64,000 nucleotides of DNA from Pirellula sp. (GTDB lineage: Bacteria > Planctomycetota > Planctomycetia > Pirellulales > Pirellulaceae), in contig JAJTID010000015.1 of assembly GCA_021300155.1 (NCBI GenBank), positions 58,470 through 122,469 of the forward strand, in the 5' to 3' direction. The translations under genes and the position numbers were made by a program. Numbering within the stretch: position 1 is the first letter of the stretch; the number at the start of each line of letters is the position of its first letter. This document shows, piece after piece, positions 1-64,000 of the stretch. The notes under the pieces were generated by a model. The model worked only from the letters and a program-made list of their open reading frames with translations. It was not told the DNA's origin and ran no database searches.

Positions 1-389
1 CCATGGCCAGTATGCAATATCTTTCCGAGTCCCTCGGCGCGATAACCATGCGACTTCAAATATTGTCCCAGCGTCACCGCATTCGGTGCAGCATTTCGGA
101 AGTGTGTTGGCAGATCGTAGATGCCGATCGTTTGCGGTCGAAGACTCGTCATCAGCGAGTTTCGCGAGGGTGAACATACCGCTTGATTGCAAAACGCTCT
201 TTCGAAGAACACACCACGCGCCGCCAACTTATCAATATTCGGCGTCTTGGCTAGCGTGTCGCCAAAGCAACCGATCGCCGGTTTTAAATCATCCACACAA
301 ATGAGCAACACGTTGGGATGACTAGCCGAACAAACGGAAGTCGTTTGCAGAACGTACAGAAGTACAACAAGGGAGAGTAATTGCTTCAC
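1..389 (-). CDS. Sulfatase, N-terminal part (cut by window edge)
   Basis: The reverse strand opens with a hydrophobic leader (KQLLSLVVLLYVLQ) followed by NVLLICVDDLKPAIGCFGD, the metal-binding Asp pair typical of the alkaline-phosphatase/sulfatase fold. About 70 residues in, CSPSR matches the C-x-P-S-R signature in which the Cys becomes formylglycine. The wording around it (TPNIDKLAARGVFFERAF) resembles iduronate-2-sulfatase-like enzymes, which planctomycetes encode in large numbers and export to attack sulfated polysaccharides. The start is uncertain: I used the GTG at 389, but TTG codons lie 10-15 bases upstream and an AGGAG lies further up. The C-terminal part is outside the window. The exact substrate cannot be read. 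Confidence 0.88.
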   Translation of the reverse strand, partial: MKQLLSLVVLLYVLQTTSVCSASHPNVLLICVDDLKPAIGCFGDTLAKTPNIDKLAARGVFFERAFCNQAVCSPSRNSLMTSLRPQTIGIYDLPTHFRNAAPNAVTLGQYLKSHGYRAEGLGKILHTGH

Positions 390-585
390 GAAAAATCCCA
401 ACAAATGAGAGGCAAGAATGATCCGAGTCTCCTATTGTATCCGGAGCAAACCTACACAGATCATGCAATCAGAGCAAAATGGAATTGTCAATCACTTTCT
501 AAACGAGTGCGACATTTAATCTGAAGAGAACTGCAAAAAACTTCATTCTGCCACATGGCACACTAAGGCAGCTAGGACTCGCGTC

Positions 586-1617
586 CTAATGCTTCTGCCG
601 CAGGAGGCCTGGCTTTACGTCCAGGCTCAAGTCATCAAGTTCACCAAGATCAATCCGTTCCCATGCTAGTGCTCCCATCACGGCATTGTCCGTACACAGT
701 TCGCGTGGAGCGATCTTTAGTTCAATCCCAGATCGATCGCAGGCGTTTTGTAATTGAACTCGAAAAAGTTGATTGGCTGCAACGCCACCTCCCACACACA
801 ACCGCTTGAGTCCGGTCTGCTTCAACGCTCGAATGCTTTTGCCGACCAAGCAATCGATGACTGCTTGCTGAAAGGAAGCTGCAATATCAGACCGTTCGTC
901 CGAAGAAAGCGTGATCGATCCCCAATCCGCTTTGCCAACCCCGGCGATTCGATAACGGACAGCCGTCTTCAATCCAGAAAAGCTAAAATTCAAAGTTGAA
1001 TGATCATCGAGCATTGGTCGTGGAAACGGGATCGCATCCGACCGACCTGTTTCTGCAAGCTTCGCTAGTTGAGGGCCCCCGGGAAAAGGAAGCCCGAGCA
1101 TGACGGCAACTTTATCGAACGACTCGCCCGCCGCGTCATCGATCGTACCACCCAAATACTCCCAATCGGTGGCTGCATTGCATTGATACAAAGTTGTGTG
1201 ACCACCGCTCACAACAAATCCCACGCACGGAAAGATGCTTTCCCTTGCCCCCATGCCACATGCGTAGATGTGAGCTTGTACATGATTGATACCAACCAAA
1301 GGTTTCTGCCAAGCGACCGCGAGCCCTTTGGCTGCTGCCAGTCCGACCAAAAGCGAGCCGGGCAATCCTGGGTGTGTTGCTACAGCGATGGCTTCCAAGT
1401 CCGAGGGGGCAATCGCGGACTGTTTCATGGCGGTATCGATGACAGGCAGGATTCGCTCCAAATGCGCCCGTGCTGCGATTTCAGGAACCACCCCCGAGAA
1501 CTGTTGGTGCAATTCTTCCTGTGTTGCAATACATTCCCCCAACACTCGGCCATCGCGCGTGATAACCGCCGCCGCAGTCTCGTCGCATGTGGATTCGATC
1601 GCCAGCAAACATCTCAT
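586..1617 (-). CDS. tsaD: tRNA N6-adenosine threonylcarbamoyltransferase TsaD
   Basis: TsaD (Gcp/Kae1 family) transfers the threonylcarbamoyl group to A37 of ANN-decoding tRNAs in the cytoplasm. Visible family marks are LAIESTCDETAAAV at the N terminus, the metal-ligand motif NHVQAHIYA, the SGGHT loop, GGTIDDAAGESFDKVA, the KTAVRY stretch, GGGVAANQ and the C-terminal CTDNAVMGALA with the metal-binding Asp. The ORF track starts at 1665, but family proteins begin at MRCLLAIEST, so I place the start at the ATG at 1617, giving 343 residues, the usual length. It is divergent from the M14 peptidase gene, with about 240 bases between the starts. Confidence 0.96.
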   Translation of the reverse strand: MRCLLAIESTCDETAAAVITRDGRVLGECIATQEELHQQFSGVVPEIAARAHLERILPVIDTAMKQSAIAPSDLEAIAVATHPGLPGSLLVGLAAAKGLAVAWQKPLVGINHVQAHIYACGMGARESIFPCVGFVVSGGHTTLYQCNAATDWEYLGGTIDDAAGESFDKVAVMLGLPFPGGPQLAKLAETGRSDAIPFPRPMLDDHSTLNFSFSGLKTAVRYRIAGVGKADWGSITLSSDERSDIAASFQQAVIDCLVGKSIRALKQTGLKRLCVGGGVAANQLFRVQLQNACDRSGIELKIAPRELCTDNAVMGALAWERIDLGELDDLSLDVKPGLLRQKH

Positions 1618-1859
1618 AGAACTATTATTTCTCTCAAAGCTCGGAACTCTTGCGTTTAGCAACAAATTGTAGAACGATTGTCTCTAATCGTTCTTCAATC
1701 CCAACTTTTAATCTGGACGATGCACTGGGCGTTTCGCAGGATATCTCGATCGACAAAGAATAGCAAGCGAGTCAATCTGTTTCAAAAATCGACTTGATGG
1801 CATGATTCGGATTACAATCGTCCTATCATCTTGTCACATTGTCCTAGGAGCCATTCATC

Positions 1860-4523
1860 TTGCGATCCACGTTGCCGTTTGTGCTTTGCAATCGCGTGTC
1901 ATTCCGCGTTACAGCGTTTGTTTTTTTGTTGCTATCATCGATCCTAGGTGGCAATAATGCGAGCCAACGCTTCGCTTTCGCGGGCGATCCTATGCAAGTG
2001 CTTCCATCCGACGATCGAGCGGAAGGGATTCAAACTCCGGCGGAGTACTTTGGTTTTGAAATAGGGTCACGCCATTTGCGGCACGATCAGGTCTACAGTT
2101 ACTTTCAATATCTATGCGAAGCGAGCGATCGCATGGTCGCGATCCCGTACGGACAATCGCACGGCAAGCGTCCCTTGGCCGCGTTTGCGATTACACATCC
2201 CGAGACGCTGGATCGCCTCAATTCGATTCAAAAGGAGAGAAGAAAGCTGACTTCAGGGATGCTCAAACACGCGCCCGAGGAATCGAAGTTGGTGATATAC
2301 ATCGGATACTGCGTTCATGGTGATGAAGCCAGTGCAATCAATGCTGCTCCTATCGTTGCTTATCATCTTTGTTCATCCAAATCGAATAAGGCTCTTGATT
2401 GGTTAAAGCAGGGCGTCTACTTGGTGGATCCAGCTTTGAATCCAGATGGTGTCGACCGATTTGCCAACTGGGCAAATGAGAATCGTGGCAAGTTTGCATC
2501 TCCGCTGAGTATCTCGCGAGAACACAACCAACCATGGCCAGGCGGAAGGACAAACTACTATTGGTTTGATTTGAATCGCGATTGGCTTCCGCTGGTACAT
2601 CCCGAAAGTCAAGGGAGAGTCAAATTGTTCCATCAATGGAAACCCAACGTCGTTCTCGATTTTCACGAGATGGGTGGCGCATCGACGTTCTTTTTCCAAC
2701 CTGGCATTCCAGCTCGTACCAACCCACAGACACCCAAACGCAACCAAGAACTCACGCGTCTCATGGCATTGGAACATGCGAAAGCAATGGACGAAGCCCA
2801 TGAACTTTACTTTACGGAAGAGCAGTTCGATGATTTCTATATGGGGAAAGGAAGCACTTTTCCCGATCTTCACGGAGCGGTCGGTATCTTGTTCGAGCAA
2901 GGAAGCACGAGAGGGTTGCGATTGATCAATGATGTCAGCAATCGTCACTTCCGAGATACCGTTGCGAATCAAGTCAGGACGACTATCTCGAGCCTCGAAG
3001 GAGCTAACAAACTAAAATCAGAACTCCTTGAGTTTCAACGCGATTTCTACGAACAAGCACTTCAGACGGCGCAGAAAGATGCATTGACCGGATACATTCT
3101 GACTGGAAGCCCTAGTCGAATTCAAGCTGCCAGAGCCCTCTTGAATCGGCATGCGATTCGAACCCACACTCCCACAAAATCGATACGACTGGGAGGAGCG
3201 ACGGTGGCGGTTGGCGAGTCGCTCGTCATCCCCACTGCGCAACCCGAGATTTCTTTTGTCCGCTCGTTGATGGAAACACGAGAAACCTTTGAAGAAAATT
3301 TATTCTACGATGTATCGACTTGGCACTTGCCGAGCGCATTGGATCTAGCGGTCCATCGACACGAAGCGGATTTTCCTGAAGACTGGCTCCTGGATACCGA
3401 AGCAACTTCGAATCCGGGACAACGAGTCGACATCGAGTGCGCAGGATACGCGATCCGCCCAGAAGAGTTATCAGCGCCAAGGCTCATCGCATCGTTAATG
3501 AAGATGGATGTCGATGTGCGAGTCAGCACGCTACCCATAAGAGATACAGAACAAGGAACGCCATGGCCGGCAGGGACATTTCTCGTTCTTCGGCAACCGA
3601 ATGAATCCAAGTGGAAGAAGATTCAGAAGTTGTTCGAACAACATGATGGTCGAGACGGAGTCGTGGTCAAACCGATCTTGTCCAGTATGACCAAATCGGG
3701 ACCGGATCTTGGATCTTCAACGGTGCGGAAGCTTCCGCGTTGCAATCCACTATTGGTTGTAGGGATGGGGACCACTGCAAACGACGCAGGTGCGGTTTGG
3801 CACTTCCTCGATACGCATATGGCTCAATCCGCCACTCTTGTCGACACCGCACAGTTTTCGGATGCCAAGCTAGATGATTTTTCTTGCGTCGTGTTGCCGA
3901 ACGGCACGTACTCTACATGGTCCGAACGGCAGGTGCTGCAATTGAAAGACTATGTCCGCAACGGTGGAACGTTGATTGCCATTGGCAGTGCGATTTCTTG
4001 GCTACAACAAAAGGAGATCATAGCACAATCTTCGAAACGGAGTTCCTCTGGCGATTCCGAGAAGTCGAGCAATGCTGGGGTAACTCGGTTTGCAGACGCG
4101 GCCGATGCAAAGGCATTGGAGACGATTGCAGGCGCTTTCTTTATGACGCGCATCGATTCGACGCATCCGATAGGTTTCGGTTTTCCGGACGAAGACGTTC
4201 CTGTTTTTCGAGACTCTGAGGATCGGTTTGAACTCCCCGCGAATCCTTACCAATTGGTGGCCAAGTATAGTGGAGTGATTTCGGGATATGTGAGTCAATC
4301 AAATCGAAGTCGATTGATATCCTCCGCTGCCGTTTGGGTTCACTCGACCGGCAAAGGACGAGCCATTCTCTTCTCAGACAACCCTGTCTTTCGTGGATAT
4401 GTTCGATCCTCCGAAAGATTTCTGACCAATGCTTTGTTGTTGGGGCCTATTGTCAGTATCCCTGCAGGTTCCAATCCAGGTTCTGCGAACGAAGAATCGG
4501 CGGAGGATGACGAAATCGAATAG
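1860..4523 (+). CDS. Secreted M14-family zinc carboxypeptidase-like protein
   Basis: 887 residues with an N-terminal hydrophobic signal (TAFVFLLLSSILGG). The M14 zinc site is complete by eye: HGDE at residues 153-156 gives His and Glu, FHEMGG near 269 gives the second His, and LFEQGSTRG near 346 supplies the catalytic Glu. NPDGVDRFANW matches the substrate-binding strand. The remaining 500 residues include a stretch (VVLPNGTYSTWSERQVLQL, then YVRNGGTLIAIGS) resembling the glutamine-amidotransferase-like fold often attached to such bacterial M14 proteins. The start is TTG at 1860, chosen because AGGAG sits 9 bases upstream and no better ATG precedes the signal peptide. Probable role: extracytoplasmic peptide breakdown; the substrate is unknown. 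Confidence 0.88.
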   Translation: MRSTLPFVLCNRVSFRVTAFVFLLLSSILGGNNASQRFAFAGDPMQVLPSDDRAEGIQTPAEYFGFEIGSRHLRHDQVYSYFQYLCEASDRMVAIPYGQSHGKRPLAAFAITHPETLDRLNSIQKERRKLTSGMLKHAPEESKLVIYIGYCVHGDEASAINAAPIVAYHLCSSKSNKALDWLKQGVYLVDPALNPDGVDRFANWANENRGKFASPLSISREHNQPWPGGRTNYYWFDLNRDWLPLVHPESQGRVKLFHQWKPNVVLDFHEMGGASTFFFQPGIPARTNPQTPKRNQELTRLMALEHAKAMDEAHELYFTEEQFDDFYMGKGSTFPDLHGAVGILFEQGSTRGLRLINDVSNRHFRDTVANQVRTTISSLEGANKLKSELLEFQRDFYEQALQTAQKDALTGYILTGSPSRIQAARALLNRHAIRTHTPTKSIRLGGATVAVGESLVIPTAQPEISFVRSLMETRETFEENLFYDVSTWHLPSALDLAVHRHEADFPEDWLLDTEATSNPGQRVDIECAGYAIRPEELSAPRLIASLMKMDVDVRVSTLPIRDTEQGTPWPAGTFLVLRQPNESKWKKIQKLFEQHDGRDGVVVKPILSSMTKSGPDLGSSTVRKLPRCNPLLVVGMGTTANDAGAVWHFLDTHMAQSATLVDTAQFSDAKLDDFSCVVLPNGTYSTWSERQVLQLKDYVRNGGTLIAIGSAISWLQQKEIIAQSSKRSSSGDSEKSSNAGVTRFADAADAKALETIAGAFFMTRIDSTHPIGFGFPDEDVPVFRDSEDRFELPANPYQLVAKYSGVISGYVSQSNRSRLISSAAVWVHSTGKGRAILFSDNPVFRGYVRSSERFLTNALLLGPIVSIPAGSNPGSANEESAEDDEIE

Positions 4524-4615
4524 AATTCGTTTTGGCCCGTCGTTGTCTCGGGCTTTGAACACCTTTCTACACGCGAAGTCATGAATTCAACCTTTCGTTG
4601 ATACCTGGATCCAAC

Positions 4616-7600
4616 ATGCATACCACGTCGATGTGTTCATTAATGGAAGTCCCACGTTTCCAATGGCGAATTGTGCTTGTTGCAATAAGTGTCGTTTGTT
4701 TTGCCTTGGAACCGGTTTTGGCTGATCTAGTGCGGCCAGCCCCGGCGCTGGAACAACTGTTGAAGCAGACGCCAATAAACTCGCTGGTAAGCGAGATTCA
4801 ATCGCGTGGCAATCCGCAGAATGGTGCCTTGCTCTTTTACAAATCGGCAGCTGCATGTGCGCGATGCCATATAGGTGTGGATGGCGCACCGGCTGTTGGC
4901 CCCGAGCTTGGTAGTCTTCGAACATCCAGCGATTCAATACCGATCACGGAGGAGTATCTTGTTCAGTCGATGCTTTATCCCTCGAAAGATATTCGGCCGC
5001 CATTTCGTGTCGTCGCGTTTTTGACGGATGACGAGCAGACCATCGTGGGCAGCATCCTTAGAGAGGATAAAGAAAGTGTTGTCGTTCGCCCGATCAACGA
5101 CCTCACGAATTCAATCACTATCGAAACCGCAAAGATTGACGCGAGGAAAGATTCACCCCTTTCGATGATGCCTGATGGGCTCATCTCGTCGATGCGCGAT
5201 CAAGCCGAGTTCTTTGACCTGGCGGCCTATGTTTTCGAGGTGGTGCGTGGAGGTCGTGAGCGTGAAGAAGCATTAAAGCCAACTCCGCAACAGCTTGCGA
5301 TCAAGGAAGATTGGCTCGATCTCGATCATGCAGGAATCATCAAGAGCCTTGGCAAGAAAGACTTTGATTCTGGCAAATCGATTTTTCAAGGTTATTGCGC
5401 AGATTGTCACGGAACGGATGGGAATCGTCCTAGTTTGCCCACCGCCAGATCGTTTGGAACACAACCAATGAAATTCGGAGCCGATCCGTATCGCATGTTT
5501 ATGACATTGACGAAAGGGAACGGCTTGATGGGTAGCATGTCCCATTTGACACCTCATCAACGCTACGAGGTCATTCAGTACATCCGTGAAGCCTTCATGA
5601 AGCCATCCAATCAAGATTTCTTCAAGATCGATAGCAAGTACTTGGCCTCGCTACCGAAGGGAACGAAAGATGGTACCTATGTCGAGCCTGTAAAGAGAGA
5701 CTTTGGAGTTGCACTCGGCTCGCAATTGGATCGAACATTTGAGAGCGTATTGACCGCCAATCTTGAACCGTGGTCGATCGCCTACGATCTTCATTCCATG
5801 AACATCGCTGGTATTTGGAAGGAGGGCTATCTCGACGTACAAAATACTCAGCACGCTTTGCCTCGCGGGGAAGGTACCGTGTCCCCTTCAAGTCCGATGG
5901 AGATTGGTTTTCAGGGTTGGGAGTGGGGCCATGATGGCACACTCAAGTATGATCGGACCGATTTGTTACCCCGAGGTCCGATGCCGGCGAAATGGATGGA
6001 GTACAAAGGATATTATCAGGCTGGCAAGCAATTGGTGATGAGCTATTCGATTGACGGTAGGCCGATCCTAGAGATGCCAACACCTCTTCCGCGTTCTGCT
6101 GGATTGAGGCGTACATTAGAGATCGGCGCTGGAAAAGAATTGGTATTAGCGATCGTGGATTGGGGGGCTGCGACTCCCGCTTCTCTCCAATCGCAGCTAT
6201 CCAATGAAGTTACCAGGACCGCTGTGATGGCAACCGCTTCGATCCCAAGTCCCAACTCGACCGCGAAGAATTTGTTCGCTTTTGTTTCGAGCCAACATGC
6301 AAGATTGCAACTGAAATTCGACGACCAACAACATCTCGTCTTGACGATACCCAAAAGCGAATCGACTTACATCATCGATGTATGCGTTGCGATGGATGTT
6401 GCCAACATGGACGCTGAGGAATCGAATCGTCTGAGCGTTGAGCAAGTGCTTTCCACTGTGGTTCAACCCAGTCGATTTGTGCAAGAGACGCGTACTGTTT
6501 GGCCGGATGTGCTGGAGACAGTGGGTTATCGTGGACTGGAACCCGATGGGTACGCGTTAGATACGCTAACGATTCCAACGAGTAGTGCCTCGAACACTTG
6601 GTTTCGAACGGCTGCATTGGATTTCCTATCCGATGGGCGGATGGTGGTTTCGATGTATGGCGGCGACGTTTGGTTCGTGTCGGGCATTGATGAAAGCTTA
6701 TTGAACTTGAAGTGGAAACGCTTTGCATCGGGGCTTTATGAACCGCTCGGGCTCAAGGTGGTTCAAGATGCGATCTACGTTACATGCAAAGACCGCATCG
6801 TTCGATTGCATGATCGGAACGGAGATGGCGAAGCCGATTTTTACGAGAACTTTAGCGACGATACCGATGTGTCGGTGAACTTCCATGCATTCAACTTCGA
6901 TTTGCAGACGGATCCTGACGGATACTTTTATTACGCCAAAGGTGGGCATGGTGCCGACTACGCGATTCCAGGCTCGATATTGCGAATCTCACCGGATGGA
7001 AAGAACCGTGAAGTGTTTGCAACTGGATTCCGCGTCCCGAATGGTATGGGAGCATTACCGAATGGCATGATGACTTGTAGCGACAATCAAGGGCAATGGA
7101 TGCCTTCGTCCAAGATCAATTTACTTAAACCACGTGGGTATTATGGTTGGTCACCGACGTACGATGGCAAGGGAAAGTGGTCGGCCGATGGAGGCAAGAT
7201 CGATATCAATAAAATAGTGCCACCCACTACATTCGATCCGCCTTTGGTTTGGATTCCGCACGACATTGACAATTCGTCGGGCGGGCAAGTATTTGTGGAT
7301 GATGCGCGTTGGGGGCCTTTGGCTGGGCGATTGTTGCACACGAGCTTTGGCAAGGGATGGTTATCGTATTTGATGATGCAGGAAGTCGAGGGAGTTAACC
7401 AAGCGGCCATCGTACGATTACCATTTGATTTTCGAACGGGCATTATGCGAGGGCGAGTGAATCCAAAGGATGGTCAGTTGTACGTGGTTGGATTGCAAGG
7501 TTGGAATGGCAGCGGTCGCCTCGGATTGCAGGAGAGTGGCATTCAGCGGCTTCGCTATACAGGGAAACCATGGCGAATGGTGACGGATGCACTCGTCGAG

Positions 7601-7930
7601 CACGATTTGTTAAAGCTCCGTTTCAACTTCGCGATCGATCCAAAATCCATCCTTGAACCTAATGCCGTCAAAGCGATTCAGTGGAACTACAAATGGCAAG
7701 CGTCCTACGGATCGGAGCGGTATTCACCGACGACGGGAGCTATTGGAACGGATGTGTTACAAATCGATAGGATTGTTGTGGGCGACGACGGCAAGAGTGT
7801 TACGATCCATTCCAAGGATGTGCGGCCTGTCGATCAGCTTCAGTTGCGCCTACGACTGCGTGGCGAGGATGGGGAGTTGTTTCAAGAGGAAGTGCTTTGG
7901 ACAATTCACAAAGTCCCCACGCGTCGCTAG
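4616..7930 (+). CDS. Two-heme PVC-type membrane-bound dehydrogenase
   Basis: About 1100 residues. After a signal segment (IVLVAISVVCFALEPVLA) comes a cytochrome c module with CARCH near residue 81 and the planctomycete-type continuation YPSKDIRPPF and MPDGLISSM, the layout of the Pirellula/Verrucomicrobium heme-binding domain. A second cytochrome c module follows (GYCADCHG near 260, possible Met ligand in MGSMSHL), then a region resembling DUF6797 (WEWGHDGTLKYDRTDLLPRG). The C-terminal half is a sorbosone-dehydrogenase-like beta propeller (DRNGDGEADFYENF, DPDGYFYYAKGGHG, GFRVPNGMG). Inferred role: periplasmic oxidation of a sugar-like substrate with electrons passed to the hemes. The ORF track starts at TTG 4598; ATG 4616 is equally plausible. 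It lies about 90 bases after the M14 gene. Confidence 0.88.
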   Translation: MHTTSMCSLMEVPRFQWRIVLVAISVVCFALEPVLADLVRPAPALEQLLKQTPINSLVSEIQSRGNPQNGALLFYKSAAACARCHIGVDGAPAVGPELGSLRTSSDSIPITEEYLVQSMLYPSKDIRPPFRVVAFLTDDEQTIVGSILREDKESVVVRPINDLTNSITIETAKIDARKDSPLSMMPDGLISSMRDQAEFFDLAAYVFEVVRGGREREEALKPTPQQLAIKEDWLDLDHAGIIKSLGKKDFDSGKSIFQGYCADCHGTDGNRPSLPTARSFGTQPMKFGADPYRMFMTLTKGNGLMGSMSHLTPHQRYEVIQYIREAFMKPSNQDFFKIDSKYLASLPKGTKDGTYVEPVKRDFGVALGSQLDRTFESVLTANLEPWSIAYDLHSMNIAGIWKEGYLDVQNTQHALPRGEGTVSPSSPMEIGFQGWEWGHDGTLKYDRTDLLPRGPMPAKWMEYKGYYQAGKQLVMSYSIDGRPILEMPTPLPRSAGLRRTLEIGAGKELVLAIVDWGAATPASLQSQLSNEVTRTAVMATASIPSPNSTAKNLFAFVSSQHARLQLKFDDQQHLVLTIPKSESTYIIDVCVAMDVANMDAEESNRLSVEQVLSTVVQPSRFVQETRTVWPDVLETVGYRGLEPDGYALDTLTIPTSSASNTWFRTAALDFLSDGRMVVSMYGGDVWFVSGIDESLLNLKWKRFASGLYEPLGLKVVQDAIYVTCKDRIVRLHDRNGDGEADFYENFSDDTDVSVNFHAFNFDLQTDPDGYFYYAKGGHGADYAIPGSILRISPDGKNREVFATGFRVPNGMGALPNGMMTCSDNQGQWMPSSKINLLKPRGYYGWSPTYDGKGKWSADGGKIDINKIVPPTTFDPPLVWIPHDIDNSSGGQVFVDDARWGPLAGRLLHTSFGKGWLSYLMMQEVEGVNQAAIVRLPFDFRTGIMRGRVNPKDGQLYVVGLQGWNGSGRLGLQESGIQRLRYTGKPWRMVTDALVEHDLLKLRFNFAIDPKSILEPNAVKAIQWNYKWQASYGSERYSPTTGAIGTDVLQIDRIVVGDDGKSVTIHSKDVRPVDQLQLRLRLRGEDGELFQEEVLWTIHKVPTRR

Positions 7931-7983
7931 TTTATCGCTTCCGCAGATATACTGATTCTCTCCTTAATATGAGCCAATAGATC

Positions 7984-9006
7984 ATGTTTCATGATGTTTC
8001 GATTCCCGACCCAACGATTGTTCTCGATCATCTCGAGGCCTTCAGACGTTCGAAAACGATGTTTGCAGCGGTGGATCTCGGAGTCTTCGATACTTTGGGC
8101 GACGGATGCGTAGACGGTGATGCTTTGGCAAACCAGTTAGGTTGCAATGCTGACGCAATGCGAACGCTATTGGAAAGTTGCGTTGCGATCGGATTGATTC
8201 AAAGGTGCGAGAAAGGTTTTCAAAATACGGCTGTAGCCCGAACCTATCTTTGTTCGGACAGTCCTAGGAGGATGACTGGGTACATTCAATACTCCAACGA
8301 TGTCATGTGGAAGATGTGGGGAAATCTCGAAGATGCGATTCGAGACGGATCGCATCGCTGGAAGCAGACGTTTGGGTTTGACGGTCCCATTTTTTCACAC
8401 TTCTTTCGAACGCCCGAAGCGATGGATGAGTTCCTGATGGGAATGCATGGCTTTGGAATGATCACATCTCCTCGCATCGTGGAGTTATTCGATCTTTCCA
8501 AATTCGAAAGATTGTGTGATTTAGGTGGTGCGACAGGTCATTTGACAATTGCCGCTTGTCAACGCTACGAACGTTTGAAAGGGATTGTTTTTGATCTTCC
8601 CCATGCCTTGGGGCTGGCTCGACAAATGGTATCGGAAGCGGGTCTCGACAATCGCATTGATGTGGTGGGAGGCGACTTCTTTATGGATACTTTGCCGACG
8701 GCGGATCTCTATGCCTTGGGCCGTATTGTCCATGACTGGGATGAGCCCAAGATTCAGCAGTTGCTAGCCAAGATCTATGGTGCGTTGCCGGTCGGAGGTG
8801 GACTATTGATCGGCGAGAAAGTGCTTCACGAGGACCGAACTGGGCCACGATGGGCATTGATGCAGAGTTTGAACATGTTGGTGTGCACCGAGGGGAAAGA
8901 ACGATCGGGAGCAGAGTACGAGCGTCTCCTCCGCGAAGCTGGGTTTTCTAAAGTTAGCGTGGCTAGAACCCAAGTCCCGCTAGATGCGGTGATGGCCGTC
9001 AAGTGA
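7984..9006 (+). CDS. SAM-dependent O-methyltransferase (acetylserotonin O-methyltransferase-like)
   Basis: 340 residues. The N-terminal third is a winged-helix dimerisation domain (FAAVDLGVFDTLGDG, LLESCVAIGLI) as in the acetylserotonin/hydroxyindole O-methyltransferase family. The SAM-binding loop LCDLGGATGHL is near residue 177, and RIVHDWDEPKIQQLL carries the His-Asp pair that in this family holds the catalytic base. GGGLLIGEKVLHEDRTGP matches the C-terminal dimer region. Proteins of this type methylate hydroxyls on small aromatic or polyketide-like molecules; no biosynthetic cluster is visible next to it, so the substrate stays open. ATG at 7984 is the natural start, 53 bases after the dehydrogenase stop. 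Confidence 0.88.
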   Translation: MFHDVSIPDPTIVLDHLEAFRRSKTMFAAVDLGVFDTLGDGCVDGDALANQLGCNADAMRTLLESCVAIGLIQRCEKGFQNTAVARTYLCSDSPRRMTGYIQYSNDVMWKMWGNLEDAIRDGSHRWKQTFGFDGPIFSHFFRTPEAMDEFLMGMHGFGMITSPRIVELFDLSKFERLCDLGGATGHLTIAACQRYERLKGIVFDLPHALGLARQMVSEAGLDNRIDVVGGDFFMDTLPTADLYALGRIVHDWDEPKIQQLLAKIYGALPVGGGLLIGEKVLHEDRTGPRWALMQSLNMLVCTEGKERSGAEYERLLREAGFSKVSVARTQVPLDAVMAVK

Positions 9007-9217
9007 GTTCTCTTGAGGATCAGGATTTCGGCAAGGTGGCAGAGTTCTATTGGTCGAGAGGATGAATTTCTTAAAGGTCGATAGCACGGAGGTTTACTCT
9101 TCCTTGAAGCGACTTTTTTTGCGCCTCGTTACCCCAACCGTGCGAAGTGCTGTTTTTCTTCGCAATCTGCCCAATCCTATTGATCGATCCACGCTTACGC
9201 AAACTGTACGTTAGTAA

Positions 9218-9526
9218 AGGTGGCGATGGGGAAGAGAAGAAGGCGTAATTGCTGAAGAATCTCCTGGTCCACCTTTTTTGTCGATTAACGAACTACCACA
9301 CGTTTTGTGCGATGCTTCCAGATTGCTTGCAATGCCGGAAGATAACCTTGCGGCCAAAACAGTTCTTCAAGCAAAACTGATATCCACTGCAATTGAGTTG
9401 ATCAATAGTACGAGAAATCGAGAAGAATTGGGCAGAAATGGTCGTCGGTATGCCGAAGAGAACTTTTCGATTGGAGATATCGCAAATCGAAAAGTCGAGT
9501 TCATTAAGCGTGCCGGTTGTTCATGA
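9218..9526 (+). pseudogene. C-terminal remnant of a glycosyltransferase
   Basis: The frame is open from just after a TAA at 9215-9217; the ORF track shows the part from TTG 9278. The last 50 residues (ELINSTRNREELGRNGRRYA, then EENFS) look like the extreme C terminus of GT4-type glycosyltransferases, where a helix with LGRNGR and YVEENF closes the protein. No catalytic domain is found upstream in any frame between the methyltransferase and this point, so I read it as the tail of a deleted gene. Its TGA overlaps the rfbB ATG (ATGA at 9523-9526), the sign of a former coupled sugar-nucleotide operon. It could still be a short real gene. Confidence 0.5.
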
Positions 9527-10593
9527 GCATTTTAAGTAAGCGAGTCATCCTAACCGGTGGGGCGGGGTTTATTGGGGGGAATTTGGTTCGGCATATGCTG
9601 CGTGCTGGGTACCATGTTTTGAACTTGGACAAGCTGACGTATGCCGGGAATTTGAACTCACTGGCCGACTGTAAAGGCCATCCAAACTATTCGTTTCGGC
9701 AAGTGGATATCTGTGACGTAGAAGCGTTAGCCTCTGCGTTTCAAGACTTTCGTCCGAGTGCGGTTATGCATCTCGCTGCAGAAAGCCATGTCGATCGGTC
9801 GATCGATTCGCCTGATACCTTTATCCGTACCAATGTCCTGGGCACATACCAACTGCTGCATCAGGCTCGCCTTTATTGGTCGAGTCTTCCTGAAGACCAA
9901 AAGAGTTGTTTTCGATTCCTGCACGTATCCACGGATGAGGTTTATGGTTCTCTCGGTGGTGAGGGGCTGTTCTCCGAAGAATCTCGGTACGATCCCCATT
10001 CTCCGTACTCGGCTAGCAAAGCTTCATCAGACCATCTCGTTCGGGCTTGGTCCTCGACTTACCATCTACCCGTGCTTATCACCAATTGCTCGAACAATTA
10101 CGGCCCTTACCAGTTCCCTGAAAAGCTGGTCCCTCTCGTCATCTTGCGTGCGACTCGCGGCGAGACCATTCCGGTTTATGGCCAAGGATTGAATGTTCGT
10201 GATTGGCTCCACGTGTCGGATCATTGCTTTGCATTGCAGACGGTTCTGGAGCATGGCGAATGTGGTGAGACATACAACATAGGTGGAAACAACGAGCTAA
10301 AGAATATCGAGGTCGTGCAGACTCTCTGCGATATCTTGGATCGGACCTATCCAGCAAAGAATGGAGAGTCTTACAAAAGCCTCATTCGATTTGTTCAAGA
10401 TCGGCCAGGCCATGACTTGAGATATGCGATCGATTCATCCAAAATTCGAACGAAGCTTGGCTGGCAACCTGAGTGGAGTCTGTCGTCAGGCTTTCAGCAG
10501 ACCGTAGAATGGTACTTGAGCAACAAGAGTTGGTGGGAATCAATACTCAATGGCAACTATCGCCTCGATCGGCTCGGAGTTGGAGGGAAATAG
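9523..10593 (+). CDS. rfbB: dTDP-glucose 4,6-dehydratase
   Basis: Short-chain dehydrogenase fold enzyme that converts dTDP-glucose to dTDP-4-keto-6-deoxyglucose, the second step toward dTDP-rhamnose and related sugars. Evidence: NAD-binding GGAGFIGGNLVRH, LDKLTYAGNLNSL, HLAAESHVDRSID, the STDEVYGSL active-site stretch, catalytic YSASK and NCSNNYGPYQFPEK. 356 residues, normal for the family. I start at ATG 9523 rather than the TTG at 9517 of the ORF track; this start overlaps the stop of the upstream glycosyltransferase remnant by the four bases ATGA. rfbA follows after a 327-base repeat patch; rfbC and rfbD are not in the window. Confidence 0.95.
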   Translation: MSILSKRVILTGGAGFIGGNLVRHMLRAGYHVLNLDKLTYAGNLNSLADCKGHPNYSFRQVDICDVEALASAFQDFRPSAVMHLAAESHVDRSIDSPDTFIRTNVLGTYQLLHQARLYWSSLPEDQKSCFRFLHVSTDEVYGSLGGEGLFSEESRYDPHSPYSASKASSDHLVRAWSSTYHLPVLITNCSNNYGPYQFPEKLVPLVILRATRGETIPVYGQGLNVRDWLHVSDHCFALQTVLEHGECGETYNIGGNNELKNIEVVQTLCDILDRTYPAKNGESYKSLIRFVQDRPGHDLRYAIDSSKIRTKLGWQPEWSLSSGFQQTVEWYLSNKSWWESILNGNYRLDRLGVGGK

Positions 10594-10637
10594 AGCCACG
10601 GAACTGCGTGGATCTTCACGGATGGGGTGCTTGTGTC

Positions 10638-10722
10638 GGCTCTTCAGGCCCGAAACGTTGTTTTTCGTAAGGTTCCGGTGGCTCACGCCACCGAAACCTT
10701 ACGATATGTCGGGCCTCCAGCC
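10638..10722. repeat. Composite palindromic repeat between rfbB and rfbA
   Basis: A nested inverted repeat. The inner hairpin has 17-base arms CGTAAGGTTCCGGTGGC (10666-10682) and GCCACCGAAACCTTACG (10687-10703) with a TCAC loop and one C/T difference. The outer arms AGGCCCGA (about 10646-10653) and TCGGGCCT (10709-10716) flank it, continued imperfectly by GGCT and AGCC. No T-run follows, so a simple terminator is less likely than a dispersed REP-like element. Confidence 0.75.
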
Positions 10723-10760
10723 CTTACGGAAAATGTCGCTTCAGAACGCAAGTAGCGGTT

Positions 10761-10902
10761 GTGTCCCTCGCTCATGCGTCGGGTTATGATGCTTTGCAGG
10801 TCCCTCGGACACGCTCTCACGCTTCGGCTATCATGTTTTGTAGGTCCCTCGCTTACGCGTCGGGTTGGGATTAAAGCAACAAGCACGCAGCGGGTTGGGA
10901 TT
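10761..10902. repeat. Array of planctomycete CCCTCGCTCACGCGTCGGGTT-type repeats
   Basis: Imperfect copies of a unit reading roughly GTCCCTCGCT(C/T)A(C/T)GCGTCGGGTT: 10761-10785, a diverged copy at 10799-10835 (TCCCTCGGACACGCTCTCAC), 10843-10872, and a partial copy near 10883-10902. On the minus strand the units read as TRRVSEGP/TRRMSEGH, which explains the spurious ORF at 10683-10886. A related copy stands at 17039-17069. I take it as a dispersed non-coding repeat family. Confidence 0.7.
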
Positions 10903-10920
10903 GAGCGAAAGGAATAGCGG

Positions 10921-11784
10921 ATGAAAGGTATTGTCTTAGCGGGTGGTTCTGGTTCTCGCCTTCACCCTATCACCAGGGCGGTCAGCAAACAACTTCTTCC
11001 GGTGTACGACAAGCCGATGATCTACTACCCGCTGTCGACATTGATGCTGGCTGGAATTCGAGAAATTCTGCTGATATCAACGCCTCAAGATTTACCATCC
11101 TTTCAGCGATTGCTGGGCGATGGAAAACAGTGGGGCATACAGATAGACTACGCAGCACAATCCGCTCCCGAAGGAATTGCCCAAGCGTTCCTTATCGGTG
11201 AGACTTTCCTTCGTGGATCTTCGGTAGCCTTAGTCTTGGGCGACAACATCTTCTATGGGCAAGGTTTTCGCAACCTATTGCTCCGAGCGAAATCACAGTC
11301 GAGCGGTGCGACGCTCTTTGGATTTCACGTTGCAGATCCCGAACGGTACGGTGTAGTGGAGTTTGATTCTCACGGAAAAGCAATTTCTATTGAGGAAAAA
11401 CCAGCGGTCCCCAAGAGCAACTTTGCAGTTCCTGGCTTGTACTTTTATGACGCACAAGTTGTACAAATTGCAAAAGGACTTCGTCCCTCGCGGAGAGGCG
11501 AGTTGGAAATCACGGATATCAATCGCACTTACCTGGAACGAAACGAATTGCGTGTAGAGCAGCTTTCACGTGGTTTCTCGTGGTTTGACACAGGTACCAA
11601 AGACTCTTTGCTTGATGCCTGCAATTTTGTGGCAGCAGTCGAAAAGCGACAAGGATTGAAGATTGCCTGTCTCGAAGAGATCGCCTGGATTTGCAGCTTC
11701 ATTGACGACGAGCAATTGAAGACGTTGGCTTCGACGTACACGAATGATTACGGTCAGTATCTCCTTTCACTGATGCGTTCTTAG
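10921..11784 (+). CDS. rfbA: Glucose-1-phosphate thymidylyltransferase
   Basis: Makes dTDP-glucose from dTTP and glucose-1-phosphate, the substrate of RfbB. The N terminus [20 protein letters not shown] is the nucleotidyltransferase signature and is followed by [28 protein letters not shown] holds a metal-binding Asp; [20 protein letters not shown] and [16 protein letters not shown] are also diagnostic. 287 residues, the normal length. AAGGA lies 9 bases before the ATG. The gene is separated from rfbB by repeats but shares its strand, so both may still supply one deoxysugar pathway whose later enzymes lie elsewhere. Confidence 0.96.
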
Positions 11785-12417
11785 GATTGTTGTGGTTCGC
11801 TGAGTGAACCTATAGAGATGGTTCGAGGAGCGAACCACTACAGTCCACTAGTTGGTACAGCCAAAGTCGGTTAAGTTTCTTTATGCAGATAACTTCCCAT
11901 CAGTTAGTGCGAGAATATGAACTTGGCGGGTCCCATCCAAAGGGTTTTCCACGTGTTACGAAGATAATAACATCGGCTCTCACGGTTCCAAAATAATCGC
12001 CAACTGAGAACGCTCCAGCCGCGAACCATTCGTTTCCATTCCCATAGATTCGGGCGATGCTTCGAATTCAGATTCAATCGCTGCGTCGTGTCCAAGACGC
12101 GACCCATGACGTCTGCTCAGTCAGTTTCCTAAGCGGTCGCATGTTCAAGTCGACGAGTCGAAAGGTCCAATTCTGTGGCAATATCAGGATCACGAATAAC
12201 ATAACTTATCACAAGCGTGAATTTTTTCTTGGTTTCGTGATGAATCATCGCCGTTCGCCATTCTCTTTTGGGGCCTAGGAGTAGGAGAACGTAGGGTTTA
12301 TCGCGGTGCTATCTTAGGCTGTTGCCGAGGGGATTGAATAGACATAGACTGTGGTTCATCGCTATCGGATGAGTACGGCTGCATGGTTCGGATGGTTATC
12401 GAGACAAAGGAATATCA
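11785..12417. other. Gene-free stretch with an inverted repeat after rfbA
   Basis: About 630 bases without a convincing gene. Just after rfbA, GTGGTTCGCT (11792-11801) and AGCGAACCAC (11829-11838) form perfect 10-base inverted arms, with further GAACC/GGTTC copies between them; there is no T-run. The minus-strand ORF at 11904-12107 (67 codons, rich in Trp and Arg) has no recognisable domain and is not called. AAGGA ahead of the next gene lies at its right end. Confidence 0.5.
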
Positions 12418-14649
12418 ATGAAAAAAGGGACAAAGAGAGCTATTCCGAAAAGGAAATCACGTTCCATCCAGAATAGCAAAGCCAACATTCCGAATGGAGT
12501 CGCTGTCAACAAAAAGGCTCGAAGTGCGCTTCGTAAGGCGTATGACTGTGACGACACTGGCGAGAGAGTGGAACTGATTCGTAGCGCTGTCGCGATCGAT
12601 GAGAATTTCATTGAAGCGTGGAATCAGCTTGGATGTCATGAAACCGATGTACTCAAGGCCGAAGCCGTCTTTAGCCATGCGATCGCTATTGGAGAGGTAA
12701 AGTATGCTTCTGGGAACGGCGAATGGTCCGACCAGGAGTATTGTTCCTACTCGGCAGCGATGACGAATTTGGCAAAAGTTCGCGAGATTCAACATCGATT
12801 TGAAGAGTGCATCGAATTGTTGGAACTCATTGTGCAAAAAGGAATGCCAGATGCGCCCCATGCACTGAACAGTTTGCTCATGCTTTATCTGCAGACACGT
12901 CGATACGATAAGGCCAAAGCGCAGCTAGATGAATACGGCGATGAAGAAGGTGATGGCGACGCCATTGTCGATTACAGTCGATTGTTGATTGCATTGAATA
13001 CTGGAGCGAGCGAAGAGGAGTGTTACGGTCTTTTTGAGTTAGCCATGTTCACAATGCCGGAGGTCGCAGATTACTTGGTCGGCAATCGGGATTTACCGAA
13101 TAGCGTCTCCATGGATAGCTACGAAGAGATTGCCGCAAGTGTAGCGTTCATGCTTCAATCGGCTTGGCGAGCCACTGATCGTCCCACTTTGTGGCTTCGA
13201 TCCGCGCTTGCTACTTTCGAGAAGGACTCAGAATCGGAAGATGACGACCTTTCGGATTTGGATTTGGACGAGTTGATTGAAGATGCTTTGGGAGAAGAGC
13301 AGGAAGAGGTGGTCTGGCGATTAGAGTCGGTAATGTATGAAAAGAAGATCGCCTATTTCGTCATGGAATCGGAATCTGACTCGCTGATCTATTTTTGGTT
13401 AGGTCGTGGGGAGCCCGGTCCTGAAACAGCGTACCGTGTGTTCCTCTTGGCCATTTGTGAACCCATGGAGGGTGAATCGAAACGGCCGATCCGGTTGGAA
13501 TCGAGCGAAGAGGGCCTGATTCGTGATATGAAAATGGAGCTATCCGCGTTGGAAATCGAGTTCGAATGGAGCGATTACACGGGGAAAGAATTGCTACTCC
13601 AAACTGCGAAACAGATGGACAACGCGATCCATGTGGATGAGTTTGAAGACGAGGAGCAATTGACGGAGTTACTTCAGGAGCTTCCCCTCGATTCTGACGT
13701 GGAGTTCGTGGTTGCCATCAAGCAGATTCCAACGTTTATTGAATTCGAGGGTACGAACGTTCGGCCGTACTTTGGAGTTGTTCTCGACAGCTCGAACGAT
13801 TCGATTCGTACCCAATCGCTCTCACCGAAGGGGTTTGAAAAGCAGCATATCCAGAAACTGCTTGGTAATGCATGCCTGAATCCGATGGTTGGGGACCCCA
13901 TGCGACCTCAATCGATACAATTTAGCGATCCCGACATCGCTTTAAGCGTCAAGGATTGGCTGCAGGAGATCGGGATTTCGACAACCATCGGGAATCAGTA
14001 CGATGACACGATCGACCGGCTCATCCAGATGTTGATCGATTCAGCAAAGCAATCTGGCTTGCCAAGCGTGACCGAAATTGATGGAGTGGATGATGCAATG
14101 TTGGAAGAGTTTTACGAGACTGCGCGAGAGTATTTTTTAGTAGAACCCTGGACCGTCGTCCCCGGGGCGAATCTCCTGGAGGTCCAGCCAGACGAGTCTA
14201 AAGATCTCATGCTCTATTGTGTCGTCTTAGGACAGATGGGAGAAGTGATGGGGCTGTCGCTATTCTCTAGTTTAGATGACTTTAACCGTGCGAGTGGTGC
14301 TGGCCAGGACAACGAAGAGGACGTGGAACCTGTGACCGCCATTTCGCTCTTGTTCAATGAGGATTCCGAGATACACCCTTCGGATTTGAACTTGATAGAA
14401 AATGGCGGGATTCCGATCGCAGGGGCTTTTGCGTACCCGACAATCGTCGCGGCCGTCGAGGGAGAAGTGCAAGCATGCAACCGGGAACAGTTGATGCACA
14501 TCATGAAGGCGACCCGAATCCTCATCGAGTATTTTTCCAAGCGCCCGTTCAAACTAAAGTCGGAGCTCGATAAGCCACGTACCGTTGAATGGTCGTATGG
14601 CAACGAAACGAAACAAGCTGTCGTGACCTTTCGCAATGTGTTTGGTTGA
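12418..14649 (+). CDS. Large acidic TPR-like protein, function unknown
   Basis: 743 residues with a lysine/arginine-rich first 30, then TPR-like helices (AWNQLGCHETDVLKAEAVFS, LAKVREIQHRFEECIELLEL, LYLQTRRYDKAKAQLDEYGD). An acidic low-complexity segment (SEDDDLSDLDLDELIEDALG) follows near residue 265-290. The C-terminal half has two stretches resembling domains I know as DUF6930 (MRPQSIQFSDPDIALSVKDW) and DUF7309 (FYETAREYFLVEPWTVVPGA), found together in cytoplasmic bacterial proteins of unknown role. No signal peptide. AAGGA lies 6 bases before the ATG. It stands alone between two gene-poor patches. The domain names are from memory and need a profile search. Confidence 0.72.
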   Translation: MKKGTKRAIPKRKSRSIQNSKANIPNGVAVNKKARSALRKAYDCDDTGERVELIRSAVAIDENFIEAWNQLGCHETDVLKAEAVFSHAIAIGEVKYASGNGEWSDQEYCSYSAAMTNLAKVREIQHRFEECIELLELIVQKGMPDAPHALNSLLMLYLQTRRYDKAKAQLDEYGDEEGDGDAIVDYSRLLIALNTGASEEECYGLFELAMFTMPEVADYLVGNRDLPNSVSMDSYEEIAASVAFMLQSAWRATDRPTLWLRSALATFEKDSESEDDDLSDLDLDELIEDALGEEQEEVVWRLESVMYEKKIAYFVMESESDSLIYFWLGRGEPGPETAYRVFLLAICEPMEGESKRPIRLESSEEGLIRDMKMELSALEIEFEWSDYTGKELLLQTAKQMDNAIHVDEFEDEEQLTELLQELPLDSDVEFVVAIKQIPTFIEFEGTNVRPYFGVVLDSSNDSIRTQSLSPKGFEKQHIQKLLGNACLNPMVGDPMRPQSIQFSDPDIALSVKDWLQEIGISTTIGNQYDDTIDRLIQMLIDSAKQSGLPSVTEIDGVDDAMLEEFYETAREYFLVEPWTVVPGANLLEVQPDESKDLMLYCVVLGQMGEVMGLSLFSSLDDFNRASGAGQDNEEDVEPVTAISLLFNEDSEIHPSDLNLIENGGIPIAGAFAYPTIVAAVEGEVQACNREQLMHIMKATRILIEYFSKRPFKLKSELDKPRTVEWSYGNETKQAVVTFRNVFG

Positions 14650-14774
14650 TTGCAAATCAATAAGCAAAGCTTAGGCCTGTTGCATTTGCACTCGCATTGC
14701 AAAACCGACATTGCTACGCTAGACTGTTCGAGGCGGTTGTTGGTAGGTATCCAAAGGAGGTTCTAGCTCAGTCG

Positions 14775-15208
14775 ATGCGATTCGTGCGAGCGGCTATGCT
14801 TAGCTTGGTGATGATTGGATTGCTGGCCTTTGGGACGTTGGTTTGCTTTCAAGCGATTTCGTGCCCGTTGTGCGAAGGTGTAGGCAATACAATTTCGGAC
14901 GATGTGAAGTCGCCGGCCATCGGTGTGCTCGCTGTATGTCGGCAATGTTCCGAGATAGCGATTTGGTAATTCCAGATTTAGCCCGTTGGGATTATTGGGA
15001 TGCCATGCCAGAGTTAGTTCGATTGTTTGATCGCCCGGAGTCGGCACGCGGTTTTGTTCGAACACCGATCATGAATTATTTGCGACGCTGCCCGTTACCT
15101 CAGGCGGAGTTGCATTTGACGCGTATGCGTGCTGAAGAGCCTGCGGCGTATCGTCGGGCTTTGACGAAGGTGCTCATCCTGGACAAGGCTGCTGTTTTGA
15201 TGCCATAG
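14775..15208 (+). pseudogene. Frameshifted remnant of a conserved planctomycete protein
   Basis: Two frames join into one sensible protein. The first frame (from ATG 14775) gives a hydrophobic anchor and then SPAIGVLAVCRQCSEIA before hitting TAA at 14967. The frame shifted by one continues as DLVIPDLARWDYWDAMPELV and MNYLRRCPLPQAELHLTRM, which I recognise as the C terminus of a conserved Pirellulales protein (typical wording LVIPDLARW ... YLRACPLPEAK). Inserting one base near 14959-14960 restores GAG ATA GCN GAT TTG. Compared with the family, most of the N-terminal region is also absent. A strong AAAGGAGG lies before 14760. It is either decayed or carries a sequencing error. Confidence 0.55.
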
Positions 15209-15222
15209 GCGATTCTCAATAG

Positions 15223-15355
15223 ATGTAGATTGGGACCGTAGTCCCGATCGTGTGTTTGCAGGAGACAATGCTCCCATGCTACGGTGAAAGAGTCGTGGAT
15301 TTGAACGGGACAAAAGACATTTGCTCGGGACAATGGTCCCGTGCTACGGAGAAAG
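15223..15355. repeat. GGGACAATGGTCCCGTGCTACGG repeat cluster
   Basis: Three related palindromic units: GGGACCGTAGTCCCGAT near 15230, GGAGACAATGCTCCCATGCTACGG at 15261-15284, and GGGACAATGGTCCCGTGCTACGG at 15327-15349; the last two are 66 bases apart and share flanking GAAAGA. The same family occurs at 38625-38674. Probably a dispersed non-coding repeat. Confidence 0.7.
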
Positions 15356-15503
15356 AAGTGGCGAATCTAAGGAAATAGAGCTCATTGGAGGAGTGGAGAC
15401 GGGGTGCTAGAATGCAATTTCATCCAAACGGCTGAACCAGACGCGGTTCTAGCCGAATAAATAACTCACTAATGGAACAACTCCTTAATCAAAGGCACTT
15501 TTG

Positions 15504-15995
15504 ATGCGTGTTTTTTTGTCTAGCTTTATCGTAGCGGCACTCTTGTTCAACTCGGGTTGTGACTCGAAACCTGCCGGCAGAACCGGTGATTCGAAAGCGG
15601 CTCATGACCATTCGCATGATGGGCATGATCACGGCCATGATCATGATCATAAAGAAACGGCAGCTTCACCGGCCGATGCTCTGAAGAGCACACTTGAAAA
15701 GGCTATTGCAGCAACGCAAAAAATTTTCGATGCGGGAGTTGGCGGTAAAGTAGAGGATGCACACGATGAGTTACATGACATTGGCCACTTTTTAGAGTCG
15801 CTACCGGAATTGGCAAAAAAAGCTGCCTTAGATACTTCAAGTCAGGAAGTGATGAACAAAGCGGCCAAGTCACTTTTTGAAGTGATGGGCAAAATAGACG
15901 AGTTATTGCATGATGGCAAAGAAGTCAAGTTTGATGAGTTCAAGTCGGACATGGATGCCGGTCTAAGTGAATTGAAGAAGATTGCGAAACCGTAA
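15504..15995 (+). CDS. Histidine-rich lipoprotein, possible metal binder
   Basis: 163 residues from ATG 15504 (the ORF track's TTG three bases earlier is less likely; AAAGG sits 8-9 bases upstream). The N terminus is a short hydrophobic segment ending in LLFNSGCDS, a lipobox-like cleavage site before Cys. Directly after comes HDHSHDGHDHGHDHDH, an alternating His/Asp/Gly tract seen in zinc, nickel or copper binding proteins. The rest is alpha-helical with many Lys, Glu and Asp and no known domain. The next gene starts 19 bases after the stop and also encodes a lipoprotein, so the two probably form an operon. Metal binding is inferred from composition only. Confidence 0.75.
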   Translation: MRVFLSSFIVAALLFNSGCDSKPAGRTGDSKAAHDHSHDGHDHGHDHDHKETAASPADALKSTLEKAIAATQKIFDAGVGGKVEDAHDELHDIGHFLESLPELAKKAALDTSSQEVMNKAAKSLFEVMGKIDELLHDGKEVKFDEFKSDMDAGLSELKKIAKP

Positions 15996-16014
15996 TACAA
16001 ACGAGAATTCTGTG

Positions 16015-16536
16015 ATGAAACCTATTCGAACATGGATTGCATTGAGCGTTACTGCATTACTAGCGGGTTGCAGTTCCCCGGTCGATGAACTCGCTTCGCG
16101 CGCGAAATCAGAGTTGTCGATGGAGAAATCTGATGCTCAAGGAATGTCGATCGAGGAGGTTATTGCAAAATCGAAGGAGGATGGGGCAGCACCCGATACG
16201 GTCCACCTAATTCGAGCCAAAGTGGGTTCAGGTAAAGGAGATACGTTCGATGCAAAGTCGTCGGAGTTTCTTGTTTCCGAGATACCCAAGGGGGAGCATG
16301 CGAGCGATGCAAATCACGATCCCGAGAACTGCCCATTCTGCAGGGCTCGAGAAGCGAAAGCCCCAACCGTGGTGGTTCGATTGGTCGGGAAAGATGGCAA
16401 TCCATTTCCCAGTAGTGCCGAGAAGCTGTTGTCACTGAAGCGAGGGCAACACTTGATGCTTCAAGGGAAAGTCAAATTGGACGAAGAATTAAACTACGTG
16501 AACATCGAAGCGAACGGGCTTCGATGGATCGATTAG
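16015..16536 (+). CDS. Small lipoprotein with a CPFC motif
   Basis: 173 residues from ATG 16015; the 11 extra codons in the ORF track overlap the upstream gene and add no signal. The leader IALSVTALLAGCSS is a clear lipobox. Near residue 103 the sequence NCPFCRARE holds a C-x-x-C pair next to His residues (HASDANHDPEN), which could bind a metal or be redox active. The C-terminal half (APTVVVRLVGKDGNPFP, LKRGQHLMLQGKVKLD) looks like a small OB-like or beta barrel domain. No family is recognised. It follows the His-rich lipoprotein at 19 bases and ends four bases into the convergent gene at 16533. Confidence 0.7.
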   Translation: MKPIRTWIALSVTALLAGCSSPVDELASRAKSELSMEKSDAQGMSIEEVIAKSKEDGAAPDTVHLIRAKVGSGKGDTFDAKSSEFLVSEIPKGEHASDANHDPENCPFCRAREAKAPTVVVRLVGKDGNPFPSSAEKLLSLKRGQHLMLQGKVKLDEELNYVNIEANGLRWID

Positions 16537-16955
16537 TGCCGTTGCCGACTTGATCTAGGGGCTCGGCGTCCTGGTTGTTGCAATGCACGTTGCGAATAGG
16601 CTGGATTGGCTGTTCCGTCTCTCGATGCGGGAAGGTTAGAGATCGTATCCACCGAATTTAGAAGATCGTGGATCTTCATGTTCGTCGCAAAAGGGGCGTT
16701 CGCGACGAGGATTGTTTTGTTGTTGATCTGCAGCTCCAGCAAGGTCGAAGTGCCGCCTCCAATGTCCCAATTTTCGTTCTCAACTGTCTGTTGCATGATG
16801 TTGATACATCGGATAGTTCGAGCAAGCAATGAGTCGATGTTCTGATTGATTTGCGGGTCCACGGGGTGCATTTGCTGGCTGTGGACAATCGGGACTCTTG
16901 CGAAGAAAAAGATCAGAAGCCCGAGGAGGCTAAAGGGATGGTAGCGACGTATCAT
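16533..16955 (-). CDS. Small secreted protein with a secretin-N-like segment
   Basis: I start at ATG 16955 (MIRRYHPFSLLGLLIFFF), which gives a good signal peptide; the longer ORF upstream lacks one. 140 residues. The middle part (ENWDIGGGTSTLLELQINNK, then ILVANAPFATNMKIHDLL) resembles the short N0/STN-type domain common in planctomycete exported proteins, where the strand pattern tests whether a peptide can bind. The C terminus is Arg/Gln-rich. The stop codon overlaps that of the convergent lipoprotein gene by four bases. Function unknown; the domain resemblance is an inference. Confidence 0.55.
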   Translation of the reverse strand: MIRRYHPFSLLGLLIFFFARVPIVHSQQMHPVDPQINQNIDSLLARTIRCINIMQQTVENENWDIGGGTSTLLELQINNKTILVANAPFATNMKIHDLLNSVDTISNLPASRDGTANPAYSQRALQQPGRRAPRSSRQRH

Positions 16956-17284
16956 GGGATTCAATGCGCGATGGTTTTCGGAATGACTTTTTGGTGAGGT
17001 CGTTCGAGTAGCGTGAGAGAGGGACGGAAAACCCAACAGAAACCCTCGCGCACGTTTCGGGTTGGGATTCTCGCAACAAATCGAACAATTGCGTTGGAGC
17101 CCGGTTCACGACGACTCGCGATCGATACGTTTCGTTCGATATGTTTCAATTTGCAACATCAAAGTACTGCGGAGCCACTCCGAAAGAGTCATGGAGTGGC
17201 GTCTCTGGGCTATTCACTCGGAACTTATTTTGAGATCATACGGAATAACAATTTTAGTGCGATCCAAGCGAGTAATGAACAGCG
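16956..17284. other. Intergenic region with repeat copy and hairpin upstream of larA-like gene
   Basis: Holds one copy of the CCCTCGCNCACGNNTCGGGTTGGGATT repeat (17039-17069) related to the array at 10.8 kb. A perfect 8-base stem GCCACTCC (17174-17181) / GGAGTGGC (17193-17200) with an 11-base loop lies about 85 bases before the larA-like start and could act in its leader. No gene is supported here. Confidence 0.5.
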
Positions 17285-18565
17285 ATGACAATCTATTTTG
17301 CGAGAGGTTCCAGAGATTCCGTTTTGGGGGTGCCGGATTATTTGGAAGCGATCGAGACCACCATTCGATTGAGGGGGGGCGTACGCAAAGTTCTAGCGGT
17401 TCCGCCGGATCATACTCGGCTTGATTCGCAGGCGGGGCCGATTACCCATGCAGTCCTCAAAGTGTTAGGTGACAAGCTAACGGACGTCATGCCTGCGTTG
17501 GGCACCCATTCGGCGATGAATGAGGAAGAGCTAACGAAGATGTATGGTGATTTTCCTCGCCAATTGATTCGAGTCCATCATTACAAGACGGACGTCGACA
17601 CATTGGGATACGTGGACGCAGACTTTGTTTCGACGGCGACGGAGGGGCATTATCAGGAGGCTTGGCCTGCTCAGGTCAACAAAATGATATCTCGCGGGGA
17701 CCACGATTTGATATTATCGATTGGTCAGGTGGTTCCACACGAAGTCATTGGGATGGCGAACTATACGAAGAATATTTTTGTGGGGACGGGGGGCAACGCT
17801 GGTATCGACGGCAGCCATTACTTGAGTGCGCTCTATGGCATGGAACGCATCATGGGGCGATGCGATACACCGCTTCGCAAGATACTCAATCGTGCGGCAG
17901 ACTTGTTCCTAACACAGCGTCCGGTGGTGTATGTGTTGACCGTAGTTGAGTCCACATCAGATCAAGGGCCTGTGGTGCGCGGATTGTATATCGGAGACGA
18001 TCATTCCGTTTTTACGATCGCGGGTGAGCTCTCTTCGCAAGTCAATTGCTTTCGGATTGATGAAGCTCCTAAGAAGATCGTTGTTTGGATGGACCCAAGC
18101 AAGTACAAGAAAACATGGGTTGCGAACAAATCGATTTACCGTACACGGATGGCGATCGCAGACGGTGGTACGTTGGTCGTGATTGCACCGGGCGTCGCTA
18201 GGTTTGGCGAACACGATGATGTCGATGGATTGATTCGAAAGTATGGCTATCGGACGACGCCCGAAGTGATCGATATGGTTGCTAAGAATGCAGATCTTCG
18301 CGGTAACCTTTCGACCGCGGCACACTTGATTCATGCTTCTCCCGAAGATCGATTTCGTGTGGAGTACTGCACGAATAAGCTTAGTGCTTCAGAGCTTGAG
18401 TCTGTCGGATATTTTCATCGAGACCCGGATGCTGCGATTCGAGAATATCAGATCGAGTCGATTCAAGATGGTTGGAATACAAGTGTTAATGGAGAACGGT
18501 TTTACTTCATACGCAATGCTGGGCTCGGGCTCTGGATGCATCGTAACCACCCACATGCGTTTTAG
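17285..18565 (+). CDS. LarA-like nickel-pincer enzyme (lactate racemase family)
   Basis: 426 residues of the LarA/DUF2088 family. The residues known to act in Lactiplantibacillus LarA can be placed: D42 and R45 in PPDHTRLD, H75 in ALGTHSAMNEEE, H152 in VVPHEV, K162 in NYTKNIFVG and H178 in DGSHYLS. The spacings H152-K162 (10) and K162-H178 (16) equal those of the racemase. The loop around the Lys is divergent from the usual GGxK. Such enzymes racemise or epimerise alpha-hydroxy acids using a nickel-pincer nucleotide made by LarB, LarC and LarE, none of which is in the window. ATG 17285 has a weak ribosome site. The kinase-like/PP2C gene starts 9 bases after its stop, so they are probably co-transcribed. 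Confidence 0.85.
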   Translation: MTIYFARGSRDSVLGVPDYLEAIETTIRLRGGVRKVLAVPPDHTRLDSQAGPITHAVLKVLGDKLTDVMPALGTHSAMNEEELTKMYGDFPRQLIRVHHYKTDVDTLGYVDADFVSTATEGHYQEAWPAQVNKMISRGDHDLILSIGQVVPHEVIGMANYTKNIFVGTGGNAGIDGSHYLSALYGMERIMGRCDTPLRKILNRAADLFLTQRPVVYVLTVVESTSDQGPVVRGLYIGDDHSVFTIAGELSSQVNCFRIDEAPKKIVVWMDPSKYKKTWVANKSIYRTRMAIADGGTLVVIAPGVARFGEHDDVDGLIRKYGYRTTPEVIDMVAKNADLRGNLSTAAHLIHASPEDRFRVEYCTNKLSASELESVGYFHRDPDAAIREYQIESIQDGWNTSVNGERFYFIRNAGLGLWMHRNHPHAF

Positions 18566-18574
18566 TTTCGCCCT

Positions 18575-19822
18575 ATGATCGAAGCAAAAAACACCCAACG
18601 TGCTATCGTACGAATCGGTTACGATGGCCGAGTTTACAAACTGTTTCAGGGGCCAGAGGCGCAGAAACGGTTCGACACCGAATGCCGTACTTTGATTTAT
18701 TTGGAGCAACGAAAGTGCCCCTTTGTTCCTCGGTTGATAGCGGCCGATCGAGAGCGACTGGAAATGGTTACCTCGAACTGTGGTGCACGCGTGGAAAGGT
18801 TAGGTGAAGATCGGATCAAGGAGATCTTCCAGGAACTCGAGCAGTATGGAGTCCGGCACGATGATCCCTTCCTTCGCAACATCACTTATCGGGCATCCGA
18901 CGGACGATTCTGTGTAATTGACTTTGAGTTTTCGACTATCCTCGACGAAACCGCATCGGCCCATCCGTCGGTGGAGACCACCACGCCGGCGGGTGACGGA
19001 ACTCGCGACATCCAGTGGTCTGCCATGACGCATCCTGGGACATTTCGTCCTAACAATGAAGATCGATTCCTCGCGATGTTGTTTGATGAACGGGGGGTTC
19101 GTTATTTAGGGAAGCAAGGGACCATGAACACCAGCGGTGCCGATTTGCTTTTTGCCGTTGCCGACGGAATGGGTGGCGAACGGTCCGGTGAATTGGCTGG
19201 AAAGATTGCCCTGGACAATATTACGCGGTTGTTGCCGAGAGCGCATCGTTTGTCGGACTTGAATCTGGCGGAGTCAGCACCTCAAATTTTGAAAAGCCTT
19301 TACAGCTCGATACACCAGGAACTGGTACGGCTCGGTACATTCGATCCTTTGTGCGTCAATATGGGAGCGACTCTGACAATGGTGTGGATCCATCGTTCCA
19401 TGGTGATGTTTGCACACGTCGGTGACTCACGGCTCTATCGATTGCGTAAGAATGTTGATTCCGCAAATCGCATGGCGCAGGTGTCCGAGGATCACACGTA
19501 TGTAGGGTGGTTGCGTCGCAATGGAAAGATCAACGAGCGAGAATCGCGATTTCATCCGCGAAAGAGCATCCTCTCCAAGGCGCTGGGAGCAGGCAATCAA
19601 TTCGCTGAACCACAGGTAGGAAGCTTTGTTCTGGATCCGGGGGAAAGGCTGATTTTGTGTACGGATGGTGTGACCGACGGGTTGTGGGACCGAGCGATAG
19701 AGGAGATTGTCCTTTGTCCCGAGTCTTCTATGGTTGATCTGGCGCCCGCTCAACGATTGGTTTTGTCAGCCGTCACTGAATCAGGGCGGGACAATTCGAC
19801 AGCCATCGTTATCGAATCCTAA
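18575..19822 (+). CDS. Fusion of minimal kinase-like domain and PP2C phosphatase
   Basis: 415 residues. Residues 1-125 read like a stripped-down protein kinase of the Bud32/WaaP kind: VYKLF with K22, E36 in FDTECRTL, GVRHDDPFLRN giving H-x-D97-x4-N102, and DFEF at 116 in the DFG place. Residues 148-415 are a PP2C-family Ser/Thr phosphatase: RPNNEDRF, ADGMGGERSGELAG, HVGDSRLYRL, LCTDGVTDGLW and GRDNSTAIVI carry the metal-binding Asp residues. A polypeptide with opposing activities, or a pseudokinase sensor steering a phosphatase, are both possible. No membrane segment. Located 9 bases after the LarA-like gene, 70 bases before the photolyase. Confidence 0.85.
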   Translation: MIEAKNTQRAIVRIGYDGRVYKLFQGPEAQKRFDTECRTLIYLEQRKCPFVPRLIAADRERLEMVTSNCGARVERLGEDRIKEIFQELEQYGVRHDDPFLRNITYRASDGRFCVIDFEFSTILDETASAHPSVETTTPAGDGTRDIQWSAMTHPGTFRPNNEDRFLAMLFDERGVRYLGKQGTMNTSGADLLFAVADGMGGERSGELAGKIALDNITRLLPRAHRLSDLNLAESAPQILKSLYSSIHQELVRLGTFDPLCVNMGATLTMVWIHRSMVMFAHVGDSRLYRLRKNVDSANRMAQVSEDHTYVGWLRRNGKINERESRFHPRKSILSKALGAGNQFAEPQVGSFVLDPGERLILCTDGVTDGLWDRAIEEIVLCPESSMVDLAPAQRLVLSAVTESGRDNSTAIVIES

Positions 19823-19892
19823 AGTTCACATTGCGCTTGACGACCATGCATCATGTCTTGTTCACAGCAAATTACTCGAAGCGTGAGTTGGC

Positions 19893-21365
19893 ATGATGGT
19901 TTCGAAAGTACCTGCGATTCGTATTCGATTGGCAAATCCAGTTGGAATGCGAGACGGAGACTATGTCCTCTATTGGATGACCGCTTTTCGGCGAACCCGG
20001 TATAACTTTGCCCTCCAGCGGGCGGTTGAGATTGCAAACGAGCAAGGGAAGCCGCTTCTCATCTTCGAAGGCCTCCGATGCCACTATCGATGGAACAGCG
20101 ATCGGTTCCACAAGTTCGTTATCGATAGCATGCTCGACAACGCAGCAGCCATTGCTGTGTCCAATGCGACGTATTCGGCATGGGTCGAATCAGGCCCCAA
20201 CGAAGCGAGTGGCATGGTGGAGTTGCTCGCAAGCCGAGCGTGCGCGGTGGTGTCGGATGACTTTCCATGTTTTTTTCATCCAACACTTTACTCCAGGATT
20301 GCAAACAACTGGCCCTGTCGATTGGAACTCGTCGATTCCAACACTGTTGTTCCTATGGTTCAGCTAGATCGGACATTCACGGTTGCTCATTCATACCGTC
20401 GTGCCATACAAAAATTGATCTACGAGGAATTACCAGAGTTTCCTGTCGAATCTCCCCTTTCGTTGTTGCGGACGACTAGGTTGAAGAAGTTGCCTAACGA
20501 CTTTTTGGAACGATGGCCCGTTCCGATCGACAAGAAAGCGATCGCTTGGCTAAAACAGATCGATCTCAATGGGTTGCCCATCGATCATCAAGTTCAGCCG
20601 ACGACTGAACAGGGTGGTGAAATAGCAGCGCGGGCTTCATTACATCGATTCGTAAGCGCTCGATTATCAAGTTATACAGTGGATCGAAATGAACCGGAGA
20701 AATCAGGGGCTAGTGGGCTTTCGCCGTACATGCACTTTGGCAACATGAGCCCTCACGAGGTCTTCCAGGCAATTGCTTCTGCGGAAGGCTGGCGTCCAGA
20801 GAAGTTATCCAAACCCAATGGCAAAATGGAGGGCTATTGGAATATGAGTCCGGATGCGGAAGCGTTCATGGACCAATTGATGACATGGCGAGAGATTGGT
20901 TTCAACATGTGTATCCGCGACCGGAACTATATGAAATATGAATCTTTGCCGGATTGGGCGCAGCAGACACTCGAGGAGCACGCGTCAGATCCGCGACCTC
21001 ATGTGTATTCGTTGGAAGAATTCGAGAAAGCACGGACTCACGATCCGTTATGGAATGCCGCTCAGAGACAGCTAGTGCGAGAGGGGCGGATTCACAATTA
21101 CTTGCGAATGCTGTGGGGCAAGAAGATATTGCACTGGACCGAAACGCCACGGCAAGCCTTAAAAGTCATGATCGAACTGAATAATAAGTATGCACTCGAT
21201 GGCCGAGATCCTAACTCGTATAGTGGCATCATGTGGGTGTTAGGTCGCTACGACCGTGCATGGGGACCAGAACGTCCTATCTTCGGAAAGATACGCTACA
21301 TGACTAGCGAGTCAACACAAAACAAGTTTCAGGTGAAGCAATACATTCGTAAGTTTAGCGATTAG
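19893..21365 (+). CDS. phr: Class II CPD photolyase
   Basis: 490 residues. Repairs UV-induced cyclobutane pyrimidine dimers using blue light and FADH. The C-terminal half is characteristic of class II enzymes: FMDQLMTWREIGFNMC, PDWAQQTLEEHASDPRPHVY, ARTHDPLWNAAQRQLVREGR, LRMLWGKKILHW and LDGRDPNSYSGIMWVLGRYD. The N-terminal part (VLYWMTAFRRTRYNFALQRA) matches the photolyase alpha/beta domain. The two Met codons at 19893 and 19896 are both possible starts. Likely a stand-alone repair gene carried in this plus-strand run; birA follows 21 bases later. Confidence 0.94.
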   Translation: MMVSKVPAIRIRLANPVGMRDGDYVLYWMTAFRRTRYNFALQRAVEIANEQGKPLLIFEGLRCHYRWNSDRFHKFVIDSMLDNAAAIAVSNATYSAWVESGPNEASGMVELLASRACAVVSDDFPCFFHPTLYSRIANNWPCRLELVDSNTVVPMVQLDRTFTVAHSYRRAIQKLIYEELPEFPVESPLSLLRTTRLKKLPNDFLERWPVPIDKKAIAWLKQIDLNGLPIDHQVQPTTEQGGEIAARASLHRFVSARLSSYTVDRNEPEKSGASGLSPYMHFGNMSPHEVFQAIASAEGWRPEKLSKPNGKMEGYWNMSPDAEAFMDQLMTWREIGFNMCIRDRNYMKYESLPDWAQQTLEEHASDPRPHVYSLEEFEKARTHDPLWNAAQRQLVREGRIHNYLRMLWGKKILHWTETPRQALKVMIELNNKYALDGRDPNSYSGIMWVLGRYDRAWGPERPIFGKIRYMTSESTQNKFQVKQYIRKFSD

Positions 21366-21386
21366 TTTCCAACCGCACTCGACACC

Positions 21387-22217
21387 ATGACATTCAACGC
21401 ATTACCTGATCAACAGAGACGTTCTGCACTCGAAGAAATTGAGTCGTGGGGTTATTTTCGATCAGTCCATTGGGTGGAAACGATCGATTCCACGAACCGT
21501 TGCCTCAGCGAGCAAGTTCGGGCCGGAACCATCGAATTGCCAGCTTTGTTGGTTGCCTCGGCACAGACGAGCGGCGTTGGAAGAGGTTCTAACAAATGGT
21601 ACTCGCCGAGTGGATGTTTGATGTTCTCCCTTGCGATTCCACTCGACGATAGCGATAGCACGTTGCTACCGCTTCAGTTCGGCTATGCAGTGGCGAGTGC
21701 GATAGAATCGATTAGTCAAGCGAAGCCGTTGATCAAATGGCCAAACGATGTATTCATCGGAGGGAAGAAGGTATGTGGCATACTCATTGAAGCCATTCCC
21801 CGGAAAGACGGGAGTTCCCACAGCACACGCGGTGTTGCTGTGGTCGGCGTAGGATTGAATTGCCAGGTAGATCTATCGAATGCGCCTGAAGAGCTAAAGA
21901 GATCGGCAACTAGTCTTCATGTCGAAGCCAAGAAATCGATGGTCACTCAAGTCATGCCGGAATTTGTTTTGATTCAAGTGCTGCAGGCATGGATACATGC
22001 TGGTTCGCGAAGCTCTAGTGAGCCTAAGTGGTTGATAAACGATTGGCAAAATGTTAGTTTGCTAAATCAAAAGTGGGTCAACGTACGAACGGTTGGAGGG
22101 CTCGTCGAAGGATATTGCTTGGGAATTAGTTCGCGAGGAGCTTTGTTGGTCGTCACTTCGAACAATCAAACTGTCGAAGTGATGTCTGGCTCTATCGAGT
22201 CGTATCGAGACGTCTAA
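21387..22217 (+). CDS. birA: Biotin--[acetyl-CoA-carboxylase] ligase
   Basis: 276 residues. Attaches biotin to the carboxyl carrier protein. Markers are ETIDSTNRCLSEQ, the biotinyl-AMP loop QTSGVGRGSNKWYSPSG, catalytic IKWPNDVFIGGKKVCGIL and VVGVGLNCQVD. There is no N-terminal winged helix, so this is a monofunctional (class I) ligase that should not repress transcription. The C-terminal SH3-like part (WVNVRTVGGLVEGYCLGIS) is present. Its stop lies 9 bases from the stop of the convergent sulfite reductase gene; no terminator hairpin is visible in that gap. Confidence 0.94.
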   Translation: MTFNALPDQQRRSALEEIESWGYFRSVHWVETIDSTNRCLSEQVRAGTIELPALLVASAQTSGVGRGSNKWYSPSGCLMFSLAIPLDDSDSTLLPLQFGYAVASAIESISQAKPLIKWPNDVFIGGKKVCGILIEAIPRKDGSSHSTRGVAVVGVGLNCQVDLSNAPEELKRSATSLHVEAKKSMVTQVMPEFVLIQVLQAWIHAGSRSSSEPKWLINDWQNVSLLNQKWVNVRTVGGLVEGYCLGISSRGALLVVTSNNQTVEVMSGSIESYRDV

Positions 22218-22226
22218 CCGTCTCGT

Positions 22227-23963
22227 TCACTCACCTGTTGCTGCCGTGTTTGTCAAAGCCAACAATTGATCGAGTCCCAATCGATTGCAGAAATCGCCGA
22301 AGGACTCATCGTTCTGCTGATCTTTCTTGAAGGCTTCAAACAACGGTCTTAGGCACGTGACGATGTTTTCGAGTGGCACCATGTCTTTGAAAATAAACGC
22401 AAGTCGATTGCCAATGCGCGTGCCTCCGACGAACACCGTGTACTTACCTTTGGCTTTGCCAACATAGGCAATGTCCGCGTTGTAGGGGCGAGCACATCCA
22501 TTGGGGCAACCGGTCATTCGAACCGTGAACTTTTCTTGATCCAGCCCGAGTTCCGTGAGGACTTTTTCCATCTCATCGATGACGCTCGGAAGGATGCGTT
22601 CGCTTTCGGTGATTGCCAATCCGCAGGTCGGCAATGCCACGCAGGCGATCGACCAGCGACGGACTGTGGAGATCTCCTCTGAAAGCGGTAGTCCTCGTTT
22701 CTTGATCAGATTGCTCAGTTTGGCTCTATCCTTGTCTTCGATGTTGCAGAACAAAATGCTTTGATGTGCGGTGAGTCGAATCTCGGGGTTGATCTCACTA
22801 CAAATATCGCGAAGTGCCGATTTCCAAGCACGATTTTCGTTATCGTATAAGCGTCCGTTTTCGACGTTGAAGCCGTAGAACCATCGACCATCCCCCTGTT
22901 CATCCCAGCCGATGTGGTCATTGTGTTCGTGTACGTCGTCGGGGGTGCAATCTGCAAGTTTGCTACCATAATACTCTTCGACTTTGGCTCGGTACCATTC
23001 GACACCTTTGTCGTGTACCAGATATTTGAGTCGAGCGCGTTTTCGGTCATCGCGGTATCCGAAATCGCGTTGAACCTTCACAACTGCTTCACCGACCGCA
23101 ACCGCTTGTTCTTTGGTGACAAAAGCCATACGCGAAGCGAGACGAGGGAACGTCTTCTTAGCACTCGGCGTCACACCGAGTCCTCCACCGACGATGACGT
23201 TGTAACCGACCAGTTCTCCATCGCGTACGACGGTGATGTAGCCGAGGCAATTGGTGTAAACATCGGTACAGTTATCTTCAGGCAACGCGATCGCTGTCTT
23301 GAATTTACGTGGTAAGTAGACTTTACCGTAGATAGGTTCGTATTCTTCGTTGCTACCACCCTCAAGCGTTTCGGTGCCCGTCTCGGGATCTTGCAACCAG
23401 AGTTCGTAATAGGCTTTGGTGCGAGGCGCCAGATGCATGGCTAAATCGTATGCGAGCTTTTGGATCTCGGGTCGGATCTTGTCTTGATAAGGTGCAGGGC
23501 AAGCCATCACATTACGGTTCACGTCACCACATGCCGAGAGTGTGCTCAACTGAACATCATTGATTCGGCGGATGCATTCTCTCAGATTGGATTTGAGAAT
23601 CCCGTGCAGTTGTAGCCCCTGGCGTGTTGTCACCTTTAAGGTGGTGTTTCCAATTTGATCGCAAAGGTCGAGGTGTGCAATCAATTGTGCGCTGGTCATG
23701 ATGCCTGCAGGGATCCGGCTCCGCACCATGAAGCTGTAAGCTTTTTCGCTTTTGCCAGATTCCGTGGTGCCGCCTCGAGCTTCGCGGTCATCTTGCTGAT
23801 AGGTTCCGTGGAACTTCAGCAGTTGCAAATCATCTTTGCCAAAGTGGTCCGACTCGGTCTTGAGCTCTTCGCCAATCGTTCCTCGTAAGTATCGGCTCGC
23901 GGTCTTGATGCCTTCGACAGGGCTAAGCTTTTCGGTCGTAGTTGTGTTTTCGGTTTCTGCCAT
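22227..23963 (-). CDS. cysI: Assimilatory sulfite reductase hemoprotein
   Basis: 578 residues. Reduces sulfite to sulfide with six electrons at a coupled siroheme and 4Fe-4S centre. The cluster ligands are visible as CVALPTC and, 40 residues on, CPNGC (C-x5-C ... C-x3-C). Other marks are LTTR-like KVTTRQGLQLHGIL, CGDVNRNVMACPAP and GTRIGNRLAFIFKD. ACVALPTCGLAITESER is closest to the ferredoxin-type or hemoprotein-beta enzymes of planctomycetes; no flavoprotein partner (CysJ) is adjacent. The gene is divergent from folD, with about 245 bases between the two start codons. Confidence 0.93.
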   Translation of the reverse strand: MAETENTTTTEKLSPVEGIKTASRYLRGTIGEELKTESDHFGKDDLQLLKFHGTYQQDDREARGGTTESGKSEKAYSFMVRSRIPAGIMTSAQLIAHLDLCDQIGNTTLKVTTRQGLQLHGILKSNLRECIRRINDVQLSTLSACGDVNRNVMACPAPYQDKIRPEIQKLAYDLAMHLAPRTKAYYELWLQDPETGTETLEGGSNEEYEPIYGKVYLPRKFKTAIALPEDNCTDVYTNCLGYITVVRDGELVGYNVIVGGGLGVTPSAKKTFPRLASRMAFVTKEQAVAVGEAVVKVQRDFGYRDDRKRARLKYLVHDKGVEWYRAKVEEYYGSKLADCTPDDVHEHNDHIGWDEQGDGRWFYGFNVENGRLYDNENRAWKSALRDICSEINPEIRLTAHQSILFCNIEDKDRAKLSNLIKKRGLPLSEEISTVRRWSIACVALPTCGLAITESERILPSVIDEMEKVLTELGLDQEKFTVRMTGCPNGCARPYNADIAYVGKAKGKYTVFVGGTRIGNRLAFIFKDMVPLENIVTCLRPLFEAFKKDQQNDESFGDFCNRLGLDQLLALTNTAATGE

Positions 23964-24210
23964 CAGAACTGTAGGTTGGGAACGAGTACCGAGGATGCCA
24001 AGTTATCGAATGATCTCAGTGGCTGTAATCTAGTTTTCGGATTGAGGCCAGGATTTCGGAAGGAGGCCAGAAAAGTCTAGGGTCCTCGACGAAATACAGG
24101 TGTCAAGAATATAACAGATGGAAGGATGGGCGATATACCGGTTCATCTACTGCATCAACTGCGGTAATACTCAACACTACCTTCGCAAGCCGAAGAGACG
24201 ATTCACCAAC

Positions 24211-25098
24211 ATGACCGCAACGATTCTTGATGGGAAAACTATTGCGAACCAGATTCGACAAGAAATCAAAACCGAGGTGTCCGACTTTGTAGCCGCGGCT
24301 AGCGTGGTTCCTTGTTTAGCTGCTATTCTCGTCGGCGACGATCCGGCGAGCCAGGTTTACGTCCGAAACAAAGAGATCGCATGTGAGAAAGCAGGGATCA
24401 AGAGCGAGCTCCATCGGTTGCCTACGGAAACGTCGACTGCCGAGCTGCTAGGATTGCTTCACGCGTTGAATTCGAACGATTCGATTCATGGCATTTTGGT
24501 GCAGTTGCCACTTCCGATGCATATCGACGAGCGCAAGATTCTCGATGCGATCCTGGCGGCTAAGGATGTGGATGCTTTTTCTCCGGAGAATGTTGGGTTG
24601 ATGTCTCAGGGCAGGCCTCGTTTTTTGCCTTGCACACCGCATGGCGTCATGCAGTTGCTACACCGATGTGGCATTGAGACAGCAAGTAAAGAGGTAGTGG
24701 TCGTAGGGAGGAGTGATATCGTCGGGAAACCTCTGGTGTCGATGTTATTGCAACGAAGCGGTCCGTGCGGCAGCTCGAACGCGAATGCAACCGTGACATG
24801 TGCACACAGCAACACTCGGGACTTGAGCTCGGTCACAACGAGGGCAGAAGTGTTGATCGTTGCGATTGGCAAACCGAACTTCGTTACCGCAGAGATGGTG
24901 AAGCCCGCTGCGGTCGTGATCGATGTCGGAATCAATCGGTTGGGGAATGAACTGGTTGGCGATGTCGATTTTCAAAGTGTAAGTCAAGTCGCTAGCGCGA
25001 TTACACCTGTACCGGGTGGAATCGGTCCGCTGACAATAGCCATGTTGCTGCGAAATACACTCGAAGCAGCCAAACAAAAAATGGCTTCATGTCGGTAA
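24211..25098 (+). CDS. folD: Bifunctional methylenetetrahydrofolate dehydrogenase/cyclohydrolase
   Basis: 295 residues from ATG 24211; the ORF track extends 31 codons upstream but family proteins begin at MTATILDGKTIANQIRQEI. FolD interconverts 5,10-methylene-, methenyl- and 10-formyl-tetrahydrofolate. Seen: YVRNKEIACEKAGI with the catalytic Tyr-x3-Lys, ILVQLPLPMHIDE, TPHGVMQLL, VVGRSDIVGKPLVSMLL for NADP binding and TPVPGGIGPLTIAMLLRNT. It is monocistronic by appearance. The leader between 23964 and 24210 has no clear riboswitch. Confidence 0.96.
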   Translation: MTATILDGKTIANQIRQEIKTEVSDFVAAASVVPCLAAILVGDDPASQVYVRNKEIACEKAGIKSELHRLPTETSTAELLGLLHALNSNDSIHGILVQLPLPMHIDERKILDAILAAKDVDAFSPENVGLMSQGRPRFLPCTPHGVMQLLHRCGIETASKEVVVVGRSDIVGKPLVSMLLQRSGPCGSSNANATVTCAHSNTRDLSSVTTRAEVLIVAIGKPNFVTAEMVKPAAVVIDVGINRLGNELVGDVDFQSVSQVASAITPVPGGIGPLTIAMLLRNTLEAAKQKMASCR

Positions 25099-25202
25099 CA
25101 AACATTGGATGTCCCGGTGCTTCGAATATCATGTTTTAAGAGAACATGCATTGAGACTAGTTTACCTTTATCAAGAATGACAAATCGGAAAGAGGAACTC
25201 CC

Positions 25203-26246
25203 ATGACAGGCTGGGGAATAATTGGTTGCGGAATGATTGCTAAATTTCACGCGAAAGCGATCGCCGACATGAAAGGCTCGAGGTTGGTTGCGTGCTATAG
25301 TCGCGACCCTGAAAAAGGTGCCGAATTCGCCAAGACATTTGGGGGCAAAGCTTACTCCAATTTGAGTGCGATGCTGGCGGATCCAGATTTGGATATTGTG
25401 ACCATTTGTACACCCAGCGGCGCACATTTGGAGCCAGGAGTTGCTGCTGCTCGCGCTGGCAAACATGTGCTGGTCGAGAAGCCGCTCGAAGTAACAACGG
25501 CACGATGTGACAAGCTCATTGAAACGTGTGATAAAGCGGGCGTGAGATTGGGGACCATTTTCCCATCGCGTTTTCATCGTTCTGCGCAGCTTTTGAAAGG
25601 TGCAGTAGACGCCAACCGATTCGGTTCGATCGCACTAGCAGCCGCTTATGTGAAGTGGTTTCGTACCCAGCAATATTACGATAGCGGCAAATGGCGAGGA
25701 ACCTGGAAACTGGATGGTGGTGGCGCGTTGATGAATCAAGCGATTCATAGCGTCGATTTGCTTCTTTGGTTGATGGGACCCGTGAAGAGTTTGTCCGCGA
25801 TGACAGCCCTTCGAGCGCATGAGAGAATCGAGGTCGAGGACGCGGCGACTTCGGTACTAGAGTTCGAGTCGGGTGCACTCGGCTCGATTGAAGCGACAAC
25901 GGCCGCCTATCCTGGCGCGCTCAAGCGAGTGGAGATTGCGGGTTCTGCCGGTTACGCCATTTTGGAAGAAGAGGCACTGATCAAATGGGACTTTGCAAAG
26001 GCAACGAAGGCCGATGCAAAAATCCAAGAGGGAATGAAGCTCAATACGACGGGTGGCGGTGCGTCTGATCCTGCTGCGATTGGGCATAAAGCACATCAAG
26101 CGTTGTTTGAAGACTTTGTCAAATCTCTCAAGAAAGGCACGCCGAACTTGATTGATGGAATGGAAGGTCGGAAAAGCGTTGAGTTGATCACTGCCATTTA
26201 TCGTTCTGCGAAAACAGGCAAGAGAGTCACGTTAGCGAAGCTTTAA
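25203..26246 (+). CDS. Gfo/Idh/MocA family oxidoreductase (cytoplasmic)
   Basis: 347 residues. The N-terminal Rossmann fold starts GWGIIGCGMIAKFHAKAI, then TPSGAHLEPGVAAARAGKHV and VEKPLEV, where the Lys of EKP is the conserved catalytic or cofactor-contact residue. The C-terminal alpha/beta part has GGGALMNQAIHSVDLLLWLM with the Asp/His pair of the family. Members oxidise or epimerise sugars and cyclitols with NAD(P). No secretion signal, unlike the second member at 36.5 kb. A good GGAACTCCC-ATG context supports the start. Substrate unknown. Confidence 0.92.
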   Translation: MTGWGIIGCGMIAKFHAKAIADMKGSRLVACYSRDPEKGAEFAKTFGGKAYSNLSAMLADPDLDIVTICTPSGAHLEPGVAAARAGKHVLVEKPLEVTTARCDKLIETCDKAGVRLGTIFPSRFHRSAQLLKGAVDANRFGSIALAAAYVKWFRTQQYYDSGKWRGTWKLDGGGALMNQAIHSVDLLLWLMGPVKSLSAMTALRAHERIEVEDAATSVLEFESGALGSIEATTAAYPGALKRVEIAGSAGYAILEEEALIKWDFAKATKADAKIQEGMKLNTTGGGASDPAAIGHKAHQALFEDFVKSLKKGTPNLIDGMEGRKSVELITAIYRSAKTGKRVTLAKL

Positions 26247-26364
26247 CGACTTTTCCTTTGATAGAGTTAGCCGACGCAAATCCGAGCGTTGTTGCGGAAA
26301 GCCGAACGAGTTTTTCTACTCATCGATTTCTCTATGTGCAGGTGCTCGTCCGATAGTCTTTAGT

Positions 26365-26452
26365 AATACCCCTGTGGGACACTTCGGGGCAAATCGAAAA
26401 TACAAATGCTGGGGGCAGCAGAGTAATTTCGTATGAAGACCACAGGGGTATT
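26365..26452. repeat. 13-base perfect inverted repeat, 62-base spacer
   Basis: AATACCCCTGTGG (26365-26377) and CCACAGGGGTATT (26440-26452) are exact reverse complements. The spacer holds CTTCGGGGC and GCTGGGGGCAGC, which may form a small inner hairpin. It could be a structured leader RNA, a bipartite operator or a tiny mobile-element relic ahead of the glycosyltransferase. Confidence 0.6.
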
Positions 26453-26609
26453 TTCTCATCGACTTCTTGAGTCTTCTCTGGCTTTCAACGCGGTTAGATT
26501 TTGGTACCGGCTATCTCAGGATCGCATCGAACCACAAAATCCTCGCTTCTGGCATTATCCTCCTGAAGAGTTCCTTCTCGGAATTTCTATGATGACGCGT
26601 GGTTACTAG
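26433..26609 (+). CDS. 58-residue ORF, possible small or remnant gene
   Basis: Below the ORF track cut-off. It starts at ATG 26433 inside the right arm of the inverted repeat and ends TAG 26609, three bases before the glycosyltransferase ATG. The product (MKTTGVFSHRLLESSLAFNA, then FWYRLSQDRIEPQNP) is not low complexity and could be the first residues of a lost methyltransferase-type gene. There is no recognisable domain and no clear ribosome site. Tight spacing to the next start is the main support. Confidence 0.3.
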   Translation: MKTTGVFSHRLLESSLAFNAVRFWYRLSQDRIEPQNPRFWHYPPEEFLLGISMMTRGY

Positions 26610-26612
26610 ACG

Positions 26613-27533
26613 ATGTTCCTTTGTAATGCTGTCATTGAATGCCGACGCGATTGGAAATGTCGGATAGTTCCTGCTCAACGAATTGAGAAACGTGTGAAAG
26701 CAACATCGCTCGAATTAAAAGCTTTGCAGATCCCGACGACTGGAAATCATCCAAGCGAGGTAAATCTGGACGAAGCGAACCGACTTCTTGAGTTAGCTAT
26801 GACAAGTTCTGCGAACGAGCAGAGTGTTGATTCCAGTACGACCATTGCTTCTCCACGGTTAACAGTGATTATCCCTGCGTTCAACGAGATTGCGACGATC
26901 GAGCAGGTGGTCAACGCCGTCGTCGATCTACCGATTTGCAAACAGGTTATTCTGATCGATGACGGGAGCACGGATGGAACGCGCGAGTTGATCGCGAGCC
27001 TTCATGGCAAGCGGGGGATTGAGTCCATTTTGCATCCTGAAAACCGAGGCAAGGGTGCGGCGATCCAATCTGGTTTTGCCACCGCACGTGGCGAAATCGT
27101 CATCATCCAGGATGCGGACCTCGAGTATAACCCCGTGGACATCCTCGATGTCATTGCTCCGATCGTGAAAGGTACGGCAGACGTTGTCTTTGGTTCTCGC
27201 TATCTATCGGGGTCCAAACAAGACGCATCTTGGGTACATCGTTTTGGTAATAGAGTCCTTACAGGGCTTAGCAATGTGGCTAGTGGTCAAAAGCTAACCG
27301 ATATGGAAACCTGTTACAAAGCGTTCCGAAGAAATGTCCTGTCGAAGATTTCTATCGAACAACGTCGCTTCGGTTTCGAGCCTGAGATAACGGCTAAGCT
27401 GGCGAAGAACCGGATTCCTATCAAAGAAGTACCCATTCGTTATCAGCCTAGGAATTGGGATGAAGGTAAAAAGATAGGTATTCGCGATTTGATCAACACG
27501 CTATGGTGCATCGTTTGGTATCGATGTCGCTAA
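26613..27533 (+). CDS. Family 2 glycosyltransferase, dolichol-phosphate-mannose synthase-like
   Basis: 306 residues. From residue 82 the GT2 fold is clear: LTVIIPAFNEIATIEQVV, LIDDGSTDGTRELI, NRGKGAAIQSGFATARGEIV, and QDADLEYNP with the metal-binding D-x-D. FGSRYLSGS and RFGFEPEITAKLAK follow. The C terminus lacks membrane helices, so it fits the short DPM1-type class that loads a sugar on a polyprenyl phosphate at the membrane. The first 62-80 residues have no counterpart in the family; an internal ATG at 26799 is a possible true start. Upstream, an inverted repeat and a 58-codon ORF lie close. Confidence 0.88.
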   Translation: MFLCNAVIECRRDWKCRIVPAQRIEKRVKATSLELKALQIPTTGNHPSEVNLDEANRLLELAMTSSANEQSVDSSTTIASPRLTVIIPAFNEIATIEQVVNAVVDLPICKQVILIDDGSTDGTRELIASLHGKRGIESILHPENRGKGAAIQSGFATARGEIVIIQDADLEYNPVDILDVIAPIVKGTADVVFGSRYLSGSKQDASWVHRFGNRVLTGLSNVASGQKLTDMETCYKAFRRNVLSKISIEQRRFGFEPEITAKLAKNRIPIKEVPIRYQPRNWDEGKKIGIRDLINTLWCIVWYRCR

Positions 27534-27668
27534 TGCAAATGTCGCGTGTGATTACGATGGTTCACTTTTCTCTTTGTGATTCATTCAACGAACCAGCTTG
27601 AATCCCGTACTGAAGTGTTTTAGACTCATTGGAACGAGCGAGTGAAGCACCATTTTTGAAGGAAGGTC

Positions 27669-28265
27669 ATGGGTCAAGGATCTGTAACGCGTTGGATCCA
27701 GCAGATGCGAGCGGGCGACAGTGTTGTTGTTCACGCTTTGGCCGAACGTTACTTCAAGAGGCTGGGGGCTGCCGCGAGACGCAGGCTTCATAAAATCCCT
27801 CAAATTCTCCACGACGAGGAAGACATTGCAAATTTTGTTCTCGAAGCAGTTGTCAGGAATATCGCCCAGGGGCGTTACCCTGATCTGCAAGATCGCGATG
27901 ATTTGTGGTTTCTGATGCTCGCGATTACCCAGCGTCGTATCAGCAGTATCTTGAGAAGGGATCGTCGGCAGAAAGCCCAACCCTCGTCTCAAACCTCGCT
28001 TACGGAGTTGTTGGAGATGTATGAGGGGGAGTTGGCCGACTTAGCGATGGAGGGCGATTCCGAGCATGTCGCTATCGAAATCGGAGATTGCTGGCAAGAG
28101 TTGATGCGTATCCTACCAAACGACGAATTTCGCGAGATCGCGAGATTGAAACTAGAATTCTATTCGAACCGTCAAATCTCCAGCATGCTAAAGCTGACGT
28201 CGAAGTACATCGATCGCAAAGTTGCGGAAATCCAACGCTTGTGGGGAGAAATTTATCACGATTAA
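27669..28265 (+). CDS. ECF-like RNA polymerase sigma factor
   Basis: 198 residues. Region 2 is visible as VTRWIQQMRAGDSVVVHALA and FVLEAVVRNIAQGRYPDLQD, the wording of the planctomycete ECF group (WI..LK.GD). Region 4 is a helix-turn-helix at the C terminus: FREIARLKLEFYSNRQISSM with LKLTSKYIDRKVAEIQRLW as recognition helix. AAGGAAGGTC lies just before ATG 27669. No anti-sigma factor gene is next to it; the following gene, aroA, is convergent with a 23-base gap. Its regulon and signal are unknown. Confidence 0.88.
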   Translation: MGQGSVTRWIQQMRAGDSVVVHALAERYFKRLGAAARRRLHKIPQILHDEEDIANFVLEAVVRNIAQGRYPDLQDRDDLWFLMLAITQRRISSILRRDRRQKAQPSSQTSLTELLEMYEGELADLAMEGDSEHVAIEIGDCWQELMRILPNDEFREIARLKLEFYSNRQISSMLKLTSKYIDRKVAEIQRLWGEIYHD

Positions 28266-28288
28266 GTTACGAGTCACCAACGTTGGCT

Positions 28289-29617
28289 TCAGCTCGCGAA
28301 CTCGTAATTTGGATTCTGCTGAATCAATTCTCCTAGCACCTCGAAGTATTTCGGAAAAGTCTTCGTCGTGCATTGCGGATCGAGAATTCTGATTCCTGGC
28401 ACCTTCAACCCGATGAGTGCAAGACTCATTGCCATTCTGTGATCGTGGTAGGTATCTAACGTAGCTGACCTTAAAGTCAAAGGGTGGATCGTCAGGCCGT
28501 CGTCATGCTCATCAACTTGGGCCCCTACCTTTCGAAGCTCTGTTGCTAAGTCGCCGATGCGATCGGTCTCCTTATGTCGATTATGCGCAACCCCTCGTAT
28601 GCGTGTTGGCCCGTTTGCAAATAATGCGGCCGGAGCCAGGGACTGTACGGTATCACTGATGGCATTCATATCCACGTCGATACCGTGCATAGGGCGTCCT
28701 GTGACCTCGATAAAACCTCGGCCATGGGAGACTTCGCAGCCCATCTTTTCCAATACTCTTACAAATCCAACATCGCCCTGCATCGCGTCAAAATCTAAAC
28801 CCTCTACACGGACTCGTCCTTCCGTAATAGCTGCTGCTGCCCAGAAATAAGTTGCAGCCGATGCGTCAGGTTCAATGGCGTACGAGCATCCTCGATAACA
28901 TTCCGGTGCAGCGATTCGATATCTTGAGTCGGAGAGCGTTTCTACGGCGAGGCCAAACGACTTCATTACCATCGCCGTCATCGAAACATAAGGCTTCGAA
29001 ACGAGCTCACCAACGACCTCGATTTCAATCGGTGAGTCCGCGTAGGGAGATGCCATCATCATCCCGCTCAAGAACTGGCTCGATACATTTCCTGCGACCT
29101 TTGCCACACCACCGTGAAGTCCGTTCGCCATGATTCTGACCGGAGGGCAATCGGGACGTTCGGTGTTTTCGCTCTGGACATTAGCCCCCAGGGCACGCAA
29201 GCCGTCGAGTAGGTCGGCGATTGGACGTTCACGCATCCGTGGCACTCCATCTAGTCGATAGTTCCCTCGAGTGGCTGATAATGCAGCAGTCAAAAAGCGA
29301 ATGGAGGTTCCGCTATTCGCGATATGCAGTGCGCCGTTTGGCTGAGGGGGGTGGCCAGCGCAACCAACGATCCGCAAGGTCTCGAATGACAGGTCCCATT
29401 CGATTTCAAGTCCGAGTGTTCGCCAAGCGTCCACCATCACTCGAGTATCTTCGCTATCCAAGACTCCGCTCAACACGGACTCACCTCGAGCCATCGCTGC
29501 GCAAATGATCGCACGATTCGTAATGCTCTTGGAGCCTGGGACACGAACCGTTCCTGATACTGGCCCGACTACCGGTGAGATGGATACCGCAACAGGTTGA
29601 TGGGAAGTACGTGTCAC
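28289..29617 (-). CDS. aroA: 3-phosphoshikimate 1-carboxyvinyltransferase (EPSP synthase)
   Basis: 442 residues. Catalyses the sixth shikimate-pathway step, joining phosphoenolpyruvate to shikimate-3-phosphate. Present are VPGSKSITNRAIICAA, NSGTSIRFLTAALS, SSQFLSGMMMASPY, GVAHNRHKETDRI and DTYHDHRMAMSLAL. The start is GTG at 29617, overlapping the stop of the PQQ-propeller gene by four bases (GTGA), so it is probably translated from the same message. An unusual partner for an aromatic-pathway gene; shared expression may just be operon convenience. Confidence 0.96.
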   Translation of the reverse strand: MTRTSHQPVAVSISPVVGPVSGTVRVPGSKSITNRAIICAAMARGESVLSGVLDSEDTRVMVDAWRTLGLEIEWDLSFETLRIVGCAGHPPQPNGALHIANSGTSIRFLTAALSATRGNYRLDGVPRMRERPIADLLDGLRALGANVQSENTERPDCPPVRIMANGLHGGVAKVAGNVSSQFLSGMMMASPYADSPIEIEVVGELVSKPYVSMTAMVMKSFGLAVETLSDSRYRIAAPECYRGCSYAIEPDASAATYFWAAAAITEGRVRVEGLDFDAMQGDVGFVRVLEKMGCEVSHGRGFIEVTGRPMHGIDVDMNAISDTVQSLAPAALFANGPTRIRGVAHNRHKETDRIGDLATELRKVGAQVDEHDDGLTIHPLTLRSATLDTYHDHRMAMSLALIGLKVPGIRILDPQCTTKTFPKYFEVLGELIQQNPNYEFAS

Positions 29618-30852
29618 TCAGCAATCTTCCAAAGTGCGGAAACACTGCGAACGTACATCGCATTGTTGACAACGGCTGGTGAACCGAGCACATCATCTCC
29701 CAGGCTATTCGTCGCCAATCGTTCGCCTTCCTTTTCGCCGAGCTTGACAACGGAACACTTGCCATCTTGCGAAAATAGGTAAAGGTTTCCGCCAACCACT
29801 ACCGGGCTCGACCACACGCTACCCTCGGCAATTCTGGACTGCCAAATCACTTTGCCCGTATAGATGTCACTGCAGATGAGGATCGACTTATTGACGGCAT
29901 AGATCCTGTCCTCAAATACGACGGGCGAACAAGGATTCGAGTTAAGTTTGTTCTCATCCCAAAGTTTGCTCGGTTCCTTTCCGACGCTAGAAAGATCAAA
30001 CGCAGTCATACCGCCTGCTGGCACGAAGAGTCGGTTGTTGACTGCGAGGGAAGAAGAATAGGTCGAACATCCGATATCGATCTTCCATTGAACAGTGCCG
30101 TCCTTGGGAGAGACTGCCAATAGGTCGCTGCCGGAATGCATAATGACCCAAGACTTCCCGTCCGCGGATTTCGCCGACGTGGGAGAAGACCAGTTCGCTT
30201 TGCTCGGTCTATCTATTTTCCAGAGTATGGCACCATTGCGAGTATCGAGGCCCGCAGCAAAGGAATCGCCTTGGCATTCTACCTGCACGACGCAGACGCC
30301 ATCGACGATGACTGGCGACGAACTCATGCCCGTATCGTTGCCTGCTTTTGGAAAATCACTAGCCAACGATCGATACCAAAGTAGCTCCCCTCGCTTGTTG
30401 ACGCATGCAAGATCGTTCGAGCTGAAGAATGCATAGATATTCTCGCCATCCGATGCAGGAGTAGGAGCTGCATTGGCGCTCGTTGGGTGACAAAACGGCC
30501 GCCCTCGCGCGACGAACTCTTGCTCCCACAACTGCTTTCCATCCTTCGACGAATAACTCAGCAGTTGAATGCGGCGTTGATCCATCCCTGTACTAGTTGT
30601 CGTTATGACCTGGTCACCTACAACAATAACACCTCCGACGCTCCGACCTGGGATTTCCGTGCGCCAAGCAATATTCTTGTTTTCGTCACCGCCAAACTCA
30701 ATTGGCAATTTGGCGTCCGAAACAACAGGATTGAAATTGCTACCGCGAAACTGCAACCAGTTCTTTTCAGCATGCGCAGAAGTGCCATTCACGGACATGC
30801 AAGCCAAACCGAATGAAAGACACGATAAGAAGATATGTTTGCGAATATTCAT
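29614..30852 (-). CDS. Secreted PQQ-type beta-propeller protein
   Basis: 412 residues with signal peptide (HIFLSCLSFGLACMSVNGTS). It carries repeated blades with the W-A-S/D-G pattern of PQQ-like quinoprotein and BamB propellers: ENKNIAWRTEIPGRSVGGV, SKDGKQLWEQEFVARG, NGAILWKIDRPSKANWSSP and KDGTVQWKIDIGCSTYSSSL. There is no Ca/PQQ-specific disulfide ring or heme domain, so it is more likely a scaffold or ligand-binding propeller than a dehydrogenase. It sits between the jelly-roll-like secreted protein (70 bases upstream) and aroA (4-base overlap). Confidence 0.88.
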   Translation of the reverse strand: MNIRKHIFLSCLSFGLACMSVNGTSAHAEKNWLQFRGSNFNPVVSDAKLPIEFGGDENKNIAWRTEIPGRSVGGVIVVGDQVITTTSTGMDQRRIQLLSYSSKDGKQLWEQEFVARGRPFCHPTSANAAPTPASDGENIYAFFSSNDLACVNKRGELLWYRSLASDFPKAGNDTGMSSSPVIVDGVCVVQVECQGDSFAAGLDTRNGAILWKIDRPSKANWSSPTSAKSADGKSWVIMHSGSDLLAVSPKDGTVQWKIDIGCSTYSSSLAVNNRLFVPAGGMTAFDLSSVGKEPSKLWDENKLNSNPCSPVVFEDRIYAVNKSILICSDIYTGKVIWQSRIAEGSVWSSPVVVGGNLYLFSQDGKCSVVKLGEKEGERLATNSLGDDVLGSPAVVNNAMYVRSVSALWKIAE

Positions 30853-30922
30853 TTTTGGTTCAATTCATAAGTAATGGGTAGGGAAGCCTTCAGACAGACA
30901 AGTCGCTAATGTAGTTCCATCG

Positions 30923-32020
30923 CTAGTTGCTCAGTATGGCTTTGCCAGTGGAGTCAGAAATTCGAACCATAAATTGGTAACGTTGAGCCCAGACTTCTTT
31001 TTGTTCGTTTTGACATATCTTTATCAAGATCCTGTTCTTTCCTTTTTTAAGTTGGATCGGCTCGATGTACTGGTCGATCTGCGAAGAGGAATGATAGACT
31101 TCATTGGACATAACGAGCTCCCCGTTGATCCAAATCTTGTGACCATTGATGCATCCGAGACGAATCTCCGCGGCTCCTTCGATTGGAGAGTCGAACTCCG
31201 TTGACGCGTATACGATGCAGCCCTTTTCGTTAGAAAAAACCTTTGCAAGATCCACGTTGCCATCCTTCTCTTCCGTGGTGTACTCGGACCATGACACGTT
31301 ACCATTTTTGCCTTCGTAGCTTTTCTGAATCTTGTTGGCAATCCAATCTTTCTCGATCGCAAATTCTTTGTCAAAGTTCTTGGTTCCAACGTGATCAAAA
31401 GGGCCGATGAGACTCCAGTTCTTGAGGAATCCAAAATGTTTCGATTGTTCAACCTTGACACCGACTTCATCCAGCTTCTTGATAAGATCAACGACTTGAT
31501 CTGGATGACGCGCTGCGGCCAATAGCTTTTGTAAGGAGGCCGCTTCCTTTGTGATCGGGAGTTGAGCCTCGATGGAGGCGTATCTCAATTCGGGACTCGG
31601 ATCTTCCATCAAAGTTGACAACCATTCCGACCTTAACTTATTGTTGCCTTTTGTGAGCCAAACAAACGTCTTGTATCTAGCCTCGCCATCTTGCGTCGTA
31701 TCCCAGAGAATTTTCTCAAGTTCATCCTTGGGCGGATTTTTCTCGGCGCGATACCTCGAACTCGCGATCCCCGATAGCCAATTGCGCCCGATGGGTGTCG
31801 CACCTTTCATGGCAAGAAGTGTTTGAGATAATGTGAGGTCCTGGGCACGATTCAATTGCTGTGCCAGTGCCGACGCACGGGTGGCTTCTTGATCGCCGGT
31901 CCCTATTTTGCGAATTTCGTCGAGTGCTTTTGCTGTGGATTGGCAAAATGCAGTCCGCGAAGACGACGACATAAAACTCAAAAACGAGAGGGTTAGCAAA
32001 GTGTAAAGGATGCGATTCAT
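30923..32020 (-). CDS. Secreted HEAT/jelly-roll-like protein, function unknown
   Basis: 365 residues from ATG 32020 (ORF track starts 8 codons earlier). Signal peptide ILYTLLTLSFLSFMSSSS. Residues about 60-200 are helical and look like degenerate HEAT repeats (RYKTFVWLTKGNNKLRSEWL, LRYASIEAQLPITKEAASLQ). The C-terminal 170 residues (WSLIGPFDH, INGHKIWINGELVMSNEVYH, IEPIQLKKGKNRILIKICQN) form the pattern of the jelly-roll module seen in planctomycete proteins that start with GPFD and end with a K-x-G-x-N-x-ILLKI strand, possibly carbohydrate binding. First gene of the minus-strand operon ending in aroA. Confidence 0.72.
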   Translation of the reverse strand: MNRILYTLLTLSFLSFMSSSSRTAFCQSTAKALDEIRKIGTGDQEATRASALAQQLNRAQDLTLSQTLLAMKGATPIGRNWLSGIASSRYRAEKNPPKDELEKILWDTTQDGEARYKTFVWLTKGNNKLRSEWLSTLMEDPSPELRYASIEAQLPITKEAASLQKLLAAARHPDQVVDLIKKLDEVGVKVEQSKHFGFLKNWSLIGPFDHVGTKNFDKEFAIEKDWIANKIQKSYEGKNGNVSWSEYTTEEKDGNVDLAKVFSNEKGCIVYASTEFDSPIEGAAEIRLGCINGHKIWINGELVMSNEVYHSSSQIDQYIEPIQLKKGKNRILIKICQNEQKEVWAQRYQFMVRISDSTGKAILSN

Positions 32021-32373
32021 CGAAAAACTCTGGGAAGAAGGCAATAACCGTGCGTTTGCGTGGACGCTATATGCTAAAGGTGATTCAGTTTACCCACAAA
32101 ACAGAATAACGGGAAAAATTGGTAAGATTCTGGGAATAATGGGAGACTACTTAACTTTGAAGGGTATTTTGGTATCCTGTAAAGTGCTTCGATTTACCCT
32201 TAGCCAAGAGTTTTGACGGTCCCAGCCTCTACTGTCAACGGACATTAGTTGGGGGAGAAGTCGCAGGAATTCCGATCGGCAGGTTGGATTACTTCGAATC
32301 GTGGATACTATTCTGTGCCTAGGCCTACCAATCCTCGCGAGTAGGTCGTTTTTCGAGAAAGTTGAATTGGAAC
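32021..32373. promoter_or_regulatory. Divergent intergenic region with imperfect dyad
   Basis: About 350 bases between divergent genes, so it should hold promoters for both. An imperfect dyad CTTTGAAGGGTATTTTGGTA...CTGTAAAG spans 32155-32184 and is AT-rich; it could be an operator for the HTH protein encoded to the right. No clean -35/-10 pair can be asserted. Confidence 0.3.
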
Positions 32374-33531
32374 ATGCGATATGCATTCCGTTTGGCGGAA
32401 TTGTTGGGACATACGCCCGATAGGCGTAAACGTCCGGGTACGATCAAAGCGATCGTCGAGTACACGGGGCTGGATCGTCATCAAGTTGCGGCCCTCCTTA
32501 AAAACGAAGCGAAGTACATCCCGATCGAGGCTCTCTCGCGACTGTGCGATTATTTGATCGAGCATGGCTACGCGAGAGCGGAAGAGTTGCCGGGAGCTCT
32601 GTTCGCCGTTACCCCTGAGAATTTCTGGGAAATGCTGGCGAGACGTAGCCGGTTGGAAATCTGTGTGGGTGTGCGCAAGCCACCCGACGACGAAACAGCG
32701 GATACGGCTTGGATTGTCGCGTCGGATAGCGTATTGGCAGGTGAGGTTCTGAATGGGGTTTCGACGTTGGGCGGAACCGCCAAGGCTGTATCTGGCAAAA
32801 AGATGGGTGGCAAGGAAGTCCCGCATATCGAACACCTCCGGCAAACGCTGGTTTGGAGCCCAGGGACCATGGCGACAGAACAAGTCCATGCGCGTTCGCA
32901 AACAGTCTACGACGACTTCAGTGAAATGAACGGCGACAAAGCCATGATTTCTCTAGGATCTGTGAAGAGCAATCCAACCGTCGAATTGGTATTGGCCAAC
33001 GCGTTCGGTTGCGATCCCTTCGTTTCCCAAGACGATGTTGAGAAAGCGTCTGAGCGCTCTTGCCCGTTCTTTTTGCGTTACCGCGATCGGGATCCTCATC
33101 CGCCTGCATGCTCTGCGGGCAAGCAACTGAGCAAGACCGAAAAATCGACTGAGCCTGGTCTTTATTATGAAACGGCTGACGGATCATGGGCATTTGCTGG
33201 CGGAGCCGTGCCAGGCCGAGATGCTGCTTTGGTGTTCTATATCTTCCGCGAATCCCTCGGTCGACTCGAGATGGTATTGAGTGGTTTCTCTGGGCGCGCC
33301 ACGCGGCTGCTGGCGCGTACGCTCGCTCATCGCGCTGAGGATTTCTGGCCACCGACCTTCCATGAGAATTATCTGCAGGTTGGTGCGTATCTGGTTCAAT
33401 ATGAAGCGGACGAAGACACCGATGATTCGCTAGACATTCTGGCTACCGATACGATGGCGAGTGCAACGGTCATTGCGTTGCCGACCGAGGCCATTGCGAA
33501 GCGTTTGGGCAAAGGTCACTTCGCGGGATGA
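32374..33531 (+). CDS. HTH protein with unknown C-terminal domain, coupled to pyrD
   Basis: 385 residues from ATG 32374 (the ORF track begins at TTG 32362). Residues 1-80 look like a Cro/CI-type helix-turn-helix: GTIKAIVEYTGLDRHQVAAL, then LKNEAKYIPIEALSRLCDYL. Next, LEICVGVRKP and ISLGSVKSNPTVELVLANAF and a later GRDAALVFYIFRESLG ... MVLSGFSGRATRLLARTLAH form an alpha/beta pattern like domains that begin G-x-x-x-S-N-P and end V-x-x-G-x-x-G-x-A-T, often found in sensory or effector proteins. No signal peptide. Its stop overlaps pyrD by ATGA (33528-33531). A DNA-binding role is inferred; the ligand is unknown. Confidence 0.68.
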   Translation: MRYAFRLAELLGHTPDRRKRPGTIKAIVEYTGLDRHQVAALLKNEAKYIPIEALSRLCDYLIEHGYARAEELPGALFAVTPENFWEMLARRSRLEICVGVRKPPDDETADTAWIVASDSVLAGEVLNGVSTLGGTAKAVSGKKMGGKEVPHIEHLRQTLVWSPGTMATEQVHARSQTVYDDFSEMNGDKAMISLGSVKSNPTVELVLANAFGCDPFVSQDDVEKASERSCPFFLRYRDRDPHPPACSAGKQLSKTEKSTEPGLYYETADGSWAFAGGAVPGRDAALVFYIFRESLGRLEMVLSGFSGRATRLLARTLAHRAEDFWPPTFHENYLQVGAYLVQYEADEDTDDSLDILATDTMASATVIALPTEAIAKRLGKGHFAG

Positions 33532-34496
33532 CAAACGCGGCTGCCAGTGCAGTGAGCTCCGGAGCGGATGCTTCGGAGCCTATCATAGATCTCGCTGTAA
33601 TTCTAGGAAGATTGCAGCTCAAGAACCCAATCTTGGTTGCATCTGGCACGTTTGGGTATGCGAAAGAGATGGAGTCAGTCCTGCCCCTGGACAGGCTCGG
33701 TGGCATTTTACCGAAAACGATAACGCAACAACCTCGCCCCGGTAATGCACCGTGGCGGACAGTAGAAACCAGCGCAGGTTTGCTGAATGCAATCGGTCTC
33801 GACAACGATGGAATCGATTACTTCCTCACCCACCATTGGCCTTATTTGCGTACCTGTGGCACTTCGATTGTTGTGAGCATCGCAGGCAAAAGCTTGGAAG
33901 ACTTTTATTTATTGGCGAATCGTCTCAATGAAGCGGAGGGTTTGCACGCCGTAGAGTTGAACGTTTCCTGCCCCAATGTCTCCGGTGGCGTCGACTTTGG
34001 TACTGATGCGAATCTATGCTATGAAGTCGTCTCAGGAGTTCGCAACGTACTTGGTTGCCCGATCATTACCAAACTTACACCCAACGTGACAAAAATCGTC
34101 GACATCGCAAAGGCTGCAAAAGACGCTGGCACCGACGCGGTGACCTGCATCAACACGGTCCTCGGAATGGCTGTCGATTGGCGAAGACGCAAACCTATGA
34201 TCGGTAACGTCGTCGGAGGATTGAGTGGTCCTGCGATCAAGCCGATCGCGTTGCGATGCGTCTACCAAGTTGCGAGTCAAGTCGGAGTACCAGTCATCGG
34301 TGTTGGTGGAATCGCCAACATTGATGACTGCATGGAGTTCCTCGTCGCAGGAGCATCCGCCATTCAAGTGGGAACGGCGAACTACTATGATCCACATGCC
34401 AGCATAAAGATCATCGACGGACTCCCCGAGGCACTTCGTTCACTCGGTGCATCAAAGGTTGCCGATATCGTCGGCAGCCTCCAAATCAAGAAATAG
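33528..34496 (+). CDS. pyrD: Dihydroorotate dehydrogenase, class 1B type
   Basis: 322 residues. Oxidises dihydroorotate to orotate in pyrimidine synthesis using FMN. The catalytic base of class 1 enzymes is the Cys in [12 protein letters not shown]. Also seen: [66 protein letters not shown] and [20 protein letters not shown]. Class 1B enzymes normally work with PyrK, which is not nearby. Start ATG overlaps the upstream HTH gene by four bases, implying coupled translation. trpS starts 26 bases downstream. Confidence 0.94.
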
Positions 34497-34522
34497 TTTT
34501 TAGGCTTTCAATCCGGAATGTC

Positions 34523-35485
34523 ATGCGTATTCTCAGCGGTATCCAGCCCACGGGTCGTTTTCATTGGGGCAATTACTTTGGAGCGATCAAACAGTACATC
34601 GAGCTACAGGAACAGCACGATGGCTACTATTTTATCGCAGATTTGCATGCGTTAACTACCGTTCGCGATGCTGCTGTCCTCCGAGGCTTTGTTCGTGACG
34701 CGGCTCTCGATGTGCTCGCGCTGGGGCTGGATCCCGAACGCGCCACCCTATTCGTGCAGTCCCATGTACCCGAAGTGTCCGAACTGTGCTGGTTGCTCAT
34801 GACGGGGACGCCCTTGGGCTTGTTGGAACGTTGCCACGCTTACAAAGACAAAAAAGAAAAGGGACTGAAGGCAGATGCTGGACTCTTTACTTATCCTGTG
34901 CTGATGGCAGCCGACATCCTAGCGTATGATGCGAATTGGGTCCCTGTCGGTGAAGATCAAGTTCAACATATCGAAGTATGCCGCGACCTAGCGAGAAGCT
35001 TTAATGCTCACTACGGTGAGGTCTTTACCCAGCCCGAAGCACGTGTCGTACAGGGTGCTTCGAAGGTGCCTGGCACCGATGGAGAAAAGATGAGCAAAAG
35101 CTACAACAACACGCTCGGACTGTTTGAACCACCCAACGAGCTTCGGAAAAAAATCATGCGAATCAGCACAGACTCTCGCCCGATGGAAGATCCCAAGGAT
35201 CCGGAAACCGACCATTTGTATCAACTGTTTCGACTGTTCGCGACCGCCGAGCAAACCGAAGAGATGCGGGCAATGTATTTGAAGGGTGGATTCGGTTATG
35301 GCGAAGTCAAGAAACGTCTCGCGGATGCTGCGGATCAGTACTTGACGCCCGCTCGAGTTCGTCGCGAAGAATTAGAAAACCATCCAGAGAAAGTGGATGC
35401 AATCCTTCAAGCTGGTGCCGCAAAGGCCCGCGACAGAGCCCGCTCAGTTCTCCAACGTGCTCACAAAGCATGTGGATTGGGTTGA
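34523..35485 (+). CDS. trpS: Tryptophan--tRNA ligase
   Basis: 320 residues, class I aminoacyl-tRNA synthetase. The HIGH equivalent is in [20 protein letters not shown] and the KMSKS loop is exact in [27 protein letters not shown] appears here as [20 protein letters not shown] followed by [13 protein letters not shown], which fits TrpRS. The length is normal. It is followed after 103 bases by deoC. No T-box or trp attenuator is evident before the gene. Confidence 0.96.
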
Positions 35486-35588
35486 CCAACCCAAGGAGGA
35501 TAGAGGAAAAACTCGTTCTGCTTTAAATTCTCGCGAATAGCCCGTTTCCGACACAAGAAATACACTTTCCCAAGAGGTCGACCATTCG

Positions 35589-36320
35589 ATGGCTGATTTT
35601 CAATACTCTGATCTTTCCAAAATGATTGATCATTCGTTGCTCAATCCGACACTAACCGTTGAGCAACTGGAGTCAGGTATTCAACTGGCTCTCGCGTACG
35701 ATGTCGCAAGTATTTGCATACTTCCCTACTATCACAAACGATGTGTCGAGCTGCTCCATGGAAGCACTGTTGCACCAAGTAGTACAGTCGGATTTCCTCA
35801 CGGAGGTAACACTACCAAAACGAAAGTGATCGAAGCTGAACAGCTCGTGGAGGATGGATGTCTGGAACTTGATATGGTCACGAACATCAGTGCCGTCTTG
35901 AGTGGCAATTGGAAACTTGTAGAAGACGACATTTCGGCCATTGTCAAAATCGCTCACGATGCCGGCCGAAAAGTGAAAGTGATATTTGAGAATTGTTATT
36001 TGCACGATGCCCAGAAAATTCAGCTATGCAAAATCTGTTGCAACGTCGGGGCAGATTGGGTTAAGACAAGCACGGGCTATGGAACCGGGGGGGCGACCAT
36101 GGAAGATCTACAACTGATGCTCGCTCACGTGACCAAGCCAGTACAAGTAAAGGCCGCAGGTGGCATTCGCGATTGTGACAATTTGATCAAGGCTTGGAGG
36201 ATGGGGGTAACACGCGTTGGCGCATCACGAACAGCCGAGATGTTAGGAGAAGCCAGAACACGCCTCGGACTGCCAGCAATCGCTCCCATCACTGGAGTGT
36301 CTGCACCGACCAGCTATTGA
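35589..36320 (+). CDS. deoC: Deoxyribose-phosphate aldolase
   Basis: 243 residues. Splits 2-deoxyribose-5-phosphate into acetaldehyde and glyceraldehyde-3-phosphate. Evidence: LSKMIDHSLLNPTLTVEQLE at the N terminus, VGFPHGGNTTKTKVIEAEQL, ELDMVTNISAVLSGNW and the Schiff-base Lys in DWVKTSTGYGTGGATMEDL, followed by VKAAGGIRDCDN with the second conserved Lys. Nucleoside salvage genes are not adjacent. ATG 35589 fits the family N terminus. Confidence 0.95.
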   Translation: MADFQYSDLSKMIDHSLLNPTLTVEQLESGIQLALAYDVASICILPYYHKRCVELLHGSTVAPSSTVGFPHGGNTTKTKVIEAEQLVEDGCLELDMVTNISAVLSGNWKLVEDDISAIVKIAHDAGRKVKVIFENCYLHDAQKIQLCKICCNVGADWVKTSTGYGTGGATMEDLQLMLAHVTKPVQVKAAGGIRDCDNLIKAWRMGVTRVGASRTAEMLGEARTRLGLPAIAPITGVSAPTSY

Positions 36321-36487
36321 TCCTTGCCGGCCAAGCTCCGTTTCATAAAAAAACGTTTCTAGATCAATCGTGTCACAATTGATCGGGTAGAATACAAAGG
36401 CCATTTCACGCGCAGCTCTTTTTTCCTCGTGCGCATGAAAGGTTGATCGCTACATTCTACCCATCCGATTCTTTTTAGATTCCAACC

Positions 36488-37885
36488 ATGCCAAGAACCA
36501 CTTCTTCGCGACGTAGTTTTCTTCAGCAGGGCGCAGCTGCTGCATCCGTTCCGTACTTTTCCTGGAATACGCGACTCCTGGCGGATGAGACTCAATCCAA
36601 GAATGATCGATTTCGATTGGGTGTCATTGGGGCTGGCGGGATGGCGAATGGCAACATGAAAGCCGCAGCAGCGTATTGCGATGTTGTTGCAATCGCAGAT
36701 GTCGACTCGGAGCGCGCCGCTTCTTCGAACGAAGCAATGAGCAAAGGAAAAGCAGATGTCTACTCAGACTATCGAAAGATATTGGAACGAAAGGACATCG
36801 ATGTTATTCACGTTGCAACACCCGATCATTGGCATACCAAACCGTTGGTCGAGGCGATGTTGGCTGGCAAAGATGTCTATTGCGAGAAGCCACTGACATT
36901 GACGATCGACGAAGGAAAACTCATTCGAAAGATACAGCAACAGACCGGGCGAGTGGTGCAGGTGGGTACACAACAACGCAGTACCTTTGAACTCTTTACC
37001 AAAGCTATGGCTATCGTTGCGGATGGACGACTTGGGAAAATAACAAAAGCGACGGTTGCCATTGGGGGAGCGCCCGCGTCGAAAGAGCTTCCGATTGCAA
37101 CTGCACCTGCAAACATCGACTGGGACCGGTGGTTAGGGCCTGCTCCCAAGACAGACTATCGAGTATTGATACCAACGGCCTCCAAGGACAAGTCAGGCAA
37201 ACCAAAGAACGATCGCCCTCAAACCAATTGTCATTATGAATTCCGTTGGTGGTATGAATACTCAGGTGGCAAGCTAACCGATTGGGGGGCTCACCACGTA
37301 GACATCGCTGTCTGGGCTTTGGCCCTCAACGGCCAAACAGCCGGTCCCGTTTCCCTCGGCGGAACCGCAAAACACCCCGTCGATTTCAAGGTTGGTATTC
37401 CAGTCCAAAGAGATCGATACAACACGGCAACCGAGTTTCATTTTGTTGTGAAGTACGCCAACGGTACCGAAATCATTATCGTGAACAATCATCCTGATTT
37501 TGGTAACGGGATCATGCTAGAGGGCGATAAGGCTAAGATGTTTGTGAACCGAGGGAAACTGACAGGGGCTGTTGTCGACGATCTCAAAGACAATCCTCTT
37601 TCCGAGGGTGCTATCCAGCGAGCCTACAAAGGTCTACCGATGGAATCCAATGAACGCAAAGCACATTGGGCCAACTTCTTTCATTGCGTGAAAACCAGAA
37701 AAGAACCTATTTCCGACGTCCACTCCCATATGAAGATGCTCAACATCTGCCATTTGGCAGGAATCTCCGCGAGGCTAGGTCGCGAACTGAAGTGGGACGA
37801 ATCGAGCGAACAGATCCTCGGAGATGATCTAGCGAACAGCATGCTAACCAGAGCGTACCGCAAGGGCTACGAGATCGAAATGTAG
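36488..37885 (+). CDS. Tat-exported Gfo/Idh/MocA oxidoreductase
   Basis: 465 residues. The N terminus TTSSRRSFLQQGAAAASVPY is a twin-arginine leader, so the folded NAD(P)-bound enzyme is probably sent to the periplasm. The Rossmann domain follows (RLGVIGAGGMANGNMKAAAA, HVATPDHWHTKPLVEAMLAG, VYCEKPLTLTIDEGK). The C-terminal domain has FRWWYEYSGGKLTDWGAHHV with conserved Asp and His. Large families of such exported oxidoreductases are typical of planctomycetes and are linked to polysaccharide breakdown. No glycoside hydrolase is adjacent, so the substrate is open. Confidence 0.92.
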   Translation: MPRTTSSRRSFLQQGAAAASVPYFSWNTRLLADETQSKNDRFRLGVIGAGGMANGNMKAAAAYCDVVAIADVDSERAASSNEAMSKGKADVYSDYRKILERKDIDVIHVATPDHWHTKPLVEAMLAGKDVYCEKPLTLTIDEGKLIRKIQQQTGRVVQVGTQQRSTFELFTKAMAIVADGRLGKITKATVAIGGAPASKELPIATAPANIDWDRWLGPAPKTDYRVLIPTASKDKSGKPKNDRPQTNCHYEFRWWYEYSGGKLTDWGAHHVDIAVWALALNGQTAGPVSLGGTAKHPVDFKVGIPVQRDRYNTATEFHFVVKYANGTEIIIVNNHPDFGNGIMLEGDKAKMFVNRGKLTGAVVDDLKDNPLSEGAIQRAYKGLPMESNERKAHWANFFHCVKTRKEPISDVHSHMKMLNICHLAGISARLGRELKWDESSEQILGDDLANSMLTRAYRKGYEIEM

Positions 37886-38107
37886 CGAATTCTGTTCGAT
37901 TCAGTGTCGAGGATCGCATGGCTATCGAGAGCTTTGCGTTTCCAGCCTCCTTCTCGAAACCGACTGCTAATTCAGAATGAAACTGAGCATGACTGCATCG
38001 GGCAAGCGTGAAAACGTCGCCTGCCTCATCTTTATTTCATTCACTTTTCTAAAAAAGACACCCCTGCTCTGGCTGTTTTGCGTCTCGGAAAAAAGTAACC
38101 AGTTCAC

Positions 38108-38560
38108 TTATTTTTTGAACTCGATGGTTTCTTGCTGCTTGCCTCCTTTCACTACGATCTTCAAGCCCGATGTTTCCATATCGTAGTATTTCTCCGGTAG
38201 CTTGACCCAACGGTCAGAAACTTTGCTCGTCTCTTTGCTGCTAGCTTGCATGCTCTTGATGACTTCCGGCGGTAGATTCATCCCCGGTGGGATGGCAGGC
38301 ATCGTCGAAGGCTTTGGCTCGAATTCTCGATTATCGATGCAAATCGATACATCGCCAACTGGAATCTCCACTTTGAAAGTTCCCTCTCGGGGTAACTCGT
38401 AAGTAACCGAGTTGTGGGACGGATCGGAATGACGAAAAGTAAGCAACCCACCCGGAATCGGTTTTCCCTCAAACATCGCGACTCCCGAAACCTCACCCAT
38501 GCGAGGGCCACATCCTACGAACGCAACTAATGCACCCAGCACCAATACTTTATTCCACAT
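38108..38560 (-). CDS. Lipoprotein next to DUF1559 gene
   Basis: 150 residues from ATG 38560 (GTG 38566 in the ORF track is an alternative). The leader VLVLGALVAFVGCGPRMGEV has a lipobox Cys. FEGKPIPGGLLTFRH and ELPREGTFKVEIPVGDVSIC match the beta sandwich of small planctomycete lipoproteins related to carboxypeptidase regulatory domains. These are regularly found just downstream of DUF1559 genes, as here (167 bases, same strand). Role in the envelope unknown. Confidence 0.75.
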   Translation of the reverse strand: MWNKVLVLGALVAFVGCGPRMGEVSGVAMFEGKPIPGGLLTFRHSDPSHNSVTYELPREGTFKVEIPVGDVSICIDNREFEPKPSTMPAIPPGMNLPPEVIKSMQASSKETSKVSDRWVKLPEKYYDMETSGLKIVVKGGKQQETIEFKK

Positions 38561-38624
38561 ACTCACACAGCCTTCATCACTATCGAAACGACGGGATTGA
38601 TCAATGATTCATTATGACAATAGA

Positions 38625-38674
38625 CCGGGAAAGATATCCCGGTCCGTAGCTTGAACGGGACATGCGTCCCGTTC
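38625..38674. repeat. Two adjacent GGGA...TCCC hairpin repeats
   Basis: CCGGGAAAGATATCCCGG (38625-38642) and GAACGGGACATGCGTCCCGTTC (38653-38674, 9-base perfect stem). They belong to the same family as the cluster at 15.2 kb. They lie between the DUF1559 gene and the lipoprotein gene and might also end transcription. Confidence 0.65.
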
Positions 38675-38727
38675 TAACGATGAATACACGTTGCAATTCA
38701 ATACGAAAATACTAAACAACAAGAGTG

Positions 38728-39777
38728 CTATTCGACATCGCGATTCACTTCACCACCCGTTGGGGTCAGCAGTTCAAACCAAATAACATTGTCCATGCTG
38801 CCGGAGATGCCGCGGATACTGCCATCCGATAAACCGACTTGCATGCTGATGTGTTGCGTTGAAGCCAACCTTCGATCGCAGTTCCCGCCCTCTCCGGAGC
38901 TAGCAAGCGGATTTCTTGGATTGACTTGAAACTTCGAATTCGGACCGAAGGTAAAGATCACACCATCGCGACCTCGCCCACCACCGAAAACTCCAGATAA
39001 CCGATCTCCTGGGTAGCTATCGGCGGGAACACCTGAGCTTGGGTTTCCACCACCGGCAGCACCGATACGAAACACACCTCGCATCCACCAATTGCCTCCC
39101 GGTCGTCCAGTACCATCGCACCGTGAAAGTTTCTCAGCAAACATAATGGTGTTGGATGTTCCATCGGTAAGCGTGCCAAAGTTAGCTCGTGCATCCCAGC
39201 AGGTCTCCCACGGATTTCCTGCACTACCACAAACGACAGCACGGTTGTTGACCCCACCAAACACTAAAAAGTTACCAGCATAAGAAGCATCACCGGGAGT
39301 CCAATCCAGGCCGTTTCCTAACGTACTATCACTAGGGCATTGATACGTCGACATCCGCGTCTGACGAAGCCATGTTCTACTACCGGTATTCACCGAACCC
39401 CACGTAGGCCATACGAAACCGAGATTAGTAATGTTGGTACCAGGTGCGGCCTGACCAACGGCTGCACCTAAGTCGCAATTGCCCGCCATCTCAAACACAT
39501 TCTTCTGTTCGATAAAGGGCAGCAAGTGAAAGTACAACGGCGCATACCATGCTCCACCGTAATTCCCTGCTTGCGGCGGGAATCGTCGATGGGTGTCATG
39601 CGCATTGTGTGTCGCCAGTGCCTGCTGCTTAAGATTGTTTTGGCACTGCATACGTCTCGCTGCTTCGCGAGCCGCTTGGACTGCAGGCAATAACAACCCA
39701 ACCAAAATACCTATGATTGCAATTACCACCAAAAGCTCCACCAGCGTGAAGCCCCGAACTAGATACTTCTTCCCCAC
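38728..39777 (-). CDS. DUF1559 prepilin-like protein
   Basis: 349 residues. The N terminus [20 protein letters not shown] is a type IV prepilin/pseudopilin signal with cleavage after Gly and Glu at +5, followed by [17 protein letters not shown], the hallmark of the DUF1559 family greatly expanded in planctomycetes. The C terminus holds the family's H...DG motif ([16 protein letters not shown]). Start is GTG 39777 with GGAG 7 bases upstream. These proteins are thought to be surface pseudopilins or part of the unusual planctomycete envelope; their actual role is not established. Confidence 0.95.
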
Positions 39778-40169
39778 AATAAATCTCCAATATGAAACAA
39801 CACATCAAAGTTAGAAAACAAATCGGTTTCGACTCGCGAGCTTAAAATGATATCGGATCAACATCAGCGATCGCAACGGGGCTCAAGGCAACATTATTGC
39901 GTTTATTTACGAAATTCGGCCCCCCCTAGACCAAACGGAGGGTGAATCGAGTCTGCCTCACCTATACAGTTGCCGTCAAGAATCGAAGTACGCAGGGACC
40001 TCTAGTATTCCTAAGACGGCAAACAAAAAGGGCAGGGCAAAAGCCGTTTTATAAAGTGCCGGGCACATTAGCTGCAGGCCCCATTGCGGCAACTTCCCGG
40101 GAAGGTGTCTGCTCGATACCATGGCCCCAAGCAACGGTCATTGATTGAAATTTGTGGCTGTTGCTCTCG
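39778..40169. other. Gene-free stretch between DUF1559 and DHDPS-family genes
   Basis: About 390 bases. A run of eight C (CGGCCCCCCC) lies near 39920; small palindromes GTGCCGGGCAC and CTTCCCGGGAAG stand near 40060 and 40098. The ORF at 39942-40148 has no recognisable domain. Both flanking genes are on the minus strand, so the left part should hold the DUF1559 promoter. Confidence 0.4.
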
Positions 40170-41117
40170 TTAAGCGTTCGCACCCTGCCATGCAGACCAC
40201 CAGGCTCGAAACTGCTGCCATTGCAACTCTAAAAAGGCTTTTTGGCTTTTGGACAGTGCATCACATTCTTGGAGCTGAAGCTCATACTCTGAGTTTCCTT
40301 CAAGCACCATGAGATGCTTGTAATACAAAACGAGATCCGGACCTTCATCAAAGGTTGACAAAACCTGAAGCGCATCCCCCAGCTCCTTAGCCCAAGTTTT
40401 CGCTTGATGGTCGCCCGCCACTGCTTTTTCGCAGAGAGCCACCAAACGAAGAACCTCCTTTGGTAACGCATTTCCGACGCCAGTAATCGCGCCGGCAGCC
40501 CCGCAATAGAGGAAACCGTGCACTACTTGCGTATCCACTCCGACCATCAAGGACAACTCGGGGTCGCCACTTGTGATATGTTCGGCTGCATAGTCTAGCG
40601 AAGCGGCGCCTCCGAACTCTTTGAATCCAACAAGACTGGGGTACTTAGTCCGTAACTCAAAAAACAAATCGGCTTTCGTTTGAAACCCATAATATGGACT
40701 GTTGTAAATGACGGCGGGCAATGATGGGGCGGCAGATAAGATTTTCGAGAAATGGTCGTACTGAGCAGCCTTGGATGTCCCTCGCGAAAGAACACGCGGG
40801 ATCACCATCAACCCAGCCGCACCGACCTTTTCCGCATGCGCCGCGTGAGCGGCCGCAAATGTCGAATTCTGCGCCCCGGTCCCAACCACTACGGGCACCC
40901 CAGCCTTCACAAGCTCGGCAACCCCAGTTTGCCGTTCTGCTTCAGACAACAACGGCCAGTCCCCCATCGAACCGCAGTAGATAACTGCCTTCATTCCTGA
41001 ACTGATGAGATGCTTACCTTTTGCAACGAGCGCATCAAAATCCGGCTTGCGGTTCTTCAAACAGGGGGTCATCAATGCAGGCATACAGCCACGGAAAAAA
41101 TGGTCAGGTCGCGTCAC
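40170..41117 (-). CDS. Dihydrodipicolinate synthase/NAL-family aldolase
   Basis: 315 residues of the DapA/N-acetylneuraminate lyase TIM-barrel family. Schiff-base Lys is K166 in SLVGFKEFGGAAS and the partner Tyr is Y138 in PAVIYNSPYYGF. The substrate loop reads YCGSMGDWPLLSEAER in place of the usual GTTGE, so it is probably not the lysine-pathway enzyme but a lyase for a keto-acid sugar or hydroxyproline-type substrate. Start is GTG 41117 with GGAG 8 bases upstream. A second, more divergent relative is at 52.1 kb. Confidence 0.88.
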   Translation of the reverse strand: MTRPDHFFRGCMPALMTPCLKNRKPDFDALVAKGKHLISSGMKAVIYCGSMGDWPLLSEAERQTGVAELVKAGVPVVVGTGAQNSTFAAAHAAHAEKVGAAGLMVIPRVLSRGTSKAAQYDHFSKILSAAPSLPAVIYNSPYYGFQTKADLFFELRTKYPSLVGFKEFGGAASLDYAAEHITSGDPELSLMVGVDTQVVHGFLYCGAAGAITGVGNALPKEVLRLVALCEKAVAGDHQAKTWAKELGDALQVLSTFDEGPDLVLYYKHLMVLEGNSEYELQLQECDALSKSQKAFLELQWQQFRAWWSAWQGANA

Positions 41118-41511
41118 AATGATTACTCCACAGACTCATAAGGTTAAAAAACAATGAAGATCAGGTTAACGGCTTCACTGAAAACCGACACGAAACACAA
41201 AGGAAGAAAAACCTGCACTAAACCCGACCTTAAGGCAGACAAAAGCCATAGATGCAAAATTTTATTGTTTTTTTGTTTGCCTCAATATCGAACGTCTTCG
41301 CCAGTCATGATGCGCATTTCATCACCACCGATACGCGCAGCGCATAATTATCGATACCACAGCCTATTTGCAGGATCTTCCCCAAGGATCGTAACTCATT
41401 CTGCCGATGCTTGCTGATAGCAAACCGGCCACACCAGGCGCCCTTTGCGAGGTCGTAGCTGCCCCCAGCAATCACTCCCACGTTACAAGCCTGAAACCGA
41501 CGCCTACGAAT
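41118..41511. other. Gene-free stretch upstream of DHDPS-family gene
   Basis: About 390 bases, AT-rich in part (TTTTATTGTTTTTTTG near 41260). No gene is supported. It likely contains the promoter of the minus-strand aldolase gene. Between the next hairpin and rpsG, GACGACGGACCAAA(T/G) occurs twice in tandem (41632-41663). Confidence 0.4.
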
Positions 41512-41543
41512 AAATAACGCGATGCTTGCACATCGCGTTATTT
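41512..41543 (-). terminator. Terminator-like hairpin after rpsL-rpsG
   Basis: A perfect 13-base stem AAATAACGCGATG / CATCGCGTTATTT with a 6-base loop (CTTGCA on the plus strand). On the minus strand it follows rpsG by about 135 bases and ends in TTATTT, fitting an intrinsic terminator for the ribosomal protein operon. Confidence 0.7.
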
Positions 41544-41677
41544 GCGTTTATGAACATGATTTTCTGACTAGACAGTCCGCTGACAAAAAAGCCTTAACCG
41601 CCAGTAATTGCTGGGGAATCCATCCGCTCGGGACGACGGACCAAATGGACGACGGACCAAAGCTACGAGCCAACTGT

Positions 41678-42148
41678 CTACCAAGCGAAGTGGGCGAATG
41701 CCTTGTTAGCATCGGCCATTCGGTGTGTATTTTCTCGCTTGGTGATTGCAGTACCTTCTTTTCGGTAAGCAGCCATCAACTCTTCTGCGAGCTTCAGATG
41801 TGTGGCTCGACCCTTCTTGTCGCGAACAGCACCCAACACCCATCGGAAAGCCAGGCTTTGCTGACGGTTCTTGTTGACTTGCATTGGCACTTGATACGAT
41901 GCACCACCAACTCGCTTCGATCGCACTTCGATGTAAGGCTTTACGTTTTCGATCGCTTGCTCGAAAACTTCGATCGAAGGACGATCCTTGACTTTCTCAG
42001 CGATTTCGTCGAGAGCGGAGTAGAAAACTCCTTGTGCCGTGGATTTCTTGCCGTCGTACATCAAGCAATTGATGAACTTCGATGCGAGCAACGAGTTGTA
42101 TCGTGGGTCAGGTCGAAGTGAAGTTCTGGATGCGGTGATCTTTCCCAT
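41678..42148 (-). CDS. rpsG: 30S ribosomal protein S7
   Basis: 156 residues. Binds the 3' major domain of 16S rRNA and nucleates the head of the small subunit. Recognised by [70 protein letters not shown] and [20 protein letters not shown]. It follows rpsL by 108 bases on the same strand. The usual next genes fusA and tuf are absent; a terminator-like hairpin and then unrelated genes follow. Confidence 0.97.
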
Positions 42149-42256
42149 GTCAGCTATTTCGTCCGATGCTTATCTGTCGTCTATGATTTATTTAGGGAGA
42201 GCGAGGAGATGTGCCTTAACTTGAGGAACAAACCAAGCAACTGAAACTATTCTCAA

Positions 42257-42625
42257 CTATGCCTTTTTCGCACCATAACGGCTGCGAGATTGCTTTCTAC
42301 CATTCACACCCAGCGTATCGCGGCAACCTCGGACCACTTGATAACGAACCCCTGGAAGATCGCGAATACGACCACCACGGATCAGAACAATCGAGTGCTC
42401 CTGAAGGTTATGGCCTTCACCAGGTATGTAAACCGTGACTTCCTTGCTATTGCTCAACCGGACCCGCGTGATCTTACGCAAGGCGGAGTTAGGCTTTTTC
42501 GGAGTCATCGTCCTAACCAACAAACAAACCCCCTGCTTTTGCGGGCATTGCTGCAAAACAGGACTCTTTGTCCGATTCTTTTGGATAACTCGATTTCGAC
42601 GAACCAATTGATTGATGGTTGGCAT
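42257..42625 (-). CDS. rpsL: 30S ribosomal protein S12
   Basis: 122 residues, decoding-centre protein. The N terminus [12 protein letters not shown] and the conserved segments [40 protein letters not shown] and [12 protein letters not shown] are canonical. The Lys of TPKKPNSAL, the site of many streptomycin-resistance changes in other bacteria, is the wild-type residue. The gene starts 91 bases after the end of tRNA-Leu on the same strand, so the tRNA may be processed from a shared transcript. Confidence 0.98.
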
Positions 42626-42716
42626 ACTAAAGCTTTTTCAAGGAAATTCAAACGTCTACCTGATCAGCGACCTTCCGCTCCACTTCGCAACCAAACTCGA
42701 AACAACGAATTTGAAA

Positions 42717-42799
42717 TACCAAAGGTGGGAGTCGAACCCACACGTCCGTGAGGACACAGGATTTTGAGTCCAGCGCGTCTGCCATTCCGCCACTTTGGC
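42717..42799 (-). tRNA. tRNA-Leu (anticodon CAA)
   Basis: 83 bases on the minus strand. Acceptor GCCAAAG/CTTTGGT with a G-U first pair, D-arm GCG...CGC, anticodon loop CTCAAAA giving CAA (reads UUG), long variable arm GTCCTCACGGAC and T-arm GTGGG-TTCGACT-CCCAC. CCA is not encoded. The anticodon stem CTGGA/TCCTG has one U-U mismatch at the second pair. Confidence 0.93.
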
Positions 42800-42976
42800 G
42801 GCGATAGGTGCTGATCCCCTAGCTTCAGAGAAAACGAAAGATCCTCTGGAGTTTTTAGGGACGGAAAGTGTACTAGTCAGGACATAGGATCGGCAAGTCC
42901 AACGCTCCATTTTCTCCTGTTTTTGTCGCCAAGATTTCAATTCCGCAACAAGAATTCCAGCGACGGCTCGCTCAAA

Positions 42977-45018
42977 TTACCAAATTCTCACTCTTTTTTC
43001 GGGTGCGATGTACATTCCTGAGCCAGGTTTCACTTGAAATGCTTCGTAAAAAGCGTCCATGTTAGACACGATTCCGTTGCAACGGTATTGGCTTGGGGAA
43101 TGGGGGTCATTTGCCAATCGCTTCTTGAGCTCGGGCTCCCGATACTTGCGTCGCCACACCTGTGCCCACCCTGCAAAAAACCGTTGTTCGCCGGTCATTC
43201 CATCGATTACTGGAGACGGTTTGCCCCCGAGCGACAATTTGTAGGCAGTAAATGCAACCGCCAGTCCTCCCAAATCTCCTATGTTTTCACCGAGGGTAAA
43301 CTCGCCGTTCACCTTCATGCCTGGCAACGGTTCGTAACTGCTATACTGATTGACGAGCAATTTCGAGCGACTTTGAAACTCGGCTTCGTCGTTCGGCGTC
43401 CACCAATTTCGAAGGTTTCCTTTTCCGTCGAATCTCGCTCCCGAATCGTCGAAACCGTGCTGATCTCGTGACCTATCACAGCCCCGATCCCTCCGTAGTT
43501 GACCGCATCATCTGCTTCGAGATTGAAAAAAGGTGGCTGAAGAATCGCTGCTGGAAAGACAATCTCATTCATCGTCGGATTGTAGTACGCGTTGACCGTC
43601 TGCGGCCCCATGTACCACTCTTCGCGATTTACCGGTTTACCCAGTTTTTGCAAAGCATAATTGTGCTCGAACTCAGCGATCTGACTCACATTCGCGACCA
43701 CATTCTTCGGATCCATAGAAACGGACGAATAGTCTTTCCATTTCTTCGGCTTTCCAATTTTCGGATTAAATGTGGATAGTTTTTGCAGGGCTTCTTTCTT
43801 GGTCCCTTGCCCCATCCACTCAAGTTGATTGATTCGGATCTCAAAGGCCTTCAGCAGATTCTTGATCAATTGATCCATCTTCTCTTCGGCTCGTTGGGTG
43901 TAATACTTCTCGACATAAAGCTGCCCAACAGGCATTCCCAAAAGTCCGTTGCACGCATTCACGGCACGGCGTTCCAACGGCTCTTGCTCCTCAACTCCAC
44001 TGAGGGTCGTTTCGAAAAAGGCAAAGTGCTTGGCCTCTAGCGATTCACTCAAAATGGGGGCATAGTTATTGAGTGCCTGAAACGCCAACGCAGCCTTCAA
44101 TACCTCAATGTCCGTCTTTTCAAAGAGCTTGTTCATCGCCTCAAAAAAGCTTGGCTGGCCAATCACAAGCTCTGCATCCAGCTTGAGCCCCGTTGTGGTT
44201 GCGTAAGCGTTCCAATCGAGCGATGGAATCGACTTCGCGAAATCCGCAGTAGTCATTTTGTTGTACTGCTTGACGGGATCTCGCAACTGTACTTTCGTCC
44301 ATTGGATCTTGGCCATTTCAATCTCAAGATCCACGATTTTGTTGGCAAATTCAGCAGGGGCGGGCCATTGCAACTCCATGAGCATCGACTCTACATACTT
44401 GCGATAGGCCGCGAGTGGCGCTTCGAATTTCGCATCCAAATAGTAATCGCGATCGGGCAAGGTCGTCCCTCCCTGCCCAACATAGATGGCATATTGATCC
44501 GATCGTTTCGCATCGGAATCCACATACACCCCGAAAAGCGCCGATACCCCTTTTCGTCCTAACTCACCCGCCACTCGCATGTAATCGGATTTTGTTTTGA
44601 TCGACTCCACCGTTTTGATCATCGGTAGAACAGGACTGATTCCGAGCTTATTTCTAGTCGCGATGTCGGTATACGATTTGTAGAAATCACCGACTTGGCG
44701 AGCAATGGAGGATGGGTTCGGTGTTTGGCTCGCGCTCTCAATGAGCCGCCGAATTGCATCTTTTGTCTCGATATCGAGAGCCGTGAATGAACCGTAATCG
44801 GACTGATCGTCTGGAATCGGTGTGTTCTTCAACCATACATCGTTGACATAACGAAAAAAATCGTCCGATGGACTGATCTCTTTGCTGATGTTCTGAATGT
44901 CGATCCCAGAAACTTGCCCCCACAAGGGTTTGCAAGGCCCCTGCCATCCGAGGCACCCTGTCAGCGTAAACGTTGCGATAGCCAATCGCAGGGAATATTT
45001 TTTCATGGTTTTGGACAT
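42977..45018 (-). pseudogene. M13-family metallopeptidase broken by a frameshift in its zinc motif
   Basis: Two overlapping-frame ORFs make one M13 (neprilysin/PepO-like) protein of about 680 residues with a lipoprotein-like leader (TFTLTGCLGW). The first ORF runs from 45018 to GAVIGHEIS and then falls out of frame; the second resumes and holds GENIGDLGGLAVAFTAYKLS and the typical C terminus ending in VRIW. At about 43458 (plus strand CCGTGCT, expected CCGTGGCT) one base is missing: restoring it reads GHEIS-H-GFDDSG, the exact HExxH zinc motif. Both halves are otherwise uninterrupted, so the break is recent or a sequence error. The intact enzyme would cut small peptides outside the cytoplasm. 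Confidence 0.88.
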
Positions 45019-45122
45019 AACCTTAAGAGCTACAAGATGGTGAAATGAATCTGCTTCGGTATTCTATCGAAGTGTGAAGTAGTTGCGAGTCGTCTGTAGT
45101 TTCCTCCTAGCTAGGTGTCGTG

Positions 45123-46208
45123 ATGCGATTGATTCTGATGGGCACAGGCCCTTTTGCTGTCCCAAGCTTTCAAGGCTTGAGAGTGCAGGGGCACGATGTA
45201 GCCGCTGTAGTCACTCGACCGGAAGTCCCATCGGCGAACACCAAAAAGCCAACGCCCATAAGCCCCGTACGATCTTGGGCAGAGAGTTGCTCGCTAACGG
45301 TTACGTCCCCCGCTTCCATCAACTCCGTCGAATCGATCGAATGGTTGCGATCGCTGCAAGCCGATTTACTAGTCGTTTGTGATTATGGGCAAATCCTATC
45401 CTCCGAGTGCTTGTCGGTTTCTCGACTGGGAGGAATCAATCTTCACGGTTCATTGCTACCCAGACACCGTGGAGCCGCTCCCGTCCAATGGTCAATTCTT
45501 AGTGGTGACCAAAATGCTGGCGTATCGATCATCCACATGACGCCTGGTTTAGATGCTGGTCCCGTGATCGTTCAAGAGTCGACGCAGATCGCGCCTACCG
45601 AGAATGCATTCCAATTGGAATCTCGACTCAGCACCCTAGGCACGAAAGCAACATTGCATGCCGTTGACCTATTACAGAATTGGAATCCCGCATCAACCGA
45701 ATCGATTGGACTACCACAAGACAAATCGCAAGCGACCAAAGCGCCTCGATTGAGCAAAGCAGACGGTGCTCTGGTCGCCGACAGCCTGTTGAAGTATCTC
45801 GATCGGCAAATTCGTGGGCTATATCCATGGCCTGGCTGCTACGGCAACTTGATCTTCCCCAATGGCCAAGCGTTGCGAGTCATTGTGCACGAAGCTAGCC
45901 CACTGCCGATCGACACAGCACTGCTTCCCGCTTCGGTGAGAGATGCCTGGGATATCGGTAGATTGATTTATGGTGAGAAGGCAAAGCAGCTTCAAAACCA
46001 TCTTGATAGCCAGGAGGATATCTCTCTCGGCTTGATCGCAATTGACGGCTTGTTGCTTTTGAAGAGCTTGCAACCCGCGGGCAAGAAGCAGATGACGGCC
46101 GACGAGTTCCTACGCGGCTATTCCCGCATGGAGTGGATTCGACTAGCACCGCTCCTTGAGCCAAATAGTCTATTGGCAAGAATGAAATTACTGGAGACTG
46201 CGACATGA
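45123..46208 (+). CDS. fmt: Methionyl-tRNA formyltransferase
   Basis: 361 residues from ATG 45123 (GTG 45120 in the ORF track is less likely). Formylates initiator Met-tRNA with 10-formyl-tetrahydrofolate. Clear signs are MGTGPFAVPSFQGLRVQGHD, INLHGSLLPRHRGAAPVQWS with the catalytic Asn-His pair, and SIIHMTPGLDAGPVIVQ. The C-terminal OB-like tRNA-binding part (QIRGLYPWPGCYGNL) is present. Its stop overlaps the next start by ATGA (46205-46208). The deformylase gene def is not alongside. Confidence 0.96.
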   Translation: MRLILMGTGPFAVPSFQGLRVQGHDVAAVVTRPEVPSANTKKPTPISPVRSWAESCSLTVTSPASINSVESIEWLRSLQADLLVVCDYGQILSSECLSVSRLGGINLHGSLLPRHRGAAPVQWSILSGDQNAGVSIIHMTPGLDAGPVIVQESTQIAPTENAFQLESRLSTLGTKATLHAVDLLQNWNPASTESIGLPQDKSQATKAPRLSKADGALVADSLLKYLDRQIRGLYPWPGCYGNLIFPNGQALRVIVHEASPLPIDTALLPASVRDAWDIGRLIYGEKAKQLQNHLDSQEDISLGLIAIDGLLLLKSLQPAGKKQMTADEFLRGYSRMEWIRLAPLLEPNSLLARMKLLETAT

Positions 46209-46996
46209 CGAACCTTCAACGCATCCTCAATACACTAGACGAGCTCGCACCACTTCGCACCGCCGAGTCTTGGGACAACGTGGGTCTGCTCGCTGGAGAT
46301 CGATCACGTGACATCACACGTATCTTAACCTGTTTGACTGTGACAGATGCGACGCTCGATGAAGCGATTGAAAGCGGGGCGGAGCTCATCGTGACTCACC
46401 ATCCGATACCATTCAAACCGGTGCCACGCATTACCGCAGACTCGACGACGGGTAAGCTGTTATTGCGAGCCATCGAACATCGAATTGCAATCTACTCTCC
46501 ACACACCGCATGGGACAATTCCGAGCACGGCATCAATGCGCAATTGGCAAGACAGATTGGATTGCAAAATGTCCGACCATTAGCTCCCTTCTCTGCGGAC
46601 CTGCGTGCACCAATCGACACAGGTACCGGTAGATACGGCATACTTCCCACGGAAACCTCGATCGAGTCGCTGCAGAGCACTCTCACGAAATCGATTCCTT
46701 ATTGCCAGTTTCGCCACACGCATTCTATTCAACGAGTCGTGCAAAAGGTCGGGATCGTCTGCGGAAGCGGGGGCACTTTGCTGAGTCTCGCCATCAAAGC
46801 GGGTTGCGACGCCATGTTGACAGGTGAAGCGACCTATCATCAGTGCCTAGAAGCTGAGGCGAACAACCTTGCTCTTTTGATGGTCGGGCACTTTGCGAGC
46901 GAGTCCTTCGCGATGACGGAACTGGCCGCCCGATTATCAAGATTGCATCCCGATGTCGCATCGAAGGTCTCAAAACATGAACATTCCTTCTTTTAG
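46205..46996 (+). CDS. NIF3/YbgI-family metal-binding protein
   Basis: 263 residues. The family has a dinuclear metal site and is annotated as GTP cyclohydrolase 1 type 2 homologue, though its cell role is unsettled. Seen are NTLDELAPLRTAESWDNVGL, ELIVTHHPIPFKPVPRI with the metal His residues, YSPHTAWDNSEHGIN, and near the C terminus LTGEATYHQ and LLMVGHFASESFAM with the final His and Glu ligands. Start overlaps fmt by four bases, so the two are translationally coupled. Confidence 0.93.
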   Translation: MTNLQRILNTLDELAPLRTAESWDNVGLLAGDRSRDITRILTCLTVTDATLDEAIESGAELIVTHHPIPFKPVPRITADSTTGKLLLRAIEHRIAIYSPHTAWDNSEHGINAQLARQIGLQNVRPLAPFSADLRAPIDTGTGRYGILPTETSIESLQSTLTKSIPYCQFRHTHSIQRVVQKVGIVCGSGGTLLSLAIKAGCDAMLTGEATYHQCLEAEANNLALLMVGHFASESFAMTELAARLSRLHPDVASKVSKHEHSFF

Positions 46997-47140
46997 CTCC
47001 CCGCTGATGACCATCAAAATTCAGTGAAAATTCAATTGGCGTTAGATTTTTGGTCTTTCCGTGTACATATTCTCCAACGAAACTAGGGCTCTCGAAATCC
47101 TTCCTATCTGCCCCTTCTAAAACCTTCATCGAGTCACCCC

Positions 47141-50100
47141 ATGATCATTCCTTGGATTCGACACAGGAAAACTTCCAAAGGTAAATCCCACACTCCCAAG
47201 ATTACACGCCGACGTCGTTTGACCTGTGAATCGCTAGAACAACGCCGAGTTCTCGCGTCGGTCATCAGTGAGGTTTTCGCAACCAACAACGATACAGATC
47301 AGTATTTTGAACTTCGAGGCACACCAGGCTCCACCATCGCGAATGGGACCTACTTTACGGTCGTCGAAGGCTGGGGGGCGGTTCCTGGTGGCCGCGGCTA
47401 TATCCATTCGGTCGTCGATCTTTCAGGGCTGACTTTTGGTAGCAATGGATTTTTGGTGGTTGCGCCATTTAATCACCCCCACCAAATCCATGCGAGTTCG
47501 GGTTCTTTGATTAGCACTTCGACCGGTTTCTCTGGGTTGCCAAGTAATCGATGGAGCGATGCATCGACCATCTCGGATCGCTTTGCCCACGTGTTCATCG
47601 CTGCAAATTTTCTATTGGTACAAACATCAACTAAACCAGTCCCAGGCACGGATATCGATGCTGACGACAATGGCACGATCGACGGAGTCGCTGCAGGTTG
47701 GACCATTATCGATTCTGTGGGACTCCTCGGTCGGACAGCGACTCCTGCGACTTCTTACGGCAAGATCACTTTTGCAGAAGACTCTGCCGTCACGTACCCG
47801 GCGAATACTTCGCTAGTTATTACGGAACGTGGCGGTTACGTTGGCCGCGTCGGAAGCTCGTCAGGTTCATCGCCTGACGACTGGGTACACGGGAATCCAG
47901 TTGATGATGCGTCGGTTGCAGGTGTTGATTTCAAACTAACCTTCGGGACATTAGGAGATCCAACACCTCTCGTTTACGCAGGCAGGTCCATCGACCATGT
48001 GGGAACCTTTAACTTCAACGGCGGTGCTTTAGGCTCCATCGTCATGGATACCAATGGCGACAATGTGTTTGGTCCCGGCGACACTCCACTAGCGGGAGTG
48101 CAAGTCACCGCCGATCTAAATCAAAACGGGATAAGGGATAGCGTCACTGTTGCCGTGCGAGCAGACGACGTTCCGTTGGGAACGGATCTCACCAATCTCT
48201 TTCCAAACGCGACTCTCACGATCGCTGACGAAAACGGCGATAACATAGGCTTCAAGGTTCGTACCGTCACCAATCCGAACAACGCGGGCGACCGAATTTT
48301 TTCACACGAAGGAGTCGGCTTCAATCATACCGACCGGAAGATCAAAGCCGCCTTCTATACGGAAGTAAATGCTGTCTCCGTACTAGCCAATGGAGCGGAG
48401 GGATTAAGGGATTCTTATGGTCGTCTTGAGGTTTATGACAAGAACAATGTACTTCTTCAATTCACACAAACAGGCCCTATGCGACGTGGGAATATCGCAA
48501 CTCTCTCCATCAGTCGTCCAGCGGCAGACATTAAGTACGCTATCTTCTTCACCAATGATGATATGCCAAACTCAAGTCCCTTCGGATCCTTCGACAATCT
48601 GATTTATACTTATCCCGAATTCTCCGCGATTTCTGACGCAAACGGCCAATACTCGATCGAGCAGCTTCCTGTCGGCAACTACACGATTATTCCCACGAAC
48701 ACCGCTGGCAAAGTCCTTTGGAATGGAGCTCAGAGCTACCCACTTCCTGTGCTCAAGACTGAACATCTCTTGAATGCCCATTTTGGATTCCGTGATAATC
48801 AACCGCCTCAATTCTCTGACAGATCATTCAGCGTGCCAGAGAATTCAATTGTCGGCACCATAGCAGGCCAGATCACAGCAATCGACCCCGATGCAGGCCA
48901 GACTGTCGGTTATGAATTCCTCGACAATGCAGGCCCGTTTGCAATTGATCCCATCACGGGCACGATTCGAGTTGCTAATTCCCAACTCTGGGATTTTGAA
49001 ACGACATCACCAATCGTCATTCGCGTACGAGCCTTTGATTCACTCACGCCACCCGCTTCCACCATTCGAAATGTTACGATCTCACCAACGGACGTAAATG
49101 AGTCTCCAATCATCGCGGGCCAGCAATTCACGCTGGCTGAAAACTCTCCGAATGGCACCGTCATCGGAAATGTGGTAGCGACCGACCCAGATCAGGGAGT
49201 AGCAGGTACATTGACGTACACCATCGGTGCCGGCGGTCCAACCAATGTTTTCTCCCTGAATCCAACTACAGGGGCCCTCTCGGTTCTGGATAGTTCTCGA
49301 GTCGACTTCGAACAACAATCCGCTTGGACGTTTCCAGTGGTTGTTCGAGATGGTGGCACACCAACACTCAGCTCTACAGCTTCCATGACGGTTAGAATTA
49401 CGGACGTAAATGAACCGCCGAGGTCGCTATCGTTCACGAATGTTGTACCATTAGCTGAAACGGCGAATGTCGCATCTCCTGTGAATGTGGCTACCATCGG
49501 ATTCGTAGATGACGCGCTCGGGACCAACACGCTATCTCTAGGTGGAGCGGACGCTGCGCTTTTCAGTATTAACAATCGCCAACTTCGATTCCAAAACCCA
49601 CAAGGCCTCGATTTCGAGGCCAAATCTCAATACCGTGTTTTGGTCATGGTGGACGATCCAACCGTCGGTACCACTCCGGACAGTTCTGTCGAATTCACAT
49701 TAACAATCACCGATGTCAACGAGGCGCCAACGGATTTGACGATCACGCCGATGGTACAGTCTCTTCCCGAGTCCGCCAATGTATCCATTCCACTCACTGT
49801 TGCTCAGTTGCAGATTGTTGACGATGCGATCGGCACCAATAGCTTAACCCTCGCTGGACCGGATGCGAGATTCTTCTCCATCTCTGGCGCCAACCTCCAG
49901 TTTTCATCCGCGACTGGATTGGATTTTGAGGCAAAGAGTTCTTATCAAGTGACTGTTCGTTTAGTAGACAACACGATTCCAGGCGCTCAGACGATTTCAA
50001 GAAACTATGCATTGAGCATTTCCGACGTCAATGAACCTCCGACCGCCGTCAGCCTTGAGAGTGTGGTATCCAATATCAATGAGTCGCGTCAACCAGCCAC

Positions 50101-51754
50101 TTCACAGATATTGGCTACGATTCGATTCATCGATGATGCACTCGGAACCAACGAGTTTCGTTTATCGGGTGACGATGCTGCATTGTTTGAAATAGTTGGT
50201 AATCAGCTCGTTCTCAAAGCGGGGTCTATCTTTGATTTTGAGACAAAATCATCCTATGCAGCAAAGATCAGCGTTGTCGATCCAACACTTCAAGTCACCA
50301 ACAATCCATCGGTCGATTATTTCTTGTCGGTCAACAACCGACCCGAAGTACAATCCATCACCGACGGTTCAGGCGGTGCGATTGGTGCCGAAACGGATAG
50401 CATTCGCGTGTTGTGGGATTCACCCGTAATCGTTGGAGCGAACGCTTTCAAGCTACAAAAGCTCGATGTGGTCGGCTTAGTGAATATTCCTCGAATCACC
50501 AATACACTCGTGAATGGCAGAACTATCACGACATTGCAGTTGTCAGGGCCTTTTGTTCGACAGGATGGAAAACTGAATGATGGTCTGTATTTCTTAGCCA
50601 TTGATGGCGCATTGGTGCGTCAATCCAACACGCAACTGCTCGGAGAAGACTACATGTCGCCCGTCATGACCATTCTTCATGCATCGCTTTCCGGTAAGGT
50701 TGAAGTTTCCGGCGCCGCAACGTTTCTCCGCGGAGAGGAGAGGACGATCACGTTGAACTTGACGGGTATCAATCCTTCTCCAACGACAGGCATAGACTAC
50801 TCAATTGACCTAGATGGCAACGGTTCGGCAGACCTGCAACGCTCTGGTGGTTCAACTGTTTCCTTCCCCGCTAGCTACACAACACCAGGTAGCTATACGA
50901 TGCTGATAACTGCGACTCAAAACGGAACGGTCGTGGCTACAGGCTCGCACATCGTCGACGTATCACCAACAACAAATGTTGTTGAGAACTGGCTCAGTTC
51001 GATGGATACGGACCGAGATAGCACCATCAATGCTTTGGATGTCTTGGGATTGGTCAATGCCATCAACCGAACCACTTCAGGGGCTCCGCCGTATCAACGC
51101 GATCTAGATGTGGATCGAGATGGAACGATCACTGCACTTGATGTGTTAGCAGTGGTCAATTATCTGAATGCTGCGGACCCGAAACCGATAGGTGAGTTTT
51201 CACAGCTTGTTATGCAGGAAACAGGGACTGTTCGTGGACTGACAAACGATACGAAGGTAACGGGCCGGATCAATAGTAGCAGTCGCGAATTGTTTGTTTC
51301 TCTTAATGGTCTGGAGCGAAAGAATGCATCTCAATTTGTACAGCCAGACGGAACCTTTACATTGACCGATGCCGCTATCGCTTCGTTGTTTGGCGGTATC
51401 CCGGAAACCGCGAGCGAGTTGTCTCTTTCAACTCGTACAGGAACGAACTTTTCACTGTCTTCAGACAAACGATTCCGAAAGCTAGCTGCATCGACAGCGG
51501 ACTTCCGAGTCCTATCAGCCATGGCCAACAACGGAGAATTCAGAGTTTCATGGACCAGCAACGGGGCAGGTAACCGATACAAAGTATTCGCCTATCCATT
51601 GGGTGGCTCTCCCGAAGTTGTCAAAACAGGACTATCAAGCACCTCTACTACTTTACTTGAATTACCTCGAGGCAACTACGATTTGTTCATCGAGGCACAG
51701 GATGGAGCTGGAAATGTTCGTCGCACGGAAACGGTTGTCATCGCCGTCCCTTAG
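47141..51754 (+). CDS. Large secreted protein with lamin-tail, cadherin-like and dockerin modules
   Basis: 1537 residues. RRRLTCESLEQRRVLASVIS near residue 25-45 is the planctomycete N-terminal export motif. The next 250 residues look like a lamin-tail-type domain (VISEVFATNNDTDQYFELRG). An SdrD/CNA-like stretch (DTNGDNVFGPGDTPLAGVQV) follows. About residues 560-1065 hold five cadherin-like repeats of roughly 100 residues; the first two are classical (VPENSIVGTIAGQITAIDPD; DVNESP), the last three share FVDDALGTNTLSLGG-type wording. Residues about 1285-1345 form a type I dockerin with two calcium loops (DTDRDSTINALDVLGLVNAI and DVDRDGTITALDVLAVVNYL). Probably a cell-surface or secreted adhesion or scaffold protein. 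Confidence 0.9.
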   Translation: MIIPWIRHRKTSKGKSHTPKITRRRRLTCESLEQRRVLASVISEVFATNNDTDQYFELRGTPGSTIANGTYFTVVEGWGAVPGGRGYIHSVVDLSGLTFGSNGFLVVAPFNHPHQIHASSGSLISTSTGFSGLPSNRWSDASTISDRFAHVFIAANFLLVQTSTKPVPGTDIDADDNGTIDGVAAGWTIIDSVGLLGRTATPATSYGKITFAEDSAVTYPANTSLVITERGGYVGRVGSSSGSSPDDWVHGNPVDDASVAGVDFKLTFGTLGDPTPLVYAGRSIDHVGTFNFNGGALGSIVMDTNGDNVFGPGDTPLAGVQVTADLNQNGIRDSVTVAVRADDVPLGTDLTNLFPNATLTIADENGDNIGFKVRTVTNPNNAGDRIFSHEGVGFNHTDRKIKAAFYTEVNAVSVLANGAEGLRDSYGRLEVYDKNNVLLQFTQTGPMRRGNIATLSISRPAADIKYAIFFTNDDMPNSSPFGSFDNLIYTYPEFSAISDANGQYSIEQLPVGNYTIIPTNTAGKVLWNGAQSYPLPVLKTEHLLNAHFGFRDNQPPQFSDRSFSVPENSIVGTIAGQITAIDPDAGQTVGYEFLDNAGPFAIDPITGTIRVANSQLWDFETTSPIVIRVRAFDSLTPPASTIRNVTISPTDVNESPIIAGQQFTLAENSPNGTVIGNVVATDPDQGVAGTLTYTIGAGGPTNVFSLNPTTGALSVLDSSRVDFEQQSAWTFPVVVRDGGTPTLSSTASMTVRITDVNEPPRSLSFTNVVPLAETANVASPVNVATIGFVDDALGTNTLSLGGADAALFSINNRQLRFQNPQGLDFEAKSQYRVLVMVDDPTVGTTPDSSVEFTLTITDVNEAPTDLTITPMVQSLPESANVSIPLTVAQLQIVDDAIGTNSLTLAGPDARFFSISGANLQFSSATGLDFEAKSSYQVTVRLVDNTIPGAQTISRNYALSISDVNEPPTAVSLESVVSNINESRQPATSQILATIRFIDDALGTNEFRLSGDDAALFEIVGNQLVLKAGSIFDFETKSSYAAKISVVDPTLQVTNNPSVDYFLSVNNRPEVQSITDGSGGAIGAETDSIRVLWDSPVIVGANAFKLQKLDVVGLVNIPRITNTLVNGRTITTLQLSGPFVRQDGKLNDGLYFLAIDGALVRQSNTQLLGEDYMSPVMTILHASLSGKVEVSGAATFLRGEERTITLNLTGINPSPTTGIDYSIDLDGNGSADLQRSGGSTVSFPASYTTPGSYTMLITATQNGTVVATGSHIVDVSPTTNVVENWLSSMDTDRDSTINALDVLGLVNAINRTTSGAPPYQRDLDVDRDGTITALDVLAVVNYLNAADPKPIGEFSQLVMQETGTVRGLTNDTKVTGRINSSSRELFVSLNGLERKNASQFVQPDGTFTLTDAAIASLFGGIPETASELSLSTRTGTNFSLSSDKRFRKLAASTADFRVLSAMANNGEFRVSWTSNGAGNRYKVFAYPLGGSPEVVKTGLSSTSTTLLELPRGNYDLFIEAQDGAGNVRRTETVVIAVP

Positions 51755-51819
51755 ATAGATACGCCGCCGGATATGCCACAAGCAGCTTTCGGACGGAAAG
51801 CAACCTGCGCGACTCCACT

Positions 51820-51863
51820 GCCGCTTTCGGCAACTGGACTAGCCGCCTTCGGCAACTGGACTA
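51820..51863. repeat. Perfectly adjacent 22-base tandem repeat
   Basis: GCCGCTTTCGGCAACTGGACTA (51820-51841) is followed directly by GCCGCCTTCGGCAACTGGACTA (51842-51863), one base different. A weaker GCAGCTTTCGGACGG lies 35 bases upstream. It sits in the gene-free 51.8-52.1 kb stretch. Confidence 0.75.
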
Positions 51864-52027
51864 CAAGGGTGACTTTCCCAGCTCCGCATGCGTTCGTGGC
51901 GAAACTCCAGCAACCACTGGCCAGCTTCGACATGCCAAACGCCTGGTTAGCTGAACTGGAACTGCTTGCCCTAACCAGCGTCGCGACCGGAGTTTTGCCC
52001 GAGTCAACTTGAGTTTTACTTTAACGC

Positions 52028-52057
52028 GAGCCGTATACGGACACATACGTACAGTTC
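52028..52057 (+). mobile_element. Possible group II intron domain V relic
   Basis: GAGCCGTATACGGACACATACGTACAGTTC resembles the catalytic domain V of bacterial group II introns (GAGCCGTATGCG...CGCACGTACGGTTC) and is followed by TGTGAGAGGGCTGAAGG, wording often seen at intron 3' ends. The lower stem pairs GAGCCGT with ACAGTTC with one C-A mismatch; the AGC triad is kept; it is 4 bases shorter than the usual 34. No reverse transcriptase ORF is upstream, so only a relic is suggested. Confidence 0.4.
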
Positions 52058-52123
52058 TGTGAGAGGGCTGAAGGAATCATTACGCCGATTCATCCTGCTC
52101 GACGTTCCCGTATGAGGTGACTG

Positions 52124-53254
52124 CTAGGAATCGAATCGAAATGGAATTCCGAGGATTTCAGCGACCCGCTTCGGTCGACGAAGCGATTCTTGCATTCGAA
52201 TGGCTTCGTTACTGCCTCGTAAGTCTGTGCATTCGGGGTGTGATTCTGGTGATGCGATGATCCCCAATTCGTGCAACACATGCGCCGTACTATGCTTGTA
52301 AGCTGCGGCGCTCATCGATGCATCCAAGCGAAAAACTTGGTCTTCTAAAGATTGGAACGCTTCAAAGACTTTATAAACCCGTGTATCAAATGCTCCTGAA
52401 CCTGTCGTGAATTTCTTACGGGGCGCATCATCAGTTAGCCACATATCCTTGGCGGCTGCAATGAGGGGGGCACCACTCACGGCCGCACCGATCAACAATG
52501 GCAATCCAAGCTTGATCGCGGTCGCAATTCCAAAATCGTCTCCGCTATGAGGCGCGAAGTCCAATTGAAGATCGCGGCACATCGCAGCCCAATATAGAAA
52601 GTGCGGTTCGTCCAGCGTACTAATCTTGCCGCCGATGAACTTTGGATGCTGGGCCAGTTGCCAAAGCAACCACGGCTCAAAAGGCTTCGCCCAAGGAACG
52701 AAAGCGGGTTCAAGAGCATGAACGATTCCTGGGCGAATAAGCCAGTCGGCAATTGCAAAGTATGCGTCCCGTTTTGGTTCGGGGGCCAGCGCGCTCAACC
52801 ATTTCGAAGTCATCAGCATGACCTCGCAGTTATCATATTGCTGAACGATGTCGAGAAGTGGCCGATATCGATCCGGTTGGAATGAGCTATCTTTTTCCGC
52901 ACCACGAGCGGTAACACCAGCGATAAACTTTGCACCCGGAAAAGCGTTTCGAAACCGCCGGAGAACCTCGCTGTAGAGCGCATTATCCAAATTAAAAATA
53001 TAGCCAGTGTCCGCGTTCAGCACGACCACCAGTTCGACCCCATAGTAATCAGCAGCTGATTGCATCCAAGCGATGCTGGAGACAAATCCTTCCCAGTCTG
53101 GTTGCTTATTTCGAAACGGAAGAAGCGCCGCCGCGCAAAGTCGGGCCTTTGTGTGGTGATCGATCAACGACTCCTCGCTAGTCCAAGCCCACTTGGTATC
53201 GAGCCAGTTTGTAGAAGGTGTCAGTTCCTGGGGGGTTGCAATCAACGGTTTCAT
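52124..53254 (-). CDS. DHDPS-like aldolase, divergent
   Basis: 376 residues, longer than the usual 300. The core looks like the dihydrodipicolinate synthase/NAL TIM barrel: CAAALLPFRNKQPDWEGFVS at the start, FIAGVTARGAEKD in the position of the GTTGE loop region, and HPKFIGGKISTLDEPHFLYW with a probable Schiff-base Lys in GGK. The C-terminal 100 residues (AFDTRVYKVFEAFQSLEDQV) are helical as in the family. The substrate loops differ, so it is unlikely to be DapA itself. A single gene on its strand, about 190 bases from the next. Confidence 0.72.
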   Translation of the reverse strand: MKPLIATPQELTPSTNWLDTKWAWTSEESLIDHHTKARLCAAALLPFRNKQPDWEGFVSSIAWMQSAADYYGVELVVVLNADTGYIFNLDNALYSEVLRRFRNAFPGAKFIAGVTARGAEKDSSFQPDRYRPLLDIVQQYDNCEVMLMTSKWLSALAPEPKRDAYFAIADWLIRPGIVHALEPAFVPWAKPFEPWLLWQLAQHPKFIGGKISTLDEPHFLYWAAMCRDLQLDFAPHSGDDFGIATAIKLGLPLLIGAAVSGAPLIAAAKDMWLTDDAPRKKFTTGSGAFDTRVYKVFEAFQSLEDQVFRLDASMSAAAYKHSTAHVLHELGIIASPESHPECTDLRGSNEAIRMQESLRRPKRVAEILGIPFRFDS

Positions 53255-53444
53255 GAGTGTCCTGTACGAATATTAGTCGAAACCGAATTGTAATCCATCC
53301 CTCGCGAATGAGGGACAACACTCACAAGAAACAGTCATCAGGTCCTGCGCTGGGCTGCCTTTACGATAAGATTGTTGATGACTCGTTTGACACCAGAAAT
53401 CGCCGCGCAGACGGATGACGCTGCGATTTTTTGATGTCATGCAT

Positions 53445-54680
53445 TTACTTTTTCGTTCCAAACTTGGAATTAAACACATCTGGATCAAAGGGGTCTTGCC
53501 CTATCGCCTTTTTTTGCCGTTCTAGCTTGTCAATGGCAGACTCCAGCAGAGCAATGTCACCAGCGGAGATGACGCCAGCACCAGGCGGATTGCTTTGTGA
53601 GTTGTCGGCAGGCTTTGAGAGTTTGGCGTTGCGGTCTTGTTCTGGTAATCTCTGCGTTTCACGGATCCAATCCATTCTGCTTTTGGGGTTTGTCGAGGGA
53701 GTTGCAATGGATGGTTGAACATCGGTCGCGATAGCTTCAACGACAGTTTTGGAGTTCGTGGACACAATTTCTCCCTCAACTGCGTTGGCAAACTCCAAGG
53801 ACTTGATCCATTGAGCTATACGCTCGATGTGAGCTCGATCATCTTCTCGCAATGGATTGAAGCGTGGAGATTTTTGAATTCCATGCGCATTGGTTGCGTA
53901 AGCAATGAGTTGGCTGCTACTCGGATCTTTCGGATTAATGTATCGCAGTACATTCTCCAAGTTTTGGTTTGCAATCGTTGACGCTTGATCGCCTGCAGCT
54001 TTGTGGATGTGAAAACTCGAGTTGCCTGGTAAACCGTGACAACCCGCTTGGCCGCATCCATTGATCAAGATCGGAGCAACGGTAGTATGAAAAGCTTTCT
54101 TGACATATCCAGGAATCGCAAGATGCTGGACGCCTGGTTTCGAGACATTTTCGACCGAGCTGGCGAGCGTTACTCCCGTAGGATTTGGCGTTGACTCTTG
54201 GATGGCAACGGCACTTCTGACTTCGTTCTTTGCAATGGAAGAACGCACCTCTTCGCTGTTGAGAAGAGCCGACTTGAGTTGCTGTTCGAGTTGTCTAAAT
54301 TTTGCAGACGACTCAACATTCTTTGCGAGTTCACCGTAATGATAAACCGCTTGTTCGAGGAGTTGTTGTTGCAGGCACCATTGGGTTAGATGCCAATGTT
54401 CGCCCGTTCCCCAAACGCGTATCGACTTGGCCTGAGCATGGTACAGTTCGAGTTTTGAGGCAGCGATATGTCCGACCTGTTTCGAATCGACTTGAATCGT
54501 TGCCCCTTGTCCGAGTCGAATTTCCATTTTCTCGCCGACAGGCCGAACGACACCATGAAACACACTGCCGTTGTTCATCAACACGAAGGAACGATTGTCC
54601 GGTTCAGACCCACGAAGTGGACTTAACGACGCGAAACAAACAGCGGAAACGCCAAGTAGTAACCCGACAAACTTTTGCAT
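53445..54680 (-). CDS. Secreted protein with C-x4-C-H heme-type motif
   Basis: 411 residues from ATG 54680 (ORF track six codons longer). Signal peptide MQKFVGLLLGVSAVCFASLS. Residues 30-110 look like a small beta domain (NNGSVFHGVVRPVGEKMEIR). Near residue 215, VAPILINGCGQAGCHGLPGN carries C-G-Q-A-G-C-H, a four-residue spacing instead of the standard two, followed by NLENVLRYINPKDPSSSQLI and HIERIAQWIKSLEF as in planctomycete cytochrome-like domains. The C terminus is Ser/Asn/Pro-rich and helical. Downstream of ffh by 80 bases on the same strand, with a small hairpin between. Heme binding is inferred. Confidence 0.7.
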   Translation of the reverse strand: MQKFVGLLLGVSAVCFASLSPLRGSEPDNRSFVLMNNGSVFHGVVRPVGEKMEIRLGQGATIQVDSKQVGHIAASKLELYHAQAKSIRVWGTGEHWHLTQWCLQQQLLEQAVYHYGELAKNVESSAKFRQLEQQLKSALLNSEEVRSSIAKNEVRSAVAIQESTPNPTGVTLASSVENVSKPGVQHLAIPGYVKKAFHTTVAPILINGCGQAGCHGLPGNSSFHIHKAAGDQASTIANQNLENVLRYINPKDPSSSQLIAYATNAHGIQKSPRFNPLREDDRAHIERIAQWIKSLEFANAVEGEIVSTNSKTVVEAIATDVQPSIATPSTNPKSRMDWIRETQRLPEQDRNAKLSKPADNSQSNPPGAGVISAGDIALLESAIDKLERQKKAIGQDPFDPDVFNSKFGTKK

Positions 54681-54739
54681 TTTTAAGTCCCTGAACAAAC
54701 CGCTGGCCTAGAGTGCTCGTGGGACAATAGCAAATCAAT

Positions 54740-54757
54740 GAGGTTCGAAGCAACCTC
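54740..54757 (-). terminator. Small hairpin after ffh
   Basis: GAGGTT-CGAAGC-AACCTC, a 6-base stem just downstream of the ffh stop. No U-run follows on the minus strand, so termination is uncertain; it may instead stabilise the ffh message end. Confidence 0.3.
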
Positions 54758-54759
54758 GG

Positions 54760-56232
54760 CTAGTTGCGCTTCTTTTTGCGAAGCGCGCGATCGCGTTCCC
54801 GTTGTAGCTTCTCGCGTTCTTTGGGAGTTAGTCGTTTTCCTGTGCTCCCTTTAAGCTTGACACCTTCGGTGGGGTTGAACGGATTTCTGGACATCATTCC
54901 TTGCATTTGACCGAGCATTTTCATTTTGTCAGCCATCGAGCCTGATGTTGCCATTTGTAGCATGGGACCGATCATTTCGAACTGCTTGATCAAGTCGCTG
55001 ATTTGACTCGGTTGGCATCCGCAACCTTTTGCGATTCGATTCCGTCTGGCAGAGTCAATCACTTTAGGGTTTTTTCTTTCTGACGGCGTCATCGAGTCGA
55101 CGATACCGGTCAGCCGACGCATTTCTTTCTCGCTATCGGCGTTTGCCATCATTTTGGAAAACTCTCCCATCCCAGGCATGAGCGATACCATTTTCGTCAT
55201 CAGCCCAGGTTTGCGCAGTTTTTGCATCATATCGCGGAAGTCGCCGAGGCTGAAAACGCCCTTCGACATTCGCTCTTCCATGGCGAGACGTTCTTTTTCG
55301 TCTATAAGCTTATGCGCCTCACGGGCGACTTCCAAAATGTCACCCATTTCCAATATACGACTCGCCATCCCTTCGGGCCGGAAAGGCTCCAATGCATCGA
55401 GATGCTCCCCGGTTCCGATGAATTTGATGGGAACCTGCGTTACCGCTTTAACGCTCAGCAGGGCCCCGCCGCGTGCATCTCCATCGAGCTTTGTCATGAT
55501 GATGCCATCGAGGGAAAGCGCTTCGTTGAAGGCCTTCGCGCTGTTCACTGCGTCTTGGCCGGTCATGCCGTCAACAACCAAGTAGACTTGTTGAGGCTGG
55601 ACCGCTTTGTCGATACGTTTGAGCTGTTCCATCAACTCTAGGTCGATCGCTAGCCGGCCGGCAGTATCGAGAATGACAATATCAGCTCCAGCGGCTCTGG
55701 CTGCTGCAATACCTTCTTGGCAAACGGCTACTGGATCTTGAGCGCCCTCTTTGCTAAACACTCCGACGCCTAGTTGGCGCCCGAGGACGTGCAACTGTTC
55801 GATAGCGGCAGGACGTTGCAAGTCCGCAGCAATCAAAAAAGGCTTAAAGCCCTGCTCCTTTATCAGTTGAGATAATTTTCCGCAGGTCGTGGTTTTTCCA
55901 GCCCCTTGGAGGCCGCACATCATGATGCTGGAAGCCGCACCCCTCTTCAGAGGTATTGAGTTGTCGACTGGCCCAAGAAGATCGACTAATTGTTCGTAGA
56001 CAATTTTGACTAATTCTTCGTTTGGTCGAAGAGAGTGAATAACGCGGCGACCGATCGCTGCTTCGCTGACATCGGCCATGAATTTGCGGACAACATCGAC
56101 GTTAACATCGGCTTCGACCATGGATTTTTCCACCATGGCGAGGCCTTCTCGCATATTCGATTCGGTGAGTTTGCCTTTTCCCCGGAGTACTTGAAACGCG
56201 GTTTGGAGGCCTTCTTGGAGTGACTGAAACAT
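54760..56232 (-). CDS. ffh: Signal recognition particle protein Ffh
   Basis: 490 residues. GTPase that carries signal-peptide-bearing ribosomes to the membrane. N domain MFQSLQEGLQTAFQVLRGKG; G domain P-loop MCGLQGAGKTTTCGKLSQLI, DTAGRLAIDLELMEQLKRID and TKLDGDARGGALLSVKAVTQ; M domain with PKVIDSARRNRIAKGCGCQP and Met-rich KMKMLGQMQGMM, and a basic tail (ERDRALRKKKRN). Normal length. The 4.5S RNA was looked for in the flanks and not seen. Divergent from the giant secreted protein gene with 290 bases between starts. Confidence 0.97.
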   Translation of the reverse strand: MFQSLQEGLQTAFQVLRGKGKLTESNMREGLAMVEKSMVEADVNVDVVRKFMADVSEAAIGRRVIHSLRPNEELVKIVYEQLVDLLGPVDNSIPLKRGAASSIMMCGLQGAGKTTTCGKLSQLIKEQGFKPFLIAADLQRPAAIEQLHVLGRQLGVGVFSKEGAQDPVAVCQEGIAAARAAGADIVILDTAGRLAIDLELMEQLKRIDKAVQPQQVYLVVDGMTGQDAVNSAKAFNEALSLDGIIMTKLDGDARGGALLSVKAVTQVPIKFIGTGEHLDALEPFRPEGMASRILEMGDILEVAREAHKLIDEKERLAMEERMSKGVFSLGDFRDMMQKLRKPGLMTKMVSLMPGMGEFSKMMANADSEKEMRRLTGIVDSMTPSERKNPKVIDSARRNRIAKGCGCQPSQISDLIKQFEMIGPMLQMATSGSMADKMKMLGQMQGMMSRNPFNPTEGVKLKGSTGKRLTPKEREKLQRERDRALRKKKRN

Positions 56233-56522
56233 CCGTAATCCGTAAGGTTTTTTAAATGAGGTCGAACAGGAGACTTTTAACGATTGGAACTTTTGAAGGA
56301 ATTAGATCCTCCAAGAGCCGCATTGTATCGTGTCATTTCTAACGATTATGCAACTTCTTGGGTGCAAGTAAAGGAATTAAAACGACTTGCAATCGAGGAA
56401 GTAGCAATCAACTGGGAGTGATTCGTTGCAATGCGACCGGGTCGAATTAGACTCGGAATTGCGGCCCGTTATGGGTTCCTATTCGATATTGCCCTGTTTT
56501 TGGCTCCTCAAGAGGTTCGTCG

Positions 56523-59500
56523 ATGACCACCGTCGGTACCGGAAGTGGTTCTTTCTCCAGCAATCATCCACGTAAAGACCGTTCCAAATTGCGTAAACAG
56601 CAGTTGGTTCGTCGTTCTATGCTGGAATCTCTCGAAAGCCGCCAGGTTATGGCGGCTGGTCCTCAATTGATCGGTGCGCAGCCTAACGAAGGCGCATTGA
56701 TTTCATTGGATGGCTCGACGTCCGCTGCGACCGTATTGAATACGAGTCCGAGAGAGATTGTTCTTCGATTCGATGATACGGCAGGGTTGGATCCTGCGAC
56801 GTTATTGTCCGGAATTCAGGTCAAACGTGCGGGTGCGGATGGAGTACTCTCCTCTGCTTACGTAAGCACGGACTTGGGAACCAACGGTCGTGTCGTACTG
56901 GACTTTAGCGCCGCCGAGCCTGGCCAACAAGGCAATGGAGTTGAGATTGCTTTCACGTCGACCTCCAGAAGCTCAAGCATTCCAGGCAAGCCCGCAAGTT
57001 GGCCGCTTCTATCGATTACTGGCAGCCGAATCAATGTTCAGTTGAACACGCTATCTGGTTCTCAGACGACGGCAGCCGATTTGATTCGAGCGATGACGGA
57101 GAATGAATCGGTCCGATCAAGAGTTTTGGTAAAGCGTCTGCGCGGTGTTGAATCCGAGATCATCGCAAACACAGTTCCCAACGGAACCGTGTACACATTG
57201 GCAGGTGCTGATGCGGCTCGAGTATCAACCAACCTGAACTCGGGTACGAATACTCTCCAAGTTGAATTCTTATCGTTGCTACCGAGTTCCAGTGGTGGGG
57301 GCACTCGCATCGAGGTTGTTTCAAGGGATTTCGGGGGCGAAGGAGCACCGATCGTCACCGTTTCTGGGCGTACCATCCGAGTTGAGGTTAACAGCAACGC
57401 TCGCTTTGCGACGACGGTCGGAGAACTGATCGATGCAATCAACTTGTCCTTAGATTCGAGTGGTTTAGTACGCGCGCGCTTGGTTAGCGGCTCTTTATTT
57501 ACACGAATGGGTGCAAACCCAACGACTTACTCACCACTGACATTGGTGGCTGGTGACGATGTTGCGATTACTCCATCCTTTATTGGTTTTGGAGATACGA
57601 ATCGTGAAGTCGTTATTCGATTTGCGGAGACACTGCCAGATGATTTTTACATCATCGATATCTTGGGGGCAGGACCGTTTGCGCTTCGAAACCTTGCAGG
57701 ACAACCGTTCAATTCGGGCGTGAGCAAGAGTGTTCGCTTCGACTTGGATCTTGGTACTACCATTCAATCCGTGGTACCACAACCTATCGTTCGCAATGCG
57801 AACGGCGCGTTGAGCCAATTGCGCAATGTTATTCACGTCTACTTCAACGATGATGATTTGAATCCTGTGGAGGCACAGAAGCCCGAATACTATCAATTGG
57901 TGCATACGGGTAACACACTTCGCGGTACAGATGATGTTGTGTTGTTGCCTGTATCCGTTAACTACGATTCCATATTGAATCGATCAACATTGACGTTCAG
58001 CCGTAATCTAGACGCTTTGGTGGATACCGCAGGAACTCCGTTGCCGATTACCGCTTTGAGGTTGCGTATTGGCAACAACCAAGGGGCCACTGCGGGTGGC
58101 GTTACTGAAGTTCCTCAGGCAACTGATCCTGGTAGTCGCTTTACGAGCGCAGCCAACTTGGGCGGCGCATGGGCCGCCGGAAGTGGCGCCAAATCGGTTA
58201 TCGTGAATTCTCAAATTCTGAACCAGACACCGTACGAATTAGATTTCCCTGGTGCCAACAATGAAGCTGGAAACCGAGATAGTCGTTATCAACATCACGT
58301 GACTCGAACAGATGCCGATGGCATCGCGGTGATTAGCTACAATTTCGCATCGGAACTAGGAACAGCGAATCAAAGCGTTCAATTGAACGCGATCACTGAA
58401 CCTCAAAAGGATTTGGTTCGCCAAATCTTCTCGCTTTACGAGAAGTATTTGGGAGTACGATTTCTCGAGAGTGACTCGTTAGGATTTACGGTGGCCGTAG
58501 GTGATATGCTCGCCATCAATCCGCTGACTGCGTTGACTCCGATTGAGGCCAACCGCGCTGGAGGTTTGACATTCGCGGCCGGACCATTGGCTTCGAATCC
58601 AGCTATTTCTGCTGCGATTATTGACATCCAAGATTTCAACTCGGCGGATGATAATTTGTTCGGAACGGAATTGTTCCGATCTTTCATGCGAGGTATCGGC
58701 GTTTTGCTGGGCTTGGGAAGCGCTGACGAACTCCCGCAATCGACGGTCCAAAACAATTTGCCTTTGGCGACTTCAGCCAATGCTGAACCTGTTTTCCCGG
58801 GCAATCACGATGTGGTCCACGGGCAGCATATTCTTCGTCCAGAAGGTCGAGATATCGACCTATATCGTTTCACTTTGCCAAGTGTGGGTGGACAGCTCAA
58901 TCTGGAGATCGTGGCGGAAAGGCAAGCCGATTCCAGTTTGTTAGACGCAGCGATTCGGCTCTATCGCAATGAGGGGACAGCTTTGGCCCCTCGCTGGGTG
59001 GAACTAGCGGCGAATGACGATTACTTCAGCAAAGATCCGCGTGTTCAATTGGAGTTTGTCAGAGGCGGTGACTACATCGTCGGTGTTAGTGCCAAGGGCA
59101 ACACAAGTTATAATCCTGAAATCGAAGACTCGGGTTTAGGTGGAAAATCAGAGGGCAAGTATCAGCTTCGCATCGATTATCGTCCGCCTGCTCCAGCGTC
59201 CTTAGTAGACGTTAATGGATTGCCAACTCCGTTGGATGGTGATGGGGATGGTCGACCTGGTGGCGTTCACAACTATTGGTTTGTTCCTACCAGACCTGAC
59301 CGTGCAACTCCTGTTCCTGGTGTTGCAGATGCATCCGCCTACACGATTTGGGTTGACAAGACGGCTGCCAACAATGGATCAGGTACACTCGCTTCGCCTT
59401 ACAACTCCATCAGCCGAGCATTAACCGAGGCGGCCAACATTTCCCAGTCGGATCCACTAGCGACACGCAATGTCGTGGTGCGAATTTTGGGGAATACTCA

Positions 59501-62500
59501 AAACCGAGCCTACGAAATAGGATTCAACCGTTTTGGACAGAGTCTAGCGGACGGAGCGACGTTTGATGTTCCCAAGAACGTTACGGTGATGATCGACGCG
59601 GGCGCTATCATCAAGATGGGCCGCGCGAGAATTAGCGCTGGTAGTTCTACGGTAAGCGTGGACCGCAGCGGTGGATCTCTTCAATTGCTTGGGATCCCTG
59701 ATTCGAAGGTGATTGTCACATCCATCCATGACACGGTGGGTGTCGGAGTGAATCCTGATAAAACGCCTCCGGCACCTGGTCCAGGGGACTGGGGCGGGAT
59801 CGAATTCCGCAATCGAATTGATGGTGGAGATGAAACGAGAACGGATCGCGAACGCAATGGCTTGTTCTTGAATACGGTTGTTCACTCCGATCTGAGATTC
59901 GGCGGTGGCCAAGTATTCGTGGATGGTGTTTCGCAAGTCATAACTCCTATACATATCGTCGATTCGCGTCCTTCGATAGCAAACAATTTGATTACGCGAA
60001 GCGCCGATGCGGCGATGTCGGCTACGCCAAACAGCTTCCGCGAAGACAACTTCAACGATCCTCGATCGCAGGGCAATGGTTTGTTTGTCGCTGACTATGA
60101 CAGAGTTGGACCAGATATCCGAGGTAATCGAATTGTCAACAACACCGTCAACGGCTTGTTCATTCGTACTCGCACGGGCGCGGCAGAGAATCCAGAAACC
60201 GTCACGGTCGCAGCGAGATTTGACGATTTGGACATCGTTCACGTAGTCGGTGAAAACTTAATTGTTGATGGACGTCCAGGGGGCGGAATTATTGATGTTG
60301 CCGCACCTCCGACCACAGTCGTGACGTTAATTGCATCTGCAGGTGGTTCGTTATCGGCTGGAACCTACAATTACAGACTTGTTTATGTCGATGCTGCTGG
60401 AAGTGAGAGCTTAGCGTCGTTGCCAACATCCTCCGTGACTGTAGCGGCGAATGGCTCGGTTACTCTCAACAATCTTCCACCGATTGGTCCAGGATTGCCC
60501 TACGTAGCCAGACGCATTTATCGCAGTGATGCAACCGGTGGCGGGACTTATCGCTTTGTTGCGCAAATCAATGCCGTTACAACGACTTTTGTTGACAATG
60601 GAAACGTTACAGGCTCTGCACTGGTAGAGCTAACAACCAAGGTTCGCTCCAGGCTCGATGGAAGCTTGATGATCGACCCAGGTACGATTATCAAGTCGCA
60701 GGGATCTCGGATCGAAGTCCGTAATGGTGGGCATCTGGTCGCCGAGGGTACCGCTTCACTTCCGATCGTGATGACGAGTATCAACGATGCTCGTTTCGGG
60801 GTCGGTGGAACATCGGACACTTCAAACACGCGAGCGACCCGAACTCCGAATCGCGGTGATTGGGGTGGAGTGTTCGTTGGGCACGCAAGTTCTGGATCGC
60901 TAGACAATGTTCGAATGGCATTCGCTGGCGGTTCCACTCGAATCGAAGGGGGCTTCGCGTCGTTCAATCCGATTGAAGTCCATCAAGCAGACTTCCGGCT
61001 CACGAATTCGAGAATTGAGCAAAGCGCGTCGGGAACTGAGAGCTCGACATCGGCATCGAGAACAGGTCGAGGCACTAATGGCGCTGCAGCCATCTTCGTT
61101 CGAGGTTCGCAACCAATTATCGTCAACAACCGAATTTACGATAACGATGGCGCGGCGATTAACATCGATGTCAATTCTTTGAGCCACGTGTACGTTACCG
61201 ATCGAGGTCGATCGACGGGCGAATTGGGACTCGTGGGCGAGTTTTTGGAGAACCAAGGACCGCTCGTCAAGGGCAATCAGCTTTCACGAAACACCACCAA
61301 TGGTATGCTGGTTCGTGGTCAGACCATTACAACGCAAAGTGTCTGGGATGATTCTGACATCGTGCATGTCGTCTCCAGTTCAATCACCTCTGACAATTTG
61401 CACACCTTCGGCGGGCTACGATTGAAGAGTAGTGCATCCGAAAGCCTTGTTGTCAAATTCGGCGGAGTCGCTGGATCTGTTGGGCTAACTGCCACCGGTA
61501 CTCCACTCGACTTTGCGTCGCGAATCGGCGGTAGTCTGCAAGTGTTAGGGCAACCAAATTTCCCAGTGATCTTAACCAGTCTCACGGATGATACCGTCGG
61601 TGCAGGATTCGGAATCGATGGTCGCTCCAATTTTGATACCAACAACGATGGTACTGGTTCTGTAGCGACGGCAGGAGCATGGACTGGGTTGACTGCTCGT
61701 GCGTATTCTAATGACCGAAACGTAGCTGCAGTGTCTGAACGCGAGTCCGCTCGTGCAAGTTCACCTGCCGCTAATGACACGCCTAGCAGTGCACAATATC
61801 TAGGGCAATTGTCACGACAATCAACAGGTGGTGACGAAAACGCTCGCTTAGGTTTTGAGATCCAAGGTACGATCAACAAACCATCGGACGTCGACGTTTA
61901 TAGTTTCACCGCAAACGGTCGAACCGAAGTTTGGTTGGACATTGATCGAACGACCTTTGGGTTGGACACGGTTGTGGAATTGATTGCGGCAGACGGAACA
62001 ATTTTGGCGTTGTCTGACGATTCCTTCTTGGAGGAAACAGAGCGTACCACGAATCCGATCTTTACAACGCTTTCGGGCAACTCTGCGAATCCCCTTCGCA
62101 AGAGTTCTTTGATTCAAGTACCAACAACTGCGGCTGGCGATGCACGAGACGACTACGGTACCAATCCGAAAGATGCGGGTATGCGAGTTGTGCTGCCAGG
62201 CCAAGAGTCGGTCGCTAGCCTGTATCACATTCGCGTTCGAAGCAGCAATCAAGTGGCAGGTCAAGCCGCAGGTACTCCTGCATTGTCAAACGCAGCTTCG
62301 GTCGGGCAAGGAAAATCTAAGGGGTCGTACCAATTGCAAGTGCGATTGGGCGAAGCGCAAGAATTCCCAGGAACGATGATATCACATGCCGACATTCGTT
62401 TTGCTGCGAACGGTGTGACGCTTTCCGGTGTTCCACGTCACTCTCCGCTGGTGGGTGAAACAGCAGAAGTTGAAACAGCGACCACCAACAATAATACGTT

Positions 62501-64000
62501 TGCTTCCGCGCAGTACCTGGGTAACATTCTTCAAACCGACCGTAGCACGATATCGGTCGCAGGTAGTCTTTCATCTCCATCAGACGTAGACTGGTTTTCC
62601 TTTGATATCAGCTATCAACAATTGCTGTCGCCGTTGGCTCAGTATCTATCGACTATATTCGACATCGATTATGCGGATGGAATCGGTCGAGCCGACATGT
62701 CAATGTATTTATTCAATTCCAATGGTAACTTGATCCATGTTGGTGAAGATAGCAATATCCTCGACGACCGAGCGACTGCGTTGAGGTCGGCTGACAATTC
62801 TGATTTGGGTCGCGGATCGACAGGTACATTGGATCCGTACCTCGGTTCGGTTGAACTTCCGGCGGGTCGTTATTTCCTCGCAGTTACTAGTCGATCTCAG
62901 ATTCCAACGGTGCTGGCCAATCGCCTTAGTACAACAGGTAACAACGACAGCGGCGTAAGATTGCAACCAGTCAATAGCGGTCGCTACATCGTCGAAGACC
63001 GTGTAGATGGTCGACTTGGTGCGTCGGCACAAGGTCCGATTGTTCCGCAATTCCTCCCAGAATCATCTCGGGTTGAGTATGTACTCGGTGATGTGCCGTT
63101 GTATTTGCTGCAGGATCTTGCGAACGGAGCTTCTCAAATCTTTCTTGCAAACTCACTGACCGGCCAGCTTTCCAATTTCGTTGGAGGGACGGTATTGGCA
63201 GAAATCAATGACTTCGCGATACGTCCCAACGGGGATATCCGAGCGTTCAGCGGCCGAGTGAACAACGTCAGAAACGACGCGAATGCCAACTACATTTTGA
63301 TCGATCCAGGTACTGGGACAGCACAGGTCGACGGCAACTTTGGTGTGACGACGCGACAGTTGAACCCGGCGGACGGGCAACTGGCCGACCAAAACGAAGG
63401 GCTTATCTTCAATGCTCTGACTTATGCGAATTTAGGCGGAACGGAAATTGGATTTGCGGTAGCGAATCGACCTTTGGTTCCGGCAAGCAATGAGGTGAGA
63501 TACGAAGAGAACATTCTCTACCGTTTTAATTCAGGAACCGGTGCCGGGACTAGTTTCCCTGCCATTGACAATGCATTCAACATCGTCACAGCAGGTAATC
63601 CCAACCCTGCTGACATCATTCAAGGTGCAGGAACTTCGATCACAGAGCGTGGTTTCATTCAGACCTCGCCATTGCCTGGTCTTACGGTATCCACTCGAGT
63701 TGCGTTAACAGAGGCTACCCAAGTTCGGTCGACAACGCAGAATTTGGTAAATGACGGTGATACGGTATCGATTCGCGTTTTGCCGAGCACCAACGTAACG
63801 TTTGAGTTCAATGCAGGACCGGAATTATGGTTGCAACTCGATCCCGTCAATTTCCCATCACGGGTACTTTTGGACGGGGATCAGTTTGTGATCGATGGCG
63901 TTACCTATCAGATCACGACGAATGCTTCGCCAGGTGTCATACCTGGAGTAACGACAGTATTCTACAGCCCAACGATGACAAACGCACAGTTTGTTGCATC
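56523..64000 (+). CDS. Giant secreted protein with degenerate peptidase-like and PPC domains (cut by window edge)
   Basis: Open from ATG 56523 through the window end, at least 2490 codons; absent from the ORF track because it has no stop. RRSMLESLESRQVMAAGPQL near residues 31-50 is the planctomycete export motif. Around residues 635-740 (QKDLVRQIFSLYEKYLGVRF; FMRGIGVLLGLGSADELP) it matches a domain that in relatives carries MHEIGHLLGLGH; here every zinc ligand is replaced. Then comes DIDLYRFTLPSVGGQLNLEI, a PPC-like beta sandwich, repeated near 61.85 kb and 62.55 kb (DVDVYSFTANG, DVDWFSFD). Between 59.3 and 61.3 kb are parallel beta-helix-like stretches (GDWGGIEFRNR; GDWGGVFVGHA). Probably a surface protein. 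Confidence 0.88.
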   Translation, partial: MTTVGTGSGSFSSNHPRKDRSKLRKQQLVRRSMLESLESRQVMAAGPQLIGAQPNEGALISLDGSTSAATVLNTSPREIVLRFDDTAGLDPATLLSGIQVKRAGADGVLSSAYVSTDLGTNGRVVLDFSAAEPGQQGNGVEIAFTSTSRSSSIPGKPASWPLLSITGSRINVQLNTLSGSQTTAADLIRAMTENESVRSRVLVKRLRGVESEIIANTVPNGTVYTLAGADAARVSTNLNSGTNTLQVEFLSLLPSSSGGGTRIEVVSRDFGGEGAPIVTVSGRTIRVEVNSNARFATTVGELIDAINLSLDSSGLVRARLVSGSLFTRMGANPTTYSPLTLVAGDDVAITPSFIGFGDTNREVVIRFAETLPDDFYIIDILGAGPFALRNLAGQPFNSGVSKSVRFDLDLGTTIQSVVPQPIVRNANGALSQLRNVIHVYFNDDDLNPVEAQKPEYYQLVHTGNTLRGTDDVVLLPVSVNYDSILNRSTLTFSRNLDALVDTAGTPLPITALRLRIGNNQGATAGGVTEVPQATDPGSRFTSAANLGGAWAAGSGAKSVIVNSQILNQTPYELDFPGANNEAGNRDSRYQHHVTRTDADGIAVISYNFASELGTANQSVQLNAITEPQKDLVRQIFSLYEKYLGVRFLESDSLGFTVAVGDMLAINPLTALTPIEANRAGGLTFAAGPLASNPAISAAIIDIQDFNSADDNLFGTELFRSFMRGIGVLLGLGSADELPQSTVQNNLPLATSANAEPVFPGNHDVVHGQHILRPEGRDIDLYRFTLPSVGGQLNLEIVAERQADSSLLDAAIRLYRNEGTALAPRWVELAANDDYFSKDPRVQLEFVRGGDYIVGVSAKGNTSYNPEIEDSGLGGKSEGKYQLRIDYRPPAPASLVDVNGLPTPLDGDGDGRPGGVHNYWFVPTRPDRATPVPGVADASAYTIWVDKTAANNGSGTLASPYNSISRALTEAANISQSDPLATRNVVVRILGNTQNRAYEIGFNRFGQSLADGATFDVPKNVTVMIDAGAIIKMGRARISAGSSTVSVDRSGGSLQLLGIPDSKVIVTSIHDTVGVGVNPDKTPPAPGPGDWGGIEFRNRIDGGDETRTDRERNGLFLNTVVHSDLRFGGGQVFVDGVSQVITPIHIVDSRPSIANNLITRSADAAMSATPNSFREDNFNDPRSQGNGLFVADYDRVGPDIRGNRIVNNTVNGLFIRTRTGAAENPETVTVAARFDDLDIVHVVGENLIVDGRPGGGIIDVAAPPTTVVTLIASAGGSLSAGTYNYRLVYVDAAGSESLASLPTSSVTVAANGSVTLNNLPPIGPGLPYVARRIYRSDATGGGTYRFVAQINAVTTTFVDNGNVTGSALVELTTKVRSRLDGSLMIDPGTIIKSQGSRIEVRNGGHLVAEGTASLPIVMTSINDARFGVGGTSDTSNTRATRTPNRGDWGGVFVGHASSGSLDNVRMAFAGGSTRIEGGFASFNPIEVHQADFRLTNSRIEQSASGTESSTSASRTGRGTNGAAAIFVRGSQPIIVNNRIYDNDGAAINIDVNSLSHVYVTDRGRSTGELGLVGEFLENQGPLVKGNQLSRNTTNGMLVRGQTITTQSVWDDSDIVHVVSSSITSDNLHTFGGLRLKSSASESLVVKFGGVAGSVGLTATGTPLDFASRIGGSLQVLGQPNFPVILTSLTDDTVGAGFGIDGRSNFDTNNDGTGSVATAGAWTGLTARAYSNDRNVAAVSERESARASSPAANDTPSSAQYLGQLSRQSTGGDENARLGFEIQGTINKPSDVDVYSFTANGRTEVWLDIDRTTFGLDTVVELIAADGTILALSDDSFLEETERTTNPIFTTLSGNSANPLRKSSLIQVPTTAAGDARDDYGTNPKDAGMRVVLPGQESVASLYHIRVRSSNQVAGQAAGTPALSNAASVGQGKSKGSYQLQVRLGEAQEFPGTMISHADIRFAANGVTLSGVPRHSPLVGETAEVETATTNNNTFASAQYLGNILQTDRSTISVAGSLSSPSDVDWFSFDISYQQLLSPLAQYLSTIFDIDYADGIGRADMSMYLFNSNGNLIHVGEDSNILDDRATALRSADNSDLGRGSTGTLDPYLGSVELPAGRYFLAVTSRSQIPTVLANRLSTTGNNDSGVRLQPVNSGRYIVEDRVDGRLGASAQGPIVPQFLPESSRVEYVLGDVPLYLLQDLANGASQIFLANSLTGQLSNFVGGTVLAEINDFAIRPNGDIRAFSGRVNNVRNDANANYILIDPGTGTAQVDGNFGVTTRQLNPADGQLADQNEGLIFNALTYANLGGTEIGFAVANRPLVPASNEVRYEENILYRFNSGTGAGTSFPAIDNAFNIVTAGNPNPADIIQGAGTSITERGFIQTSPLPGLTVSTRVALTEATQVRSTTQNLVNDGDTVSIRVLPSTNVTFEFNAGPELWLQLDPVNFPSRVLLDGDQFVIDGVTYQITTNASPGVIPGVTTVFYSPTMTNAQFVA

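Follow-up and report, generated by a model that had tools for sequence, protein, structure and literature searches.

A truncated kinase-fold domain partnered with a PP2C phosphatase and linked to type II glutamine synthetase in Planctomycetota and Verrucomicrobiota

We analysed a 64,000-nucleotide stretch of a Pirellula sp. contig (JAJTID010000015.1, positions 58,470 to 122,469), hereafter the window. The original prediction, made from the letters of this DNA, had placed a kinase-like domain fused to a PP2C phosphatase at 18575-19822, and both the coordinates and the reading frame proved right. The features of the locus are as follows.

17285..18565, + strand: protein with a LarA N-terminal domain, 426 aa, 9 bp upstream of the fusion gene (Pfam Lar_N, 1.3e-9)
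18575..19822, + strand: mini-kinase/PP2C fusion protein, 415 aa plus stop, an uninterrupted open reading frame
18575..18949, + strand: kinase-fold domain, residues 1-125
18587..18601, + strand: K5-[ND]6-T7-x-R9 turn of strands 1 and 2, at the glycine-rich loop position
18638..18640, + strand: Lys22, the ATP-orienting lysine of strand 3
18680..18682, + strand: Glu36, the helix C glutamate
18857..18880, + strand: catalytic loop H95-x-D97-x4-N102
18920..18928, + strand: metal-binding D116-F117-E118 (DFE)
18950..19009, + strand: linker, residues 126-145, of variable length in the alignment and with pLDDT <50 at 126-140
19010..19819, + strand: PP2C phosphatase domain, residues 146-415, with Asp163, Asp197, Asp364 and Asp406 kept

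The start of the protein, MIEAKNTQR, was kept across relatives; hence residues 1-125 are the true N-terminus. The highest 19-residue hydropathy was 1.05 and no membrane segment was evident, which supports the prediction of a soluble protein. The full-length model had a pLDDT of 85.5 and a pTM of 0.64. The LarA-like gene lay beside the fusion gene in 21 loci, all from the window's genus, and is probably co-transcribed with it in this genus only. Directly downstream, at 19893-21365, is a gene for a 490-residue photolyase-like protein whose FAD_binding_7 match was below its cut-off. Elsewhere in the window, at 12418-14649, a 743-residue protein carries DUF7309 and DUF6930 domains and TPR-like repeats.

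About 120 residues had been read as keeping kinase residues in kinase order, and Lys22, Glu36, His95-x-Asp97-x4-Asn102 and Asp116-Phe-Glu118 were confirmed. Far from varying freely among orthologues, Lys22, Glu36, His95, Asp97, Asn102 and Asp116 were the same in all 94 relatives, which come from Planctomycetota and Verrucomicrobiota. The Asp116-Phe117-Glu118 motif and Lys5 of the K5-[ND]6-T7-x-R9 turn were likewise present in all 94, and Thr7 and Arg9 in 92 each. Part of the relative search had used the pattern FCVIDFEF, which biases the counts in that stretch; therefore, conservation was recounted on 43 sequences found mostly by profile. The six catalytic positions held wherever the residue was present (41 of 41 for Lys22, 42 of 42 for Glu36, and 43 of 43 for His95, Asp97, Asn102 and Asp116), the remainder being gaps. 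Glu118 was kept in 41 of 43, and the two exceptions were remote matches.

An AlphaFold2 model of the kinase domain, built with 62 relatives, had a mean pLDDT of 92.6. It consists of strands 2-6, 10-14 and 20-24, a helix at 29-45, strands 54-58 and 63-66, a helix at 78-89, the catalytic loop, strands 103-106 and 111-114, and a low-confidence end. These elements correspond to a kinase N-lobe followed by helix E, the catalytic loop, and the metal-binding loop with the DFE strand. Neither a glycine-rich loop nor an activation segment was present in the model, and helices F to I were likewise absent. As predicted, the sequence has no GxGxxG, and the K-[ND]-T-x-R turn occupies its place. Stand-alone family members stop approximately 6-30 residues past DFEF. 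A Foldseek search with the model returned 255 PDB structures at E ≤ 1e-3, and the 50 listed were kinases or kinase-fold proteins. The best match was the Ark1 tRNA kinase (8yv5; E 1e-6, TM 0.67, 27% identity), followed by PRPK/Bud32 and then Rio2. The N-terminal domain is thus modelled as a kinase fold and not as some other domain.

Residues 1-137 alone scored 24.8 bits against Pfam APH (PF01636; cut-off 23.2 bits), and the whole protein scored 21.4 bits. The match of the window kinase spans profile positions 133-199 of 239 only, and the domain is only partly APH-like. All 62 aligned relatives matched APH (best 7.5e-9) and 53 of them also matched the Kdo/WaaP kinase family; a weak match to Pkinase was observed in one. 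The similarity to kinases is beyond chance, as residues 1-137 alone passed the APH cut-off, six positions are invariant, and the AlphaFold2 model and its PDB matches are confident. The kinase fold, the lysine, the helix C glutamate, HxDx4N and DF[GE], by which the protein-kinase-like superfamily is recognized, are all present in the window kinase. Therefore, we concluded that the mini-kinase belongs to this superfamily, in which case it would be expected to carry out ATP-dependent phosphotransfer. A Hanks-type Ser/Thr kinase (Pfam Pkinase) was ruled out, since the glycine-rich loop, the APE activation segment and helix F are missing.

Comparison with known small kinases gave partial likenesses. 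Bud32/PRPK and Rio2 share the compact N-lobe, but they have about 200 residues or more and further C-lobe parts. We know of no PP2C or type II glutamine synthetase (GSII) partner of either. The minimal kinases OspG and NleH, which also include a fold match (4lrj), are secreted effectors that lack the activation loop and helices G-H (PMC4588518); they differ from the mini-kinase in being injected and larger and in having no tie to PP2C or GSII. The APH/choline kinase (CAK) cluster is the only sequence family above its cut-off, with residues 1-137 alone, and shares the catalytic loop and IDFE, and within it the change from DFG to DFE accompanies an altered glycine loop (PMC1821047). The mini-kinase differs in having no substrate-binding helical subdomain and in its partial profile match. 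ArkI/Ark1, the archaeal tRNA kinase (COG2112, AQ578 family), is similarly small and has DFE rather than DFG.

The last two likenesses would fit a kinase acting on RNA or a small molecule (an Ark1-like tRNA 2'-kinase or an APH/choline-kinase-like enzyme) beside an unrelated PP2C: Ark1 is the best fold match, APH is the best Pfam match, and DFE is common to ArkI (PMC9095486) and choline kinase (PMC1821047). However, ArkI has a P-loop, HGQ in place of HRD, and C-terminal YKR helices proposed for RNA binding (PMC9095486), whereas the mini-kinase keeps H-x-D-x4-N and has a linker alone after DFE, ending before any C-terminal helices. Membership of ArkI/COG2112 was rejected because the defining HGQ and YKR helix are absent. 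PP2C enzymes normally take phosphate off protein Ser/Thr, so the constant partner of one is most simply a protein kinase; by the same general knowledge, a PP2C partner fits protein Ser/Thr phosphate better than RNA or metabolite phosphate. We hold an RNA or small-molecule substrate to be highly improbable and take the mini-kinase to be a putative protein kinase.

The second domain was identified as a PP2C by Pfam PP2C_2 (2.8e-10; 40.6 bits against a cut-off of 24), and Pfam and NCBIfam together placed it at about residues 150-414. The NCBIfam Stp1 model gave 160 bits across residues 152-414, below its equivalog cut-off of 230, indicating that the domain is a PP2C but not Stp1 itself. D163, DGMGG at 197-201, D364-G365 and D406-N407 were invariant in 37 aligned full-length relatives. 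In a Foldseek search of the full-length model, PstP, Stp1 and tPphA were matched with E values down to 3e-21. Residues 146-415 are thus an active-looking PP2C, which would be expected to be catalytic. PphA, Stp1 and PstP share the fold and the metal-binding residues; they differ in being neither fused to nor encoded with such a mini-kinase. A defence system was also considered and rejected: PADLOC gave one weak match, to the PP2C part alone.

The distribution known from the best 80 of 178 relatives listed by the genome-contig search comprises at least two phyla, Planctomycetota and Verrucomicrobiota. Of the 27 genomes examined in the window's genus, 26, the window's own among them, matched the protein over all or almost all of its length, a few being cut short; in the same search the other genera of the family gave PP2C matches only. 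The fused form occurs in Planctomycetota and some Verrucomicrobiota. Most Verrucomicrobiota encode the kinase on its own, as a protein of approximately 125-146 residues, with a stop codon and a new start at the place of the linker and the PP2C gene next downstream. The two genes overlap by 4 bases at 12 of the 48 listed junctions, and at many others the gap is no more than about 20 bases. The kinase is the better conserved part: identities between the split Verrucomicrobiota proteins and the window protein were approximately 50-69% for the kinase and 40-54% for PP2C. In a quick tree, Verrucomicrobiota and Planctomycetota each formed one group, and at least six changes between the fused and split forms were required, which indicates that the two parts act together; that one pair occurs both fused and side by side is also a classical sign of joint action. 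No plasmid-borne copies were found when they were looked for.

Two further mini-kinases were observed. The window's genome has a second, stand-alone one of 183 aa with an HGDRASRN loop (L169:3629-4180, - strand; G000:C202) and no PP2C in the same frame, and similar copies were matched in three other genomes (G024, G021 and G012). A 456-residue frame in another genome (L186:1133-2500; G669) has a divergent mini-kinase domain at its C-terminal end and a SAM methyltransferase in mid-protein.

A comparison of gene neighbourhoods revealed one neighbour that recurred across taxa, a 337-residue GSII with intact catalytic motifs. Its best NCBIfam model was GlnII, at 381 bits against a cut-off of 500, so the linked gene is a GSII-type subfamily and not a typical GlnII. 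Co-occurrence was examined in 388 Verrucomicrobiota genomes, 78 of which have the kinase (two further weak matches were not counted). A GSII with at least 66% identity to the reference was present in all 78, and in one of the 310 kinase-less genomes (Fisher p 4e-82, in a test that ignores shared ancestry). This single kinase-less genome is small, and in seven others GSII is more distant (58-61%) and the kinase is absent. GSII adjoins the kinase at 65 of 79 Verrucomicrobiota loci, being divergent and upstream by 128-322 bp at 58 and co-directional downstream of PP2C at seven; at the other 14 it is unlinked. In Planctomycetota outside the window's genus, GSII is co-directional and upstream where linked. 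In the window's genus the kinase and PP2C are fused and GSII is unlinked; that of the window's genome lies on another contig (G000:C35:9997-11004).

Neighbourhood and co-occurrence might be inherited synteny with no functional tie, a reading that gains from the disregard of phylogeny in the Fisher test, from the single tree group formed by each phylum, and from exceptions of both kinds (a kinase without a GSII match in L016/G423, L019 and L053; GSII without the kinase in G164 and G763). However, the association spans two phyla and more than one gene arrangement, which must have changed at least three times among linked loci, and co-occurrence is retained at the 14 unlinked loci. In addition, one genome carries an extra kinase-PP2C fusion, and just downstream of it lies a second, divergent GSII-type gene with 47% identity (L179, G814:C6). 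Inheritance of gene order alone is thus very unlikely, and a functional tie to GSII is the reading we retain.

The promoters at these loci were also compared. A sigma-54 -24/-12 site was found in all 66 distinct divergent GSII/kinase intergenic regions, always directed towards GSII and about 60-175 bp upstream of it (for example, L064, L134 and L152). The site had at most one mismatch in 65 of the 66, against an expectation of approximately 0.5 in shuffles and 3 in random segments. Kinase-ward sites in the divergent regions were as numerous as in shuffles, and sigma-54 control of the kinase gene was rejected. Kinase-free GSII genes often have a sigma-54 site too. Since the site faces GSII and also precedes kinase-free GSII genes, it indicates nitrogen-type control of GSII rather than of the kinase. 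The GSII of the window's genome and most GSII genes of the linked type in Planctomycetota have no sigma-54 site.

Given the tie to GSII, the process most likely served is nitrogen assimilation, and the most likely substrate is GSII. We regard the fusion protein as real and probably functional. On the whole evidence, we give a slightly better than even chance to a nitrogen-assimilation switch that works by reversible phosphorylation, its likeliest target being GSII or its direct regulator. The window protein would then be a two-domain signalling enzyme with opposed activities, in which the PP2C domain would remove the same phosphate that the kinase domain adds to GSII or to a direct GSII regulator. 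The fused form would hold both activities in one chain, and in the split form a pair of adjacent genes would do the same job. Computation establishes the fold, the conserved residues, the constant PP2C pairing, the co-occurrence with and closeness to GSII, and the sigma-54 promoter of GSII; from these we infer catalysis, a protein rather than a small-molecule substrate, GSII as that substrate, and the direction in which it is controlled. A comparison of kinase-linked and kinase-free GSII revealed no kinase-specific phosphosite, and the differences tracked the whole subfamily. Reversible phosphorylation with 14-3-3 proteins controls plant GSII (PMC8668187).

The substrate could instead be another nitrogen-control protein, for example a transcription factor or PII, as for PphA in cyanobacteria, and GSII would then be only a neighbour in the regulon. 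PII was present in all 18 kinase-bearing genomes tested, and tPphA was the top PDB sequence match for the PP2C domain. PphA is a PP2C that acts on Ser49 of PII, and which kinase takes part is not yet settled (PMC10651672). However, the match to tPphA is not specific, because two other PP2Cs of the same genome, used as controls, matched tPphA equally well or better; PphA/PII specificity was therefore rejected as evidence. PII is also nearly universal, being present in 13 of 14 control genomes, and no PII gene was among the recurrent neighbours, whereas GSII was. We consider a nitrogen-control substrate other than GSII or its direct regulator unlikely.

A phosphorylation switch on GSII also presupposes a catalytic mini-kinase. 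The original prediction had left a minimal kinase and a pseudokinase side by side, and the former is favoured. Residues 1-125 might act as a nucleotide sensor that binds ATP or ADP and sets PP2C activity allosterically with no phosphotransfer, as the missing glycine-rich loop, activation segment and helix F would allow. However, the lysine, glutamate, histidine, catalytic aspartate, asparagine and metal-binding aspartate are invariant in the 94 and in the 41-43 sequences, beyond what binding needs, and the stand-alone relative at L169 has no PP2C in its frame. A pseudokinase is quite unlikely, because none of the catalytic or metal-binding residues varies in either phylum. The absence of helix F and later parts could nevertheless mean weak or no protein-kinase activity. 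Without helix F and an activation segment, the catalytic mini-kinase that we favour probably needs a partner surface, and its substrate site is probably completed by that of PP2C, itself or GSII.

The suggestion of a self-contained switch in one protein held in part. The two activities are fused here, and fusion is not essential, because most Verrucomicrobiota encode both parts as separate adjacent genes; "self-contained" is doubtful, because the pair is tied to a GSII gene. AceK and GlnE are also single polypeptides, and each puts a covalent modification on a metabolic enzyme and takes it off again. In AceK both reactions share one active site, and GlnE transfers AMP to GSI, whereas the mini-kinase and PP2C are two separate domains, linked to GSII. 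The arrangement had been called one that could not be named, and a kinase and PP2C in one bacterial protein have already been noted in general terms (PMC12088040). A literature search gave no description of the mini-kinase, its PP2C pairing or its GSII tie; on that search, the novelty lies in this particular truncated family of kinases, in the PP2C that always accompanies it and in the association with GSII.

Here, we tentatively propose that this approximately 125-residue kinase family, ending at DFE, and its dedicated PP2C form the first reversible phosphorylation switch for bacterial GSII, a possibility to which we give rather less than an even chance. To our knowledge, neither bacterial type II glutamine synthetase nor nitrogen control in Verrucomicrobiota or Planctomycetota has a known covalent regulator, and the literature searched gave none for the former. 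The two-gene, sometimes one-gene kinase/phosphatase module at GSII is a direct and testable candidate for such a regulator. The mini-kinase also raises the question of the minimum kinase fold needed for catalysis, as it stops at the usual start of the C-lobe core and may depend on a partner protein for completion. If our proposal is true, few natural protein kinases would be smaller than those of this family, which extends across Verrucomicrobiota and into part of Planctomycetota.

Follow-up and report, generated by a model that had tools for sequence, protein, structure and literature searches.

The locus raises the question of whether a conserved zinc peptidase gene has recently been inactivated by a single missing base in its zinc-binding motif, whether the break acts as a regulated switch, or whether it was introduced at the level of the base calls. 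The window (the whole stretch of DNA analysed, 64,000 nucleotides) belongs to a draft assembly of 6.46 Mb in 260 contigs, the nearest named relatives being Pirellula MAGs. A single M13 (PepO/neprilysin-like) peptidase gene runs from 45018 to 42977 on the minus strand and is split by one missing base, approximately 20.5 kb away from the contig end (Table 1).

Table 1. Features of the M13 peptidase locus (window coordinates)
Feature	Position	Strand	Remarks
tRNA-Leu (caa)	42717..42799	-	downstream of the M13 gene
Continuation of the M13 gene, different frame	42977..43459	-	catalytic domain positions ~45-205
Initial frame of the interrupted M13 gene	43315..45018	-	PF05649 and catalytic domain positions 1-45, then ~48 out-of-frame residues
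HExxH codons with the single missing base	43456..43470	-	gap after 43459 (43459/43460)
Methionyl-tRNA formyltransferase-type gene (fmt)	45120..46208	+	divergent, intact; arrangement common to three relatives

Read from 45018, the first frame shows a signal/lipobox-like motif (LTGC) at its N-terminus, as judged from the sequence. It continues to ...AVIGHEIS, with the HE codons at 43470-43465, and then passes through approximately 48 out-of-frame codons before terminating at 43317-43315. Homology is taken up again with ...GFDDSGARFDG... in the second frame, which retains GENxxD and ends in the canonical C-terminus ...EKRVRIW at 42977. The HExxH zinc motif is therefore not contained in one frame, which is lost after HEIS; the second His disappears at the junction, and ENxxD with the third zinc ligand (GENIGD) is found in the second frame only. 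A product made from the sequence as written would be without the second His of the zinc site and all that follows it, the Glu of ENxxD included, and is thus predicted to be inactive.

The N-terminal M13 domain (PF05649) was matched over its complete profile (1-381 of 381) with 385.9 bits, above the cut-off. The whole length of PF01431 was covered as well, positions 1-45 by the first piece and 45-205 by the second, and the pieces abut in differing frames. The NCBIfam PepO model was also distributed over both pieces (5-479 and 481-627), with a score far under the equivalog cut-off, and the best solved relatives were bacterial M13 enzymes, e.g. 9eyg, PepO and Zmp1. The locus resembles peptidase family M13 (PF05649 plus PF01431; PepO, Zmp1, neprilysin) in that its N-terminal and catalytic domains are both complete and correctly ordered, but differs from it in the interruption of the frame within HExxH, in this assembly only. 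One base is the sole loss from the gene, and the two pieces jointly span the Pfam M13 domain without loss. The preliminary description had placed a one-base deletion inside the HExxH of a minus-strand M13 peptidase, which the frames, the Pfam matches and the alignment with the nearest relative confirmed; the end of the second frame agrees with its statement that the rest of the protein continues to the canonical C-terminus.

In the nearest relative the missing base is part of a two-base run, and the site is not a homopolymer, hence not the usual kind of place for an error; the distance of about 20.5 kb from the contig end likewise counts against one. HExxH amounts to 15 of the approximately 2043 bases of the gene, and a random single-base indel would fall there in approximately 0.7% of cases. 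This coincidence is required by no mechanism, because the catalytic domain would be inactivated just as well by a break at almost any other point in it.

The comparison with related genomes, which had been proposed as a check, was run on genus and family genomes. An M13 match was obtained in 26 of 27 genus genomes searched, the broken one counted; the homologue was kept in 25 of the 26 others and was broken at the motif in none. HExxH and ENxxD stood in a single frame in all 25 other same-genus genomes carrying the gene. The M13 domain was unbroken in every other Pirellulaceae genome having one (63/63). No other broken copy was seen in the wider genome set, in which the one full-length locus outside the motif search pattern (L095) consisted of one intact frame of 706 aa. 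The check therefore returned intact genes throughout and the broken allele in none of these genomes. Retention in the genus and the failure to find a shared broken allele argue against a real knock-out of the gene. On the other hand, 55 of the 119 family genomes gave no M13 match; it is absent from nearly half of the sampled family, so a real loss is tolerable.

These comparisons also bear on a phase-variable on/off site, one of the three options initially put forward. All that favours it is the switching of the frame by a change of one base. The hypermutable simple-sequence repeat that marks the switch site of a phase-variable contingency gene was not found: the site has no simple-sequence tract, runs of four come no closer to it than 26 bases on the upstream side and 35 bases on the downstream side, and there are neither tandem repeats within 200 bases nor repeats across the site. 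As the relatives are in frame throughout and none carries the broken allele, phase variation is considered highly improbable. The other two options of the preliminary description, namely that the gene was knocked out recently or that the sequence is wrong by one base, survived.

Both M13 pieces are still conserved, as they would be if the full enzyme were made by programmed ribosomal frameshifting or if the peptidase were made in two pieces. A programmed -1 frameshift was rejected, since no slippery heptamer (X XXY YYZ) was found in the overlap of approximately 190 bases between the two frames. A restarted C-terminal piece was rejected too, since the downstream frame has no start codon ahead of the second zinc His; its earliest possible start is a TTG at 43360, beyond that residue. 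With one continuous frame in the relatives, either arrangement would be most surprising. A literature search yielded nothing specific. Functional backup by a paralogue was likewise discarded, as the assembly contains one M13 gene and one DNA copy of it was found.

The age of the break was assessed against the nearest relative (G018, 92.5% DNA identity), in which the gene alignment showed one one-base gap in 2051 columns. For the part of the gene before the break, dN/dS was 0.056, and for the part after the break 0.036. When the amino-acid changes were polarised with two outgroups, 4 derived residues before the break were assigned to the lineage of the window and 9 to that of G018, one of the 4 being a mere start-codon difference; after the break, the numbers were 0 and 2. 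This polarised comparison gave no excess of amino-acid changes in the gene on the lineage of the window, and selection was not relaxed on either side of the break, which speaks against a knock-out. In the 10 kb of synteny around the gene, this gap was the sole frame-breaking one within a coding region; the others were intergenic, at the end of a gene, or totalled three bases. The alignment and the dN/dS values thus bore out the earlier statement that no other damage is visible.

From the dN/dS values and the polarised changes it follows that selection on the M13 reading frame remained normal practically up to now, as would be expected both from an error and, to the same degree, from a very recent event. 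The locus is like a single-base frameshift pseudogene or an assembly artefact in its one indel and in the homologous sequence carrying on in another frame. In contrast to an old pseudogene, it has no accumulated substitutions or further indels; the relaxed selection or further disabling changes of an established pseudogene were not found (dN/dS 0.036-0.056, no other indels).

The quality of the assembly was evaluated through three large families. No other single-base frame break was detected among 164 conserved-domain matches (68 sulfatase, 57 ABC ATPase and 39 kinase). Where sulfatase matches were partial or truncated, they either lay at the end of a contig or had their parts in one and the same open frame; some of the kinase matches were partial inside single long frames, and the other window genes scanned gave full-length or near-full-length domain matches wherever any match was obtained. 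The assembly is therefore not noisy and such errors are not frequent in it, so that a noisy long-read-style assembly was rejected as the cause. The survey is compatible with isolated errors rarer than about one per 40 kb, a bound that is our own estimate from zero events in approximately 110 kb of surveyed domain sequence. One ABC match was partial: a GntR-linked ABC transporter ATPase on contig C252 (L122, local 1757-2643, minus strand; G000:C252:14858-15744) looks broken. It shows a frame jump and apparently a missing stretch before the signature motif, and is probably affected by a larger deletion and not by a one-base indel.

Taken as a whole, the locus is a commonplace gene for a secreted M13 zinc peptidase, present once in a Pirellula-type planctomycete and intact in its recent ancestry; the isolated deletion of one base that interrupts it is confined, among the genomes examined, to this assembly. 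Slightly favoured over an established loss, at barely better than an even chance, is an error in the consensus base or a variant unfixed in the population, because the gene is the only M13 copy and is under strong purifying selection. Single copy, retention across the genus and strong constraint were weighed toward an error, and the non-homopolymer site, the clean assembly and the dispensability of M13 in the family against it, these weights being a judgement and not a measurement. The same three latter points favour a real, very recent, strain-specific knock-out of the sole M13 peptidase, too recent for further damage, which could well have occurred, with a chance not far under one half. That such a loss, through a one-base deletion in the zinc motif, has become fixed in the strain before further decay is a reasonable possibility of somewhat less than even weight.

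Whether it arose as a minor fault of the assembly or as a single mutation of very recent date, the frameshift is of an ordinary kind, and its importance is small, concerning the annotation of one gene. Until there is support from reads, we suggest annotating the gene as an M13 peptidase with a frameshift, and neither as a truncated enzyme nor as a regulated switch. Should the deletion be genuine, it would add one instance of a conserved secreted peptidase that was dispensable and lost only recently.

The gene is flanked by rpsG-rpsL-tRNA-Leu and by the divergent fmt. G018 retains all protein-coding neighbours, and the order M13-fmt-NIF3 is kept in two further relatives (G001 and G010). DNA synteny with contig C2 of G018 is limited to window positions 38080-51760, positions 1-38079 and 51761-64000 having no match there. 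A cadherin/dockerin-like surface protein of 1537 aa (47141-51754, plus strand) is 90% conserved in G018; in the same neighbourhood, G001 and G010 show only a weak C-terminal match to it. Further along the plus strand (56523-63998), a frame that stays open for at least 2492 codons extends past the right edge of the window and corresponds to a very large surface-type protein.
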